From the NCBI GenBank assembly GCA_023205875.1, contig CP060763.1, forward strand, positions 496,001 through 560,000: a stretch of DNA of 64,000 bases, read 5' to 3'. This stretch comes from Chloropicon primus (Eukaryota; Chlorophyta; Chloropicophyceae; Chloropicales; Chloropicaceae). Shown piece after piece: positions 1 through 64,000 of the stretch. Both the position numbers and the translations under genes were made by a program. Every line of letters begins with the position of its first letter. Positions within the stretch are counted from its first letter, which is position 1. Under the pieces are notes generated by a model, which did not search any database, was not told where the DNA came from, and saw only the letters and a program-made list of their open reading frames with translations.

Positions 1-122
1 GTGCTCGTCCCTAGGAGCCGGTCCACGATCCTCCACCAAACTGCAGTGAGGTTGAAAGAGGGATCCTTGGCGAGGATGATGGAAGGTTTTTGATAGTGTT
101 ACAGGTTGGGTTTTGTTGGAAT

Positions 123-1723
123 TTACTTGGGCCTGAGCTCAAACGACACCAAGGCCCAAGACAGGGAACAGCACATGAGCTTTATCATGGTGAGGGCGTA
201 CCACATGCTGTATCCGTTCTTGAAGTCGCTCGAGAGCTCCAACTCGTACCAATCGGGCACCCTGCGATAGGAGTAGTGCATCAAGTCGTCATAACCAGTA
301 TTGATGACGCTGCAGAGGAGCGAGACCAAGTAAAGCACGAGAAGGCAAATGTCGATGGTCCTCTGGGACGGGCCAACCGGCTCGAAGTTGAGAGTCCAGT
401 CCTTGTGAAACTTGTCGTACGCTCCCAAGATGCTCATCACGATGAGAGTGAAAAAAGTTCTCGAGAAGGCCATGGACAGGGGCGAGTAGAACCTCATGAA
501 GGCCCCGTTCGGGGTCGATCCGTCCAGAAGCATGAACATGTAAAGCGAGATGAGGGACATCCCCCCAAGCACCCCTTGCAAGAACAAGTAACAGACGCCA
601 AAGATGTTGCTCGTTGTGTCGTACATGAGCTTCAGGGACAAGGGATTTCCCCCCATCCTGATCTTTTTGGCCTTGCCCCAAGCTCGCTTTGGCAGGCTAG
701 CCTTGCCGGTGACTTTCTGAAACGTCCCGGTGATCGCATCCTCGACGTATCTCGTCTTTGGCCCCGGGCTGCCTGTCCCTTCCTTTTCCCTCAGCGTCTT
801 CAACGTGCCCGTGTTCTCGTCCCAGATGTAGATCATGTCATGCGGGATCGAAGGCTTGGCCGAGGCTTCCTTCTCCTTTGCGGGTTCCACGCCGAACTTC
901 ACGCTGATCTGCGTGCTCGAACCAGCCTCGGACACCCCCTGGCCCCCCTTGCTGCTCTCGTCAAACTTGAGGGCCCTGCACCGGAACCGGAGCGGAGAGA
1001 GAAAGAAAGGAGTGTGTGCGTGTGAAACGAAGTCAGAACCGATCCACGAAGTTTTTGCTCGCCGTGCCGTGCGCCAGAGACGAGACTCACCTCTTGATCA
1101 CCGTTGGTTTGGGAGAGGGGGCTTCGACTGGAGGAAGCTCGTGCGGAGGTGCCGACTCGACGTCTACTGGAGGTCTCTCCTCCACGGCTACTGGCTTTGG
1201 CTCGGGTCGTCGGGCCACGGGGACTCGCCTTGCCGCGGGAACCGCGACCTCGCTTGCGGCCTCCTCCTCGATCATCGAGGGTTTCTCCGGAATTGTGGCC
1301 CCCTCCTTCGCCTGGTGCTGCTTTGCTTCGTTCCTCTTCGCCCGGAGCTTGGCGATCCTCGCCGAGAACCTTCGTGCCCCGAGAGAGTCCGACTGGGGCA
1401 CAGCCTCCTCCGGCATCGTCGCCTTCCCTGCGAGGGACGCAAGGGGCGTCTCGATCCTCTGCGCAGGAGGCTGTTGCTTCAAGACAAGAGCAAAGTCTTT
1501 CAGTCAGAACAAACTCAAACGCAAACGCAATACAACTCCACGAAGAAGAAGAGGAACAGGAAGAGGAAGAAGAAGCTCCGGTGGGTCAACCTACCTTGAC
1601 CGGCTCGAGCTCCGTCCGAAGCGCCGGTAGCTTCCTGGGCGAGACCGGTGCGGTTTCCCTCCTCTGTTCGCTCGTGGATGCGATGGGCTCCTCCTCCTCC
1701 ATGGCGCTTCTCGCTTTTCTCAT
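123..1723 (-). CDS. TMEM237: TMEM237-like ciliary transition-zone tetraspan membrane protein
   Basis: Three exons on the minus strand: 1723-1595, 1476-1091 and 975-123, giving 455 residues. Donors read GTAGGT and GTGAGT, acceptors GAAG and CAG, and the frame is continuous through both joins. The first ~290 residues are charged, Pro/Glu-rich and probably disordered. The last ~160 hold four hydrophobic segments near residues 295-322, 338-357, 377-400 and 428-451. A long low-complexity N-terminus with a C-terminal four-helix block is the architecture of TMEM237, a protein of the ciliary transition zone (MKS/JBTS module); the spacing and the loop sequence after helix 2 also resemble it. The family call is from recall, not alignment. 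The start is the first ATG of exon 1; another ATG lies 7 codons inside. Its presence argues that the alga has or had a flagellate stage. Transcribed away from the coiled-coil gene at 2352. Confidence 0.7.
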
Positions 1724-1985
1724 CCTCTGTCCTCTTCAAACCACCCTCGTTTCCCGCTTCACGCGACCGATGGATTTCCTTAAGTAAACGCCAAGATGGG
1801 ACCGTTTTTCGAGTGAAGTGAATTAACCTCAACCAATCTTTGCTTTGGAACCAATCTTTGTACGATTGCCAAAGGAGAGCGCGGAGAGAGGAAAGGGGGC
1901 GCCAGGGGGAGGGGAGAAGGGGAGGGGGGAGGACCCACAGCATCGTGGCCCGTGGCCCTGACCTCCCCCTCTCCCCATCACCAAT

Positions 1986-2023
<38 letters not shown>

Positions 2024-2351
2024 GTCCTCCAGACTTTTTTGCTCGTTGGTGATTTTCAGTGGATGAGGAATTATGAATCGAGCGAGGCAGAAGAGAGACT
2101 GTCTCGGGCCTTGGAAGACAAGGGAGAACCTTGACCTCGTTGCAGTTGGTGGTTGACTCGGCCGAGGCCTGCGACTGAATTCTTGTTGGCGAGACCTGAC
2201 CTGCTTGCTTTACCACCAACAACAACACGCCTTGCCTTGGAGAAAGGAGTATGGGACAGTATCCTGCTGCTGGGAAGAGGTAGTGAGAGGTAAGAGGTAT
2301 TGGATTGGATTGGTTTGCCAACTTGGGTGGTGACCGAGGTGAGGGAGCGTT
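1724..2351. promoter_or_regulatory. Divergent intergenic region with a CT tract and a shared promoter-like motif
   Basis: 628 bp between two divergent genes, with no convincing gene. It holds a (CT)n tract at about 1984-2021. On the minus strand, 1869-1843, it holds a motif reading GCAATCGTACAAAGATTGG, about 120-146 bp upstream of the TMEM237 start. Nearly the same motif lies upstream of the BolA gene at 7884-7910. Long open frames crossing this region on the minus strand look like shadows of GC-rich DNA. Confidence 0.4.
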
Positions 2352-4451
2352 ATGGTGCTCATACCTCGCGACCCGAAGAACAGGGCCGGCAGAAAGAACG
2401 GAGGAGCGCACCAGCGGCAGCACCAGCAGCGCGTTCAGAACAGCAGGGGAGGAGGGGGGAGGAGGAGGGGGGGAGCGAGGCAAGGACAGGAGAGTGGCAA
2501 CCCCAAGGAGGAGGAGAGGCAGCGAAAGTATCTCGAGCAGCTGAACCAGCAGGCCGAGATTGCGATGAGGGTGCTGGAAAGGGAAAAGGCGGAGCTTGCG
2601 GTGATGAAGGAAAAGGTCGTTGGCAGCAGAAGCAGCGAGGGCAAGAGGAAAGTTTTTGACAAGTCGCAGATTCCAGGCTTGTCGCCGATGAAAGGTGACG
2701 AGCGCAGCCACCACCAACACCCTCTCCGGGTCCAGTCTCCTCCGAGGTTCGACAACATCGAGGTCCCCCAGTACAAGAACGACCTCAAGAACAACTTTAT
2801 CAAGGCCGAGGAGGAAGCGATGAAAAAGGAGTTTTCCGCGGAGGCACACAACCTTCGAAGCCCGGGGTACGACAGCCCCTTGCACTCCCCTCTGCCTGCG
2901 GGGTACCACACGCCGCAACAGGTGCGGCACCCGGTGCCTGCCGCGAGGAGGGACCAAGGGGGCGAGGGCCCATCGATGAATCACGACGACCCGGGAGGCA
3001 CGAGGAGGAACCTCTTCGAGCCGGACCGAGAGATCAGGGACAAGGACCTGCCGGCAAGCGTGCAGAAGAGGCTAGAGATTCTGTCCACGATGAGGGAGAA
3101 CAAGAGGAGGCAGATGTCACACAACTCGTTCTGGGGTGTGGACAACAACGATCCGAGGGTCGTGTCCCCCGAGAAGTTGCACCAGAAGAACGCTGACATG
3201 TACCAGAAAGGCGGGTTCTTGTCAGCGATGAGAGACCTGCAGGGCGGGCCATCAGAGGAGCAGAGGAGGATCGCGGAACTGCAAAGGCAGAAGCTCTTGC
3301 AAGACTTGGACGAGCAGGTTCGGTTGAAGAGGGAGGAGAAGAGGAGCGCGAACATGAAACGGAAGCTCCAGGAGGAGCAAGCGGAGCGAAGGGCTCGCAT
3401 GCAAGCCTTGCACAGCAGAAACAAAGCACAACAGCAAGATTCCACCGCCAACGACGAGAGGGACAGGTACCAGAGGGCACAACAGCCGCGAGCGCAGAAC
3501 CAGCCCCGGTACATGCCGCCGATACAGGAGGGTGGTGCACGCCCTGGGGTTCCTGAACAGCCAGCTCCGCCCTCGGTGCACCATGAGGGCATTCCTCAAG
3601 CGCCCCCCCGGGTGCAAAACAGCCCACCGCCCCCCCTTCAGATTCCGGAGAGGAAGGCAGAGACTTACAACAGCCCCGTTCTGAGGGCCAGGAGACCGTT
3701 TGAGATCGAGAACAACCTCAACGAGAATGCGCAGAACCTGCAGCAGCAACAGCAGCAGCAGCACTTCAATAACCCGGCGGTGGCGCCTTCCTCGAGGAGT
3801 CCGGGCCTCACAAAGCTGCACCAGAGGGCAGCGGAAGCTGGGGCCCCTGAGAACGATGCCATCTCCGCACTCTTGTCCGAAATACGACACGAGCAGAAAA
3901 TGCTGAGGCAGCAGTTCCAAGAGCAGATGCAAGTGGTGTCAAAGCTCGAGCAAGGGGCAAGGGCCGCGAGCAAGGACCACGAGATCGCGATGCAGGAGCT
4001 GAAGAAGGTCAAGGAGAACATTCACTCGGACTCCCTGGACGAGTTCTCGGTCGCTTCCCACTACGTTCCCAAGGACATTGGGCAGATTCCGGACGATTCC
4101 GTCCTCTCCGAGGTGGAGATCAGGCTCGCGACTGCTGGGAAGCCTCGCGAGTCGTTCGAGGACGCCCTTGGCGGCTTCCTCATCACTCGGGAGAGCGTTT
4201 ACTTGAACCAGGACCAGGACGAGGAGCCCACGTTGAGTCCGATGCGCAACCCGTATGCGATGGACCAGGAGCACGTTGGGAGCGTCGTCAACTTCCCGGT
4301 GGACAAGGAAGTGGTCCTGATGCAGCAAGAGGAGGACATCAGGGGGAAGCAGAGGAACCAGGGGAAGGCAAAGGCGCAGAGGAAGAAGCGGCCGACGAAG
4401 AGGCAGCAGACCAACAACCAAACACCACCCGCCGGCCGCTGGAGGCTCTGA
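2352..4451 (+). CDS. Basic/glutamine-rich coiled-coil protein, possibly centrosomal/ciliary (CSPP1-like)
   Basis: Single exon, 699 residues, starting at the first ATG of the frame. The N-terminus (1-50) is Arg/Gly-rich and basic. Long Glu/Arg/Gln/Lys coiled-coil stretches follow at roughly 50-100, 225-250, 295-360 and 500-560. Proline-rich linkers lie at about 390-440, and a short polyglutamine run at about 460. The C-terminus (670-699) is Lys/Arg-rich. No enzymatic domain is visible. The repeated ERKRR/EEQAERR blocks and disordered linkers recall CSPP1 and other spindle-pole/ciliary scaffolds, and it sits beside a transition-zone gene and an SF-assemblin, so a basal-body role is plausible. 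That is inference; the family is not securely recognised. The run of charged codons with no stop over 2.1 kb makes the gene itself secure. Confidence 0.75.
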   Translation: MVLIPRDPKNRAGRKNGGAHQRQHQQRVQNSRGGGGRRRGGARQGQESGNPKEEERQRKYLEQLNQQAEIAMRVLEREKAELAVMKEKVVGSRSSEGKRKVFDKSQIPGLSPMKGDERSHHQHPLRVQSPPRFDNIEVPQYKNDLKNNFIKAEEEAMKKEFSAEAHNLRSPGYDSPLHSPLPAGYHTPQQVRHPVPAARRDQGGEGPSMNHDDPGGTRRNLFEPDREIRDKDLPASVQKRLEILSTMRENKRRQMSHNSFWGVDNNDPRVVSPEKLHQKNADMYQKGGFLSAMRDLQGGPSEEQRRIAELQRQKLLQDLDEQVRLKREEKRSANMKRKLQEEQAERRARMQALHSRNKAQQQDSTANDERDRYQRAQQPRAQNQPRYMPPIQEGGARPGVPEQPAPPSVHHEGIPQAPPRVQNSPPPPLQIPERKAETYNSPVLRARRPFEIENNLNENAQNLQQQQQQQHFNNPAVAPSSRSPGLTKLHQRAAEAGAPENDAISALLSEIRHEQKMLRQQFQEQMQVVSKLEQGARAASKDHEIAMQELKKVKENIHSDSLDEFSVASHYVPKDIGQIPDDSVLSEVEIRLATAGKPRESFEDALGGFLITRESVYLNQDQDEEPTLSPMRNPYAMDQEHVGSVVNFPVDKEVVLMQQEEDIRGKQRNQGKAKAQRKKRPTKRQQTNNQTPPAGRWRL

Positions 4452-4566
4452 CGGTTGAAACAAAAAAGGTCAAGTCCTGTTATAATTTATACTGTATTTT
4501 TATCGAAAGGTTGATTCGAGGGCAGGGGCACAGCCCGTTCCCACGGCGCTCGGCCGCCCATATACC

Positions 4567-5289
4567 TCAGAACCCCCTTTCAATGGTGTTCAAGCTGCTC
4601 TCGAGAACCTTGAGAAGCAACTCCTCTGTGGCTTCCCTCTCCTTCTTTTCGTTTTTGATAGCTAGGTGGTGCTTGACGGACAAGTCTTCGAGAATCTGGA
4701 GCATGCTGTTCTGCATCCTCTCCCTCTTCTCCCTCTCGTTCTGTATCAGGGCCTGCAGCCTCTCAGACTCGTCGTTCAGCTTTCTCGAAACGTTTGCCTC
4801 CTGCTGCTCCACCTTGACGAGCTCTTGGTCGACCCTGTCCGTGAGCCTCAGGATCTCTTGTCTGACTTGGTGAATGCCGTGGTCACCCGACTCCTCCCTC
4901 GCTATCCTTTCCGTGACCAGGCTGGCTCTCAGAATCTGCGCCTTCTCTTCAATGAAACGCACCAGCTGTCTGTGGGACTCCTTCCTCGTCTCCCTCTCCG
5001 AGTTGAGGTCCGCGACACTGTTGTCGTCCACCAGTTGCAGTTCCTTCTCCTTTCGCTCTGCCAGAACTTCCCTCTTCACCTTGCAAGTCCCGAGGTCCTC
5101 CTCGAGCTTCTTGACCTCGTCCCGCAGGGCGTTCCCTCGCTCTATGGACACCTCTCCATACCGAGTTACCTTCTCCTCCAATTGCTTGATTTTGGTCTTT
5201 AGCACTTCTTCCCTCTTTCCCTTCCTTTCCTCTACCAAATTGTTATGGCTGCCGCTAGCACTTGCTTCCACTCCGCCGCGAAGCATCAT
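4567..5289 (-). CDS. SF-assemblin family protein (striated flagellar root fibre), copy 1
   Basis: Single exon, 240 residues, starting at the ATG at 5289. After a ~25-residue non-helical head, almost the whole chain is an unbroken charged helix with Arg/Glu/Lys heptads and no proline: 'KTKIKQLEEKVTRYGEV', 'ERETRKESHRQLVRFIEEK', 'EKRERMQNSMLQILEDL'. A non-helical head, a coiled-coil rod with regularly spaced skip residues and the final ER..(T/A)EE.LLKVLE block are typical of SF-assemblin, which forms the 2-nm filaments of striated microtubule-associated fibres at green-algal basal bodies. A paralogue lies at 56538-57540. It is convergent with the coiled-coil gene at 2352, with 115 bp between their stop codons. 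A start a few codons upstream would need a non-ATG codon. Confidence 0.8.
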   Translation of the reverse strand: MMLRGGVEASASGSHNNLVEERKGKREEVLKTKIKQLEEKVTRYGEVSIERGNALRDEVKKLEEDLGTCKVKREVLAERKEKELQLVDDNSVADLNSERETRKESHRQLVRFIEEKAQILRASLVTERIAREESGDHGIHQVRQEILRLTDRVDQELVKVEQQEANVSRKLNDESERLQALIQNEREKRERMQNSMLQILEDLSVKHHLAIKNEKKEREATEELLLKVLESSLNTIERGF

Positions 5290-5389
5290 GGTCAACTGCC
5301 CACGCGCCCCGTCCCCCGTGTGTGTGCCACTGCACGCCGCTTAACCCTTCCTCGCTCTGCTGCCTGTCCTGTCACTCTCCTGCGAATAT

Positions 5390-5448
5390 GGAGGGAAGGG
5401 AAGGGAAGGGAAGGGAGGGCTGGACACCAGCGCCTAAAGACAATATGT

Positions 5449-5502
<54 letters not shown>

Positions 5503-5503
5503 C
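5390..5503. repeat. Simple repeats: (GGGAA)n then TA/TG microsatellite
   Basis: A GGGAA pentamer run (about 5393-5420) is followed by TATATATA and about 20 TG units (about 5450-5500). The block lies between the 5' end of SF-assemblin 1 and the 3' end of the TBC gene. It is likely untranslated or spacer DNA. Confidence 0.85.
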
Positions 5504-5522
5504 GGCTGAACTTGCTGCCTTA

Positions 5523-7418
5523 TCACATGTTTCTCTGGAAGCTGGCCGGCGAACTGGGCACTCTCAGCCTGGCAGGGCTTCTGCCGTTCTTGCCGTTCGG
5601 CGTGCCACCGATCTCGAGCTTGGGTGCGTAATACTTCCTTTCCATCGAGTCAAAGGTCTCTGCGATTCTCTCCGGCACCTGAATGTTGTTGATGGTCTTC
5701 AGGAACACGTCCGGGTCGAGGTCCTCAGGCGGCTGCAGCAGCAACTTGATGGCCTGGTCAAACGAGCAGGTCAGAAGTTGAGTCTTGTGCATCTTCAAAA
5801 GGGCCAAGGCGGTCTTGAAGATTGTGAGCTCTCCCTCCAGCATGTAGTTGTCCCACACCAGGCAAGCCATGTCCAAAGGCAGTATCTTGGCGTACATCGT
5901 GAACGCCCAGTTCAGCAAGTACAGCTCCGGGCCCAAGTGGATGGCCTCGAAGTGCTTTGCCAGCCCGGACATCGAGGTCTGCAACCAGCTGCTGAAAAGT
6001 CTAAACATATTGTACACGTGGTCCGTGTCGGCACTCAAGAAGGCGAGGAAGAAGTGCCTCGTCAGCAAGTTGCACAGGCACATGAAAGCCTCCGGTGGGT
6101 CCATGTAGAGCAGGAACATCCCGGCAAGGTAGCTCATGCCCTGGACGTAGCCAACGTCGGGCCTGTGAATCACGTAAGCGCCCAGGACGGTCCTGAGGTG
6201 GCCGTAGAGGTCCGACCCCGGCTTGAAGAGCTTCAGGGACGAGAAGGTTCGGTGGATGTCCTGCTCGATCTGAAGCATCGCCTCCTGCTTGCCCATGGCC
6301 ATCTTGGTCGCCGTCCTCAGCCTCCTGATGTAGACATCCGAGGACACCGACTCGTCCAGGATCTGCTTGGTGCTGGCTTCAAAGCTCGCGATCATCTTCT
6401 CCCGGTCGATTTCCAGCGAGGCTTGTGAAATGTAATAGCTGTAAAGCTCCTCCGTGATGCGAAGCGTGTTGCCGAGGGCGAGGGGCCACACCAGACCCCT
6501 CACCGCGGGCGGGAGGCCCTGCTTCCAGCTCAGCTTCACCCACGGGTCGTCCTTGAGGGTGTACCAGTTGGGCAGAATCTTGGTCAGCCAGATCTCGGTG
6601 CTCTCCTTCTGCTTCTTCTCCATCTTCCGTTTCCGCCACTCCTTTATCTGCTGCCTTTTCGATTTCTTGTGGAGCTCCTTCTTGTAGCTTCTCGACACCG
6701 CCGAGCTCTGGAACAGACTCTTCAGGTTCCAGAAGAAGAAGGAGCAAGGGGCAGTCAGAGCGCTGGAATAGAAGTCCCCGCACCCGTGCCTCAGCCTCTT
6801 CTTGTTCCTCTCCTCGTGGTGGGACCGCAAGATCACGTCGTCGAGAATGTCCGAAATCACCTCCTGGCACACCGACTCGCTGGTGCTCGCCTCGAGGTCC
6901 GCCCTCTCGCCGCGCTTATCCAGCGCAACTTCTTCCCAAGTGTCCGACCAACCCCTGCTGTAGTCAAACATCGCGAGCACGGCCAAGCCCACCGTGGCGG
7001 TGTTGCCGTCATTCAGAGCAAGCTCTTTAATGGTTGCCGCCCCCTCGCTCACTTTCGCTTTGGCTGCTGCCTCCGCAACTGCAGCCGGGTCCTTGCTGTC
7101 GTCATCCAAGTCTATGTTGTCCCACTCCTTCCACTCCAGCTCCGAAAGACCCGCGGCGTCGCTCGACTGCTCGTCGGGGAAAAGCACGAATAAAAGACGT
7201 CTCGCGTGTCAGCTCCCACACTCGAGAGGCAAAAAAAAGAACGAGCTCTTCTTCCCCTTCTTCCTCTTCGACATCCCAAAAGAAAGTATTCTTATCTTCT
7301 TTCGTTTTCCACTTACTCTCTTCCTTCGCAGCTTGCTCACGTCCGCCATTGACGTGTGCCAAGCGTCGAAGAACGACACTATGTTCACATCCTGACCCGT
7401 CAAGTCTTGCGCCACCAT
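5523..7418 (-). CDS. TBC-domain Rab GTPase-activating protein (TBC1D12/TBC1D14-like)
   Basis: Two exons: 7418-7317 and 7166-5523, 581 residues. The donor is GTAAGT; the acceptor is a pyrimidine stretch ending GAGCAG. The join is phase 0 and removes an in-frame stop seen in the unspliced frame. The TBC domain spans about residues 250-500: it begins with 'GLPPAVRGLVWPLALGN', carries the arginine-finger motif 'IEQDIHRTF' (about 331) and the glutamine-finger motif 'YVQGMSYLAG' (about 371). Both catalytic fingers are present, so it should stimulate GTP hydrolysis on a Rab. The PxVRGxVWxLAxGNxLxIT opening is closest, from memory, to TBC1D12/TBC1D14, which act in recycling-endosome and autophagy traffic; the Rab partner cannot be read from sequence. 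The N-terminal 220 residues are acidic, then strongly basic. Confidence 0.85.
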
Positions 7419-8197
7419 CTTGACCTCCCTCCTCCACCAAGTCCCCCCTCCACCAAGCTCTCCCCTTTACAAACCGAGAGACCAAACCGAGTGACGACAC
7501 CGGCAAGGGTGACACCGACCTTGGAAGTCACTCGGTCCCCTCCCTCACGCAACCCTGCTCTATTCTCCCCCCTCTCCCACCTCTAGCGCATCCCTTCTGT
7601 CTCGTCAAGGTCTCTCTGTCCCGTGTCCTGTGTCTCCCCACCCCTCTGGTGCCGCTCTGAAGGAGAGTGAACAAGTTGCCAACGCATGCAAAGGCAAAAG
7701 AGAAAAGACGGCGAGGAAAGAACACCAAGACGTGGCAACTTTTCCACAAGGACGGCAAAGAACCCAAGGCCACAAGGAAAAGGGACAATCTCTTGTTCTT
7801 CTTGTTCTTCTTCTCTTCGTTTTGAAGCGACCTTGGTCCTCTTCCTCTCATCCAAACAATTGCTTAAGTAAACTTCAACAAAGCCAATCGTATAAAGGTT
7901 GGTACCAAAGTTTTCCGAACTTCAAACTTGAAATTCAAATTGGAACAAGCGGCGGAGGCGAGCGACGAGGAAGAGACAGGAGGTTGGCGAGCGACGAGGG
8001 AGACGACGAGAGAGACGGCGAGGGGTCGAAACCTACGCACTGAGTCTCACGACCTTTCCATTTCGATTGACGCATCGCATCTGCATCGAATCGCAACGCA
8101 TTTGCATCGAATCGCATCGCATTTGCATCGCATCCTACGAAGCCTGGGGAGTTTGGAGATAGATTGTTGTTCCGATTGGAAGGTGCGGGAGCAGTCA
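7419..8197. other. Intergenic region with shared promoter-like motif and GCATCG repeats
   Basis: 779 bp between divergent genes; no convincing coding frame. At 7884-7910 the plus strand reads CAATCGTATAAAGGTTGG, which includes TATAAAGG and strongly resembles the minus-strand motif at 1869-1843. About 8068-8135 is a degenerate repeat of GCATCGAATCGCATCGCATTT units. It probably holds the BolA promoter and 5' leader. Confidence 0.45.
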
Positions 8198-8524
8198 ATG
8201 AGGTTGGCGGTGATGGCGGCGAGGGAGAAGGGTTATATGGGTCCGATGGCGAGGAGGATCCTCGAGAAAGTGTCGAACGCTTTCGATTGTGAGGTGGTGT
8301 CCTTGGAGAACCAATCGCACCATCACGCTGGGCACGTGGGCAACCCGGACGGTGCAGACGACGCGGAGACGCACTTCAAGCTCAAGGTCGTCTCGGACGC
8401 CTTCGAGGGGAAGAAGCTCTTGGAGAGGCACCGGATGGTGAACGAGCTGCTGAAGGAGGAGCTGCGAGAGACCGGTGGCGTCCACGCCCTGTCGCTTGAC
8501 CTGAAGCCTTCAAAGGCCAAGTGA
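8198..8524 (+). CDS. BOLA1: BolA-like protein (BolA1 type)
   Basis: Single exon, 108 residues; 8198 is the only ATG in frame ahead of the domain. It has the BolA fold signatures in order: 'GPMARRILEKVSNAF' (helix 1), 'ENQSHHHAGHVGN' (the loop with the conserved Ser-His and a metal-binding His), 'ETHFKLKVVSDAFEGKKL', 'LERHRMVNELLKEEL' and 'GVHALSLDLK'. BolA proteins pair with CGFS monothiol glutaredoxins and hold or transfer [2Fe-2S] clusters in mitochondria and plastids. No clear targeting peptide is visible: the chain begins only ~17 residues before the domain, although the first residues are basic/hydrophobic. It is tail-to-tail with the AAA ATPase gene, 194 bp apart. Confidence 0.9.
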   Translation: MRLAVMAAREKGYMGPMARRILEKVSNAFDCEVVSLENQSHHHAGHVGNPDGADDAETHFKLKVVSDAFEGKKLLERHRMVNELLKEELRETGGVHALSLDLKPSKAK

Positions 8525-8718
8525 AAAGGCTCAACCCGAAGACAACCGTCCGGTGTCCTTGGGCGTGCGCGGCGATGTGGTTTGAAGGTGAATCGTCGTG
8601 AGGATGATACAATTATAGATGTGTGTACATATATTAACCTTAATCTGCTGCTGCTGCTGTTTGTTGTACAATAATAAGCCGTGCTCAAGAACGGCGATTC
8701 CCTCTGCGTGCGCTCGAG

Positions 8719-10317
8719 TCACCGAAAGCCCCTCTGGCCCATCGCTTCCCGGTACGCTTCGAACGGGGGCAGCGAAGACTGCCTTGCCTCCTTCCTGACG
8801 ATCTTCGAAGCCCACTGCCTCTCTGCCTGGACGCAGAGCAACTTCAAATCCCTTCCCGAAAACCCTCTCGTCAGCTCCGCCAGCTCCTCCCGCTCCTCGT
8901 CACTCAAGTGTTTCGCGTACTTGCCCAGAATCTGGCTCCTGCAGGCAGAGTCCGGGAGGTCAAACTCGACGCGAAACTCAAAGCGCGACAGGAGGGCCGG
9001 ATCCAAGTCGCTCTTCCTGTTCGTGGCGGCGATGACCACGTTGTTCCTCGACCCGTCGGCGTCGAAGCCGTCGATCTCCTTGAGAAGGACCCCAAGAATT
9101 CGCCTTGAGGCGTCGTGCATCTCGCTGTCCCTGCTGGTGACCAGCGCGTCCACCTCGTCCAGGAAAATGATCACGCCCTTGTCGCTCAAGCTGGCGCACT
9201 TGGCGAAGAGTTGAGCCAAGATCTTCTCCGACTCGCCGTAATACTTGCTCGTGATCGACTCGATCGGAACGTACACGAGGGGGATCACGGCCATCTCCGA
9301 CAGAGCGCGCGCGGCGCTCGTCTTTCCCGTGCCGGGGGGGCCGTCGAACAAGACCGCCTTGGGAAGGTTGGAGACGTTCTCGACTCGAGTGCCCTTCGAA
9401 ACCGCCGTGAAGGTCTCCTTGAAAAAGAGGTTCAGAAGCAAGCTGTCTTCGATCTGCCTCTTCTGCCGCTCGTAGCCCGCAATGTTGCCCCAGAGCCTGT
9501 CGAAGTTCCCCCTCTTGCAGTGCTCAAGGGCTTCCTCACTCGCTTTATCGTCCTTTGGCGGCAGGTACACCCTCGCGCCCAAGCCGGCGAGCTCCTCTTC
9601 CGCTGTGGGCTCGCCCCTCGGCAAGGGGGACTGCTGGAGAGGGTTCCCCTTCGACGCCCCGGAGGGGGGCAGCCGCCTCGGAGGAGGGAAGGCGCTGCTC
9701 GGCAGGCTTTGGTTCTCTTGAGCCTCTTGGTACTCCATAGAAACTTGCGAGGACAGCGCAAGGGCATTGAGGATCACCTTGAGCTCCTGCTGGCTCAAGT
9801 AACCGCTATCGCCTTCCTTGATGAACTCCAACTCCTGCAGCCCGTAGCCCGCGAGCGGCTGGAAGAACACCAGGCTCAGCCCCCGAGTCTGGGATGGCCG
9901 AAAGGAGAGCTGCTTGGCCACCGAGCTATCGAAGGACTCGACGCTCCAACCTGCCTTGGTCTTCGCCGAGAGCGAGCTTATTGATTCCGTTATGATGGCC
10001 ACAGCGTCAGAGCCCGGGCGCAGCGGGAACCGCACGGAGAGCCTGGAACGCGACCCGACGCTCCCACCCTTGACGGATATCTGAACTCCCCTCTGCGAGG
10101 CGTACGCCCGCTCCCTCGGCGTCGAGTGCCTCTGTGATCTCAACTCCGACTCTATCCTGGCCCAATACGGCTCTATCGTCTTTCGCGCAGCGCTCAGCGC
10201 GTCCCCCTTCTCCTCCTCACACCCAATAACCCCGTAGCGGCCCAACACCATCATCGCTGACGCCATCGCCACGCCACCCGTCAAAGCTTTGGTTCCGAAC
10301 AGGCGAGTTGCCCACAT
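8719..10317 (-). CDS. AAA+ ATPase with N-terminal mitochondrial/membrane-anchor segment
   Basis: Single exon, 532 residues, ATG at 10317. The N-terminus (1-35) is Arg-containing, then hydrophobic, fitting a mitochondrial presequence or inner-membrane anchor. The AAA domain fills about 280-500: Walker A 'GPPGTGKTSAARAL' (about 326), Walker B 'GVIIFLDEVDALV' (about 384), sensor-1 'VVIAATNRKSDLDPAL', arginine finger 'SRFEFRVEF' and a sensor-2 helix 'GFSGRDLKLL'. This is the single-AAA-module type of the Msp1/spastin/YME1 superfamily, without a zinc protease motif, so an unfoldase or remodelling enzyme. About 180 residues between the anchor and the AAA core hold a globular part with a degenerate EF-hand-like stretch 'EGDSGYLSQQELKVIL', whose first loop acid is missing. 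The exact orthologue is not recognised. Confidence 0.85.
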   Translation of the reverse strand: MWATRLFGTKALTGGVAMASAMMVLGRYGVIGCEEEKGDALSAARKTIEPYWARIESELRSQRHSTPRERAYASQRGVQISVKGGSVGSRSRLSVRFPLRPGSDAVAIITESISSLSAKTKAGWSVESFDSSVAKQLSFRPSQTRGLSLVFFQPLAGYGLQELEFIKEGDSGYLSQQELKVILNALALSSQVSMEYQEAQENQSLPSSAFPPPRRLPPSGASKGNPLQQSPLPRGEPTAEEELAGLGARVYLPPKDDKASEEALEHCKRGNFDRLWGNIAGYERQKRQIEDSLLLNLFFKETFTAVSKGTRVENVSNLPKAVLFDGPPGTGKTSAARALSEMAVIPLVYVPIESITSKYYGESEKILAQLFAKCASLSDKGVIIFLDEVDALVTSRDSEMHDASRRILGVLLKEIDGFDADGSRNNVVIAATNRKSDLDPALLSRFEFRVEFDLPDSACRSQILGKYAKHLSDEEREELAELTRGFSGRDLKLLCVQAERQWASKIVRKEARQSSLPPFEAYREAMGQRGFR

Positions 10318-10445
10318 CACCTCAGCCTCTTCCTCCTCGCAACACGATTCGATTCGATTCGATTCGATTCTTCACCACCACGTGGTGGCGTCTGTCATTC
10401 CTTTCGAGCGAGGCCACGCTCTTTCGCAAGGGAATCGGACGCTTG

Positions 10446-10736
10446 ATGCTCTACGCCACTACCCCTCTACCTCCTCGCGTCCCGACTCTCTTTGCTCGAC
10501 CGACAAGCGTCGAGTCCATCGCCATCGATCGCCCACAGGCTTTGTCTCTCGCCTCCCTCTCCGCGGTCCAGTGCAGGGATCCCAGGGACAAGATACTTGG
10601 AGCCAAAGGTACGAGACAAGTTCAAGTTTCAGACAACCAATGTGTGATGACGGCGAGGTTGGAAGCAACAGGAATGGATTTTGATGAAAGCTTCACGTCG
10701 TCCTCTTTCCAAAGAGGTCTCTCTTGCAAAGTATGA
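10446..10736 (+). CDS. Possible small protein with plastid-transit-like start (hypothetical)
   Basis: A 96-residue frame from the ATG at 10446 inside the 676-bp gap between the AAA gene and the WW/IQ gene. Residues 1-45 are rich in Ala, Pro, Ser, Thr and Arg and poor in acids, like a chloroplast transit peptide. The rest ('GAKGTRQVQVSDNQCVMTA') looks like ordinary protein rather than simple repeat. It could equally be chance or part of a 5' leader; no family is recognised. Just upstream is an ATTCG repeat (about 10346-10370). Confidence 0.3.
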   Translation: MLYATTPLPPRVPTLFARPTSVESIAIDRPQALSLASLSAVQCRDPRDKILGAKGTRQVQVSDNQCVMTARLEATGMDFDESFTSSSFQRGLSCKV

Positions 10737-10993
10737 CGCCGTGGTGAGGATGAGAGACTGAAAAAACGATTGCTTTTGCCTTTGTTGATGCCAGAGGGAG
10801 CAAGCATTATTGTGCCTCGACGATGCAAGCCTCGAGAGTTACGATGGTGGTAGGAGCCCTGGCATGAGAAGGATGCCGTGCTGGTGAAGATTCAAGAACG
10901 CGTTCCACGAAGGTCTGGAAGAGAGGCTGGCTGGGAGCCTGGTTTTTGTGTGTGATGGCGGGTCAGACCAAGTAGGAGGTGCTGCTCTCAGAT

Positions 10994-13921
10994 ATGGAAG
11001 CTGGGTCCACGACAAGGGGTGGTGACCGCACGAGGAGGTCGTCCTCCTCCTCTGCGTCGGCTTCAGGCAGGAGGGCAACATCGGCGCGCCACAAGTCCAG
11101 CAAGCGGGCAGCGAGGGCAAAGCTCGTCCGCAGGAGGTTGAAGGAGCTTGGGATTGTCATCTCGACCGACCAGGGAAGGACGAACGACTTGTACAACATC
11201 TGGATCGCGAAAGCGTACGCCGAAGTTGCTTTGCCACAGCCCTGGAGTGAGTACTCCGACGACAAGGGCCGAGTGTTCTATTACAACCACGTGTCGGGAG
11301 TTTCCAAGTGGGAACATCCGTTGTTCAACACCTTTCGGGGCCTTCTCGAGCGCTCCAGGCTGGAGCCCGACCTCGCCAGGACGGGATACTTCAAAGACTT
11401 GTACTACAAGCTGAGGAAGTACTGCATCAAGCCGTCAAAGGACAAGGACAAGGAAGAGGGCGAGCAGGAGGAGGTGCCGCAGATCGATGAGACTTACAAG
11501 GGTTGGTGGGCTCTGAACCTGCTGGCGGCGACGAGCTCGAAGAGGGAGACGGGGCCGCCCCCGGCGCCGGAGGAGGTGAGGGATATGTGCACCTACCTCG
11601 GGATCGACACGAGCATGGAATCGGGAGAATCGGGCTTGGCCTGGATCGCAAAGCAGGCCATCCAGGCGGCCTTGCCCCCCGACTGGTACGAGGCGGAAGA
11701 CGAGGAGGGGAACAACTTTTATTTCAACGCCAAGAGCGGAGATTCGAGCACCTCGCACCCCCTGGACGAGTATTTCCTGGCCCTCGTCAAGTCGGAGAGG
11801 AGGATGAAGCAGAAGCTCGAGCATAGGCGGCAGACCATTTTGGCGTACACGTCTCAGAACCAGGATGACCGGTACTCGGGGCGGCTTTCCATCGCCCTGT
11901 TCGAGGGCCACTGGGAATCCATCAGAGCTGATTGGGTGCCTTTCATCGCCAGGAAGCAGGACACGTACTGGTACAACTTTCGGACGGACGAGAGGATACA
12001 CCTGCCGTTCTGGGAGCCCAGGTACAGAATTGCGGGCAGGAAGATCGTCAGAGCGTGGAAGAGGTACCTGCTGTGGAAGGAACGGAGGGACCGGGCGGCT
12101 GTTTGCATCCAGAGCAACTTCAGGAGGTTCGCAGTGCAGTCCGCCGTCCTGCTTTGGCAGGAGAGCTGCGCTGCGGTGTGCATCCAGTGTTACGTCAGAC
12201 GTCTGTTGGCCCAGAACGTGGTGAGACGGGAGAGAGCTGCGATCGCGATCCAGAGGGCCGTGAGGGAGTACCTGTTCATCATTATCCAGGAGCAGCACAT
12301 CGCGGCAACGGTGATACAGTCCCACGTGAGGAAGATTCTGGCCAAGAAAGCAAGGAAGGAGCGAATCGCCTTGAAGAAAAAGAAGGAGGCCCGGCTAAGA
12401 ATCCAGGCGAACATGAGGCGAATCGCCGAGCAGAGGATCATGGAAGAGCGTATGAAGGTAAAGGCCGGCAAGGTGATTCACGGGGCGTACTCGGCCTACC
12501 GGTTGAGGATGGAGCTGAAGCGCCGCATCCAGAGAAAGATCATTCTGAGAGAAAAGCAGGAGGAGTACATCAGAAAGTACCGCTCCCAGGTCATGTCGAG
12601 GAAGGCTACGAAGATCCAGTCCATGGTCAGGGCCTTCCTGGTGAAGAAGGAAGTGCGCAGCTGGTCAAATGCTGCGAGGATCATCCAGACCTGCTTCAGG
12701 CAGTACTTGGTGGACAGGAGGGAGAGGGTCCGGAACCTGATCCATCTGTACTACGACGTCCACGCCACGAGGATCCAAAAGCGCTGGAAGTTTTTCTCGC
12801 ACTGGAAGGCCGTGGAAATCGAGGAGAACGCGGCCACCGTGATACAGAAGCACTTCAGGAGCTACCTGGTAGTCAACAGGAAGGCGGCCGCTCTGTCGGC
12901 GATCGTCAGAATACAGGCCAACTTCCGCAGGTGGAAGCGATGGAGGGAGTTCCAGATGGAGAAGGCGGCCGCGGAGCAGAGGGCGTACGCCATGAAGAGA
13001 ATGCAGCCGTACTGCCACGCCTTGGGCATCGCGGCGGATTACGTTCTCGAGAGTGCTGGCAAGAAAGCGATCGACGAAAAGGCCAGGGCCTTGTCCAAAC
13101 TCGTGGAGAAGAGGAAGAACCTTCACCTCAGGGCGATGGGAGAGATCGCGAGGATCTGCGCCTCGATGGATCCGGCGGACATGCAGGGCATGGAGCTCGG
13201 GGTGGCGTCCAAGGGGTCCCCGGGATGGCTGTCGGACCAGTCGATGGCGGATCTGAAGACTACGCTGAAGAAGTTGACCGCGCTCAGGGACCAGCACCTG
13301 AACAAGATTCTTCTGAGGTGTGAGACCAAGGTGGCGCAGCTCTGCGACGAGCTCAAGATTAGCCCCGCGTGGCGGGCGAAGAACCTTGCTCAGGTCGACA
13401 AGGCTTTGGGCGTCAAAACCCTGAACTACCTCGAAATCTTGTACTCGAGGCTGAGGTCGGTCAGCGAGCTGGCCAAGTCGCTCGCGCCGCTCGTGCACCA
13501 GGTCAACCTGTTCAAGGCGAGCGTCGAGACGAAGGAAAAGGTGGCGGACTTCAAGAAGAAGGAGTTCCCCCTCGTGCTGAGAACCTTGACCTTCCTCATG
13601 CAGGAGATCAAGAAGCACAGGGCCAAGGACTATCACGACATTTGCGTCATGCTCGACCTGCCAAAGTTCAAGGAGATTGAGCGCCTGGGGATGCTGGCGA
13701 ACTTCTACCGCAACAGCAAGGCCAGCCAGTCGGAGGAGGGAAAGCCGAAGAAGCCCTTGCGGAGACCAACCCTGGGGGGGCGGTCCACCCTGTTCGCCGG
13801 GGCCCCGCACGAAGCCCCGACAACCGGAGAGGAGCCCAAGCCCCCACCAGTCCTCCCGAGCGTCGGCCTGAAGAAGAGACCGAAGAGGAAAAAGAGAGCG
13901 TCCGTGTTGATCAGACCTTGA
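10994..13921 (+). CDS. Large WW-domain and IQ-motif protein, probable cytoskeletal/ciliary scaffold
   Basis: Single exon, 975 residues, first ATG at 10994. A basic Ser/Arg head is followed by a canonical WW domain at about 82-110 ('WSEYSDDKGRVFYYN...SKW') and a second WW-like domain at about 226-256 ('LPPDWYEAEDEEGNNFYFN') that lacks the second tryptophan, like the WW of CEP164-type ciliary proteins. A third WYNF...P segment lies near 320. Residues about 350-650 carry at least ten IQ-type motifs (IQxxxRxxxxR: 'AVCIQSNFRRF', 'AVCIQCYVRRL', 'IQRAVREYL', 'VIQSHVRKIL', 'KIQSMVRAFL', 'IIQTCFRQYL', 'VIQKHFRSYL', 'VRIQANFRRW'), which bind calmodulin or centrin. The C-terminal third is helical and faintly recalls MAP65/PRC1 in its 'LRDQHLNKILLRCETKVAQL' helix. 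A link to basal bodies or axoneme is inference. Confidence 0.8.
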   Translation: MEAGSTTRGGDRTRRSSSSSASASGRRATSARHKSSKRAARAKLVRRRLKELGIVISTDQGRTNDLYNIWIAKAYAEVALPQPWSEYSDDKGRVFYYNHVSGVSKWEHPLFNTFRGLLERSRLEPDLARTGYFKDLYYKLRKYCIKPSKDKDKEEGEQEEVPQIDETYKGWWALNLLAATSSKRETGPPPAPEEVRDMCTYLGIDTSMESGESGLAWIAKQAIQAALPPDWYEAEDEEGNNFYFNAKSGDSSTSHPLDEYFLALVKSERRMKQKLEHRRQTILAYTSQNQDDRYSGRLSIALFEGHWESIRADWVPFIARKQDTYWYNFRTDERIHLPFWEPRYRIAGRKIVRAWKRYLLWKERRDRAAVCIQSNFRRFAVQSAVLLWQESCAAVCIQCYVRRLLAQNVVRRERAAIAIQRAVREYLFIIIQEQHIAATVIQSHVRKILAKKARKERIALKKKKEARLRIQANMRRIAEQRIMEERMKVKAGKVIHGAYSAYRLRMELKRRIQRKIILREKQEEYIRKYRSQVMSRKATKIQSMVRAFLVKKEVRSWSNAARIIQTCFRQYLVDRRERVRNLIHLYYDVHATRIQKRWKFFSHWKAVEIEENAATVIQKHFRSYLVVNRKAAALSAIVRIQANFRRWKRWREFQMEKAAAEQRAYAMKRMQPYCHALGIAADYVLESAGKKAIDEKARALSKLVEKRKNLHLRAMGEIARICASMDPADMQGMELGVASKGSPGWLSDQSMADLKTTLKKLTALRDQHLNKILLRCETKVAQLCDELKISPAWRAKNLAQVDKALGVKTLNYLEILYSRLRSVSELAKSLAPLVHQVNLFKASVETKEKVADFKKKEFPLVLRTLTFLMQEIKKHRAKDYHDICVMLDLPKFKEIERLGMLANFYRNSKASQSEEGKPKKPLRRPTLGGRSTLFAGAPHEAPTTGEEPKPPPVLPSVGLKKRPKRKKRASVLIRP

Positions 13922-14109
13922 ATTCTGTTGTTGTACATCCTTACAAGGCGGCGGGGCCACGATCCCCCTTGACTTGTCGAGCCCATCCACCCCCCGTGCC
14001 AGACCTTTATCCAAGTCCAAAACGCTTAGGAGATCTTGGAGGATCAGGATCCTGTGTGGCTGAGGTGGCCTCAAATTCGATAAGATTGAGGGGAGGTGAC
14101 GCGGCGGTG

Positions 14110-14433
14110 ATGGAGCGCGCGGACGCGGTGGGAGGGCGATCCGCCTTCGGGAGCGTGGCCCCTGGGAAGAGGACGCCGGCGGGTCGGTGGCGACGAGCGG
14201 TGGGGTGCCGAGGCAAGCGGAAGCCTGAAATTTACGAGTGGGAGCTGAACTACCGGCGCCACATAGCGCCGAAGCCGAAGATATCGTGGGAGGACGGCGA
14301 GACGGACGAGGAGCGCATGGCGGCGAGCGAGAGCGTGCACGACTGGCACGAGCACCAGTGGAAGATGCTGGACACCTTGAACAAGCTGTCCGCGGTGGCC
14401 ACGTCCTCGCCGGGGCAAGATGCGAAGGACTAG
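14110..14433 (+). CDS. Small basic hypothetical protein
   Basis: 107 residues from the ATG at 14110. The first ~40 residues are basic and free of a hydrophobic core, resembling an organelle presequence ('RKPEIYEWELNYRRHIAPK' follows). The remainder is rich in Trp, His and Glu ('WEDGETDEERM', 'SVHDWHEHQWKML'), the composition of small mitochondrial respiratory-chain or ribosomal subunits, but no family is recognised. Downstream, TTTGTAATTAAATTTTAC at about 14488 could be the 3'-end signal. Convergent with the oxysterol-binding gene, 101 bp apart. Confidence 0.5.
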   Translation: MERADAVGGRSAFGSVAPGKRTPAGRWRRAVGCRGKRKPEIYEWELNYRRHIAPKPKISWEDGETDEERMAASESVHDWHEHQWKMLDTLNKLSAVATSSPGQDAKD

Positions 14434-14534
14434 AGCCGAGCGAGTGGATGCGCGCGCGCGTGCAGTGTGTGTGCTTCTAGTGGTTACATCGTTTGTAATT
14501 AAATTTTACAGGAAAAAACGCTTCTTCCATTTGT

Positions 14535-15938
14535 TCACTCCTCGTCGGGGTACTGCCAGGGAGAGAAGGTGCCCTCCGCGCTCTCGTGGTAGTCCTGCTT
14601 GACGTCGACAAGGTCACCCTTCTCCGGGAACTGCTTGAAGGTCCACGGCGGGCAATCCTCCGTGGAATACTCAAAGTCCCTGAGCTCCATGTCGTTGTTG
14701 AGCTGGAACCACCTCGGGGTCCACCCGTCCCCGCTCTCGATCCTCTTCGTCTTCTCCGCTCTCTGCTTCTCTTCCAACTTGTGCTTGAACGTCTGGGCTT
14801 CGGCCCTCTTCTCGAGCTCCAACGCCGCCCTATCGGGTCTCAACCTTGAGTCCGACTTGAGGAGGCCTCCCCCGGGCCACGCGTTCAGGTGGGTGTGCAC
14901 AAAGTTCGTCATTCCGTAAGCATCGCCCTCGGGCTTCTTGCTGGCCGCCCACATCTCCGTCCTCTCCGACCCCGCCAGGGGGGCCCCGGTCTCGCGGTCG
15001 CACTGCTGGTAGCCCACGCCCTCGTTCCACTTACCGTCGATGTAGAGGGCGGGCTTCCCCTCGGCATCGAAAACGTTTCCCTTCACGGTGTACCTCCCGC
15101 CGCCAAAGTAGCCGCAGGGAACGAACTCGATCACGGTCTTCCACTTGTTGGTGATGTTCTCGATGATCAGCTCGCCGTAGGTGTCGACCCAGATCTTGCC
15201 GAGGACCAGGTTGTAGGCCTTGGAGGTCGGGGGCACCATCGCCAGCTCCTCGCCGGTGGTCTTGTACTTGATCCTGGTCCTCCCCACGGGGTACACCTCA
15301 AGCGTGTTGCCCAAGAACTTGGTCTTGGGGCAGGACACGATGTCGTAGGACCAGTAGGGGGTCTCGGCGTGGGCAGCTCCGATGGGAGGGTGGTGGGAAA
15401 CCTGCTCCGCGATGTACTCCCCGTCCTCGTAGTCCTTCCCGAGCTTCAACTGAAACGTCTCCCCCAAGATGGGGTTGAACGGCTTCCAGGTCCTCTCGGC
15501 GGAGGCGTACACGGAAACCGCGAAGGCGGCGGCCCAGGCCATCCTCTCGGCCTCCTCCGTCGCCTTGGCTCCCTTGGTCAGCAAGTCCGGGTACTCCATG
15601 ATTTCCGCCATCTTCTGGAGCACAGAGGTGGGCTCCATCAGGAACACGGGCACGGAAAGCATGGAGGTCACGTCCGAGCCTATCATCTGGCTTATCTGAC
15701 CCCAGAAGCTCTTGCTCTCCTCGCTCATGCCGCGCCTGTCGAGGGACGTGTTGTTCTTCCAGTCAGCCGTCCCGTTGGCGTTCTCCGTGCCCTCCCCAGC
15801 GTTCGGGTCCACTACCTCCATCTCCTCGTAACCCATCGCGGTCGTCAGAGTCTTTCCGACAGACTCCACCAGGGACATCCCCCAGCTCCCCCATCCCCCG
15901 CCCGAGCCCTGCCCTTCTCCTTCTCCTTCGCCCGACAT
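14535..15938 (-). CDS. Oxysterol-binding protein-related protein (ORP), short form
   Basis: Single exon, 467 residues, ATG at 15938, directly behind a GA-rich leader. The lipid-binding ORD barrel covers about 95-460 and includes the fingerprint 'EQVSHHPPIGAAHAE' near residue 180, whose His-His pair binds PI4P. Other family blocks are 'ERTWKPFNPILGETFQL', 'GFGGRY-like' sheets and the C-terminal 'TPRWFQL' segment. There is no PH domain, no ankyrin repeats and no clear FFAT motif, as in short plant and yeast ORPs that exchange sterol or phosphatidylserine for PI4P at membrane contact sites. A Gly/Glu-rich start (MSGEGEGEGQG) precedes an amphipathic helix that may touch membranes. Confidence 0.93.
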   Translation of the reverse strand: MSGEGEGEGQGSGGGWGSWGMSLVESVGKTLTTAMGYEEMEVVDPNAGEGTENANGTADWKNNTSLDRRGMSEESKSFWGQISQMIGSDVTSMLSVPVFLMEPTSVLQKMAEIMEYPDLLTKGAKATEEAERMAWAAAFAVSVYASAERTWKPFNPILGETFQLKLGKDYEDGEYIAEQVSHHPPIGAAHAETPYWSYDIVSCPKTKFLGNTLEVYPVGRTRIKYKTTGEELAMVPPTSKAYNLVLGKIWVDTYGELIIENITNKWKTVIEFVPCGYFGGGRYTVKGNVFDAEGKPALYIDGKWNEGVGYQQCDRETGAPLAGSERTEMWAASKKPEGDAYGMTNFVHTHLNAWPGGGLLKSDSRLRPDRAALELEKRAEAQTFKHKLEEKQRAEKTKRIESGDGWTPRWFQLNNDMELRDFEYSTEDCPPWTFKQFPEKGDLVDVKQDYHESAEGTFSPWQYPDEE

Positions 15939-15940
15939 AA

Positions 15941-15980
<40 letters not shown>

Positions 15981-16486
15981 AGTCTCTTCTCGAACGAACC
16001 CACGAACAGTCGTTTTCTCGAAACCGCTTCCGACGCCAAACCAGTCAACCGAGGTGTCAACCGAAAGCCCGTGAGACAAGCTTTCGTTCGGTGCCACCCT
16101 TGACCCTTTCGCCTCCCCGCGTCGCGTCAACGTCCTCAATAATGCCGACCCTTTCCTCGTACTCGATCGCAATTCTTGTCCAGTGAATCGAGGGGACCCA
16201 ACTAGAGGCCCTCGTCTCGTCGAATAATTCAAAAATCAGTCAGGCGTTAAGAGAGGATCAGGACCTTGGGCAATGGTGGATGGTTGGACTTGGCTCCTCG
16301 CAAAGGAGGGGAGGAAGGAGCTTGCGGTGGCACTCCGCTTGTATAGCAAGCTTCGTGGGTCCAATCCTGACATTGATTCATAACTGTTGCGTAAGTTAGA
16401 CAACAAGAGCACTGGAAAAACTTAATGGTGTGCGGGTTGGATTCATCTCAATGGACCAGATGGATCTCAAGGGCAGCAGAGGATCT
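15939..16486. other. Intergenic: GA/CT leader, dispersed repeat copy, possible structured element
   Basis: 548 bp without a recognised gene. About 15947-15977 is (CT)n, read as GA on the ORP coding strand just ahead of its ATG. About 16049-16080 holds a copy of a dispersed repeat (ACCGAGGTGTCAACCGAAAG) also found at 19780-19815. At 16239-16371 the DNA can pair end to end (GTCAGG with CCTGAC) and contains the tight hairpin GCTTG-TATAG-CAAGC; see findings. No tRNA cloverleaf could be drawn. Confidence 0.35.
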
Positions 16487-18145
16487 TCATGACGAGGACT
16501 TGGGTTTGTTGGGCGTGACGAGGACTTGGGTTTGTTGGGCGCGGTGCACGGCCACGACCTTGTCCCCTGGCTTGCAGAGCCCGTTGTCCCTCCCCCAGGC
16601 CATGGACTGGACGATGAGGTCGTCCGTGCTGTCCGCGTCCTCGCAGACCATGGGGTAGAGGCCCCTTGAGGCGAAACTCTGCCTGACGAGCCTGCTGCTG
16701 TCGCCCATGCCCTGGAACTCGAGCGCCTCGCGCTTCTGGACCGGCACGACGCCCACAATGATCGCGGCCTCGGGCCGGTACTTGGCGATGAGCTGGGAGG
16801 TCCCTCCGCTGGCGGCGAGCACGACGATCGCGGAAGCCCCGATCTTGGCGGCCGTCCTGACGGCGGAGGAGGCCATGGACTCGTGAATCGACACGTCTTC
16901 CGCGCTCTCGTAGATGCTCTTGAAGACGGTGTAGTGGTTCAGGCAGGACTCCGCCTCCGCGCAGATGTCGACCATCGCCTTGACGGCCGCCTCCGGGTGG
17001 GCACCGTTCGCCGTCTCTCCCGAGAGCATAACGCAATCGGTTCCGTCCAAGACCGCATTGGCGACGTCCGTCGCCTCCGCCCTCGTGGGCCTCGGGTTGA
17101 CCACCATCGACTCTAACATCTGCGTGGCCGTGATCACAGGCTTTCCCTTCAGGTTGCACTGCTGCGTCATCAGCTTTTGAGCGACGAAGACTTTCTGCAT
17201 GGGAACCTCCATCCCTAAATCGCCGCGCGCGATCATGATTCCGTCGGAAGCCTCCAAGATCTCCGTGAAGTTGTTCAAGCCCGACTGGTTCTCGATCTTG
17301 GATATGATTTTGATCGTGCACGCGGCTCCCCCAAGGGTGTCTCGAATCAGTTCCACGTCCGCCGCGGATTGAACGAACGAAGCGGCGACGAAATCGACTT
17401 CGTGCTTCAAGCCAAAGTCCACCAGGTCGATTTTGTCCTTGTCCGTGATGACCGGCAGATCGATCTGAACGCCGGGAAGGTTCATGTTCTTCCTCTCCCC
17501 AAGTTTGGACGAGTTCAGCACCTCGGTCACCACCTCGTCCTGGAGCACGTCCTTCACCTCCAGCGTGATGGACCCATCCGCGCAGAGTATCTGGGTGCCA
17601 ATCTTGACGTCTCTGCATAGGTGTGGGTACGAGCAAGCGATCTTTGTCGAGTCTCCCTCGAAACTGTAATCCGTCGTCAGCGTCAAGGTCTGACCTTGCT
17701 CCAGCATGACCGCCTCGTGGCCCTTCAGGAACCCTGTGCGGATCTCGGGACCCTTCGTGTCCAAGAGCACGCCGCACCTCTGGCCAATCTCCTTGCAAGC
17801 GGCACGCAAGTTGCTCAAAGTCTCAAAGTGATACTCGTGGGTTCCGTGCGAGAAGTTGAACCTGGCTATCCTCATCCCCGCAAACAAGAGCTTCTTTATC
17901 ATGCTCACGCTCCTCGAAGCAGGTCCTAGGGTGCAAATGACACGCGTTTTCGACCCTTCAAAGAGGGGCTTGCTCGCCATCGCGGTCGAAAGGGAGTTCA
18001 CCCTCTTCGTGTCAATGAGGGTCAGATTCGCTGGAATGGGGGCTGCCCTTTCGCTTGAGTTCGACACCACATGCGTCACCCCGCCACTCGAGCCCTTGTT
18101 CGACCCAGCCCTCCCCGCCTTCTGTGCACTCGCTCCAGCTCCCAT
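16487..18145 (-). CDS. PK: Pyruvate kinase
   Basis: Single exon, 552 residues from the ATG at 18145. Catalyses phosphoenolpyruvate + ADP to pyruvate + ATP, the last step of glycolysis. Visible signatures: 'TRVICTLGPASRSV' (start of the barrel), 'FNFSHGTHEYH', 'DTKGPEIRTG', the active-site block 'KIENQSGLNNF' to 'MIARGDLGMEVP', and 'TQMLESM..NPRPTRAEATDVANAVLDG'. The barrel begins near residue 60, so the ~55 N-terminal residues are an extension. They start MGAGAS, which fits an N-myristoylation site (Gly2, Ser6); the next ATG, about residue 56, would give an ordinary cytosolic enzyme. The last ~18 codons come from a 26-bp tandem duplication (16491-16542). The frame stays open upstream of 18145 but has no further ATG. 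Confidence 0.95.
   Translation of the reverse strand: MGAGASAQKAGRAGSNKGSSGGVTHVVSNSSERAAPIPANLTLIDTKRVNSLSTAMASKPLFEGSKTRVICTLGPASRSVSMIKKLLFAGMRIARFNFSHGTHEYHFETLSNLRAACKEIGQRCGVLLDTKGPEIRTGFLKGHEAVMLEQGQTLTLTTDYSFEGDSTKIACSYPHLCRDVKIGTQILCADGSITLEVKDVLQDEVVTEVLNSSKLGERKNMNLPGVQIDLPVITDKDKIDLVDFGLKHEVDFVAASFVQSAADVELIRDTLGGAACTIKIISKIENQSGLNNFTEILEASDGIMIARGDLGMEVPMQKVFVAQKLMTQQCNLKGKPVITATQMLESMVVNPRPTRAEATDVANAVLDGTDCVMLSGETANGAHPEAAVKAMVDICAEAESCLNHYTVFKSIYESAEDVSIHESMASSAVRTAAKIGASAIVVLAASGGTSQLIAKYRPEAAIIVGVVPVQKREALEFQGMGDSSRLVRQSFASRGLYPMVCEDADSTDDLIVQSMAWGRDNGLCKPGDKVVAVHRAQQTQVLVTPNKPKSSS
16491..16542. repeat. Two tandem copies of a 26-bp unit at the pyruvate kinase 3' end
   Basis: GACGAGGACTTGGGTTTGTT begins both copies (16491 and 16517), which differ only at the last base. 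As 26 is not a multiple of three, the two copies are read in different frames and create the last ~18 residues of the enzyme. Confidence 0.9.
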
Positions 18146-18510
18146 ACCCTTGCCCTTGTGGATGTCTCCCTTCAGATGTTCTTCAAATGCTACGAAAAGG
18201 AAACGCCAAAGATGCAATCTTTGTCGGCGTTGGGTCTCGTCCGTCAGTCTTTGCCGGTTCCGGCGCACGCACTTCCACTCTTCCTGGCTTCGGGACAAGA
18301 GTTCGGGTTCCAATCAAGCCGCACTAGACTTCCGATTGACTTTCTTTCCCTAGGGGCTAAAAGGAAAAAGGGAATCCCCGTGACCCCCCCACGTGATCAT
18401 GCAAGGTCAGAGGATGCAGAGGATGCAGAGGATGCAGTGTAAACTCCTCCCTCTCTCCTCCTTGTGACCTTTGTGGACGAGGAGGAGAGGGAGATCGCTG
18501 TACAATATGA
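18146..18510. other. Short intergenic region between pyruvate kinase and RsmG genes
   Basis: 365 bp holding the presumed pyruvate kinase promoter/5' leader and the RsmG 3' flank. A GAGGATGCA triplet-like repeat (four units) lies at about 18412-18437. No other gene seen. Confidence 0.4.
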
Positions 18511-19497
18511 TTACAATGGCTTCTTTTTGGGCGTCCCAGCTTGCCTAGGGAATTTGCGTGGCGTCTCGCCGACTTTTCGAATCACCACGACGGTCCTCTG
18601 CCCATGGGAACCAAAGCTCGAGACAGGGATGATGCCAACAACTTCCGCCTTGAGCTGCCCCAAGGCATTCCGCGCCGCTTTGACCTCTGCTTCTGGGTCC
18701 GGACCCTTTGCCGCCACAAGATAGCCCCCTACCCTGAGCATTGGCACGCAGAGCTCGCAGAGAACATTGAGGGGGGCCACGGCCCTGGCCACAGCCAAGT
18801 CCCAGCTTCCCCTCTTGCCGGCGTCCCGCCCGACGTCCTCGGCTCGAGACCACGTCACCTCGACGTTCTTCAGCTCCAGGCTCTCCTTCACCTCCTCCAG
18901 GAACTTGCACCTCTTTTGAAGGGAGTCCAGCAGTGTGACGTCCCAGTGCGGCCGCTTCACCGCAAGGACGATCCCCGGAAGGCCAGGGCCTGTGCCGACA
19001 TCGATGACTCTGAGGCCCTTCCCCTGGCCCTGGCCCTCGGCCACGCACTCGTCAAGAACGGGGAGCAGCGCAAGCGAGTCCTCTATGTGCCTCTCCTGGG
19101 CCTCCTCGCGGGTCTTCACCGCCGTCAGATTGAACTTGGCGTTGTACTCGAACAGGCTCTCGAGGTACGTGTCAAACTGCTTCCTCTCCTCTGCGCTGAG
19201 CAGGGAATACCCCGAAGACGAGGGCGACGACGATGCCCTTACGCCTATTGCGCAATAGGCGTAAGGGCGAGGCATTGTCCCCAAGCCCGACCAATGCGTT
19301 CGTTCGAGCCTGCGAAAGTCCCTCCCCTGGCCGGGGACCTCCTCCTTCCTCCTCCTCGTCATCAACAACATCGTCGTCGTTGTCATCCGAGGCTTCGTCG
19401 CCCGTTGCTCGGTGTTCGACGCCGTCGCCCCCCGTCTCATCCATAGCCGTCGTGACGAGCGAAGCCCGAGACCCAAACCTCTGTCACTCCCTGCCAT
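18511..19497 (-). CDS. RSMG: Plastid 16S rRNA (guanine-N7)-methyltransferase, RsmG/GidB family
   Basis: Single exon, 328 residues, ATG at 19497. RsmG methylates N7 of the G527-equivalent in small-subunit rRNA of bacterial-type ribosomes; in algae that means plastid (or mitochondrial) ribosomes. Residues ~105-310 are the enzyme: 'FDTYLESLFEYNAKFNLTAV', 'RHIEDSLALLPV', the SAM-binding loop 'VIDVGTGPGLPGIVLA' (about 164), 'LLDSLQKRCKFLEEV' and 'WDLAVARAVAPL'. The first ~100 residues are Arg/Ser-rich and likely a transit peptide, though an acidic DD/EE stretch near 50 is unusual for one. This targeting region contains a perfect 34-bp palindrome at 19235-19268. The C-terminus ends basic (KKKPL). 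Confidence 0.9.
   Translation of the reverse strand: MAGSDRGLGLGLRSSRRLWMRRGATASNTEQRATKPRMTTTTMLLMTRRRKEEVPGQGRDFRRLERTHWSGLGTMPRPYAYCAIGVRASSSPSSSGYSLLSAEERKQFDTYLESLFEYNAKFNLTAVKTREEAQERHIEDSLALLPVLDECVAEGQGQGKGLRVIDVGTGPGLPGIVLAVKRPHWDVTLLDSLQKRCKFLEEVKESLELKNVEVTWSRAEDVGRDAGKRGSWDLAVARAVAPLNVLCELCVPMLRVGGYLVAAKGPDPEAEVKAARNALGQLKAEVVGIIPVSSFGSHGQRTVVVIRKVGETPRKFPRQAGTPKKKPL
19235..19268. repeat. Perfect 34-bp palindrome inside the RsmG N-terminal coding region
   Basis: GCCCTTACGCCTATTGC is followed at once by its exact reverse complement, with no spacer; the flanking bases do not pair. It encodes a stretch around 'YAYCAIGV' of the presumed transit peptide. Confidence 0.95.
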
Positions 19498-19945
19498 CCC
19501 GCACAACAACAACGCAAGTGAGCTACTACTGTTTCAAGTTCAATTGGTTCTATATTTTGAGACAAGCCTCGTCCGAAATGACTCAAGTGACCATCTCCGC
19601 CGTCACCCTGATGCGTGTTCGAAAGCCCATGAGATGTCCTTCCGTTTGTTCAACACCTCGTTCCCTCCCCCTTCACCAACCTTGCACAAGGTCCTCGACA
19701 AACACCCCCACCACTCCACCTTCCTCTATCTGTCACAGGAGATATGTTCCTCTTCAAAGGGACCACTCCCTTTGTCAAACCCTTCCACCGAGGTATCAAT
19801 CGAAAGCCCGTGAGATGCCCTTCCGCTTGTTCAACACCTCGTTCCCTCGTTCCCTTCCGCTTGCCGTCCTCGTCCTCTCTCGTTCCTCCCTTCGTTCGTC
19901 GTCCTCGTCCTGTCGTGAGAGGAGCAAGAGAGAAGCCGAGAGACG
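19498..19945. repeat. Intergenic region with two copies of a ~50-bp dispersed repeat
   Basis: 448 bp upstream of the coiled-coil gene. The segments at about 19620-19670 and 19800-19850 are near-identical over ~50 bp (GAAAGCCC(A/G)TGAGATG, then CCTTCCG(T/C)TTGTTCAACACC). The second copy is preceded by ACCGAGGTATCAATC, matched almost exactly at 16049-16080. No coding frame is credible here. Confidence 0.7.
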
Positions 19946-21115
19946 ATGGAGTCGATGGAGCGAGTGAAGGAGTTAGAGGAGAAGCTAGCGGAGGTGAGGA
20001 GCCAGAGGGATGCGCTGGAGAAGGACGTGGAAGCCTTGTGCATGCAGAACGGAGACTTCTCTGGTTCGGATGTCTTGGCCAACCGTATCAGTCGTCTGGA
20101 AGCGAACTTGAGGCGGAGCGAAGGTGCAGTGGCGAGCGTGTCCAAGGAGCGTGATGGGTTGGAGTTGGACCTGAGGAAGGAGGTGAGGAACAAGAGCAAG
20201 CTGGAGGAGAGCCTGAGAGCGGAAAGGGAGAAGAACGCCGGGTTGGAGAAGGAGTTGCAGTATTATTTGGTCCAGAGCGGGACGGTGATTGCGGAAAGGG
20301 ACTCGGCGGGGATAGAGAGGGAGAAGGCGGTCAAGGAGGCCTCCGAGGCGAGGAGGGCGTTGTCGTCCGCGCAGGTGGAGATGGCGAGCCTGAGGGAGAA
20401 GCTCGAAGGTGCCGTCGCGGACAAGGAAGGCTTGGAGCAACGGTGCGTGAAGCTCTCGGCCCAGGCGGCGGAGAGCAAGAAGCTGGAGCCGCTGCAACTG
20501 GAGTTGGGGGAGGCACGGGACAAGCTGGGAGCGGCGGAAGGAGCCATCGAGGAGTTGAGGGAGGAGAGGGACAGAGCGAACGAGGCGCTCGCCGAGGAGC
20601 GGCAGGCCCGCGAAGAGGCGGACGGCTCCCAGAAGAAGGCCAAGGAGGCGCTCGAGGAGAGGGCTCTGAAGCTGGAGGAGATCATAGCGGACACCGTGCA
20701 AGAGAAGAACAAGACAAAGGACGAGCTGGAGAACCAGACCCTCGTCGTGCAGCACTTGAAGCCCAAGCTGGAAGAGGCGAGCATGAAAATTGACATTCTG
20801 GAGAGGCTGAGGAGACTCTTCGTCGAGGAATACAGAAAGCGGGTCCAATTCATCGAGTCGAGCTCCTACGAGGACCTGTCGAACATCGTGTTTGACTCCA
20901 AAAAGATCGACGAGATTGTGCAGCAAGGCTCTTGCGAGGGGGAGATAGCATTGCTGATCAGCGACTGGACGAACCTGCTGAAGGAGATTCTCGAGGCTCA
21001 GTACGAGTCCAACACTTACAAGCAGCTTCTCGCGCAGTCCAAAGTGAAACTGGCCCAAGCGACGGCGGAAAAGGTTGAAGCCATGCTCAAGCTGAGCAAC
21101 GCTGTCAACCTGTGA
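19946..21115 (+). CDS. Coiled-coil protein of unknown function
   Basis: Single exon, 389 residues, ATG at 19946. Almost the whole chain to about residue 285 is a Glu/Lys/Arg/Leu coiled coil without proline. The last ~100 residues are a different, partly globular helical part ('LRRLFVEEYRKRVQFIESS', 'GEIALLISDWTNLLKEIL'). This C-terminal block is the likeliest conserved domain, but I do not recognise it. There is no signal peptide or membrane segment. It is head-on with the thioredoxin gene, which ends 51 bp downstream on the other strand. Confidence 0.75.
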   Translation: MESMERVKELEEKLAEVRSQRDALEKDVEALCMQNGDFSGSDVLANRISRLEANLRRSEGAVASVSKERDGLELDLRKEVRNKSKLEESLRAEREKNAGLEKELQYYLVQSGTVIAERDSAGIEREKAVKEASEARRALSSAQVEMASLREKLEGAVADKEGLEQRCVKLSAQAAESKKLEPLQLELGEARDKLGAAEGAIEELREERDRANEALAEERQAREEADGSQKKAKEALEERALKLEEIIADTVQEKNKTKDELENQTLVVQHLKPKLEEASMKIDILERLRRLFVEEYRKRVQFIESSSYEDLSNIVFDSKKIDEIVQQGSCEGEIALLISDWTNLLKEILEAQYESNTYKQLLAQSKVKLAQATAEKVEAMLKLSNAVNL

Positions 21116-21166
21116 TCGAATTTCGCTCGCTGGTGAGCGGGGCTATTTATTGTTTAACGAAGACCT

Positions 21167-22309
21167 TTAGACGTACCAAGCGTTGCTTAACTTCTTCCTG
21201 AACTCCTTCACAAGGTCGTTGTCGCTCCCGAGGAGGTCAAAGAATTTGACGAGGGTCACCCGCCCGGCTTCGTCGTTCCACGCCTTGTCCTTCTTCACGA
21301 TCAAGAGCGCCGCTTCCATTGCCTCCCTCGCATGCCCTTCCACGAACAAGGCGGATGCGTACCTGTGCAAATGCTCCAGGTTGCCTGGCTCGCTCTGGAC
21401 CAGGACTTCCAGCTCCTCGAGGCTCTCCTTCCATTGCTCTCCGTACAGCTCGAGCCGCGCCTTCAAGGCCTCCAGCTCCCCGAACTTTTGGTTGTCATCG
21501 CAGTCCTCTTCTGCTGACTTGACCAACTCCTTTGCTATCTCGATGTTCTTCTCCTTCAAGGCGCACAGCGCAAGACCCACCTTGCTTCTGATCGTGTCCT
21601 GCTGCGTGGCTCCCTCGGAAGAGAGGACGCCGGAGAAGAATTGGGCGGCCTCAGCGACGGCAGGAAAACCTTCCTCCTTGAGCTTCTCCAGGTACTTTGT
21701 GATGAGATCTTTCGTGTCTTCCGCGCTCGATGGCGCGTCGTCGTCCTCCGTCCCTTCGTCCTCCTGTGGCTTTGCGCTCGACTTGAGCCCCTCTATCATC
21801 TTCACGTACGCTCCAAACTTGTCATCATCGGGCAAGCCTATGATGACGCTGTTGGCGATAATCTGGCCATCGTAGACAGCCATCATTGTCGGCAAGCTCG
21901 ATATCTTCAAGTGGGACACGAGAGGAGCGAGTTCCTGGGCTTCCACGTCGATCTTTGCGACTTGGAAACCTCCACCGGAGAGCTTCGCGGCCTTCTCAAG
22001 CTTTGGTGAGAGCTGCTTGCAAGGCCCGCACCAGTCGGCGTAAAAGTCTAGTATGATGGGAGACACCTTGGATGCCTCTGCCAGGGACTGAAAGTCTTGC
22101 ATCGACCCCACTTCGATGAATCCCTTCGTCTGGCCTCCCTCGCTGTACCTCCTCATGCCGAGGGTCGGCAGCAACTTCTGCAGCCTGAGTCCCTTCACGG
22201 AGCCACAGCTTCGTGCCGCGGAGGCCTCAACGGAAAGGAGGTCAGAAGAAACAATACCTTGCCTGCATCCCCTTCCTACCAACGCGCAAAGGCTCCGAAC
22301 CAGCGCCAT
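21167..22309 (-). CDS. Mitochondrial-looking thioredoxin fused to a TPR-like tail (YbbN/CnoX type)
   Basis: Single exon, 380 residues, ATG at 22309. The N-terminal ~60 residues are Arg/Ala/Leu-rich without acids, a probable mitochondrial presequence. The thioredoxin domain follows, with the active site 'FYADWCGPCKQLSP' near residue 92 and the cis-proline in 'ISSLPTMM'. Beyond an acidic linker ('EDEGTEDDDAPSS', about 185-200) comes ~180 residues of helical repeats ('FGELEALKARLELYGEQW', 'GNLEHLHRYASALFVEGHAR') resembling the TPR tail of bacterial YbbN/CnoX, a chaperone-holdase thioredoxin. A redox-chaperone role in mitochondria is inferred. Divergent from the pyruvate dehydrogenase gene, with only 260 bp between starts. 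Confidence 0.85.
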   Translation of the reverse strand: MALVRSLCALVGRGCRQGIVSSDLLSVEASAARSCGSVKGLRLQKLLPTLGMRRYSEGGQTKGFIEVGSMQDFQSLAEASKVSPIILDFYADWCGPCKQLSPKLEKAAKLSGGGFQVAKIDVEAQELAPLVSHLKISSLPTMMAVYDGQIIANSVIIGLPDDDKFGAYVKMIEGLKSSAKPQEDEGTEDDDAPSSAEDTKDLITKYLEKLKEEGFPAVAEAAQFFSGVLSSEGATQQDTIRSKVGLALCALKEKNIEIAKELVKSAEEDCDDNQKFGELEALKARLELYGEQWKESLEELEVLVQSEPGNLEHLHRYASALFVEGHAREAMEAALLIVKKDKAWNDEAGRVTLVKFFDLLGSDNDLVKEFRKKLSNAWYV

Positions 22310-22569
22310 GTTCAACCGAATACACCACCACCACCTTGCCCAAGCGACCAATCCTGCTTCACCCCTTCCTCCTCTCGTCGAAATCCTTCAACCAAGGTAT
22401 GAAACGAAAGACCTCGAGATGTACTATCGCGTCCTTTGGTCCCCTCCCCCCTCACTCTTCCCCCTCGCCCTCTCCTCGGGTCCTCTCTCCTCCTCTCTCT
22501 CTCCTCTCTGCGTCAGCGCCGAGTCCTTCATATATCAGGGAGGCCCTTTCGACGCTCGGGTGGACGAGG

Positions 22570-23864
22570 ATGAACGCTTTGAGGAGAGCCTTCGTCACGA
22601 GGGTGGCCAAGGTAAGACGAGGACCGGCGCACACATGGCTAGACTTCGCACCTCTTTCCGCCTCCTTGTCGTCTTCTCTCCTCTTGCCTCGTTCGCTCGT
22701 TCCTTGGTTGGTTCCTTCATCTTCATGGTTTTGTTTGTTGACTCCCATCCTCTTTCTTCTTTGCGATGATGGTGTTTGGCCATGGCGATGACTCTTCTCG
22801 TTGCGTGTTGGTGATGGCGTTCGTTGCAGTGGCCGGCCGTAACGGTGGTCGAGAGGGGGTATGCCTCGCAGACGGAGATGACGGTGAGAGATGCGTTGAA
22901 CTCCGCCCTTGCCGAGGAGATGAGGAAGGACGATAAGGTGTTTGTCATGGGAGAAGAGGTGGGAGAGTACCAGGGTGCGTACAAGATTACTCGAGGACTC
23001 CTGCAGGAGTTCGGGGCGGAGAGGGTCTACGACACCCCCATTACCGAAGCGGGGTTCACGGGGCTGGCCGTGGGTGCTGGGTTCTCGGGACTCAAGCCGG
23101 TCGTGGAGTTCATGACCTTCAACTTTGCCATGCAAGCCATCGACCAGATTATCAACTCTGCGGCCAAGACGCTGTACATGTCTGCCGGAACCATCAGCTG
23201 CCCGATCGTTTTCAGGGGGCCGAACGGTGCCGCGGCTGGTGTCGGGGCCCAACACTCCCAGTGCTTCGGAGCGTGGTACAGCTCCTGCCCGGGCTTGAAG
23301 GTTCTCGCGCCTTACGATTGTGAGGATGCCAGGGGACTCCTCAAGGCAGCTATTCGGGACCCGGATCCAGTGATCTTCTTGGAGAATGAGCTCCTTTACG
23401 GAAACTCTTACCCCGTGGACGACAAGATCTTAGACGTTGACTTCACCCTGCCCATTGGCAAGGCCAAAGTCATGAGAGAGGGCACGGACGTCACCCTGGT
23501 CGCCTTCAGCAAGATGGTGGGCTACTCTCTGGAGGCGGCCGAGGTGCTCGCGGAGAAGGGAATAAGCGCCGAGGTCATCAACCTGAGGACTCTGAGGCCT
23601 TTGGACAGGGAGACCATCATGAAGTCTATCGTCAAGACCTCGAGGATAGTTTCCGTGGAGGAGGGTTGGCCCCAGAGCGGAATCGGATCGGAGATCACGG
23701 CCGTGGCGAACGAGGAAGCGTTTGACCACCTGGACGCGCCGGTGGAGAGAGTGACGGGGGCCGACATCCCAACGCCTTACGCCGCAAACCTGGAGAAGAG
23801 TGCCTTCCCCACCGTGGACGACATCGTGACCGCGGCGGAGAGGGCGTGCTACAGGAGCAAGTGA
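22570..23864 (+). CDS. PDHB: Pyruvate dehydrogenase E1 component subunit beta, mitochondrial
   Basis: Two exons: 22570-22611 (14 codons, [14 protein letters not shown], a presequence start) and 22830-23864, 358 residues. Donor GTAAGA, acceptor GTTGCAG, phase 0. The beta subunit, with E1 alpha, binds thiamine diphosphate and decarboxylates pyruvate, feeding acetyl-CoA to the TCA cycle. Family blocks in order: '[14 protein letters not shown]', '[16 protein letters not shown]', '[18 protein letters not shown]', '[15 protein letters not shown]', '[16 protein letters not shown]', '[13 protein letters not shown]' and '[17 protein letters not shown]'. The '[13 protein letters not shown]' form and the short presequence point to the mitochondrial rather than plastid isoform. 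The length is normal for the family. Only the targeting peptide sits on exon 1. Confidence 0.95.
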
Positions 23865-24292
23865 TTATTACTTGTGAGGAACAAAGAAGAGGAGGAGGAA
23901 GAAGAAGAAGTATTTTTTTAGAAAGCCTTCCCTGCTGTACTCGTGATTTTTTTTTCGCGCAAGCCCCTTCTCCTCGTTCGTGTGGTCCTGTATATCTATA
24001 TCACTCAACCTTCCTTGCCCCGTCTCCCAAGCAAGTGAAAGAGCCCTCTCTCTCTCTCAGGGGGAGGAGGGAGAGAACAACGTGATGCAGGAAGGGGAAC
24101 AGGAGGTCAGGCCACGATCCCCTCGCTTTCCAGTTCCCTCCCCTGGACATCCACACCCGCATTGCCCCATACGTCCCTTTCCCCTCACAAAAGTGGAGAC
24201 AGAGGTGAGGAGACGTGGCCGAGCGACGGAGAGAGAGAAGAGAGAGAGAAGAGAGAGAGAAGAGAGAGAGAAGAGAGAGAGAAGAGAGAGAG
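23865..24292. other. Intergenic region ending in a long GA-rich leader repeat
   Basis: 428 bp between the PDHB stop and the LIFEGUARD ATG. From about 24228 to 24292 it is a repeat of GAGAGAGAAGA units (about five, 11 bp each) ending right at the ATG, so the leader RNA of that gene would be nearly pure purine. A poly-T run lies at about 23947-23956. Confidence 0.6.
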
Positions 24293-25252
24293 ATGGAGAA
24301 GCAGCCGTACTACCAGCGGACGTCGCAGTACGACCCCGAGATGGGCTACGGAAAGACGGAGGAGGAGGGAGGATACGCGACCTACATGGAAAAGCAGGTG
24401 AGTAAAAAAGGACTCTCACCCTTCTGCTGCTGGGTGGTGATTCCGACGGTTGGAGGGACTCGCACTGACAGCTTCCGTCGTTCGCTCGTTTTCTCTTTTG
24501 TTCTCTTCGTGGATGCTTTCAGGTCAGGCACGGGTTCATCAGAAAGGTTTTCAGCATCCTGGCGATTCAGCTCTTTGTGACCTTTGGTTGCGCCATCGGG
24601 TTCTCCTCGAGTGCGAGCCTCAAGACTTACCTCACGACGAACAGCTGGCCCTTCTACATTGCCTTCCCTGGCATGATTGGTGAGTGCCTTTTTTTCCTGC
24701 GGCGAACCAGAGCTTGAACCGTTTCACTGACTCAAACTCCTCGCTTTTTTGTGTGCAGGTTCCATGATTGGCCTGCTCTGCTGCGGAGATATGCACAGGA
24801 GGTTCCCGTACAACTACATGCTGCTCTCGATTTTCACGTTCGCAGAGTCCTACCTGGTCGGCGTGACGACGCTCATGTACGAAACGGAGACGGTTCTCAT
24901 TGCGGTCGCCCTCACCGGTGTCCTCACCGCAGCTTTGGTGGGTTACGCCTTCCAAACGAAGTACGACTTCACCACGCAAGGAGGAGTTTTGCTTTGCGTT
25001 CTGATCTCATTCATTCTGTTCGGCATCATGGCATCATTCATGCCGTACAGCAAGATCGCGCACCTCGCTTTTGCCTCCGTGGGCGCTCTCATCTTCGCCT
25101 GCTACATCGTCGTGGACGTCCAGCTGCTGATGGACGGGAAGAGGGTGCAGCTGAGCCCAGACGACTACGTCCTTGCGGCCCTCAACCTGTACTTGGATAT
25201 CCTCAATCTGTTCTTGTATATTTTGCAGATTTTGGGCGAGTCTCAAAGGTAA
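24293..25252 (+). CDS. LFG: LIFEGUARD/BAX-inhibitor-1 family membrane protein (TMBIM)
   Basis: Three exons: 24293-24397, 24523-24679 and 24759-25252, 251 residues; donors GTGAGT (both), acceptors TTTCAG and GTGCAG. After a ~36-residue polar head rich in Tyr/Gln, seven hydrophobic segments follow, beginning with 'VRHGFIRKVFSILAIQLF', the hallmark opening of the LFG/GRINA branch. Late blocks are 'DFTTQGGVLLCVL' and 'YIVVDVQLLMDGKRVQLSPDDYVLAALNLYLDILNLFLYILQIL', given here in part as 'DDYVLAALNLYLDILNLF'; the paired acids in the last segments form the pH-sensing Ca2+ leak site in this family. It should sit in ER/Golgi membranes and dampen Ca2+ load and stress-induced death. The leader is a GA repeat. 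Confidence 0.93.
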
Positions 25253-25583
25253 CCCGTCGACGTCGTACGGTGCCTTGGGTTTGGGGTTCAGGGAAGGAAA
25301 AGAAAAAGACAAAAGAACAACAACAAAAAGTAATTTTGAGTACAACAACATATTATAGATTAATTCAACTAACCACAGTCTGGCAGGTGTGTTGGACCTA
25401 CCACCCTGTCCCCTCTCTCCCTTGCCCTCTCGTCCTCTTGGATGGATGCACTCCCCTCCTCCCCTCCTCTCCTCTCTCCTCAGCAAAGCAAAGCAAAGCA
25501 ATCAATCTCGGTTCGGCTGGGGCGAGGGCGAGGGAGGGAGGCTGAAGGGGTTCCTCCGGTCGGGAAGGGGTTCCTCCGTCAAC
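25253..25583. other. Intergenic region between LIFEGUARD and WDR91 genes
   Basis: 331 bp, both neighbours on the plus strand. AT-rich for ~120 bp after the LIFEGUARD stop (probable 3' end region), then pyrimidine-rich with an AGCAA repeat (about 25482-25500). No gene seen. Confidence 0.4.
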
Positions 25584-27653
25584 ATGGATATGCTACCGTA
25601 CGTCGACTCGCTCATCAAAGAGTACTTTCTCTTTCGTGGGTTCACGTCCTCGTATCATGCTTTCGAACTGGACTCGAGCTCGGACAAGAGCAAAGTGTTC
25701 AACGTCGAGGAGTGTGCCTCCCTCCTGCTGGACACGTTTCTGCCCAACTTCCAGAGCAAGAGGATGGTTTCCTTGTGCCAATTTCTGGAGTCGAACATCT
25801 TCTCGAAGCTTGAGCCGGAGCTGCAACAAGCTTTCAAGAGGCTCACCGCCTCGTTGTACAAAAAGTATTTGGTGAACGCCATCACCAACAAGCGGGTGGA
25901 CAAAGTCACGGAGCTGTTCGATCACGTGGCGGGGAGGCTGAGGCAGCAGCCAGAGGAGTGGAGCCCGTGGTTCTCGATCCAGTACGTGAAGAACCCGGAG
26001 AAACACCCTGACTTCGAGCTCTACTTCACCGCAGATTGGGCCAGCAACCTGAGGGTGTCCTTGCAGAACTTGCTGTCTCGGGCGTTCCACAAGGTGCCCC
26101 TGCCGAGCATCCTGCGGTTCCACTTGGACAGATTGTACAGGCGAAACTTGCAGCTCCGGATCGAGGCCCTCCAAGTCGAGAAGACCCGCTTAGAGACTTT
26201 GCTGTCCATCCAGAACGGAGACGAGGGCGGCGTCGTGGCACGCCACCAGCCTCTCCAGACAAAGGCACCGGTCGCAAACGGGAGCCACAAGGGTGGTGGC
26301 GAGGCTATGGAAACCCAGGGCTTGGTGGGATTGAACAACGGCCAGGTGCTGCACGTGGACAAAAAAGATGGTCATGATGCTCTGGAGGTTCAGTTGGAAA
26401 ACCTGCCCACGGATTTGTTTGACGCGCTATCGGATGGAGGGAGAAGCGAAGAGACGGCGGACAACAAGTCTCCTACTGCTCGAACCCCAACCACGCTGGC
26501 GTCTTCCCCCAGTCCCAGCACAGTGAAGAGCGCCGAGAATGAGGACGAGAATACGTTTGGGGGAGAGGAGTTGAGTAAGTTGGAGCCCGCGCGGCAGCCC
26601 TCACCGCCGCTCTCAGAGGAAACCGCGACGGAGGTGGAGGCGGAGGCGGAAGGAAAGGGGCCAGAGACCCTCGAAGCGAATGCGCTGGAGCTCGAGCTCG
26701 TCTCGGACTTTGAGGGGCACGAGGCCCCGATCACTTGCTGCAGGTGTTCGCCCGACGGGGAGAACGTCGCAAGCTCTTCGTCCAATGGGACGGTGAGAAT
26801 CTGGAGCGCGGACGATGCCCCGAGCACGAGGAATGTGACCATCCGATGCAGCTGCAACGTGCTTTGCTTGGAGTGGGAGCCGCGGAGGAAGAAGCTTGTG
26901 CTTCTAGGGACTTCCATGGGGACGGTAAAGGGGTGGAACGTCGATTCAAAGCGATTCGTCTTCGACGTGGAGATCCACAAGGAGCTGACGGATGTCATCA
27001 GCGTGAAATGCAGCCCCTCCGACACCGTTTTCGCTGTCATTGCGTCCACGAAGGAGAGGGGAGAGGGCCGCAGGGGCAGCCTTTCCCTCTGGAACTCGAG
27101 GAGTTTCTCCAAAATCGGGAACTTGACGTTGGGAAAGGAAGAGGACCTCGACTCGCCTGTCAACTGCGTCGCTTTCAGCCACACCGGCCGCACGGTAGCA
27201 GCCGGAAGCGTTGACGGAATGGTGAGCATGTACGACTGCGCGAGCAGGAGCGCTGTGGCGGGTTTCCCTGTCAGTGGCGATGCCTCGATCGCTGATCTTA
27301 AATTCGGGAAGAATGACGAGTCCTTGTGGACCCTCAGCACGGAGGGCAAGGTGCAAGAGTGGAAGCTCTCCACGTCGGAACTCCTCAGGGAAGTGGACCT
27401 CCTCAAATACCAGCGAGATGCCTGCGTTTCTATGGTCAACGAGATTGTGGTCGATTCCTCGGGCAGCTTTCTGGCAGCCACCCTGGGAAAGTCAGGGATA
27501 ATCCTCGAGCTTGGTGCCGACTCGCAGAGCACTGCCGTGGTGGAAACCGACTTGGATTCGGTGGTGTCCATGGACTGGCGTCCAAACTCCACAGAGGTCG
27601 TGGCGGGATCGGACGCCGCCACCGTCATTCACATATACAACGTTCTTTCATAA
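25584..27653 (+). CDS. WDR91: WDR91-like endosomal WD40 protein
   Basis: Single exon, 689 residues, ATG at 25584. The N-terminal ~200 residues match the WDR91 pattern: a LisH-like start ('YVDSLIKEYFLFRGFTSSYH'), then 'FLESNIFSKLEPELQQAFKRL', 'SLYKKYLVNAITNKRVDKV' and 'PDFELYFTADWASNLRVSL'. A ~150-residue acidic disordered linker (210-365) follows, then a WD40 propeller from about 370 ('DFEGHEAPITCCRCSPDGEN', 'VASSSSNGTVRIWS', 'LSLWNSRSF', 'VAAGSVDGMVSMYD'). In animals WDR91 is a Rab7 effector that lowers endosomal PI3P during early-to-late endosome conversion; the same role is inferred here. The start gives the expected LisH opening at once. TGTGTAATTT lies 6 bp after the stop. Confidence 0.88.
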   Translation: MDMLPYVDSLIKEYFLFRGFTSSYHAFELDSSSDKSKVFNVEECASLLLDTFLPNFQSKRMVSLCQFLESNIFSKLEPELQQAFKRLTASLYKKYLVNAITNKRVDKVTELFDHVAGRLRQQPEEWSPWFSIQYVKNPEKHPDFELYFTADWASNLRVSLQNLLSRAFHKVPLPSILRFHLDRLYRRNLQLRIEALQVEKTRLETLLSIQNGDEGGVVARHQPLQTKAPVANGSHKGGGEAMETQGLVGLNNGQVLHVDKKDGHDALEVQLENLPTDLFDALSDGGRSEETADNKSPTARTPTTLASSPSPSTVKSAENEDENTFGGEELSKLEPARQPSPPLSEETATEVEAEAEGKGPETLEANALELELVSDFEGHEAPITCCRCSPDGENVASSSSNGTVRIWSADDAPSTRNVTIRCSCNVLCLEWEPRRKKLVLLGTSMGTVKGWNVDSKRFVFDVEIHKELTDVISVKCSPSDTVFAVIASTKERGEGRRGSLSLWNSRSFSKIGNLTLGKEEDLDSPVNCVAFSHTGRTVAAGSVDGMVSMYDCASRSAVAGFPVSGDASIADLKFGKNDESLWTLSTEGKVQEWKLSTSELLREVDLLKYQRDACVSMVNEIVVDSSGSFLAATLGKSGIILELGADSQSTAVVETDLDSVVSMDWRPNSTEVVAGSDAATVIHIYNVLS

Positions 27654-27787
27654 CTGTGTGTAATTTATCATCGTCCTCATGCAGTGCATCGCCAAACCAT
27701 CCACCCCCATCGTTCCTCTGTGTCTCCTGGAAGATTTCTCCAAGATGCGGGAATCTATATCGATATTTTACAGGCTCGGAGACCGGG

Positions 27788-28960
27788 CTACTGCCTTCGC
27801 TTCCTCTTGCGGAAGGAGATCTTCCCTGTTGGCTTCGTGTCGCACGAGCTCGCCAGCCTCTTGACGAGGTCCTCCTTCTTGCCAGAGGTCCGAAAGCCGC
27901 GGCTCTTGGCCATTTCTCGTAGCTCCCGGACCGTGAGCTTGGCCATCTTGCCGAGCTCAAGGGTTGACTCCTCGACGAGGGCGATGTGCTCGACGTTCCT
28001 CTTCTCGCCGGCGGCCAGTTTCTCCAAGGCGGCGTCGAGGGCCGAGGCCGGCGCCTCGGGAGCGCAGCGACTGACGAAGGGCTGGTGGGGCTTCGCCTGG
28101 CGAAGCTTGGACTTGCGATCGGCCGAGAGATTGCTCCCCTTTCCGAGGACCTGGCAGGTGGGGCAAGCGTAGCACGTCCGGCCCCCCATGTCCCACGTGC
28201 TTATCCTCGTCCCGCACCTTCCGCACGAGGAGTGGTTGTAAATGTACCGCCTCGTCCAGGGCTCCGGCAGGCCCTCCTCCGGGTCCACGGTGAGGATGCT
28301 GCCCGTCTCGAAGCCTCTGAGGAGGAGCTCCTTCGATATTTCCCAAATCGTCGTGAAGGACTCGTAGTCTATGGACGCGCCCGGGGTCTCGGGGTGAACG
28401 CCCGCTTTGAACAGGACCTCTGCCCTGTAAATATTTCCCAAGCCGGCGATGACGCTTTGGTCCATGAGGAGCATGCCCACCGACTTCCTCGACGTTTTGA
28501 ACGCCTCCCAGACCAGGTTCTTGTCAGCGTCATCCCTCAGAGGATCCTGACCGAGGCTCCTCCTCTTCTTCTCGTAAAGGTCCAGCCCACCGTGGTTGAC
28601 GGTCATGGCGGACAAGTGCGCCACGAGGCCGTCCTTCTCGTTCACCAGCTCGAGCCTCGTGTTCTTCGTGGCCTCCAGGGTCCCCCTCGTCGCCGTCTTG
28701 AACTGGCCACTCATGCCAAAGTGAACGTGAACCACCGTGGTCGCGTCCTTGCCCGAGGGCGATTGCTTCGAGGGCTGCTGGTCACTCCAAAAGTAGAACA
28801 GGTTCTTGCCAATGGCTTCGATCCTTGCGAGTGTTTTCATATTGATGAGCTTTGCTCCTAGTGCGAACCTCCCATTGGGTGAATTGGCTTGAAACACTTT
28901 CCCGAGCAAGATCTTCCTGTGCCTGTGAGCGACCCTGTGCACGCCGTGTCCCTCCACCAT
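27788..28960 (-). CDS. Fpg/Nei-family DNA glycosylase with Val2 and a C-terminal SAP domain
   Basis: Single exon, 390 residues, ATG at 28960. Base-excision-repair glycosylase/AP-lyase of the H2TH type. The chain starts M-V-E-G-H-G-V-H-R: the usual catalytic Pro2 is Val, as in vertebrate NEIL3, while Glu3 is kept. Other landmarks: 'VHVHFGMSGQFKT', the H2TH helix region 'LLMDQSVIAGLGNIYRAEVL', and a zinc finger 'CGRCGTRISTWDMGGRTCYACPTCQ' given in part as 'CGRC...CPTC' (about 250-273). The tail is basic and ends with a SAP-type DNA-binding motif ('LTVRELREMAKSRGF', about 345-375). The overall pattern MxEGHxxHRxA is nearest bacterial/plant Nei2-like enzymes, so Val2 may be a secondary change. 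Nuclear or organellar location is not clear. Divergent from the giant coiled-coil gene, with a telomere-like repeat between. Confidence 0.9.
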   Translation of the reverse strand: MVEGHGVHRVAHRHRKILLGKVFQANSPNGRFALGAKLINMKTLARIEAIGKNLFYFWSDQQPSKQSPSGKDATTVVHVHFGMSGQFKTATRGTLEATKNTRLELVNEKDGLVAHLSAMTVNHGGLDLYEKKRRSLGQDPLRDDADKNLVWEAFKTSRKSVGMLLMDQSVIAGLGNIYRAEVLFKAGVHPETPGASIDYESFTTIWEISKELLLRGFETGSILTVDPEEGLPEPWTRRYIYNHSSCGRCGTRISTWDMGGRTCYACPTCQVLGKGSNLSADRKSKLRQAKPHQPFVSRCAPEAPASALDAALEKLAAGEKRNVEHIALVEESTLELGKMAKLTVRELREMAKSRGFRTSGKKEDLVKRLASSCDTKPTGKISFRKRKRRQ

Positions 28961-29016
28961 GGCTCTCGAGTTGTGTTGGTGTTGGTTGGTTCCCCTCCCT
29001 CCACGTCCCTCCTGGA

Positions 29017-29049
29017 TTTTAGGTTTTAGGGTTTAGGTTTTAGGGTTTT
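29017..29049 (+). repeat. Interstitial telomere-like repeat (TTTTAGGG/TTTAGG)
   Basis: About four and a half units of TTTTAGG(G)/TTTAGG in the 152-bp gap between two divergent genes. On the other strand it reads AAACCCTAAA, the plant 'telo-box' promoter element. It is too short and degenerate for a telomere end. Confidence 0.75.
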
Positions 29050-29112
29050 TCCCAAACCTTTTCAAACCTTGAAGGACAGATAGGGGAGCAGGAGGACGAG
29101 GCCCGGGCCAAG

Positions 29113-32100
29113 ATGGAAGACCGAGAGGGAGGGCCACGAACCCCTGCGGGGTCCAGGAGGACCATCCCTCTGATCCACTCCCCTCTTGGAGAAAGGAACG
29201 GGACGCCGTCTTCGTCATCTTTTTTCAAAGCCAAGGTGAAGACGGGGTTGGCCTACGACAAGTATTCTAACTCTGCGAGTGCTTCTTCTACGGCAACGAG
29301 GTACCACTCGTTATGGAGGGAGGCCGAGGACAGGGCAGCAGCACTGAGCGAGCAGCTGAAGATGCTGAGGGACAAGGACAAGGAGACGAGGGAGGACGTT
29401 GAGATGCAGAGGAAGCTGCTGAGAAAAGCTGCATCAGAGGTGAAGGTGGAGGTGGTGAGCATGCAGCAGGCCTTGAAGGATAAGGAGAACGAGCTCGAAG
29501 CTGCCAGGAAGGAAGCGGAGGAGGCCAGGACAAACCAAGGGAACCTCGAGAGCGACATCAAGCGGTACGAGGACAGGGTGGAAGATCTTGCCTCCGCTTT
29601 GAGAGGCGAGAAGGAAAGAGTGAAAGATCTAGCTGTCTTCGAGGAAGAGGTCAAGGTGTTGGAAACGCAGTCCGCGAAGCTCTACTCAGAAAAGGTGGTC
29701 ACCCTGGAGCAGAGCCTGGAGGACTTGTCACGCAAGCTCAACGACCTGTCTGCAGCTGAGCTCGAGGAGCCCTACCCGCAGGAAATGAAGTCGAACCACA
29801 TTTGGCAGCAGGCAACCAACGCAGCCAAAGCGAGGTCGAGAGGGCAGAGAGCAGCTGCTTTCGCGGGCCAGGCCAAGGCCGAAGCTCGCGTCTCGGCCCT
29901 GCAAAGGGAACTGGACTCCCAGATCCGAAGGAACTTGGGCCTGGAGAAGGAGGTCCGAGTCGCGAGGCTCAGGTCCTCGAGCACGGAGGAGAAATTAGAA
30001 GAGGAAGGGAAAAACCTGCTGACCTTGAGTCAGGAGCTCGAGGGGATGTCGAAGAAGTTTCAGGAGACGGAAGCAAAGTGCACAGACACGTCAGAGAGCT
30101 TCAACGCCTTTGTGGGGAAGACGAAGGAGCTGGCCGGCAGCCTCCTTTCTGAGATTGAGCCCATTGAAGCAGAAGAAGATTACGAGATTTCGTCCGCGAA
30201 TGACAGCGAAGGTGAGGACGGGGGTGAGGAGGACGGCCAATACAATGCAGCGTTCTCGTTTCTCGCGAGTGCTGTGCGGAAGTACAAAGCCGCGATGAAG
30301 TACACGAAAGCCTCCAGTAGAGCTCAATTGCAAGCTAGGGAGGTGGCCTTGAACGAGGTGAGGGAGGAGAGGGAGATCCACAGGAAGCAGATAAAGGATC
30401 TCAAAACCGGCGCCTCAGACCTTGAACGATTGAACGAGCAGCTTGAGGAAAAGGTGGACGACTTGGAGGCGCTGCTTGCTGCTACAACAAGCGCAAAGGA
30501 GAAGTCCATTGCGAGCGCTCAGCAAGACTTGGAAACGTCGAGGAAGGACGCCACTGATCTCATGGAGAGGACCGAAATGCTGGAAGATGAAAACCAGTCC
30601 CTGGTCACCAAGATCAGATCGCTGGAGGAGAAGCTGAGTGGGGAGAGGGCGAGCATGGAAACGTCGAGGAAGGACGCCACTGATCTCACGGAGAGGACCG
30701 AAATGCTGGAAGATGAAAACCAGTCCCTGGTCACCAAGATCAGATCGCTGGAGGAGAAGCTGAGTGGGGAGAGGGCAAGCATGGAAACGTCGAGGAAGGA
30801 CGCCACTGATCTCATGGAGAGGACCGAAATGCTGGAAGATGAAAACCAGTCCCTGGTCACCAAGATCAGATCGCTGGAGGAGAAGCTGAGTGGGGAGAGG
30901 GCAAGCATGGAAACGTCGAGGAAGGACGCCACTGATCTCATGGAGAGGACCATAATGCTGGAAGATGAAAACCAGTCCCTGGTCACCAAGATCAGATCGC
31001 TGGAGGAGAAGCTGAGTGGGGAGAGGGCAAGCATGGAAACGTCGAGGAAGGACGCCACTGATCTCATGGAGAGGACCATAATGCTGGAAGATGAAAACCA
31101 GTCCCTGGTCACCAAGATCAGATCGCTGGAGGAGAAGCTGAGTGGGGAGAGGGCAAGCATGGAAACGTCAAGGAAGGACGCCACTGATCTCATGGAGAGG
31201 ACCGAAATGCTGGAAGATGAAAACCAGTCCCTGGTCACCAAGATCAGATCGCTGGAGGAGAAGCTGAGTGGGGAGAGGGCGAGCATGGAAACGTCGAGGA
31301 AGGACGCCACTGATCTCATGGAGAGGACCGAAATGCTGGAAGATGAAAACCAGTCCCTGGTCACCAAGATCAGATCGCTGGAGGAGAAGCTGAGTGGGGA
31401 GAGGGCGAGCATAGCCAAGCTACAGAGTTCAACATTTTCAGAACAGAAAACAATCGCATTGTTGCAGCAAGAGCGTGACGAATCAGCGCAGAAGCTCGAG
31501 GACATCACACAGTCTTACGAGATAGAACGCTCTGACCTGGAGAACAGAAACGAGGAACTAGAGACACAAAAGGCGAAGCTCGAGGAAGTCGTGTCTTCCC
31601 AGTCCAGCGAAATCAAAGCAGCAGAGGCGTTGAGCATATCCTTGCGGCGGGAGTTTGAGAACCATGTTCGGGGCAGTGGAAAGAAAATGCAGCTTGCTGA
31701 AGAGAGCCTCGCGAGATACAAGGTCTCTCTGGAAGCGTCGCAAGAAGAAGCCAAGAACTTGCGATCGTCCAATGAACGACTAAACAGGTCCGTCGAAGGA
31801 ATCAAGACGAGGTTGGAGGGATCTATTTTGGAGGGTTCGGACAGGGAGAAGCATAGGCAATCCCTTCGGGATCTCTCCGACGCGCTGAAGAGCCAGATCA
31901 AAAATTTGGAGGAAGAGCTGGCAAGCAAAGATTTCGAGCTCCAGGACTCCCGGGCCGCTCAAGCAGACCTTGAGAGCAAGGTCAAGAGCTCCGCCGCAAA
32001 AATTGAGGAAGGCAAGGCGAAGATTCAAGAACTCAGCAACGAGATGAGTCAGCTGAGGGAGCGAGCTGGAGGGACAAGCACAGAGCGTGACGAGCTCATG

Positions 32101-33585
32101 GGGGACATTGCACACCTGGAGGCTTCGGTTAGATCCACGAAGGAATCCCTTGCCTCGGAGCAGCAAGCGAGTTCGAAGCAGAGCATCGAGATCGAGAAAC
32201 TGAAGGCTCACATCAGCGCGCTCGAGATTGAAGTGGAAAAGTACATCGAGCTGCTGACCCGCAGCAACTCCGACAAGGCGACCTACGAGGAGAAGTTTGG
32301 AGACCTGAAGGAACATTTATCGGAAGTAGAAGACGAGAAGGAGACGTACAATGAGCAGATCGGCATACTGAAGGAGAGTCTGGATCACAAGAATGAGCAG
32401 ATCAAGCTTTACGGCATTTCTTGCAGGGACATTCTCGTGCAGATCAAGGAATCGATTTCTCTGGCCTTCGGCGACCAGTTCCCTGGGGTGGTTAGCGGAG
32501 TTCACCTGGACGCCACTGACGGCGAGGCTGGCGGTTTTGATTTTGACGCGGAAGCGTACATCAGCATGAAGAAGCTCTGCGGCGAGGTCTTCCCCATCCT
32601 CAAGAGCCGGATGGATGACGACAAGGAGAGCATGAAGCAGATGAGGCAAGGTGTGGAGAACCTGAAGAGGGACTTGGGGCAATTGATGGCGAGGGAGACG
32701 GAACTCAAGAATAAGCTCGCCAAGCTCCAGGACGAGAGCTTCCGTTGCAAGGAGGAGCGTGACAATTCGGTGGGGTCCACGGAGATCCTTCAAGCCCAGA
32801 TCGCGGAGCTCAAGAGAGTGCTAGAGGAGACTGCGATGAAATCCACGGAGAGCGAAACCGAATTGCAGCGCAAGAACGCAGAGTTGGCTCACCTGAACGA
32901 GGACCTGGAGATGGCTCGGAGCCACAGGAAGGAAGTCAACAAGGTCGTGAACATGTTCCAAGAGGCCGAGAGGCACTTCTCGAGGCATTTCCTGGAGATG
33001 GAGAAGCAACTGGGCAAGATCAAAACCGGTGCCGAGAAGTTTGAAAACGTTACGAGGAACGTCAGGCAAAAGTCGGAGCTGCGCTCCATGGTGGATGAGA
33101 TCAGGCATCTCCAAGACCTATGCACCCACCAAAGAAATCTTATCGCGAGGTACGGCAGCCTCAGCGAGGAGTTTGGGATGATGGACGAGCACCACTCCGA
33201 GGTTTACGGGGAGATTGTGCAGCTCCAGCAAGAGTTGCGGTCCTGCAGCGAGGCATTCCAGGAGGGGAGTGCCGGCCGAATGGTGAAGTCGTCCTCAAAC
33301 GTCGGAAGGAAGAACAGGCCCTGGTGGCAGACTGTCCTAACCCTCCCCATCCGACTTCTCCCAGCTGTGGCGATGATCGCGTCGAGCAGGAAATCCAAGG
33401 AATTGCGCGAGAAGGCTGTGCAGCTCTTCCTCAAGGGCGGGCATAGCACCGCGGGGGCTCAGAGCCCTGTTGTGGAGAAAAAGCCTCTCGGCGCCAAGCC
33501 GTACCTCAACGGTTCTCCCAGCAAGTTTGATTTTTCTGTACCCAGGAATAGGGTGCTCATGCCAAACAAGGAGGAGGAGGAGTGA
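29113..33585 (+). CDS. Giant coiled-coil protein with seven 42-residue hexaheptad repeats
   Basis: Single exon, 1490 residues, ATG at 29113. A ~75-residue basic/Ser head precedes one of the longest coiled coils possible here, broken by an acidic stretch near 355-375. Residues about 473-766 are seven tandem copies of a 42-residue unit (six heptads: 'ETSRKDATDLMERTEMLEDE' then 'NQSLVTKIRSLEEKLSGERA'), almost identical at DNA level. A conserved-looking non-repeat part lies at about 1110-1180 ('GISCRDILVQIKESISLAFG', 'KKLCGEVFPILKSRMDD'). Near the C-terminus, 'WWQTVLTLPIRLLPAVAMIA' is a single hydrophobic patch followed by a basic helix, possibly a tail anchor, so a golgin-, nuclear-envelope- or basal-body-tether-like role can be imagined. 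No family is recognised. Confidence 0.85.
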   Translation: MEDREGGPRTPAGSRRTIPLIHSPLGERNGTPSSSSFFKAKVKTGLAYDKYSNSASASSTATRYHSLWREAEDRAAALSEQLKMLRDKDKETREDVEMQRKLLRKAASEVKVEVVSMQQALKDKENELEAARKEAEEARTNQGNLESDIKRYEDRVEDLASALRGEKERVKDLAVFEEEVKVLETQSAKLYSEKVVTLEQSLEDLSRKLNDLSAAELEEPYPQEMKSNHIWQQATNAAKARSRGQRAAAFAGQAKAEARVSALQRELDSQIRRNLGLEKEVRVARLRSSSTEEKLEEEGKNLLTLSQELEGMSKKFQETEAKCTDTSESFNAFVGKTKELAGSLLSEIEPIEAEEDYEISSANDSEGEDGGEEDGQYNAAFSFLASAVRKYKAAMKYTKASSRAQLQAREVALNEVREEREIHRKQIKDLKTGASDLERLNEQLEEKVDDLEALLAATTSAKEKSIASAQQDLETSRKDATDLMERTEMLEDENQSLVTKIRSLEEKLSGERASMETSRKDATDLTERTEMLEDENQSLVTKIRSLEEKLSGERASMETSRKDATDLMERTEMLEDENQSLVTKIRSLEEKLSGERASMETSRKDATDLMERTIMLEDENQSLVTKIRSLEEKLSGERASMETSRKDATDLMERTIMLEDENQSLVTKIRSLEEKLSGERASMETSRKDATDLMERTEMLEDENQSLVTKIRSLEEKLSGERASMETSRKDATDLMERTEMLEDENQSLVTKIRSLEEKLSGERASIAKLQSSTFSEQKTIALLQQERDESAQKLEDITQSYEIERSDLENRNEELETQKAKLEEVVSSQSSEIKAAEALSISLRREFENHVRGSGKKMQLAEESLARYKVSLEASQEEAKNLRSSNERLNRSVEGIKTRLEGSILEGSDREKHRQSLRDLSDALKSQIKNLEEELASKDFELQDSRAAQADLESKVKSSAAKIEEGKAKIQELSNEMSQLRERAGGTSTERDELMGDIAHLEASVRSTKESLASEQQASSKQSIEIEKLKAHISALEIEVEKYIELLTRSNSDKATYEEKFGDLKEHLSEVEDEKETYNEQIGILKESLDHKNEQIKLYGISCRDILVQIKESISLAFGDQFPGVVSGVHLDATDGEAGGFDFDAEAYISMKKLCGEVFPILKSRMDDDKESMKQMRQGVENLKRDLGQLMARETELKNKLAKLQDESFRCKEERDNSVGSTEILQAQIAELKRVLEETAMKSTESETELQRKNAELAHLNEDLEMARSHRKEVNKVVNMFQEAERHFSRHFLEMEKQLGKIKTGAEKFENVTRNVRQKSELRSMVDEIRHLQDLCTHQRNLIARYGSLSEEFGMMDEHHSEVYGEIVQLQQELRSCSEAFQEGSAGRMVKSSSNVGRKNRPWWQTVLTLPIRLLPAVAMIASSRKSKELREKAVQLFLKGGHSTAGAQSPVVEKKPLGAKPYLNGSPSKFDFSVPRNRVLMPNKEEEE
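30529..31410 (+). repeat. Seven tandem 126-bp coding repeats
   Basis: 882 bp = 7 x 126. Copies differ at only a few bases: copy 1 begins Leu instead of Met, copy 2 has Thr for Met at position 12, and copies 4 and 5 have Ile for Glu at position 16. Each copy equals six heptads, so gain or loss of a copy keeps both reading frame and coiled-coil register. Confidence 0.97.
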
Positions 33586-33887
33586 GTGATGAAGCGGTTG
33601 ACCTGCAAGCGTACGGCCTCTGGCACATACCCTGCAACAAACGAAAACAAAAAACAAAAAGTCGTTGTCGTGTCGTTGTATATATCAATATTGTTTCTTT
33701 TTGTACGAAAGTGGAGCACCGATCACGCCCCCCCACCCCCCACCTTGCACTCTTCCCTCTTCGGAGTGATCCTGATCCCCACCTCGCAAGACCCCGGGCC
33801 ATGGCCTCTCTCTCACTCTGCTTTGCCAGGTCACCAAGAGAGAGGAGAGAGAGAGAGAGAGGAGGAAGAGAGTTAGAGAAGAACACG
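33586..33887. other. Intergenic/leader region with GA tract
   Basis: 302 bp. T/G-rich with TTGTATATAT and TTTTGTACG soon after the coiled-coil stop (likely 3' end), then C-rich, then a (GA)n tract at about 33839-33861 just ahead of the next ATG. An in-frame upstream ATG at 33801 could lengthen the next protein (see that entry). Confidence 0.5.
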
Positions 33888-34757
33888 ATGTCGAAAGCGA
33901 TTGCAGGAGCTCTGCCAAAGATATTGGGCGTTATCGGTGCCGGCCAGATGGGTGCTGGGATCGCCCAACTCGCAGCGATGAATGGTTTTCGAGTCCTTCT
34001 GCAAGACGTGAGCGATGACGCACTGAGCAGGGGAATGAGCGGAATTGAGAAGTCCCTCTCGAGGTTCGTCAAGAAGGGCACGATCTCGGAGGAGGCCGCC
34101 AAGGCGTCCTTCGAGCAAATCGCGCCCAAGAGAGACCTGGAGTCCTTCGCCGAGGTCGATTTCGTGGTCGAGGCCGTGAAAGAATGCGAAACTTTGAAGC
34201 AAGATATCTTTGGATCCCTGGACCGGATCACCAGACCGGAAGCTATCCTTGCCTCCAACACGAGCTCCATCTCGATCACGAGGATTGCGAATGCGACGAG
34301 TAGGCCGGAGCTCGTCGTGGGAATGCACTTCATGAACCCCCCACCCATCATGAAGCTGGTGGAGCTCATCAGAGGAATGCAGACGTCCGACGAGGCGTTC
34401 CTGAGGGCAGAGACCTTTGCAGAGGCCCTGGGGAAGACGGTTTGCAGGTCAGAGGACCGCCCTGGGTTCATAGTGAATAGAATATTGATGCCCATGATTA
34501 ACGAATCGTTCGTGGCGCTGATGGAGGGGGTCGGTACGCCGGAGGACATCGATGCCGGCATGAAGCTCGGGACAAACCAACCTATGGGACCCCTCGCGCT
34601 GGCTGACTTCATAGGACTGGACACCTGCTTGTCCATCATGAGGGTTCTCCATGACGGTCTGGGTGACACCAAGTACAGGCCTTGCCCCCTTTTAGTGCAG
34701 TACGTTGACGCCGGCTGGCTCGGAAAGAAGACTGGAAGAGGAGTCTATCACTATTAA
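33888..34757 (+). CDS. 3-hydroxyacyl-CoA (3-hydroxybutyryl-CoA) dehydrogenase, single-domain type
   Basis: Single exon, 289 residues from the ATG at 33888. NAD-dependent oxidation of L-3-hydroxyacyl-CoA (beta-oxidation) or the reverse step. Rossmann start 'GVIGAGQMGAGIAQLA' with acidic 'LLQDV' strand end; catalytic region 'SNTSSISITRIA' and 'GMHFMNPPPIMKLVEL' (the His of MHF is the catalytic base); C-terminal dimer domain 'DRPGFIVNRILMPMINE', 'MGPLALADFIGLD', 'GWLGKKTGRGVYHY'. The length fits the bacterial HbdA/FadB2 type without a hydratase fusion. An ATG 29 codons upstream in frame (33801) would add MASLSLCFARSPR plus a GA-encoded Arg/Glu run; this could be a mitochondrial presequence, so two isoforms are possible. 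No C-terminal PTS1 peroxisome signal is seen. Confidence 0.93.
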   Translation: MSKAIAGALPKILGVIGAGQMGAGIAQLAAMNGFRVLLQDVSDDALSRGMSGIEKSLSRFVKKGTISEEAAKASFEQIAPKRDLESFAEVDFVVEAVKECETLKQDIFGSLDRITRPEAILASNTSSISITRIANATSRPELVVGMHFMNPPPIMKLVELIRGMQTSDEAFLRAETFAEALGKTVCRSEDRPGFIVNRILMPMINESFVALMEGVGTPEDIDAGMKLGTNQPMGPLALADFIGLDTCLSIMRVLHDGLGDTKYRPCPLLVQYVDAGWLGKKTGRGVYHY

Positions 34758-34836
34758 AAATTCTCCTTCGAATATACGACTGATGTTTTTGCTCTTGACG
34801 ACCCCGAGTGGATCCAGCCCGTGCTTCGCGCGCTGA

Positions 34837-36696
34837 TCACACGTCAGAAGGAGCGAGCTGCTTCCATTTCGCGGCAACGAGAAGCATGCTGAGCCCCGTG
34901 ATCACAAAGCAGGAGGTCAGAGGGACGAAGCCCGTGTGCGAATGCGTTGAGCTGTACACGTATCCCGCGATCGTGGGGGCCAGAATCCGACCGGCGGAAC
35001 CAGCAGACGCGAGATTTCCCATCCATATCCCCTGCTGCTCCTTGGACAAGACTTTTGAGAGGGCCGACACCACGACCGTCTGGGACAGGGGGTACCCGAG
35101 GCCCCACACCATTCCCACGCCGATCTCGAAGCGAGCGAGAGACATCTCGCGGTCGAGGCCTTCGCCATCGTGGGGGTCCAGGGTCAGCCCGAGGCCTGCG
35201 AGGATGAAGCCCAGACCGAGGAGCAGGGTGCTTCGATCTGGGAAATGCCCGCTGAGGTAATACACCCCGGCAAACACGATCAGGCCAAAGACGCCGATGA
35301 CAGTGAAGGTGATCGAAACCCGAAAGGGTGCGCCGTCCGCTCGCCACACCTTCTGGCTCGTGGACCCCGTGTACAAGTAAGAGATGATGTACGTGGACAG
35401 CGTCTCCAGCGTGGCGAGCACGGCGCGAACGGTGAAGTTCAGTAGAATGAAAATCACCACGATCCCGGGGACGTCAAGCAATTTCCTGAGGGAGGACGAC
35501 GAGCCCCCCTTCCCCGCGGCTTCCGCTGGGCCCCCGGGCGCCATGGCCTCCGTCTCCTGCGCGGCCTCCGCCTCTCGAGCCAAGGACTCCGTGCTCTCCG
35601 ACTTCTCCAACTGCATCAGGTACGGCTGAGAGGAGTTGTGGTACTTTGACCGTCCCAAACTTCTTCTCTCGCTGTTCGTCTGGTGCCCGGCCTCCGGGTC
35701 GAACAAGGTGTTTGGCACCGTCAGCAGGACGACGATACCGACCGCGTACGCGACAGTGAGCACAAACCCCGGAAGGTTGTACTTCGTGAGGCTCAGGGAC
35801 GCGATGCCGCCAAAGTCGATCATGCTGATGAAGGCCGTCAGCGTGAAGCCGGCGTACTGGAGCGCACACAGGATCGCAATGTAAGGCCCTCGCTCGGCTT
35901 TGCTCGTTTGCTTCGCGATGTACGCCCTGCCGACCCCGAGGACGGACGCCCCCACCCCCAACATCGTCCTGGAGGCCACGATCATGAACGTGGGGGAGAG
36001 AAACCCGTTCACGTGAACGTAAGAGGCGTACGTGTAGAGGAGATTGCAAATCGCGCAGATCGCCATCGAGAACAGGAGGACCTCGCCCGTGTTCCTCTGG
36101 TCCATCCAGTACCCGTAGACCGGCGCGGCGAGCAGGCGGCCTGCGCTGAAGCCGGCGTTGGCGACGCCCACCGCGCTCGACGTCCCACCGAATTTTGAAA
36201 GGTACCCTTGCAGCGTCGGGAGCACCAAGCCCCTGTTTCCGTCCCCCACCAGGACGATGAAGCAGATGAAGACCATCGAGACCCGGCGCCTCGCCCCCTC
36301 CCCGCCCAGCCTCGCCCAGCCGCCCAGCCGGCCCCCTTCCCGCTCCCCGAGCAGAGGATCGACCAGGTCCGTGGGTCTCAGACTACCTTTCCTGTCGAAG
36401 AAAGCGGCCCTCCAGGACCCGCCGAACCGGGGGGGCGAGGGGCACGGCGTGTCCGCCGCGGCCCTGGAAGCATCGTCCCGAGCGTGTTGAGCGCCCGTCG
36501 CCCACGCCCACCTCCCTCGGGGCCTCTCTTCCTCCCCTCCGCCTCCGAGACGATGGTAAGGGTCTTCGTCCCCAGCCTCACCAAGACTCCACTCCTCGAT
36601 CTCTCCGTCACCTCGCGGCGGCGTCCTCCCCCCGCGACCGCCGTCCTCCTCACCGACCAACTCCCGGACGACCATCAACCCGCTCTCCAGACTCAT
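34837..36696 (-). CDS. Major facilitator superfamily transporter, MFSD8/CLN7-like
   Basis: Single exon, 619 residues from the ATG at 36696. A long N-terminal tail (1-135) is Gly/Glu/Arg-rich and ends with an acidic dileucine-like 'DLVDPLLGE', a vacuole/lysosome sorting type. Twelve hydrophobic segments follow in two blocks of six, split by a polar loop of ~80 residues (about 350-430). The first block opens 'VSMVFICFIVLVGDGNRGLVLPTLQGYL' (cited in part: 'GLVLPTLQGYLSKFG') and contains an MFS loop 'GYWMDQRNTGEVLLFS'. The pattern is nearest the CLN7/MFSD8 and SPX-MFS group, which reside in lysosomes or vacuoles; the substrate cannot be told. The first ATG may be too early: the tail overlaps, on the other strand, the start of a decayed propeller gene. 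Confidence 0.8.
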   Translation of the reverse strand: MSLESGLMVVRELVGEEDGGRGGRTPPRGDGEIEEWSLGEAGDEDPYHRLGGGGEEERPRGRWAWATGAQHARDDASRAAADTPCPSPPRFGGSWRAAFFDRKGSLRPTDLVDPLLGEREGGRLGGWARLGGEGARRRVSMVFICFIVLVGDGNRGLVLPTLQGYLSKFGGTSSAVGVANAGFSAGRLLAAPVYGYWMDQRNTGEVLLFSMAICAICNLLYTYASYVHVNGFLSPTFMIVASRTMLGVGASVLGVGRAYIAKQTSKAERGPYIAILCALQYAGFTLTAFISMIDFGGIASLSLTKYNLPGFVLTVAYAVGIVVLLTVPNTLFDPEAGHQTNSERRSLGRSKYHNSSQPYLMQLEKSESTESLAREAEAAQETEAMAPGGPAEAAGKGGSSSSLRKLLDVPGIVVIFILLNFTVRAVLATLETLSTYIISYLYTGSTSQKVWRADGAPFRVSITFTVIGVFGLIVFAGVYYLSGHFPDRSTLLLGLGFILAGLGLTLDPHDGEGLDREMSLARFEIGVGMVWGLGYPLSQTVVVSALSKVLSKEQQGIWMGNLASAGSAGRILAPTIAGYVYSSTHSHTGFVPLTSCFVITGLSMLLVAAKWKQLAPSDV

Positions 36697-37764
36697 GACG
36701 CCCTTCCCCTTCCCCTCGGTCAACTCCAACGCCAACGCTCTCGTAACGCCTCGGCCGTTACGGTCCCTCTCTTTTTTTCTGCTGCTGGTGGCTGCGACTC
36801 CCGATCCAAGAGAGCGAGCAAAGAGTTTTTGCTCTCAAGCCTGGTTCCGTTCTCGCAGCAGCAGGGGCGGTTGGTTGACGACGGTAACTGGGTCAGAGTG
36901 AAGGTCGAGCTGGAGGGCCTGCTCGAAGCCTCCAAGATGGACAGGTGGAACAAAATAGTGCTCAAGGATGCTGGTGGAGAGGGCTTTCAGCTCAGGATCG
37001 ATGGCATCGCTTTGGGACCCAAGTCCCACTCGGAGGCGGACCAAAAAGAGGGGACGTCCGGCGAGGCGGAGGTGTACAGCAAGCCCAGCGAGAAGGCCGT
37101 ACGCACCTGGCTGCCGGCGGAGCATGCACCTGGAAGCTTCGAGTTCGCTCGAACTGGCGAGGGCGACATGGAAGACAAGCTGCCGAGCATCGCCGAGCAT
37201 GCTTTGGAGGAGTTCACGTCCAAAAAATTGTGCGCGTCTTACAGCAGCCCAGTGGGGGTGTCACACATCTCAGATTCGGGGCTAAAAGAACCCAGTGGCT
37301 TTGCAGCCTCAAGGAGGTACAAGGGTATCATCTGGACACACCAAGACCGAGACACGGAGCCCTTCCTGTACGGTGTCATCGCCCACACAGGCGAAGTGGT
37401 CTCGAAGCTCTACGTCAACACAAAAAAGTATGGGGATACGGATTGGGAAGATATTGCAGTGGCGCTTTGTCCCGACAAAAGCGGAGACCACTGTCTCTGG
37501 ATCGCGGATAGCGGCAACGTGAGGCGGGACAGGGACATCTTCTACGTGCACGTTCTCCATCTGGTGACAACGTCGTCTGGTAGGAAGGACACAGAGAGAG
37601 AAAAGGACGAAGGGGGACAACGTACCACCACGACGCTCGGTAGGGTATGGGCAGCTTGCTTTGCCTTAGAGAAAGATGTTGAGACACGCCCAAAGGGGCG
37701 GGAGGGCTTACCCCTATTCTTCAAGTCAGGATCACCACAAGTCCAAACGTCGACCTCGCTTTAG
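36695..37764 (+). pseudogene. Truncated bacterial-type six-bladed beta-propeller gene (fragment)
   Basis: The plus frame from about 36890 to 37565 encodes real-looking protein: 'KGIIWTHQDRDTEPFLYG', 'YGDTDWEDIAVALC', 'CLWIADSGNVRRDRDIFYV'. The WTHxDxxxxPxLxx..DWEDIAV..LxIxDxGxNxxxRDxxxxY pattern is that of a secreted propeller family common in actinobacteria and other bacteria (from recall). Only the first blades are present: after 'FYVHVLHL' the frame runs into low-complexity sequence and stops at 37764, and the next ~800 bp do not resume the fold. A signal-peptide-like start, 'PLRSLSFFLLLVAATP', lies at 36695 in another frame, so even the 5' end does not join simply. I read it as a decayed host gene, perhaps once of bacterial origin; a spliced short form is the alternative. 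Confidence 0.5.
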
Positions 37765-38265
37765 CCCCAAGGCAAAAGTTATTGCTCTTCTGGGCTTGTT
37801 CTGCCTCATAGCAACGCGTGGGGTCCTCAGCGGCAGGGGTGGCTCTCCCGTTGAGGACAAGCAGCCGAAGGATCCGAATATAGTCCCTATAACGAGGGTC
37901 CCTGCTCGTTCGATCAGCAGTGTCAAGGAGTTTTTCGACAGGTATGGAGACCAAGTCGTCATCGTTGAGGGGGTAGTGCGTCACCACAAGGCCTTTGAGT
38001 TAGGTCATGATCAACAAACACCCACCCTTATCCCTTATCTTGATCCGAGAAATCGTATTGTCATGTAACGTGACCCACCGATTATGATCCGAGTGGAGAG
38101 AGAGAAAGCAAAATCGTGAGGTTGCAGTGGGGGAGGCGGAGGCTGAGGGTCAAGGTCGTGCGGCCCAACGACGAGTGGATTGACAAGCAGAGGCTGGTGC
38201 CTCCGGCCGTAAGGTCCGTGGTCAAGGGGGTGGACAGAGTCTTTCATAGCATCTTCGGAGGGTAG
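37676..38265 (+). pseudogene. Type II membrane protein fragment, cupin/JmjC-like start (possibly short spliced gene)
   Basis: An ATG at 37676 opens a 130-codon frame ending at 38068. It has a basic tail, one membrane segment ('KVIALLGLFCLIATRGVLS') and then 'ITRVPARSISSVKEFFDRYG' and 'DQVVIVEGVV', which resembles the beginning of a Cupin_8/JmjC domain ('eFxxrYxxxxxPVVixG'). The remaining ~200 residues of such a domain are missing. About 160 bp on, 38128-38265 is open and looks like a C-terminal exon ('RLRVKVVRPNDEWIDKQRLV', ending FHSIFGG). Joining GTAGTG at 37973 to CAG at 38127 would keep frame and give a 143-residue protein with no complete domain. So either a real small spliced membrane protein or a cupin gene with an internal loss. 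Confidence 0.4.
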
Positions 38266-38599
38266 TGGGCAGGGGTCCACGCTGTGTATTGTATGGATCA
38301 ATCATGATCGCCAGTTCACTAGGGGCTCCATCGGCGAGCCGTGGACCATGGCGATGGCGTGCAGCACGAGCCACCTCTCCGCGCCGTGGAGGGAGGGGAA
38401 GCAAAGGTGGACTCTCCCGAGCCTGAGAAAATAAGAGCGGCAACAAAAGGGGAGTTTATAAATACTACAAAAGCTGTGTTTTTTCCAAAAGTGATCCCAT
38501 GGCTTTTGGCGGGAATTTTGAAAATCGGCGGGAGGAGAAGCGAACCGAAAAACTAAAAGTAACGGACGGGCGTCGAGGCCGAGGGACAGAAGACGGAGC
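38266..38599. other. Spacer before the AP2/PD-(D/E)XK gene
   Basis: 334 bp with no recognised gene; AT-richer around 38440-38480 and 38500-38560 than the rest of the window. It may carry the promoter of the downstream foreign-looking gene. Confidence 0.35.
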
Positions 38600-38605
38600 G
38601 TGACC

Positions 38606-39841
38606 ATGCCCAAGGGGGTGTTCATTGACAAGCGCCTCAAGAAGCGACGACGCGCCAGCAGTTCAAGACGGAGCGCGACCATGCCCAAGGGGGTGTGCAT
38701 TAACAAGCGCCGCAGCAAGAAGAAGCCGTACGGAGTGCGTATCGGTCGCAGCTCGCCATACTACGCCACCGTGGCGGAGGCCGTCGCCGCCCTCGAGGCG
38801 TACCGCGCGGGCAAACTCAAGAAGAGGGCGACCGCCCGAGCCGCGCTCGCGGTGAAGCGCGCCCGCGACCTGGCGATCTACGGCCGGAGCTCCGCCACGG
38901 AGCGCGAAGTGGCGCTCGCCCTCGTCGCCAGATGGCAGGCGACCATCCCCGGGAGAACGGCGCTCGTGCTAAACGACGGCACGAAAGCCGACGTGCTCCT
39001 CCGCCTGAGCGAGGAGGACGCGTGGCTGCCGGTGCAGCTCAAGACGACGAGCGGCACCGTGAAGGGTAGCCCGAATACGTGGAACTTCCACAACGTCACC
39101 GGCTACTCGGGGATGTGTGTGGTGTGCTGGCGGTGCGACGTCGGCGATGCGTGGGTGTACAACGGCAACGCGCTGAACGAGCGCGGCAAGCTGGACCTGA
39201 GCGTCACCCCCCGCCGCAAGAACTGTGAGCTCGCGCTCGCGCGTGACCTCAACCTCGACGCGCTCGTGCAATGGCTGAGCGAGCAGGCCCAGGCCCAGGC
39301 CCAGGCCCAGGCCCAGGCCCATCTGTGTCGGTGGACGACCGTCACCGAGCACGCCGCGCGGCACGACTTCGCGTCCGCGGCCCAAGCGCTCGAGATGCGC
39401 GGCATCGACGCGTTCAAGGCGAGCTTCCCAAAGCACCACTACGCCTTCCCCAAGGGACAGAACACCCAAGTCGACCTGCTCAAGGATGCGACGACGCGCC
39501 AGCAGTTCAAGACGGCGCGCGCGGCGTCTAACGGCGCCGCCGGGTTTATGTGCGACCTGCACACCTGCGCCGGGCGTGACGAGGCGGGCAAGCAGCTGAA
39601 AGATCCTTACCCGGCAGGGGCGTTCGACGAGCTAGTGGCGGTGGCGTGGGTGGAAGACAAAGCATACTTTTGGATCATCCCCGCGGCAGAGCTGGAGGCG
39701 AAAGGGTACCTGCAATCGGAGTCGCAGCCTGGGAAGACGTGCCTGAAGCTGCACGCGTCGCAGATTGGCGTGCAGCCGAACCCGCACGCGTGTAGGAAGG
39801 TAGACACGTGGACCCACAAGTACTTCCATTCCGCAGCTTAG
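38606..39841 (+). CDS. AP2-like DNA-binding plus duplicated PD-(D/E)XK-nuclease-like protein, foreign codon use
   Basis: Intact frame to 39841: 411 residues from the ATG at 38606, or 385 from the ATG at 38684, which follows a ~78-bp direct duplication of the start (both read TMPKGV...). Residues ~40-75 ('YGVRIGRSSPYYATVAEAVA') resemble an AP2/ERF-type DNA-binding fold, as in mobile HNH-AP2 nucleases. Then come two PD-(D/E)XK-like cores: 'TEREVALALVARW...DGTKADVLL...WLPVQLKTTSG' and 'NTQVDLLKDATTRQQFKTA'. Each has the order D then QxK; the second is closed by 'DKAYFWIIPAAELEAKGYL', a common end of such nucleases. An (Ala-Gln)n tract separates them. Arginine is mostly CGC/CGG, unlike the AGG-rich neighbours, which suggests horizontal transfer. 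A homing-type or restriction-like nuclease is likely, but activity is inference. It sits among broken genes. Confidence 0.7.
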   Translation: MPKGVFIDKRLKKRRRASSSRRSATMPKGVCINKRRSKKKPYGVRIGRSSPYYATVAEAVAALEAYRAGKLKKRATARAALAVKRARDLAIYGRSSATEREVALALVARWQATIPGRTALVLNDGTKADVLLRLSEEDAWLPVQLKTTSGTVKGSPNTWNFHNVTGYSGMCVVCWRCDVGDAWVYNGNALNERGKLDLSVTPRRKNCELALARDLNLDALVQWLSEQAQAQAQAQAQAHLCRWTTVTEHAARHDFASAAQALEMRGIDAFKASFPKHHYAFPKGQNTQVDLLKDATTRQQFKTARAASNGAAGFMCDLHTCAGRDEAGKQLKDPYPAGAFDELVAVAWVEDKAYFWIIPAAELEAKGYLQSESQPGKTCLKLHASQIGVQPNPHACRKVDTWTHKYFHSAA

Positions 39842-40935
39842 CTTTCATCATGCTTTTTTTTTCTCGTCTTCTTCATCTTCTCCTCGAGCAACCGATGTCT
39901 CTCTCTGTCTCTCTCCCAATCATATATTTCATATCTTTTTTATATATAGAAACAATACATATATAACACGCCCCCCTCTCTCTCTCCTTGTTTAGATGGA
40001 TCGTACCACACCAGGGTCACATCGAGCTTCCCTTCATCTCCGGTTTCAATGCAGTACGAATGAACGTCCCCGGTAGAAATGGCAACGGCGTCCTGCACGA
40101 AAAGCTTGAAGCTGGAATCAAGAGGCAAGCTCCTCTTGAGCAGGACCCTGCCGAAGCCCTGTTCAAAGCTCGGCACCTCGTTCATTGGGTAACCCGCCTC
40201 AGAGTAACCATCTAGCGGTTTTGCCCCGTTCAGCAGGACAGCCTTGATGAGAGCTCCGGAGGGATGCGTGAATTGGCTGACACCATCCACTTTGTGCCTC
40301 CCTTCTGTGAAGTACTGCCTGATCAAAACAGCGGCGCCCGAAACGACCGGCACGGCCATGGAGGTGCCAGACTGCTCCTTGACGTAGCAAGACTTCCTGC
40401 TCAGCAAGGGGACGCCAGCCGACACGAGGTTTCCAGGAGCGAGGATCTCCGGCTTTATCCTCTCGTCGAAGGTGGGGCCAACGGACGAGTACTCCGCGAG
40501 GGTCTCGTACGTCGGAACGTCCGACGCCCCCCCCTGAAAGAGGACTTGCAGGGACTCTCCATCCTCGAATGCATTGATCACCTGCTGTCCATACCGCAAA
40601 GAGATGGAGTACGACGGAATGGTTATGTCGTCACCAGGATCGGTCTTTTTGCCGGCCATGTAATAGAAGCCCTTCTCCTTGTTGTTGTAAATCAGCACCG
40701 CTTTTGCTCCTGCGGTTTGGGCGTTTCGAGCCTTCTCAGTGAATGGGCACATCCCCCTCTCGATGATCACGACCTTGCCCTTCACGTCGTCTGCGTTGTA
40801 AAGAGCGTCGCATGCCTTGAGGGGGGCCAGGAGCAGGCCTTGGGGAGGATGTGGGAGCTCCCTTCTTCTTCCAATAGCAAAGTAAAAGAATGAATGTATA
40901 TATATGTATGTATGTAACGCCGAAATCCGCCTTCA
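39842..40935 (-). pseudogene. Subtilisin-like serine protease, C-terminal part only (PA domain to catalytic Ser)
   Basis: Minus-strand frame ending at 39940. It begins inside a protease-associated domain ('LKACDALYNADDVKGKVVII', 'ERGMCPFTEKARNAQTAGA') and runs into the subtilase core with 'ILAPGNLVSAGVPL' and the catalytic serine block 'SGTSMAVPVVSGAAVLIRQY'. It continues to 'GFGRVLLKRSLPL' and a beta-sandwich part. The catalytic Asp and His, normally 150-300 residues earlier, are absent: upstream the frame is closed, and the DNA immediately becomes the 3' end of the mannosidase remnant on the same strand. So the gene has lost its 5' half. The remaining frame is clean, suggesting the loss is fairly recent. 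AT dinucleotide repeats occur at both flanks (39920-39962, 40895-40917). Confidence 0.7.
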
Positions 40936-43068
40936 GGGGAGGTCGAGCTCGCGCGCGTACCCGTACGGGTTGGTGGTCTCGAGGGTCTCGAGGGCGCTGG
41001 CCAGGACCAAGGGGGTCGTCTTCCAGATGAGCATTCCGGTGTACTTGGTCCACATTCTCGACCCCCAGGCCTCCGCCAGGGCCTTGTACTGTGTGAAGTT
41101 GACGATCTGAGCCCTCTGACAGTACTCGTCCAGATTTTCGGGCTCCCCGTAGCTCAGAATTTTGCTCCGGCCCGAGCTCGTGGTGTACGTGATGTACTTG
41201 TGAAACTCCCAAGACTTGGGGACCACCTCCGTTACGGTTCCATCGGCGTTCTTCACGAACTTTGGTGGGTTCTGATCTCCTGGTTTCGTGAACATCGTGC
41301 GAATCGACTCGGCGCACGGCACGCCGACGGAACCTAGCTCAGGGTTGAAGCCGTAGGGGTAAAACGAGTCTGACCAGAAGTCGCTCTCGTTCTGGATGCC
41401 GTAAGGCCCGTCGCTCCAGTCCCCCCCGCCTTGACCAAAGCCCCCCCACAGGCTGCCGGAGACGTAGGGCCGGGAATCGTCCAGCGAGCCCTTTTCTCCC
41501 ACCAGCGCCCGGAGGCCGTCGTCAAGCTCCTTGCACGGCACCTGTTCGTTCCCCCGCACCAAAGGACCACGGAAGGGTGGTTCCTCAGCTTTTTATCACA
41601 TCGCAGGCGCACTCGAGGAAGAGCTGGTGGTCGAGGGGCCAATCCGGGTTGCTCTCCGGCGAGTCCTTCGTTGCTCCCCGGCCGTCGCAATCCCCGGTGA
41701 TCCAAAACTCGGACCACACCATGATCCCAAAGAAGTCGCACGCCTCGTAGAACTCGGCGTAGGGCACGCCGGCCCCGCCCCAAAGCCTGATCATGTTCAA
41801 GCCCATCTCGGCGTGATGCCGAACCTCCGTCCAGCACCTCTCCCTGTCGCACCTGAGCATTGCGTCCGGGACGATGTAGTTGCCCCCTGACGAAGATGGG
41901 CACTCCGTTGACCGTGAACTGCCTCGAGCGGGTCCTGGGATCGATCGCGGACTCCAGGGACCGAAATCCAAAGGTCGTGCTCACTTGGTGCGAGACTTCG
42001 CTCGGGGTCTGCGCCAACGACACGGACACCCGCAACTCGTAGAGGTTCTGCTCGCCGTGCCCAAGCGGGAACCACAGCATCGGGTCCTCGAAGCTCTGCT
42101 GTCCCAAGTCGAACTCCCCGCCACCTGCCTCGCGCCCAGCTCCACGGTTTTGGCCCACTGCTGGCCCTCGCGGGGTCCCCTCGCGCCGCGGCCGCGGCTT
42201 TGTCCCCTCGGTCGCGCCGAAGCCCTGATGACCACGCGAACGGTCTCTTGGGAAAGGTTTCGGCAGCCCACCGTTAACCTCGCCTGGGCCCCCGACTCCG
42301 CACCCTTCCGGAACGTCACTCGGACGCGGGGTCGGACAGCAAAGCCGGGCCGGACATCTGAAGGCGGACGGAGCCCCACAGCCCGGTGTTCCTGTCCGGC
42401 ATCGGCTGGATCCAGTCCCAACCCTCCACGTACTGGCTGGTCACGTCCTTGGCTATCATGTGGTCCCCCCTGGCCACCGAGGTCCACGCAGCCCACGTGG
42501 TCCGGTGGCTCCACCAGGATCGCCAGCTCGTTCGCGCTGGTCTCGGCCAGGGCGCTGGCGGGCACCTCCACCACCCGCCTCAGGAACATGCCCTTCGCCC
42601 CCGACAGCAGGCTCACGCCGTTGACGTGCACGGAGACCCCGTAGTTGGCCCCTCCAGGAGGACCTGCACGTACGGCGACGCAGGGGTAGCAGTAGTAGGA
42701 GGAGGGCGCGTCCTCCGAAGGCGGAGGAGGCCGAGCCAGCGCCCGAGCCCGCACGCCTCGCGCCGTCGAGGCGGGCGCGCGCGGATCCTCGGCGTGTCGA
42801 AGCTCGTGCACCACCAGAACGTGTAGTAGTCCCTCCCCGCGTGGAAGACGTCAGGAATGGTCAGGACGTTCTCATCCTTCGCGGGGTCCGGCAGCAGCCC
42901 GTTCTGGACAAGGAGCGCCAGGGCCGTCGACGGCACGGTCGCGGGCAGCCAGCCGGAGGACGAGGACGAGGACGAGGACGAGGTCTCCCGTTGTCGTCGC
43001 GCCCTCCAGGGACCCAGCAACAACTCCTCCTCTGGGTGAGGAGGAGCAGGAGGAGCCGGACGCATCAT
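40933..43068 (-). pseudogene. Plant-type mannosylglycoprotein endo-beta-mannosidase (GH2), frame-scrambled remnant
   Basis: Homology to plant endo-beta-mannosidase (GH2, releases mannosyl groups from N-glycans) runs through the minus strand, but in pieces of all three frames. In order: 'GWLPATVPSTALALLVQNG' and 'GRDYYTFWW' (43068-~42655); 'ANYGVSVHVNGVSLLSGAKG' (~42650-42490); 'AKDVTSQYVEGWDWIQPMPD' (~42480-42340); 'ARLTVGCRNLSQETVRVVI' (~42330-42240); 'QQSFEDPMLWFPLGHGEQNL' (~42130-41890); 'HAEMGLNMIRLWGGAGVPYA' (~41885-41588); 'LRNHPSVVLWCGG' (~41590-41540); 'SESDFWSDSFYPYGFNPEL' region to the stop at 40933. At least seven frame changes occur with no GT-AG introns to explain them. The C-terminal ~100 residues are missing. 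Host gene in decay, or a badly sequenced stretch. Confidence 0.75.
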
Positions 43069-43382
43069 GGCCCTCCCTTTTTTCTGATTCTGATGTGAAG
43101 CAGATCCGGAGTGCCCGCTTTTGCCGCGATCAAAGACAGAAGAGGCGGACGAGGTCGAGGAGTTTGTGTGCGATCGCGGCGTCCACTCGGCTTGCGCAGG
43201 AGGGAAGGGAGCGGAAAGAGGTCGGAAGAATTGTCTCGCCCCCTTCGATCGATTGATCGATCGATCGATCTTGGAAGCTGCGCGGCGGAGGCGGAGGAAA
43301 ACTCGGGAGGGGAGGAGGACAAGGGAACAAGGGTGGGTGTGGGTGGGTGCGATCGATCGATCGCCAGGAGCGGCCGTGATCG
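43069..43382. other. Divergent intergenic region rich in GATC/ATCGATCG repeats
   Basis: 314 bp between the mannosidase remnant and the 1282-residue gene. Contains ATCGATCGATCGATC at about 43248-43271 and again ATCGATCGATCG at about 43350-43363, plus GGGTGGGTGTGGGTGGGTG. Presumably the promoter of the plus-strand gene. Confidence 0.5.
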
Positions 43383-46300
43383 ATGAGCGGCGCCCGGTTC
43401 GAGGCGTCTTGCTTTAGGCAGGCGCCGGGACTCCGGGGCACGCCGCGTGACGACGGTTGCGGCGAGAGGGAAGGGGCGAGGCGCCAGCAGCAGACGTGCT
43501 ACTTGGGCGTCTTCAAGATCGGGTCGAAGGAGTTCTCCCTGCACCGGTGGGAGGAGAAGCTCTTGGATCGCGGAGAGCTTGGATGCAGGAAGGCGTACTA
43601 CCTCTGCGAAGTTCTCGACATCCTGCGTGCGCCGCCTTCGAGGTGCCCGGGCTTCTTCGTCGCGAGCAACTTGCAGAGGGTGGCCAGAGTGGCGCTGGAC
43701 TTCGTGACGATTACGCAGGACGTGCACTTGCTGGACTCGGCCCTCGAGGTGACCACGACAATCGTCGGCCTGGTGGGGTGCTGCGCTGAGGAGCCCGCCA
43801 CGGAGGTCTTGGGGTTCCTCCTCAAAAGGTACGAGAAAGAAGGAGACACGAACTCTCTCTCTCTCTCTCTCTGTCGCGCCACCCGTCCACTGACTTTGCA
43901 GCGCTGACGTTTCTCGCCCTCTCCCCTCGATCGCACGCGCCCAGGGCCTGGTACAACCTCCAAACGGCCGACGCCGGGGAGAGCAACAGGACGACAGTGC
44001 TGATGAAACTCTGCAAGTGCTTGATGAGCGCGTTGGCGCGAAAGGATCCCCTGGGGATCGTGCTGGCGACCCAGGCGGCCTCCCAGAACGCCACCTTCGT
44101 CGTGAAGATCTTAGACAGCCTGGTGGATCGCAGCGCCTCGGCAACCTTTGTGGAAACGGCCCTCGCCGTTCTGCGCCACTTGTGGGACTGCCACACGCAG
44201 TACTCTGGAGCTTCCTTTCTCAAGTCATTCCTCTACGAGCACGCGTCCAGAATCCACGCACTGCTTCTGTTGTGCCACCTGACCAAGGAAGCGACCGATA
44301 GCGCGAAGGTCCTCTGCTCGGATTTCGTCTTGGACCTCCTCGAGCAGAGTCCGCTCAAGTTTGATCTGGACCACGTGCCCGAGATCGCCCACGCCGCGGG
44401 GTTCGGCTACGACTACAACAGGGGATCGTCCACCTGGGACTTGCTCCTTTTGGTGACGAAGGATGCCCTCCTGCACCCCGAGGCAAAACTCTCCTCAAAC
44501 GGAATGAGGCTTGCCCAGTTCGTGGTCGGCACTGTCGCCCAGGATCAGGGCAGGAGGTCGGTCGACAAGGATTTCTTGGACCACGTCATCAACGTCGTTC
44601 GTGGGCAGGCCCTGGCCTGGTCCAAGGGAGACAGCGCAAGGAATCAGAATCTCAAGGATGTGGCGGGCATCGCGTCAATAGGCACGCTGCATGACATCTG
44701 CTCCTTTTGCATGACACCGTCGGTCGCTACCGACCCGTGCCTTCACAGGGCCATCGACGCGTGCATTCTTTGGCTCCGCCTTGATGTGGGGGACTTCTTC
44801 GATGCGAGCCTCTCTCTGCAGCTTTACGAAATCGTGCTGGTCTGCTTGGGCAAGATGGCGCACCCCCTGCAACCCAGCTCACTACGGGGGCTGCTGGACG
44901 TCGCGGAAGGAACAGTGATGAGCCCGACGGAAAACGAGACGACTCAGCTTGCGAAGAGCAAAGCCATTTTGGGGATCTTTGACGGAGTGCTAAACATGAT
45001 CTCGGTGGGCTGCAAAGGCGAGGAAATCGTGCTTTCCCGGGGCGAGGGCGACGACGGGACCCGAGGAGACCAAATTTTGCCTCACATTTGCAACTTGATG
45101 CTGTCCGTGCTCGGTCAGTTCGCGAACGAGAGATTGCCCGCGAGTCAAAATTCTTACTCGGCTTCACAGGATGATACGATTGTGCAGTGCCTCGTTTCTG
45201 GAATGTCAGCTTTGGGCACCATGCACAAACTCTGTTGCAGGATCATGGCAACCCCCGGAGCGCCGGATGTTGGCCCGTGCCTTGAGGCCGTGCTCTCTGG
45301 ATTCGACGAGCTCTTGGTCCCCCTGCTTCAGCCGTACATGTGCAGCAACCACGGTGGCGGTGCTCTGGCGATGGACTTTGCGTTTGCCGTATTGGGACTC
45401 TTTGATGGTGCGCGAGAGGAGAGGAAGCACACCCCGGCGCACTTGAAGTCCCTCTCCTTCAAGATCTTTACATCGAATCTGATCTTTCTGCTCTTAGGCT
45501 TGCCCCCCCTGCGAGATGACACGAAGGGTGCGATCGCGATGCTGATTTCTCAGCTGGTTCAAGCAGTCACCGGCACGTACCTGACAGGGAGGGGCTTCGC
45601 AGCACATCTCTCTCAGTCGCAAACACCTCTGACCACGATGCTTCGAGGGATCCTGGACAAGGAATCCGACCAAACCCTTTGCGGGACGCTGGAAGACGGC
45701 CTGGCACTCATTACCTGTGTGTTGTACCACAAAAGCAACACTGGGGAAGCCAAGGAGCTCGAGAACGTGCTGGTTATGGTGAGGGATACATTAAAATGTC
45801 ACACCAAGATTACCCTGCATTGCAAAGCAATCTTGGGATTTCTTGGCACCGATCTCCACCGGTCGAGCCCCATAGGCACGTTGACACAGGACGAGCTGAG
45901 AAACGCTATGGCCAAAATGACACCAGTCTCTCGGGTTGGACTCCTCGCGTGGCTTTCGAAGCAGAAGCACTACGATTCACAAGACATGGATGCAATCTTG
46001 ATGTGCATCATTGGCATCGCACATTCCGTGCCGTTCGTGAGACTCTTCGAGTATTCGACGACGGACGACCTGGTCCGCCTCGCGAGGGCAACTCTGGGGA
46101 AAGTTCAGATGGAGCACGGGCGCCTGGAGCCCACCAAAATCATGAGCGTCTTGACTTACGTGAGGGAGCTGACAATGATTCCCAACTTCAGGGAGTGCCT
46201 TTTCTCGGAGATGTTTCTTGACCAGGTCCTTGGGATTCTGAAGCTCGTTCAGAGCAAGGAAGAGAAACTGGCGTCGCTCTCCTACAAGGATGACAAAGAC

Positions 46301-47347
46301 TTAATAACGAGGGAAGCCTTCTATCTGGTCTTTGCGTGCCTTGACTCCGATGGCCAGGAAAGTCGGTCGGACAGGTCTGAGAGGTCGTCGTGCTGGCTCC
46401 CCTTTTTGGTTGGAATCCAAGGCATCCTGATACCGAGGGCAAAGGAGGGAGGCGGCGGCGAGCCCACGGATACAGGCCTCCCGCTGTGCTTGCTCGTCAG
46501 CCTGCTCTCCAAGGTCCTCTCAACAAATGAAATGGTCCGGGAACTCCAGCTGCTTGTCAGGTTCTGCCTGAATTCCTCGGCGAAGAGCATGTCAGCGGAC
46601 GAAAGCCCTGATATCCCCCTCCCGAGCGCAATCCTATTTCTGGAGAGGGTTGCCAGCATCGAGAAGGAGCGCATCGAGAATCACGAGAGATCCGAGCAGG
46701 GGCTCTTGGAGCAGACGCAGGCGCCTGGCAATGGAGAGCGCGCTGCAGACGACATCTGGTGCTCCTTTGAGTTCGTAAAGTCCATTTCCTCGATAGCCGC
46801 TCTGACCCAAAACACCAGGCTCGGTGGGTACCACCGGGAGCTGCTGAGCTTGACCTCGTCTCTCTTTGCGATCTGGTCCTTCAGGAGGACCAACAAGATC
46901 GAAGAAGCGGTCCTATCCTTGAGCGACGAGGTGGTCTCAAACATTTTCTCCTTTTTGTGCTTTGCGCACGGCAGGGTAAGCAAGCCGGGCGGGGGCCTGC
47001 CCGACAAGCTCATGGCACTGGAATGCATCTACAACCTCGTGTCCACGAATGTTATCCATAAAAGTGTCAGGATTAAGCTGCTTTACTATCCCTGGAACGA
47101 GCCGGTGTTCCAAGGCGCGGTTTCCTTCTACAACGGCTGGCCGGGGTCCATGGCGTTCAGCCTCTGCCGGACGCTTCTGTGCATTCTGAGGGTCTACAAC
47201 ACAATCGGTCTGCCCAAGCCCCCGCCCTGGCTCAGGAGGTTCATTTTCCGCAACCACCACTTGATGATGATCGCGATCAACAACTTGGAGGATAAGGGGG
47301 AAACACAGTCCTTCACAGAGACGCTCGCGGAGCTAACCAGGCAATGA
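43383..47347 (+). CDS. Large alpha-helical (HEAT/ARM-like) protein of unknown function
   Basis: Two exons: 43383-43828 and 43945-47347, 1282 residues. Donor GTACGA, acceptor CGCCCAG; the join completes 'FLLKR|AWYNL' in frame. The intron carries a (CT)n tract. Almost all of the protein is helix-rich, leucine-rich and low in charge repeats, with no signal peptide and no catalytic motif, like an alpha-solenoid. Distinct parts: 'SPLKFDLDHVPEIAHAAGFG' (about 320), 'LIFLLLGLPPL' (about 665), 'GIAHSVPFVRLFEYS' (about 840) and a well-ordered C-terminus 'KPPPWLRRFIFRNHHLMMIA'. Large nucleoporins (Nup188/Nup205) and FANCI-like solenoids have this general look, but I cannot support any of them. The N-terminal 35 residues are Arg/Gly/Cys-rich and may be disordered. 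Confidence 0.8.
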
Positions 47348-47405
47348 CGCCAGTATTGTTGGCGCGGGTGGGTGTGGATTGAATTAAGACAACCGTATCT
47401 TCTTC

Positions 47406-48305
47406 TCAAGCCCTCTTGCACCTCTGACTGAACCAGCGCTCGAGCCCCTCCCTCTGGTTCGCGTTCAGACCGACCCTTGGCCTTCTTCTCTTGATCATCG
47501 CCTGAGCCTCGTCGATGGAGGAAGCCTTCCCCTCGCTGATGAGAATGGCGCAAAGCATAGCGGCGCTCCTCCCGTGGCCGTGCGCGCAGTGAACCAGCAC
47601 CGGCCGATCCGAACCCCTCCTCTGCTCCTTCGCGAAGGCAACGCCCTCTTCGTAGGACTCCACGGACGGGCTCTGCGTGTCCCAGGTCGCGCAGCACAGG
47701 TACGGGTTCCGGTGCCTCCTCGGAAGCTCGCAGGTGCAGTCCACCACGGCGCAGTCGCTCGCCGGAAGGCTCTCCTGTGCGTTCGGCCAGCCTCCGATGT
47801 AATAGTTGTCGACGATATGGTCGTACAGTGGCTCGGTTCCCTATCACGCCATCACGCATACACGCACACGAGGACAAGAGGCAGGCGTTAGGATTAGGAC
47901 ACACACACACACACACACACACACAATTCCTGAGGAGGAGAGGGGAGGGGGCAGCGCAATACGTTGTTGAGTTTGATGACTTACGAGCTGCCTCCTGTAC
48001 AAGAGCTTGAGCCTTATGGCACACTGGAAGGGCAGGAAAGCGAGCTGGTTCGCTATGCCGAGGGACCCCTTCGCCGTCTTCCCGAAGAGGCTGACTGTCC
48101 GAGCACATAAGGCTTTGGTACTCGCAATCGCCACGACGAAACCACTCAAAGCCGTGTGGTAGAGAGCGGCTTGGGCGAACCTGGGTAGGCGACCTCGAGA
48201 GGCGAGGAGGACGAGCCCGGGGAGCGTCGCTGCAGCCGCTACAACCTGCGCGTGCGTCGGCTTCCTCCTCCTCTTCTTCTCCTTCACCTTGACAGAAGAC
48301 GCCAT
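47406..48305 (-). CDS. Membrane-anchored dual-specificity phosphatase
   Basis: Two exons: 48305-47985 and 47840-47406, 251 residues. Donor GTAAGT, acceptor GATAG, phase 0. The intron contains a (CA)n run. Exon 1 codes a Lys/Arg-rich tip and one or two hydrophobic segments (about 20-85). Exon 2 codes the phosphatase: 'DHIVDNYYIGGWPNAQESLP', 'VVDCTCELPRRHR' (the Asp is a candidate general acid), and the P-loop 'LVHCAHGHGRSAAMLC' (about 188-200) with Cys and Arg of CX5R intact, then 'QREGLERWFSQ'. The HCAHGxGRS loop type occurs in bacterial YnbD-like and plant/algal proteins fused to membrane segments; the substrate may be a phospholipid or phosphoprotein. Tail-to-tail with the 1282-residue gene. 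Confidence 0.88.
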
Positions 48306-48355
48306 GGATTATCCAGATTGAGATTACGATTACGATGAAATTAAACGCTTTCACT

Positions 48356-50980
48356 TTAGACCTGAGCTGCCTGGCTTGGGGCGAGGTTGCTGGCGTCCTG
48401 GAGCTCGATCTTCCTTGGAGTGAGGGTGCCGATGGACAGGTTCTTCCTTGGACTCTCGAATTCCCTCAGTGACTGCAAATCGGTCTTCTTCCTCTTGACC
48501 TGGCCCGAGGGCGGCGTACCTGGTCTGAGGAGACCGAGCCCGAGCTTCTGCAGGTTGCCGAACGGCGCCTCCACGACCAGGTACAGGATTCCTGCCCAAA
48601 AGTAGCTCCCGACGGTGAACACGAGCCACATCCCGAGGGTGTTGGCCGTGTGGTAGTAGGGCGTGGTGGCATCCGTGGAGGTGAGGAGGGCTTGCGGGTA
48701 CAACATATGGATCAGGTACGCTCCATACGTTAGCTTGGCCAGAGGACTCCAGATGTGCCCCCCGAGCAGCTCCGTCACCAGCTTGAGCTTTCCGAGGCAG
48801 GTTGGCAGGACGAGAATGAAGAGCGCGACCCCCCAAGCGAAGAACTTGAGGGTGTTGTACGCGACGGTGGCGTCCCTCGACCAGCCGGCAGAGTGAGTCG
48901 TGGTCACCGGCGGAATCTCGTGGTCGGTGTTGTAGTAGGTGGCGATCGGGAACACGAGCAGGCACAGGGTGGTGATGGAGAGGCCAAAGAGCCCAACGGA
49001 GGCAAAGGACGGCACCTTGGTCTTCAGGTACTCCATCCTGGCCCTCCCCCTCTCCTCGCACGTGAAGTCGTGGAACAGGAGCCCGAGCAGCAACCCCAGG
49101 ACGTACGGCGGTGCCCGGATCCAGGGCTTGACGTAGTAATAGTAGAAGTTCCCCTCGCCAAAGTACTGGAGCCAGACGTCCCTCTTGATGGTCGTGTAGC
49201 AGGCCAAGGCGATGGAGGTGGCCACCAGGAGGCCCGAAACGGCCGCCCCGGCGGTCCTCCTGAACCGCTGCAGCGGCTTGAGGTACAGCCCGTGGTGCCA
49301 GGCCGCGATCACGACTGGGGCCACGAAGATGTAGAGCTGCATGTCGACCGCGAGGTACCAGGTCCCGCCCACGCAGGTGGTGGGCGCCAAGCCGTCCGCC
49401 GGGTTGCCCTCGGGAATGAAATTGTTCAAGAAGAACAAGTCGCTCCACCAGTACTTTGAGCAATCCTCCGAGTGCTGGTCCCAGTTGAGCTTCCAGATCG
49501 GGGAGGAGGACAGGGAGGGCGCAATCTTCCAGAAGAAGAAGAGGACCGCCGCAAAGGTGGGCAGCAGTCTCCCGAAACGGTTGACGACGTAGACCAGCCA
49601 GAACAAGGATTCTCCCAGGAACGTCTTCCTCTTGGCCTTCGCCTTGGAGATCTCCCTGCTGACGATGAAGGCCACGAGGAGGCCGCTCAGGAAGAAGAAG
49701 GTGTCCACGGCGAAGAAGGCCCCGGCATAGATGCTGATGAACCACTGCTTGAGCACCATGTTCATGTTGTTGGGGTTGACCAGCCTGCCCGGGTAGGCGA
49801 CGCCCCCGATCCAAATGATGTAGCTCAGGGTGTGGCCCAGAATGACCCAGAACATGGACACGGCGCGGAACCCGTTCAGGGAGGTCAGGTCCAGGTCCCT
49901 CCCCATCTCGGGCTTGGCCATCAGCTGGTGCCAGTTCCCGCAAAAGTCGAAGCAGTCGGCGGCCCTGGACACCAGGCGGCGCCGCGGCCCGGAATCCGCG
50001 GCGCCGGGGAAGAGCAGCTTGGCCGCCGTGGAGACCACAACGAGGAGGAGGAGGAAGGCGAAGACCGACGCGGTCACGATCCCGCCGACGTCCAGGGGGG
50101 TCTTGTCCATCACGGAGCAGTCCACCCGGGGGGCGTGCTTCGCGTAGTGCTCCGGGTCGGTGTCCGCGATGGCCTTGGCGATGGCCGAGGCCGACGAGTC
50201 CTCCGGCACGCACACGCCGTACCTCACCTGCATGTAGTTGCTCGGGGCCTGGAGGGAGGCCAGGCAGTACTTGGCCCCGGCGAGCTTCTGGCACGGGTTG
50301 TACCAACCGTACTCGTCGAACCCCTCCAGCGTCCTCTCGTAGGCCGCCGAGTACTCCATCATGGAGGACGTCCGGTTCAGGTTCGGCACGACGATGGACG
50401 AGCCCTGCAGGGCGATCGCCGGGTCGGCGGACGACGACGCGTCGTAGGCGGCGGCGGCCCCGGAGGCGCCGGCGGAGGACAAGTCCGGGCACAAGCCATT
50501 CTCGGGGGTCGGGATGCGGCAGTCCTTGATCCTCTGCATCACGATCGGCCGGGCCACGGGAATGTACGCGAGGTTCGAGCTCGGGGCCACCACGGGCGCG
50601 AGGTCGTACACCATGTCCCAGGCCTCCTCGTGGAGCTCCTCGTGGCAGCTGCAGCCGAAGATGGGGCTGCCCTCCCCGACGAACGAGTCAATCGCCCTGC
50701 AGCAGCTCTCGGAGGCGCTGCCCACGCAACTCAGCAGGTCCGGGTTGCTCATCTGATCCGCCACGCTGATCGTCATCAAGAACCTCTCGAAGCTCTCCTT
50801 GCACGTTTGGAGCCCGGGGACGTCCGAGGCGGCGAGCACGGGTACCTGCTGCTGGGACCCAGTTTGACCCCCGGAAGAAGACAGCGACGAGTTCGTCGTG
50901 CTCTGATCCGCGGCGACGGCGACCGGCAGCGTGGCCGCGCTCGCGACGACCCACGCAGACAAGAGCAATGCCAACGACAT
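48356..50980 (-). CDS. NRF-6/acyltransferase-3 family membrane protein
   Basis: Single exon, 874 residues, ATG at 50980, which directly gives a signal peptide ('MSLALLLSAWVVASAATLPV'). Residues ~70-290 are a Cys-containing luminal domain ('LLSCVGSASESCCRAIDSFV', 'YNPCQKLAGAKYCLASLQAP', 'VRYGVCVPEDSS') of the NRF (nose resistant to fluoxetine) type. After a membrane segment (about 303-325) comes the acyltransferase-3 domain: 'LTSLNGFRAVSMFWVILGHT' (about 366, with the conserved His in LGH), then about ten more membrane spans. Such proteins acylate carbohydrates or lipids with acyl-CoA across membranes; in animals NRF-6 affects lipid and drug transport. The substrate is unknown. The final ~60 residues are cytosolic, basic and phospho-site-like. 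Confidence 0.92.
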   Translation of the reverse strand: MSLALLLSAWVVASAATLPVAVAADQSTTNSSLSSSGGQTGSQQQVPVLAASDVPGLQTCKESFERFLMTISVADQMSNPDLLSCVGSASESCCRAIDSFVGEGSPIFGCSCHEELHEEAWDMVYDLAPVVAPSSNLAYIPVARPIVMQRIKDCRIPTPENGLCPDLSSAGASGAAAAYDASSSADPAIALQGSSIVVPNLNRTSSMMEYSAAYERTLEGFDEYGWYNPCQKLAGAKYCLASLQAPSNYMQVRYGVCVPEDSSASAIAKAIADTDPEHYAKHAPRVDCSVMDKTPLDVGGIVTASVFAFLLLLVVVSTAAKLLFPGAADSGPRRRLVSRAADCFDFCGNWHQLMAKPEMGRDLDLTSLNGFRAVSMFWVILGHTLSYIIWIGGVAYPGRLVNPNNMNMVLKQWFISIYAGAFFAVDTFFFLSGLLVAFIVSREISKAKAKRKTFLGESLFWLVYVVNRFGRLLPTFAAVLFFFWKIAPSLSSSPIWKLNWDQHSEDCSKYWWSDLFFLNNFIPEGNPADGLAPTTCVGGTWYLAVDMQLYIFVAPVVIAAWHHGLYLKPLQRFRRTAGAAVSGLLVATSIALACYTTIKRDVWLQYFGEGNFYYYYVKPWIRAPPYVLGLLLGLLFHDFTCEERGRARMEYLKTKVPSFASVGLFGLSITTLCLLVFPIATYYNTDHEIPPVTTTHSAGWSRDATVAYNTLKFFAWGVALFILVLPTCLGKLKLVTELLGGHIWSPLAKLTYGAYLIHMLYPQALLTSTDATTPYYHTANTLGMWLVFTVGSYFWAGILYLVVEAPFGNLQKLGLGLLRPGTPPSGQVKRKKTDLQSLREFESPRKNLSIGTLTPRKIELQDASNLAPSQAAQV

Positions 50981-51222
50981 CCTGGTCCTGATCACACGGC
51001 GGACGAAGGTAGTGGCGGGGACCGCGCAAAGGGAAGGAAGGAATGACCAGCAGATGGGTTTGCCACCTCCTCGTCAACGCGACAGGGAGGTTACATTGGA
51101 CGCAGCGAATTAACGTCACTCATTGAAGGAGATCTCGCCCAAATTGGAAATCTCTATGGTCAATGGCTTTGAGATGATGATTGGTGATGATGTTGTATTG
51201 TCCATGGCCTATTTGCCTCACA
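50981..51222. other. Short spacer between two minus-strand genes
   Basis: 242 bp holding the NRF/acyltransferase promoter and the methyltransferase 3' flank. Nothing else seen. Confidence 0.4.
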
Positions 51223-52461
51223 TTAGTCTTGTTGTTCTTTGCCCTTCCCGCTCGTGCTCGTGGTGCCCTCCTCCTGCTCCTTCCCCTGCTCCTCGCCGTC
51301 GTTCTCGTCGTTCTTCTCCTTCCTCAAGCTCTCGACCTCCTCCCTGAGGTCCGCGAGCGAGGCGGTGGCGGACCCCCGCTGCAGGGGCTTCTGCTGGGAC
51401 TCGTGGGGGGACCACCCGCTGACGTAGATGACCTGGTAGGTGCTGGGCACGGAGCCGTCCTCCTCGGCGAAGAGGGACTGGTAGATCGCCGCCGTGGCCA
51501 GCGCGGAGTCCCTGGCAAGGAAGCCCCTCCTGTTGGTGTTGGCGCTCGACTCGCCGAGCCGGCGGAGGTGGTCCACCACGTGAGACGCGCTGGGGTACCT
51601 GATCTGGACGGTGTCCACGTCCACGACGGGGAGGTTGTAGGCCGCGGCGGACATCAGGGACCCGGCGTCCCTCACCCTGGCGAGGGGCGAGGTTCGGGGC
51701 GAGACCCCCCCCTCCCTCTCCATCTCGGCGATGGAGCAGGCGATCCGCATCTCTTGCAGGGTGTCCCCGCCGAGGAAGGCCCCGAGGAAGAGGCCGTCCG
51801 GGTTGAGGCTCCCCTTGACCTGTGCCAGGCAGCCAGGCAGGTCGTTGACCCAGTGCAGGCCCAGGCACGAGATGGCGGCGTCGAAGCGCTCGCCGTCCGC
51901 CAGGGCCTCCCCCAGCGAGGCCTCGTTCACGGCCAGGCGGACCGAGCGGAACGCGACGCCGCTGCCCTCGTACTCGGCCGCGACCTTGGTCTCAAAGTCC
52001 TCCAGCAGGGCGGGGGAGGTCTCCGCGTACGTGATCGACCGCACGCTTCCCTTGCCGGAATCCATGATCTTCCTCGCCACCACGAGGCCGGTCCCCCCCA
52101 CCACCAGGATGTCCTCGAAGGACTTGGTGCAGTCCAGCAGCCGGTCCACGAGGCGCGAGGCTATCTCGTTCTGAAGCCTGTCATCGTACCTCCCGATCCT
52201 CGCCACGCGCTCCCTGTGCTTCCGCTTCAACTCCGCGTCGAATACCGTCGAGTACGGCCGCCTCGCGCCGATCCCGAGCTCGACGAGGAGTCTGCCGTCC
52301 TCCTCCCGAAAACAAGTCTGCCAGTGGGCACGCCCTCCCCTCTTCGGCGCGTCGAAGGCCTCGCCGAGGCACGCCGCGGAGGTGGACGCCGCCACGCCCT
52401 CGCTCCCGACCCTCGACAGCTGCAGGCCACGAAGGCAAAGCCTTCCTCCAGAGGTTCGCAT
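51223..52461 (-). CDS. NDUFAF5: NDUFAF5-like methyltransferase (complex I assembly), mitochondrial
   Basis: Single exon, 412 residues from the ATG at 52461, which sits right after a CA/TG microsatellite. The first ~45 residues (MRTSGGRLCLRGLQLSR...) are Arg/Leu/Ser-rich, a mitochondrial presequence. Core blocks match the NDUFAF5/BioC-like family: 'DAELKRKHRERVARI' (the start of these enzymes), 'RLVDRLLDCTKSFEDILVVG', 'FDAAISCLGLHWVNDLPGCL' and 'LNPDGLFLGAFLGGDTLQEM'. In animals it hydroxylates an arginine of NDUFS7 during complex I assembly. The SAM loop is atypical (VVGGTGLVVAR in place of DxGxGxG), see findings. The C-terminal ~55 residues are an acidic/Ser-rich tail not seen in the human protein. 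An in-frame extension through the microsatellite lacks an ATG. Confidence 0.87.
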   Translation of the reverse strand: MRTSGGRLCLRGLQLSRVGSEGVAASTSAACLGEAFDAPKRGGRAHWQTCFREEDGRLLVELGIGARRPYSTVFDAELKRKHRERVARIGRYDDRLQNEIASRLVDRLLDCTKSFEDILVVGGTGLVVARKIMDSGKGSVRSITYAETSPALLEDFETKVAAEYEGSGVAFRSVRLAVNEASLGEALADGERFDAAISCLGLHWVNDLPGCLAQVKGSLNPDGLFLGAFLGGDTLQEMRIACSIAEMEREGGVSPRTSPLARVRDAGSLMSAAAYNLPVVDVDTVQIRYPSASHVVDHLRRLGESSANTNRRGFLARDSALATAAIYQSLFAEEDGSVPSTYQVIYVSGWSPHESQQKPLQRGSATASLADLREEVESLRKEKNDENDGEEQGKEQEEGTTSTSGKGKEQQD

Positions 52462-52462
52462 C

Positions 52463-52512
<50 letters not shown>

Positions 52513-52927
52513 CTGTGAGCAACGACGACGACGAAAACGTTTTGATCTACCTGCGCTGCGCTGCGCCCAGACCGAGCTACCGAGCGTGTCAACCCTCCTC
52601 GCACGGGGGAAACTGTCCGTGCCTGAATCCCCGCGGGACTCCGCCTCTCGAGCAAGCCGCTCGCTCGCCTTGGCTTTGCAGTCGTCGAGGCGCACCCTTG
52701 GATCTCTCCTGGTGGTGCTGTCGTGGTGAGGGTGATGTGTGAGGACAGGAGGACGACGACGATGGTGCGGATATAGTTCTGGAATAAATATTAGTGCACA
52801 GAGGCAGGTTAGACTCCTCCTCCTCCTCCTCCTCCTCCTCCTCCCGTTTGCTTGCTTTCACCCCCCGTAACCGTTCGGGTGTGTTGTACTTCTCCTAGGT
52901 GAGCGATGTCGTCGTCGCGGACGGTCG
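52462..52927. repeat. Intergenic region with CA and TCC microsatellites
   Basis: 466 bp. (CA)n with one interruption at about 52464-52513 lies just ahead of the NDUFAF5-like ATG (TG on its coding strand); (TCC)n at about 52817-52845. No gene seen. It is the promoter/leader of the methyltransferase and the 3' flank of the secreted orphan. Confidence 0.75.
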
Positions 52928-54039
52928 TTACAGGTAGTTGAGGATGTCGAGGAGACCTCCTTGGCCAAGAGCAGCCCGGAGAGGCAGGAACTGGTCCAGA
53001 CCACCCGTCTGCAAAAGGGTGAAGGCGTCGATCACCGTGGCCCCGTTCGTGGGGTTGACGGAGATGATGTCGCCCCTCACCAAAGCTTGCCAGTACGCCG
53101 ACGGAGCGCAGTGCGTGAAATCCACCTCGTTGAAGAGCTTGAACTTGACGCAGAAATTGTTCCCCAGGGACCCGCTACGGAGGTTGAGGCTCGATTTGTT
53201 GAATCTCCTGCACTGGGCATCGACCAGCTTCCACAGGAGGGGGAGGTACTTGTAGTTCTTCTTGGACTCGAAGTAGAAGCTGCAAGTTCCGCCTCCCAGG
53301 GTGTTACTACGAAAGTCGCAGTCGGAGGCAAAGAGAAAATCCAGTCGGTCAGCAAAGGGCAGAGGAAATGAGCGCGCGGGGAGGAGGAGCTGGGCTTGCC
53401 GGACCCCAAACACTTACAACTTTCTCATCCAAATTCCATCCACCCAGATCGGCCAGTTGTCGAGCACCTTTGCGATCAGCTTGTGCGTCGCCGCTGCCAT
53501 GGCTTGGGGCACGCCCGAGTCGATGGTGTTCTGCACGATCTTGTGCGCGAATCTCTGAGACGCGAAGAGCTGCTGCAAGTTCCTAGTGCTCGTCCCCTCG
53601 GCCTCCCCCTCGGCCTCGCCGGCCTCGAAGCTCATGAGCTTGAGCGACGGGATCTGACGCTCCGTGGCATTCGACCTCATGATTGGGGCGAACGCCTTGA
53701 CCAGGTTCGCACCGAGCTCTGCGACGCGACGCGCGCGGAAATCGTCGAAAAGAATGGAAGGGAGGGAGAAGAAGCGTTCGTCGTCGTCAGCCCCGTGCCG
53801 CGCGAAACCAAACGGAGAGGGAGAGAGAGAGAGAGAGGTCCACCACGCGTACCTGCCATGTCGTCCAACGTGGCGTCCGCATCGCGCTGCTCGTACGCGT
53901 TGCTCCTCGCCTCGCTCAGCAGAGCGGAAATCAGGTCCGCCTCCTTGTACGCCTCCGCCGTCGTCGTCGCAAGCGCTGCCACCAAAACCACCATGACGGA
54001 GGCCACAACTCCAACACTCCAGCTGCATCGTCCCCTCAT
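52928..54039 (-). CDS. Secreted/ER protein of unknown function, three exons
   Basis: Exons 54039-53853, 53718-53418 and 53306-52928, 288 residues. Donors GTACGC and GTAAGT, acceptors CGCAG and CGTAG; phases 1 and 2 are satisfied and each join avoids stops. A clear signal peptide or anchor opens the chain ('VGVVASVMVVLVAALATTTA', ends near residue 30). The middle part is helical ('ANLVKAFAPIMRSNATERQI', 'LQQLFASQRFAHKIVQNTID'). Exon 3 carries Cys-containing, beta-rich sequence ('GGGTCSFYFESKKNYKYLPL', 'LVDAQCRRFNKSS', 'DFTHCAPSAYWQALVRGDII') with an N-glycosylation sequon (NKS). No family is recognised. The first intron holds a (GA)n tract. It is divergent from the GT29 gene, separated by 592 bp. 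Confidence 0.7.
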
Positions 54040-54631
54040 CGCGTCGTCGAGAATGGAGCAGCGGTGCCACTTCGACTCGTTCAACCTCCCTTTCTGTCAC
54101 CTCTCCCTCTGTCAACCTCCTCTTTTTCCCTCCGACTCCTCGATCCTTCCGCTTCGAGCGTAACGCCCTCTGCTCGGTCCGCTCATCCCATGGAAAGGAA
54201 ATGCCGCATCCGCATGAGGGCCAGGAGCAGCAGGAGAGAGAGGGACGTGCCGGGGAAGGAGCGTGCTTCGAGTTCTCCTCCACCACCACCTCCTCCTCCT
54301 CCTCTACCCCTTTCGTTTTCCATCTTTCTATCGTGTTCTTGGCGATTGGCCCGGACTTTTCTCTCGCCCTCCACACAGACAGGACAGGACAGGACGATGG
54401 AACGGCGTTGGAGGATCTCGCAAGACGTCGCCATCCATCGAAGGGTGACAAGCTCCTAGTCCACCCCCGCGCGCAAGACACGCACGCACGCCTTCTGCCC
54501 ACCGTCGTCGTCCTCCTCCTCTGATGATGATGATCCTCCTCCTCCTCCTGCTGCTGCTGCTTGCTTCTGATCCCATGGACAATCTTGCTCGAGAGGGAGG
54601 GCGAGTTCCTTGAGGGAGGAAGAGGAAGACT
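54040..54631. other. Divergent intergenic region with CTC/CTG triplet repeats
   Basis: 592 bp between the secreted orphan and the GT29 gene. Contains (TCC)n at about 54283-54306 and TCCTCC/CTG runs at about 54510-54563. No credible gene; presumed shared promoter region for two secretory-pathway genes. Confidence 0.45.
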
Positions 54632-56259
54632 ATGGCGCACCGGTCCCTCAGGAGGGGGCTCGAGAGGGCGGTCGTGTCGGCCATCCTCGTTCTCGCCCTT
54701 GGCCTTGGGATCCAAGCCGTCGAGGCAACGACCGGAGCGAGCGAAAAGGTAAGACCAGCGAGAGAGAGGGAGAGGGAGAACGCCCCCTCCTCGCACACGA
54801 ACGCACGCGCACGATCTGACACTCGTGGTTCTCTTGCTCCGTGTCTCTCCGTGCGCCACGCATCTCAGCTGCTTCGGGGGAGCCGCGCCAGAGGCGAGGC
54901 CGAGTCAACGCTGGGCTCTCGTGGCCTCCTCGAGGACGGCGAGCCGCTCGTGTACAAGCCAGACATTGAGGGCCTGCTGGGAAGGCGGAAGTGCCTTGGC
55001 CTTTCGGAGCCTTGGACCCCGTACAGGGACGCCGAGGGCGGGCGGGGGAAGCAGCTCCGTCGTCAGCTGAGCTCCCTCCCGGCTTGGAATAATGAAACAC
55101 TACTCGGGGCGAGCGGCAGCGGCAAGGGTGCCGAGGCAGACCACCTGGGGAGGAGTGGGGGCGCCGGACACGGAGGGAGGCAGCTTCTTCGGAGTCGTCA
55201 CCGGTACACCATCCCCCGGAGGTGGCAGAGGCCACTGACTGGCCGGTGCAGGGACGAGGGGAAGATCAAGAAGGACGTCAAACCCGCGCAGAAAGGCGTC
55301 GTTGACTGCTTGCTGTCGGACAAGGAGAAGTGCCCCCTTGGGGAGGAGAACACTCTCAAGGTTCTTCACGCCACGGAATCGATCGAGAAGCTGATGCTGT
55401 ACCACACCCCGTGCATCACCATCAACAAGGGGCTCAAGAAGTGCGCAACCACCCAAGGGAACCCAGAAACGATGAGAATGGGGAGCGTTCCTTCCAGCAA
55501 GTACTCGGAGGAAGACGTGGAGAGGAACTACACGAGCTGCGCTCTGATAGGGAACGGGCCGGGGCTCTTCAAGCAGAACAAGGCCGAGATCATCGACCAG
55601 CACGATGCCATCTTCAGGTTCAACTCCCTTCACAACGTGCAGTACCAGGGGAAGAAGACCACGTTTCGGATTTTGAACAACAAGAGGGTGGAGGGGATCA
55701 CCAAGAAGCGGGTGAAGATCAACACGCGGACGCCGGGGGAGGCTTGGATCATTTGGCACTACTTCAGCTTGAAGAAATACGCGGAGTTGAAGAAGATCAA
55801 CGAGAACAGCAGGATCATGGCGCCCGAGTACCTCAAGTTTGAGCTCAGAGCCTACTTCGGCATTAGGAAGGACCTGAGGAGGTTCGGAAACGGGATGAGG
55901 TGTCCGATGAATCTCAACTCGGGGATGCACGGGATTCTTATGGCACTCAAGATGTGCAAAGAGGTCAATCTTTTCGGATTCTCCTACCAGAAAAACACTG
56001 TGAACAACTCGAGGAGAAACACGGGAAGCAAGGCCTTCCAGAGCACAGTGGTCAGCCCTCGGCTGAGCAAGCACCACGACTGGCACACCGACGCCCTTGT
56101 GGTCAAAGTACGTATTTCACCCCGGATCTCACTTCCGTTTCCTTTCCTTTCTTCGCTGCCTTTTGGCGAGAGCGACTGACCAAAGCACCTTCCCACTCTT
56201 CTCTTTGCTTTCCTCATCAAAAGTATCTGGCCATGGCGGGCTTGCTCAATATTTGCTAA
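54632..56259 (+). CDS. GT29 (sialyltransferase-fold) glycosyltransferase 1
   Basis: Three exons: 54632-54748, 54869-56107 and 56224-56259, 463 residues; donors GTAAGA and GTACGT, acceptors CTCAG and AAAAG, all phase 0. A signal anchor ('AVVSAILVLALGLGIQAVEA') makes it type II in the Golgi. The catalytic part has the GT29 sialylmotifs: L, 'SCALIGNGPGLFKQNKAEII' then 'DQHDAIFRFNS' (from about 264); S, 'NSGMHGILMALKMCKEVNLF'; and VS, 'HHDWHTDALVV', where the usual HxxxxE is HxxxxD. The donor is expected to be CMP-sialic acid, CMP-KDN or a related CMP-keto-sugar; acceptor unknown. The ~200-residue stem (40-240) is long and disordered. The last 12 residues, including the end of motif VS, are on a tiny third exon. 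Confidence 0.88.
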
Positions 56260-56537
56260 ACATGATTCTTGTAAACTCGCTCACAAACCTTGAGAAGTCT
56301 CCCCTCCTGCTACCCCTCGACCCTCTTCGCCGTCCCTGAATGCTGAGGCGGGGGGTGTTTGACCTTCCCTTTGGTCAATCACACAAACGATGCGAGTTGC
56401 CTCACTGATGGGCCACTCCTCCCCTCTCTCTCCTCTTCCACTTCCTCCCCAGCTTCGCTTCTGCTCTCTGCTTTGCGAATGACAGTTCTCGCTTGACTCG
56501 ACCAACGAGGGAAGACCTTGGACGGGAGCGTGATACA
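56260..56537. other. Spacer between GT29-1 and SF-assemblin 2
   Basis: 278 bp, pyrimidine-rich around 56415-56450. Presumed 3' flank of GT29-1 and promoter of SF-assemblin 2; nothing else seen. Confidence 0.35.
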
Positions 56538-57540
56538 ATGGCATCCACGCCGGCGTTCACGCTTGGGATTCACCAAACGAGCGAGGAGGACGCTACACCA
56601 GGTAAGTGACACACACACGCACGCGCGCGCGTGCACGAGTTTGCATTATGTCAATGCCCAAGGACTACCGTCTGTGCCACCACTGGAATATGCTCAGGGA
56701 ATATGAGACTTCTGCAAGGCCTCTGTTGTGTTGTGTTGAAGCTAACTCGGAACGTTATGCGTCCCTCCGTTGCGTACAGTCCAAGCATTGGAGACCCCGA
56801 ATCAGGCTCGGATAAAGCTGCTGAGCGCACGCATTGCTGGCGTTCACAATGACCGAGAAGTGGAGAGGCAACTGAGGCAAGATTCTATCTTGACCAAACT
56901 CAAGGCAACGGAGGACGTTCTCGCTCGAACGCAGATCAACTCCGAAGGGAATCACAAGCTGGCTTGGGACAGGTTGACCAAGCTGAGGGACGGCATCAGC
57001 ACTCAGGTGAGTGCCTTGGATGCCCTCGATGAGAGGCAGGCAAAGGAGTTGAACCTCTTCGAGACCAGTCACTCGGTGGATGTCACAGCAGAAAGGGAAG
57101 AGAGGCAGGAGAACGAGCTCAAGTTCGAGAAATTGATCGTGGACAGGCTCGAGTGCATCCAGCAGGAGCTGGTCCAGGAGTGCCAGAGGCGAGAGCACGA
57201 GGAGGCGGTCCGCGTGAAGCATCTGCAGGAGGAGGTGGGCAAGCTGAGGGCAAAGATGGAGGCGGAGAAGAAAAGGATAGAGGCCCTGGACCACAGGATG
57301 CTGGGAAAGACGGCAGACGACATGAAGAAGGTCGGGGAGCTTCTCAAGGCAGAGATCAAAGTGAGGGAGGAGACGGAGAAGACCATGCTCAAAATTATAG
57401 AGGAGTCCAGCAACAAACTCCATATAGAGACCCAGGCGAACAAGAGGAGCAGGGAGGAAACGCACGAGTCTCTGATTAGGATCATGGAGCAAACCTGCCA
57501 GAGCGTGGAGCAGAACATCGACAAACCGATCGCTGGGTAA
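56538..57540 (+). CDS. SF-assemblin family protein, copy 2
   Basis: Two exons: 56538-56601 and 56780-57540, 274 residues. Donor GTAAGT, acceptor GCGTACAG, phase 1. A ~30-residue non-helical head (MASTPAFTLGIHQTSEEDATP) precedes a continuous charged coiled coil: 'LRQDSILTKLKATEDVLART', 'RLTKLRDGISTQVSALDALD', 'ECQRREHEEAVRVKHLQEEV', 'ETEKTMLKIIEESSNKLHIE', ending 'ETHESLIRIMEQTCQSVEQN'. The final ERE/RxxxHxxLxRLxExTC pattern is the best SF-assemblin signature and is stronger here than in copy 1 at 4567-5289. It builds striated root fibres of basal bodies. The intron contains a GT/CG-rich run near the donor. It is convergent with the aspartate carbamoyltransferase gene, 42 bp apart. Confidence 0.88.
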
Positions 57541-57582
57541 AATGTGTTTTTTGTACTTGTATTTTTTATAAAGCCGACCGAT

Positions 57583-58799
57583 TCAGTTGCCCTTCAACAG
57601 GGTGGTGAGCAGCGCCATCCTGATATAAAGGCCGTTCTTAGCCTGCCTGAAGTACGCCGCCCTCGGGTCCGAATCCACTTCAGGCGTGATTTCCCCCACA
57701 CGAGGCAGAGGGTGGAGCACCACCGCGCCCTTCTTCATCGATGTCACCAACTTCTTGTCGACGATGTACTTCCCCTGAGCTTTCTCATAGTCCTCGGGCT
57801 TGTCCCCGAACCTTTCCTTCTGGATTCTCGTCTGGTAGAGCACGTCAACCTCCGCTGCCACGGTCGCCAGGTCGTTGACCTCCTCCCACTCGCAACCATT
57901 CTTGGTCAAGTGGTCCTTGATGTCCTGGTTGATTCGGACCACGTCAGGCGCAACAAAGTAGAGCTTGACCTTTGGTTTTTTCGGGGGGCAGAAACGGAAA
58001 CAGGCGCGCGTGGTCAGCAACCCGGTCCCACGACAGGCGTCTGAAGCCCAAGCCAAGGCGGGGGGCAGCGGCAAACCAAGGTTTGGTCGTTGGGCTTGGA
58101 ACTTACCTTGTCGAACTTGGAGAGCACGTAAGCGAGAGACCTCGCGGTCCTTCCATTTGCGAGGTCACCCACCAGGGCAACCTTGGTCTCGTCGATCCTC
58201 CCGATCTCCTTTTGGATGGTGTAAATGTCGAGAAGGGCCTGCGTTGGGTGCTGGCCGGGCCCATCCCCAGCGCTTATCAGAGGAACGGACGCGGCATCTG
58301 CTGCGATCCGAGCCGAACCTGCCTGAAAGTGGCGAAGGACGATGACGTCCACGTACTGCTCCAGGGTCCTGACAGTGTCCTCCAAAGTCTCCCCCTTTGC
58401 GACCGAGGAGAACTCCCTGGCGTTCTCCGTCGACACGACTTTACCGCCCAGACGACACATGGCAGTCTCGAAACTGAGCCGAGTACGGGTCGAGGGCTCG
58501 TAGAACAGAGTTCCCATCACCTTGCCGGCCAGCAAGCTGCACTCGGCCCCATCCTCCACGATGCGCTCCATCTCCTTGGTCACCTCGAAGAGGTCCTCGA
58601 GCATGCCCCGGTCGAACTGCTGGGACTCCACCACAGACGTGAGATCGGAGAGCTTCCCCTCGGCACGAACTTTCACACCCCTTCGTCGCCGCGGTCCGCT
58701 CCTGCAGGGTCTCGGCAGGGCTTGTGATCGAACACTCCGCCCGGACGCCCTGCACTCGCACACCGCTCCCCTCGACGCGTTCGTAGTACCTCTCGCCAT
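57583..58799 (-). CDS. PYRB: Aspartate carbamoyltransferase, plastid-targeted
   Basis: Two exons: 58799-58107 and 57969-57583, 359 residues. Donor GTAAGT, acceptor CCAAAG, phase 0. Condenses carbamoyl phosphate with aspartate, the committed step of pyrimidine synthesis. Signatures: 'FYEPSTRTRLSFETAMCRLG' (carbamoyl-phosphate loop), 'DVIVLRHFQAGSAR', 'GDGPGQHPTQALLDIYTI', 'KVALVGDLANGRTARSLAYV', 'KLYFVAPDVVRI' and 'VLHPLPRVGEI'. The N-terminal ~55 residues are Arg/Ser/Ala-rich without acids (MARGTTNASRGAV...), a chloroplast transit peptide as in plants, where the enzyme is separate rather than part of CAD. The exon join falls between the two half-domains. Residues known for UMP inhibition in plants could not be checked without an alignment. 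Confidence 0.95.
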
Positions 58800-59019
58800 G
58801 ATACCCCTCGTCCTCTCCTCTCCCGATCCACCCACCGCTGGTGAAAAAATCTGCCTGCCATATTACATCAGCAGCAGCAGCAGCTGAGGGGGAAGAGAGC
58901 AGCGTGAGGAGGGAGTCAATGGCGGTGGGATCGCTCTCATAATATACCCACGCGGGGATAGGGATGGGATGCCCGAAACATTTCGAAGACCTTCCCGATT
59001 GAACGTCGTCGCCGTGGCA

Positions 59020-60300
59020 TCAGTACTTGCATTGGCGAACCCTTCTGCCCTCGGCTTGTAGTCTGTTCAGAGCCGCAGTGAGTCCCGTGGGATCGTTCTT
59101 CGGCAGCATGTTCATCACGAGCTCAAAGTACTGGAACATTTTGGTCTTGAGGTTCCCCTTGAAGTGCAGGACGTGGGCCTTTCTCGGCACTCGGCAGTGC
59201 TGTTGGGGCGAGAAGTTCCAGTGGTCGGTGTGCACGACCAAGAGGTTGGTCCCTTTGTCGTCCACGCACCGCTGCATCAGGATCTTCTTCTTCACGTTGA
59301 GCTGCCCGCCCAGGCGGTCCAGCAGGTCGTTCATCACAAGCTGATCGCCCAACATTTTCTGAGGATGCTTGTTTGCCCTGTAGGTGTCCACAACTTCCTG
59401 CATGAACTGTGCTCCTTTCGCGGCCTTGGCGCCTTGGAAGTACATCACCCCGGTGTTGATCGGGAACTTGGGCATCATTCTGTACGTCAAGGCCACGTCG
59501 AAGTCCTTTCCACCCATGCGAAAGAACTGAAACACGTCCCTGAGGAAGACGATGTCCGAATCGATGAAGACGACGTCCCTCCGTGTTGCCTCGGGCTTGG
59601 CGGCCTCCTCCGCGAGAACGTACTGGTAGCCCTGGAACCGACCCAGGGTGTTGAAGCCCACGATCGCTTTGCCCTTCTTGTCCTTGTACCTCCAAATGTC
59701 GTCGTAACGGTAGTACTCCAGAACCGCCGCAATGTCCTCGCCGGGGGTCCCGCCCACAGAAGGAAGGAGCCTGCTTGCTTTCTCGCTGATCGTCACCTCA
59801 GTCGTGGCGTCCGTGATAATCCCGAAGCACAACTTGTTCCTGCCCTTGCCGCTGTGAGTCAGGAAGGCCGAGGTGAAGGCCATGCTCACTTCCAACATGA
59901 GGCTTTCCCGCTTTGCATGGTCGCTTGGGAGAAGCATTGCGGTCACCATGACCATCGTGCAGGATCCGGGCCGTGACCTCCCGGATCTCCTCTGCTTCTT
60001 GCCCGATGGGGCCGCCGTGGAGTTGACAGAGCGACCCCTCACCTTGCCTGGCACACCCTCGGCCAAAGGTTTCGAGGCCGTCTTCCTGCCCGACTTCTTC
60101 GAGGTCTTCTTCTTCTCCCCGACGTGCCCATCCGCGGCCTTGGGATCAACCGCCACGGGGGAAGTGGCGTTGTTGGCCACCACGGCGCCCCCACTGCCAG
60201 CAGGACTCCTCCTCGACGAGTTGGGTATGGCTGAAAACGATGCCAGCAGAAGGAGGACCAGCACCAGGTACACCAGCTTGTTCAAGTGTTGGCCGTTCAT
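59020..60300 (-). CDS. Type II membrane glycosyltransferase with DxD motif (nucleotide-sugar transferase)
   Basis: Single exon, 426 residues, ATG at 60300. A signal anchor follows the first nine residues ('LVYLVLVLLLLASFSAIP'). A basic, Lys/Ser-rich stem (35-125) contains two NxT sequons. The catalytic GT-A-like domain starts near 130 ('TMVMVTAMLLPSDHA'). The metal-binding DxD is in 'RRDVVFIDSDIVFLRDVFQF' (about 243). Later blocks are 'FPINTGVMYFQGAKAAKGAQ' and 'DQLVMNDLL', typical of GT77/GT8-like transferases that read D-x-D, then a NTG strand, then a DQ. Donor and acceptor unknown; the nearest look is plant RRA/RGXT-like enzymes acting on cell-wall glycans. It shares a divergent intergenic region with GT29-2. 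Confidence 0.8.
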   Translation of the reverse strand: MNGQHLNKLVYLVLVLLLLASFSAIPNSSRRSPAGSGGAVVANNATSPVAVDPKAADGHVGEKKKTSKKSGRKTASKPLAEGVPGKVRGRSVNSTAAPSGKKQRRSGRSRPGSCTMVMVTAMLLPSDHAKRESLMLEVSMAFTSAFLTHSGKGRNKLCFGIITDATTEVTISEKASRLLPSVGGTPGEDIAAVLEYYRYDDIWRYKDKKGKAIVGFNTLGRFQGYQYVLAEEAAKPEATRRDVVFIDSDIVFLRDVFQFFRMGGKDFDVALTYRMMPKFPINTGVMYFQGAKAAKGAQFMQEVVDTYRANKHPQKMLGDQLVMNDLLDRLGGQLNVKKKILMQRCVDDKGTNLLVVHTDHWNFSPQQHCRVPRKAHVLHFKGNLKTKMFQYFELVMNMLPKNDPTGLTAALNRLQAEGRRVRQCKY

Positions 60301-60843
60301 CTTCTCTCTCACTTTCTCCCACTCGAACTCAAACCAGTCCCCAGAACAATCGCCGTTCTCCACCCACGCTCACAACTCGACTCGGCGGGAAGCCTTCCCA
60401 TCCCTTCACCACCTTGGAGCCAAGGTTCCCTCCCTGGCGTCTCGACCTCCGCCTGCCTTTTGTGTTTTCTCGCTTCACGGGACGACGAGACCGACCAAGG
60501 GAGGTATCAATCGATGGATGCGAATCGTGGAGACCAACTTTTGCTTCCCTTGGACCCTTTCCTCGACTCGACTCGGAACCCAGAGCGCTCCTCGCTTCGG
60601 GGATCTCCTTCAATCGTACAGTGGTACCAATGGACGGCATTCAGTGTCAGGAGCTTGGCGAGCTTGGCAGACCTTGGCCTGGCTCGCAGTGAAGCAGTGG
60701 AGGAGGACGGGAGGAGGACCCACGGGTGGCGGGTCTCTGGATGGTGACGCGGCGGACAGCCGTTGTCCTTGTCCTGGAGAGGTCAAGTTGTTTGTGAAGA
60801 GAAGAGGCTGGAAAAGTTTAGGCAAAGACTGTTCTGTTTGAGT
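60301..60843. other. Divergent intergenic region between two glycosyltransferase genes
   Basis: 543 bp with no gene seen. At 60611-60633 the plus strand reads CAATCGTACAGTGGTACCAA, a partial match to the shared promoter-like motif at 1869-1843 and 7884-7910. About 60500-60515 (GGAGGTATCAATCGA) recalls part of the dispersed repeat at 19780. Confidence 0.35.
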
Positions 60844-61864
60844 ATGGGACTGGGTGGGTGGGTGGGCTTGTTCCTCCTGCTCGCTTGCGTTTTCGGGTCT
60901 GTTGCAGCAGAAGTGGCGAACCAGACGAGGTCTCTGCCTTCCTATGTGAGCAGTGACGCGATGTGGATGCCACCGGCGAGCGGGGGGCCTCTCGCACCCA
61001 TCGTCCTGGTTGGGAACGGACCTGTGAGTGCTGAACCTCGAACCCCCATGCTATTTTGATTCCCCACGTCCCTCCGGAGAGACAACTGACACTTGACGGC
61101 TCGAACTCTTTCCTTCCGCTCTTGTAGAGCGTGTTGACCAAGCACTACATCAATGGGTCGACCCTGGGAGAGATAGTCGACACTTATGAGGAAGTGGGAA
61201 GGTTCAACTTGCACAAGACCAAGGGGTTCGAGCAGCTCGTGGGGAGCAAGACCACTATCTGTTTCATGGGTCAGCTGAAGCGCCCGCAGAAGCAGAAGCC
61301 CTTCTGCCCACGATACATCGTGCCGGTGGTTGCCGTGGAGAAGTCAAAGCATCACAAGAAAGTGAACAGGGGGACGATCAAGCAGGTCGTCAAGCGGTTC
61401 TACAGCAGCAAAGGCTTGGCGAACAAAATGGAGTTCATGACGGACCACGTCCAGAAGGCTCTGAAGAACAAGTACAAGCTCAAGGCCGGGCCGAGCACGG
61501 GGATTCAGGCCATCTTGTACTGCGTGCAGAAGTACAAGAAAGTCGCGATAGCTGGGTTTGACTTTTTGCGAGGTGACCACAAGCACTACTTTGAGAAGAA
61601 GAAGAAGAAGAACACGAGTCACGACATGAAGGGGGAGGTAAGGCCATCGGCGACATCACGCACACGCACACGCAGAGAGAGAGAGAGAGAGAGAGAGAAG
61701 CGGCCTCGCTTCTCGTTGCACTTCCAGGGATGATGATCAGCGAACTGACACACAAGAACATCGTCCATCGTTCCGTTTTCCTCGCGTCGTCGTCGTCGCA
61801 GGCGAATGTAATTTTATCGTTGGAGAGCGAAGGAAAGCTGTTCATCATCGACAAGTACAAGTAG
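60844..61864 (+). CDS. GT29-like glycosyltransferase 2 (short, divergent)
   Basis: Three exons: 60844-61023, 61128-61637 and 61802-61864, 250 residues; donors GTGAGT and GTAAGG, acceptors TTGTAG and GTCGCAG, all phase 0. A signal peptide opens it ('GLFLLLACVFGSVAA'). Sialylmotif L is 'IVLVGNGP|SVL' (split by intron 1) running to 'EIVDTYEEVGRFNLHKTKGF'. Motif S is 'AGPSTGIQAILYCVQKYKKV' then 'AIAGFDF'. Motif VS is 'HDMKGEANVILSLESEGKL' with the canonical HxxxxE, and intron 2 lies exactly after that Glu. At 250 residues the enzyme is shorter than most GT29 proteins and has almost no stem, so it may be soluble in the lumen. A (GA)n tract lies in intron 2. Donor presumably a CMP-activated nonulosonate. 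Confidence 0.85.
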
Positions 61865-61895
61865 TGGGTTGAGGTGGCGTGCAACCCCTGCTCCA

Positions 61896-63635
61896 TTATT
61901 TAAGATATTTCTTGTTCGCGGCAATAGCTTTTTGTGTGCCCACACCGGCATGGAAGCCGCTGAACATGGTGTAAAAGTACTGATTGTTTCTGATCTCTGT
62001 TCTCCTCCTCATGTTCCATATCTTCGAGTTGGCACGCGTTCCCGCGGCCTTGCTGTGGCTTCTCATGAAGTTCGAGTACATCAGACCCACCTGGTAATTG
62101 TTGTACCACAACCGTATCGAGTACTCAAAGTCAAAGCCGATGCCTGGATCCCCGGGGCACGACAAGTTCTTGTTGAAGCCGCCAAGCTCGAGGAAGACGT
62201 CTCTCTTGAGGACCAAAGGCGCGGCGTTGACTTTGTACATGAACATCATCTTCAGGTTCGTCTTCGGATCCTTCAACGTGATGTCCTTGAATTTGTGGCC
62301 CTTCCTCGACGGAGTGCCGTACTTCTCGCCCGTGACCTGCCCTGTCGACTTGTCGAAACTCCTGCCCACGTCCAGTCTCCCCCTGTGCCCCCCAATCATC
62401 CCCAACCCCGGAAAGCTGTTGAAGACTTTGAACATGTCGCTGAGCCACACCACGTCTTTCGGCTTGTCGTCGTCCTGAAGCATCACCAAATACTTCCCTC
62501 TCGCGTATTGGCCCAGTCGAGTATACCCACGAATCTCGTGGATGTTGGGCGCGTGAACGATGTGGAACCTCTCGTCGGCCCACCTCATGAAGGAGTTGTG
62601 CGCCGTGTCCCCGTCGTTGTTGATCAAGATCTCGGCATCAAACTTCTTCAGTCGGGTCACGAGCTGCTGAACCATGTGGTCTCTCCTGAAGAACTGCACG
62701 ATCAAGGTCATCTTGACCTCCTTCCCGCCGTGGCCCTGCGAGCACTCGGGAGAGCTGTCACAGATTCTTGTAACGCCGCTGATGCAAGACCCCGTCTTGT
62801 CCTCGACTGCATACTTGCTCCCTTCGCGGTATGCTTTGAGCCCAGCGGAATGCGTGGCGAAAAGGAGCCCCTGAGCGATCCCGCACTGCGAGAAGCACCA
62901 CCGGTGCTCCCCCACGCCACCTTTGGTGTATATCGCGTGCCTAGCGATGATGTAGGGGCCGTACAGCTCCTCGGCCCCGTCCGCGGCGGCAAAGGGTTCA
63001 GATCCCTCGGCAGAGAAGAAGGCGCCACCCTTGGCGAGCTTCAGTTTCTCGTACGAACTCTTGAGCCACGACACGCTGCTGGAGGTGATCTCAAAGTCCT
63101 TGTTCAGGTATATGACGTGGTCTGCCGCTGCAATCTTCACGAGCCTCTCGAAGGCTTCGACCTCAGTGAAGGTCCTCTTCGAGTAAATGAGGAAGTCGTT
63201 CGGGCCGCTTAGCTTTGACCGCCACTCCTTGTAATTCGCACCCGAGCTTGGGCCGTCCCACGCCGCTATGAACTCTGCTCCAGGAAAAGCCTTCTGGAGA
63301 ATCGCCATCTGTCCAGACTTCTCCGGCCTCCACAGGAGTAGGCCAACCGGGGGGTAATCCTTGTACTTGCTGGTGCAACTGTTCCTCAAGTACGCCTTCT
63401 CCCTGGGCTCCCACAGTCTATCCTTCACCACGCAGCTCTCGTTCGAGACGCGCGGACTGCTCCCAGTGATTGGCGGTGGGTTGGGCGGATGGTTCAATCG
63501 TTTTGGAACATGACCACCGCTGCTCCTTCCCCGTCTACTGCCCTTTCGCTTTCCGCTCCTTCCCACGACCGGTTGGGGTGCGGCAAGGACGGAAACGAGA
63601 AGCGCAAGGACCACAAGACCTCGGAGCTTCCACAT
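61896..63635 (-). CDS. Secretory-pathway GT2-like glycosyltransferase
   Basis: Single exon, 579 residues, ATG at 63635, which immediately gives a signal peptide or anchor ('LRGLVVLALLVSVLAAPQPV'). A basic/Gly-Ser-Pro stem follows to about 70. A first part (about 100-300) has 'VGLLLWRPEKSGQMAILQKA' and 'VIYLNKDFEITSSS'. The second part is a GT-A fold of GT2 type: 'KMTLIVQFFRRDHMVQQLV', 'EILINNDGD', 'GKYLVMLQDDDKPKDVVWLS' (acid triad near 385), and the acceptor-site block 'PLVLKRDVFLELGGFNKNLS' with 'GIGFDFEYSIRLWYNN'. It probably transfers sugars in the Golgi. The two-part layout may mean two catalytic domains, the first degenerate. It ends 32 bp from GT29-2, tail to tail. Confidence 0.82.
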   Translation of the reverse strand: MWKLRGLVVLALLVSVLAAPQPVVGRSGKRKGSRRGRSSGGHVPKRLNHPPNPPPITGSSPRVSNESCVVKDRLWEPREKAYLRNSCTSKYKDYPPVGLLLWRPEKSGQMAILQKAFPGAEFIAAWDGPSSGANYKEWRSKLSGPNDFLIYSKRTFTEVEAFERLVKIAAADHVIYLNKDFEITSSSVSWLKSSYEKLKLAKGGAFFSAEGSEPFAAADGAEELYGPYIIARHAIYTKGGVGEHRWCFSQCGIAQGLLFATHSAGLKAYREGSKYAVEDKTGSCISGVTRICDSSPECSQGHGGKEVKMTLIVQFFRRDHMVQQLVTRLKKFDAEILINNDGDTAHNSFMRWADERFHIVHAPNIHEIRGYTRLGQYARGKYLVMLQDDDKPKDVVWLSDMFKVFNSFPGLGMIGGHRGRLDVGRSFDKSTGQVTGEKYGTPSRKGHKFKDITLKDPKTNLKMMFMYKVNAAPLVLKRDVFLELGGFNKNLSCPGDPGIGFDFEYSIRLWYNNYQVGLMYSNFMRSHSKAAGTRANSKIWNMRRRTEIRNNQYFYTMFSGFHAGVGTQKAIAANKKYLK

Positions 63636-64000
63636 GACCCCTCTTCCAAAACCTCTCCTTCGCCTGAACACAAACTCTAGTTGTCAAGCTGTCCTCCCAA
63701 ACAAACGCTTTGTCACTCACCACCACCACATGGGTGGTTCTCTCGCTTCGGCACGAAAGAAGGCCTGGTGTTGCCAAGCCAAGGCCTCGTCCGACGAATG
63801 CTCTCTTGCCCACTGGCTGCTAGAAGTCTCCTCCTCTGTCGTTCTCGGACGGGCGGCCACCACCTTGGCCTTGATCCAATAGATCTTTGCTCTGACCAAG
63901 GTGGACGGTTCGTTCGAGAGGGCAGAGGAAGCAAGAGGACTCGTGGAGGAGTGAGGAGGGGGCAACTTGTCCCAATCGTTACGAGGGAGAGAGCGTGCGA
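63636..64000. other. Intergenic region at the right edge
   Basis: 365 bp upstream of the GT2-like gene. No coding frame is convincing; a neighbouring gene may begin beyond the window. Confidence 0.35.

Follow-up and report, generated by a model that had tools for sequence, protein, structure and literature searches.

How does a gene for a nuclease-like protein come to lie among fragments of other genes in the chromosome of a green alga? The gene in question occupies positions 38606..39841 of a 64,000-nucleotide stretch of Chloropicon primus DNA (the window; contig CP060763.1), and an initial annotation made from the letters of this stretch proposed that it was a selfish gene of the homing or restriction type, isolated among broken genes and acquired horizontally. 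That reading holds in part: the nuclease fold and the arginine codons support it, the supposed isolation and overall codon use do not. The explanation we prefer, with a probability of about 0.5, is that the gene is a core duplicon driving itself – a homing-type nuclease gene that would spread by illegitimate repair and not by allelic homing.

The frame at 38606..39841 (forward strand) can be read from end to end without a stop, and the gene is thus intact, as had been claimed; a Pfam profile search with its product returned zero matches. The start codon shared by the family is probably the second ATG (38681), because the first 25 codons of the longer frame fall within a local duplication of 55 nt (38590-38644 / 38665-38719), and because only two of 11 copies in the genome (L009 and L011) carry two start motifs: the other nine have one, equivalent to the window ATG at 38681. 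The features of the gene are as follows.

38606..38680, forward strand: N-terminal extension, made of the local 55-nt duplication and a short copy of the frame's own core-2 DNA.
38681..39841, forward strand: nuclease gene, the family open reading frame (386 aa), beginning at the ATG common to other copies.
38681..38830, forward strand: possible AP2-like DNA-binding segment (weak), from the model and from HNH-endonuclease profile matches in relatives.
38882..39322, forward strand: nuclease core 1, residues ~68-214, D99...D104...Q119-x-K121, Hjc-like (alignment, model, fold search).
39350..39838, forward strand: nuclease core 2, residues ~224-386, D265...Q275-x-K277 (alignment, model, fold search).

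The region ahead of the start codon is itself composite. In four copies it contains a short copy of the coding DNA of core 2, located in the leaders of L014 and L016 and between the two start motifs of L009 and L011 (window 38641-38677), as if template switching had copied it in. Part of the 5' leader is 88% identical over 59 columns to a stretch on another contig (L025, C8:272927-272985) that lies, judged by eye, ahead of another ATG; the nuclease gene may therefore have acquired a host leader.

An AlphaFold2 model of the window protein (pLDDT 82.7) contains two PD-(D/E)XK domains, each with a D...QxK signature. Structure prediction, which had been put forward as a check on the initial annotation, thus bears out its nuclease-like cores: the fold predicted is that of the restriction endonucleases, and in each domain an acidic residue is followed by (D/E/Q)xK on a core strand. 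Across 18 sequences of the family D99, D104 and Q119 of core 1 are invariant and K121 nearly so, as are all three of D265, Q275 and K277 in core 2. The usual triad of the superfamily contains D/ExK and QxK is a variant, so catalysis by the double-core protein is predicted as likely, not proved.

Fold comparison places core 2 nearest to I-Ssp6803I (PDB 2ost), a PD-(D/E)XK homing endonuclease, and to MepB (PDB 4lqe, PF08877). I-Ssp6803I is borne by an intron and homes to one site; the algal protein differs in having two cores per chain plus an N-terminal segment, and its gene lies at many unlike sites and without a group I intron match. The profile PDDEXK_5 (PF11645), which we take to represent the I-Ssp6803I family, matches one of 18 family members, weakly (E 0.19). 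The solved MepB chain is a single domain of 149-160 residues, unlike the two-core algal protein; PF08877 touches five of the 18 members (best E 0.015). Among the fold matches listed are the restriction and defence nucleases NhoI, Eco15I and SPARDA. Uncharacterised giant-virus proteins resemble the algal family in predicted fold over the full length – Hyperionvirus A0A3G5A8P9, Klosneuvirus A0A1V0SIJ8 and Aureococcus anophagefferens virus A0A076FH51, with 320-349 alignment columns, E 5e-18 to 1.7e-15 and query TM 0.55-0.58 – at a sequence identity of just 14-17%. The link to giant viruses is thus one of compared folds: sequence searches gave no confirmed relative in viral contigs, none in phages and none confirmed in GTDB prokaryote contigs, and we found no description of this nuclease family in the open-licence literature.

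The possible AP2-type segment receives weak support through relatives of the window protein. One of eight proteins tested (P0029) matches a phage HNH-endonuclease family at E 4e-4, and three of seven N-terminal pieces match phrog_99, an HNH-endonuclease profile, in the same region (E 7.7e-5, 0.04 and 0.096); the window's own protein matches that phage family neither among the eight proteins nor among the seven pieces. Pfam AP2 has zero matches among six N-terminal pieces, the N-terminal profile A3 found no AP2 chain in the PDB, and structure comparison with VIA-align listed no AP2 chain, its alignments hardly covering residues 1-67. Folded alone, the N-terminal segment gave a poor and uninformative model.

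Codon use had been described as foreign on the strength of arginine and alanine. The arginine bias is clear: CGN and AGR codons stand at 22:4 in the gene versus 56:108 in six host genes (CGN 22/26 versus 56/164; Fisher P = 1.6e-6), and the leucine codon TTG, used 54 times in 265 in host genes, is absent (0/33; P = 0.0014). Alanine GCG/GCC is ordinary (57/62 versus 183/220; P = 0.11). The likelihood of the whole gene (-0.947) lies within the range of codons drawn from host usage (-0.965, sd 0.031), in a comparison that includes a coiled-coil host ORF omitted from the Fisher tests. The codon check proposed earlier, run here by likelihood, hence shows overall use inside the host range, with arginine codons and leucine TTG deviating, a pattern that hints at a foreign origin but does not prove it.

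The gene is also far from alone. Ten intact copies, a broken one and a fragment are present in the genome of C. primus RCC138 (17,584,162 bases in 20 contigs), to which strain CCMP1205 has an average nucleotide identity of 99.91% (PMC12301720). A search of this genome gave 16 rows, 10 of them near full-length open frames (the window's included); three further rows belong to one copy on C3 (L019, frame-shifted and with stops), one stands for the fragment on C13 (L020, 55 residues), and the core-2 DNA copies in the leaders of L014 and L016 account for the last two, which are short. Ten of the 11 copies examined are therefore intact, and an isolated foreign gene is ruled out by about a dozen near-identical copies in the same genome. 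The 11 copies lie on seven contigs, with the fragment on an eighth, and their flanks differ; homing to a single site therefore did not produce them. Among the minority of protein matches that bear a species name, none is from C. roscoffensis.

Differences between the copies are concentrated in changes of amino acid. Among the 10 intact copies (45 pairs; L019 and L020 set aside) mean dS is 0.015 and mean dN 0.044 (NG86), a ratio of 2.9. Counted per codon there are 111.5 nonsynonymous and 12.5 synonymous steps, where 12 mutation models give an expected nonsynonymous share of 0.63-0.79; the excess is significant under all of them (P = 5e-4 to 7e-12), with the proviso that both the pairwise and the per-codon tests treat changes as independent although the copies appear to exchange sequence. 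When codons within three of an indel are removed, the extra alleles number 81 nonsynonymous to 11 synonymous. The noncoding flanks diverge little – 1.6% on the left (58/3544 sites in seven of 10 copies, leaving aside L011, L014 and L016) and 0.17% on the right (5/2985 sites in 10 copies) – and it is therefore dN that is raised. In all, 80 codons vary in amino acid. Five conserved stretches (95-107, 118-123, 238-244, 263-267 and 274-279), the D and QxK motifs among them, contain zero variable codons, and a sixth, the helix stretch 72-83, contains two (76 and 82). The most variable regions include the first 15 residues (8 variable codons), 121-135 (6) and 286-300 (5), the latter two following the QxK strands.

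Might this be a family useful to its host? A restriction-like antiviral nuclease could be kept in many copies, an arms race against giant viruses driving their diversification, while spreading passively by segmental duplication and leaving mosaics as a by-product. A dN/dS of ~2.9 fits such a role, with which positive selection is compatible; so do the 10 open frames among 11 copies, the full-length fold relatives carried by giant viruses and the presence of NhoI, Eco15I and SPARDA among the fold matches listed. PADLOC defence models, however, gave no convincing match (two families, each in one of 12 members, at E 0.0083 and 0.035), and no partner gene travels along, since the stretch common to all 11 copies consists of the gene with a short leader and trailer. 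We regard the antiviral explanation as rather unlikely.

If the gene is instead a self-driven core duplicon, attention shifts to the DNA around it. Searched against the genome, the 8-kb stretch around the window copy is tiled by matches to other places, as listed here.

36796..43113, no strand assigned: whole mosaic island (6318 bp), the gene flanked by eight pieces that have matches at other chromosomal places.
36796..37558, reverse strand: piece matching C14:465642-466404 (99.7%).
37558..38118, no strand assigned: piece matching C14 at 453k, 454k and 511k (98.7-99.4%), by eye a JmjC-like gene region.
38121..38312, reverse strand: piece matching C18:371270-371461 (100%), also in L010 and L014.
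38311..38501, reverse strand: piece matching C2:147015-147229 (about 98%; 98.2%).
39856..39998, forward strand: piece matching C6:222645-222787 (98.6%), directly 3' of the gene.
39998..40824, forward strand: piece matching C2:251776-252602 (100%), a subtilase gene fragment.
40866..41023, forward strand: piece matching C4:1080052-1080209 (100%), first part of a circularly permuted segment.
41017..43113, forward strand: piece matching C4:1077946-1080051 (99.3%), second part of the permuted segment.

We infer that the versions in the window are the copies and that the sources are the other places, because there the sequences are continuous. The subtilase gene on C2 continues through VWYDPPADLLSSKSIVNDLDL, whereas the window copy is cut off and runs into the C6 piece. 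For this fragment, breakage of a host gene by decay or by insertion of the nuclease was accordingly rejected: it is a captured piece, the C2 gene continuing past the break. At its left edge the island starts outside the frame of an MFS transporter.

The two pieces adjoining the gene are widely shared. That from C2:147015-147229 occurs, whole or in part, in seven other copies (L010, L011, L013, L014, L016, L017 and L018), and that from C6:222645-222787 in 10 of 11 copies (L018 lacks it) as well as in the fragment L020. Both (98.2% and 98.6%) are more diverged than most of the outer pieces (98.7-100%), as expected if islands grow outwards; an outer C5 piece of L012, at 93% identity, counters outward growth as a rule.

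Mosaics were found in all four copies whose surroundings were searched whole (the window copy, L011, L017 and L018), and each of the 11 copies has at least one piece matching another chromosomal place, most flank matches having 97-100% identity. These matches come from the best 40 of 49 candidates in one search of surroundings and from all candidates in the window's 8 kb and in two further searches. L018 carries a piece of C18:15902-16582 (681 bp, 100%); L017 carries pieces of C3, C9 and C5 (423, 526 and 1358 bp, 99.8-99.9%); L011 carries pieces of C7 (1246 bp, 100%) and of C2:494759 (98%), its right side joining DNA unmatched elsewhere. Compared across copies (matches of at least 60 bp and 90%), flanks seem to travel with the gene. 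The C14:453k site, for example, is split: the part ending in AAAATCGTG is found on the left of the window copy, and the part that begins with GCTGGCATGG on the right of L014 and L019.

Two further arrangements were seen. Parts of a stretch of ~1 kb (L034, C9:462993-464013) appear in the right flanks of L013, L015 and L016 but in the left flanks of L017 and L018, an order that either a circle or a long duplication of the target would give. At C14:453273-453789 (L029) there is, by eye, a truncated JmjC-like fragment in the opposite orientation to a longer frame ~1 kb away; it is possibly a mosaic, or a former insertion site, that lacks the nuclease gene, in which case pieces may be joined without any need for the nuclease. 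A block found on the right-hand side of the gene in L018 and on its left-hand side in L014 and L019 (the X block) was considered as a second circular permutation, a reading dropped since the other flanks misfit one circle.

Within the window the C4 segment (C4:1077946-1080209) stands in circularly permuted order: the ends it has in the window are direct neighbours on C4 (..GGAGTG|TTCTTCC..), and its ends on C4 are joined in the window by seven common bases (41017-41023). The simplest reading is that a circle was opened at a single point, the alternative being a tandem duplication on C4. Between this segment and the preceding C2:251776-252602 piece lie 41 unplaced bases. Where both neighbours are known, junctions between pieces are sharp, with overlaps of 0, 1, 1, 1 and 2 bp. 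Microhomology of 7, 9 and 10 bp occurs at three junctions, and the other 10 have 0-2 bp or 2-41 extra bases; the extra bases, at five junctions, number 2, 4, 7, 32 and 41, of which the 4 and 7 (L010 and L014) begin with the same bases and so are not independent. In these counts the C9-C2 junction of L017 and L018 is entered once, and the L015/L016 junction is omitted, having been re-read as C6-C5-C9: in L015-L017 the C5 piece joins the C6 piece through 10 common bases. An older insertion scar at the C5/C9 junction of these three copies was considered and dropped, as C5 itself holds the 23 bases concerned. No common motif was apparent by eye at the piece boundaries.

Junctions of this kind resemble ordinary end joining, and together with the captured bystander gene pieces and the C14:453k fragment, which suggests a gene-free mosaic, they would suit a gene that is a pure passenger: fragments or circles inserted at random breaks, the gene amplified by chance and its protein uninvolved. 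Yet it is the nuclease gene that is the stretch common to all copies. Elsewhere in the window (17001-36795 and 43114-59999) no piece of at least 120 bp and at least 97% identity matches another place in the genome, among the best 39 of 104 candidates of one search and four of five of another; below these thresholds lie a dispersed repeat of ~100 bp (one row 108 bp, 97%) and 68% paralogues. Nor would a passenger be expected to have a dN roughly threefold its dS together with D...QxK motifs that stay unchanged. Chance amplification is in our view distinctly improbable.

A further rival is a conventional mobile element: a transposon with fixed ends, a retrocopy, or an intron-borne homing endonuclease at one type of site. 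Pairwise comparison of 8-kb stretches at 12 places shows that homology between copies ends at differing points on both sides. Relative to L010, left ends lie at 2985-2986 (L009, L014), 3177 (L013, L017, L018), 3242, 3290, 3363, 3401 and 3423, and right ends at 4634, 4668 (three copies), 4699, 4712, 4774, 4815 (two copies) and 4852; beyond 3177, L013, L017 and L018 have a further 26-69 bases in common among themselves. The comparison revealed no common terminus on either side. Fanzor/TnpB-type genes, which encode nucleases and are likewise dispersed in this genome as near-identical copies (43 PF07282 matches, fragments included), served as control, and unlike the nuclease family they have such a terminus: in 12 loci of 3.2 kb, forming two groups of six in the same orientation, homology stops at one end within ~50 bases per group (2000-2049; 1141-1186), the other end lying outside the loci and the matches counted being those of at least 150 bp on the same strand. 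PMC6731263 mentions 25 IS605-like proteins, by a measure that differs from our 43 matches.

One feature of the ends stands apart: L009, L010 and L014 have an identical left boundary (GGTTGCAG) in three different contexts, which random ends leave unexplained and which might mark a preferred cut site. This boundary in three copies, and the near identity of dispersed copies, are what a conventional element has in its favour. No repeats bounding the island were found, however; no Rfam family, group I introns included, matched window 36000-44000 at gathering scores; and no poly(A) was seen at the 3' junctions inspected, target-site duplications being judged by eye only. With end structure, bounding repeats and Rfam all against them, transposon, retrocopy and intron were ruled out, and we consider a conventional element highly improbable. 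That chimeric long reads made the mosaics during assembly is scarcely credible: several pieces are 100% identical to their matching places, as an artefact would have them, but inner pieces are diverged (97-99%) and common to several copies, the chimeric subtilase protein P0031 has records on two contigs, as do P0001 and P0004, and one contig with P0004 has 1,467,028 bases, a length that differs from that of C4 here.

A dispersed gene with a double PD-(D/E)XK fold, whose copies have no common ends, lie in mosaics with sharp junctions and show dN greater than dS, is suggestive of mobility, perhaps through DNA breakage and pasting-in during repair by the cell. Its closest analogue is the primate core duplicon lcr16a / NPIP 'morpheus', which it resembles closely. 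As described in PMC9132208, lcr16a has a common core in interspersed copies with differing duplicated pieces gathered around it, independent breakpoints on both sides, and complex junctions with microhomology and inserted pieces, for which circular intermediates are proposed; its core gene is under strong positive selection. The algal family, too, has one core in interspersed blocks with varied flanks, and a core family under positive selection. It differs in having a core ~ten times smaller, in belonging to a 17.6-Mb genome and in the nuclease fold of its core gene, so that the driver may be encoded by the core itself; in apes SVA and Alu lie at the breakpoints. The core gene looks like a homing-type nuclease and might make the breaks.

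We envisage the self-driven core duplicon as follows. Diversifying DNA-binding surfaces of the nuclease would determine where it cuts DNA, and the cuts would free or open chromosomal fragments, some of which would circularise. End joining, with occasional microhomology of 7-10 bp, would ligate gene-bearing and bystander pieces into a break, each new copy taking along some flank of its previous site. A copy that recognised a new site would be favoured, and dN/dS above 1 would thereby be explained. End joining would thus have built the mosaics, with the protein's own cuts starting the process and diversifying selection acting for new DNA targets.

Taken further, the family may represent a new kind of selfish element that lacks ends. 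Its nuclease would cut chromosomes, the end joining of fragments or circles would paste the gene with scraps of host genes into new sites, and positive selection would act constantly on its DNA specificity in favour of new targets – a self-propelled core duplicon. We offer this broader claim tentatively, as a possibility somewhat short of an even chance. The movement of primate core duplicons is, according to PMC9132208, only partly understood, and a similar pattern is found here in a single-celled alga with a small genome. With small islands, base-for-base matches elsewhere for their pieces and a nuclease-like core gene, the hypothesis that the product of the core makes the breaks becomes testable. 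If true, it would give a selfish gene a route by which to shuffle host gene fragments into new combinations.
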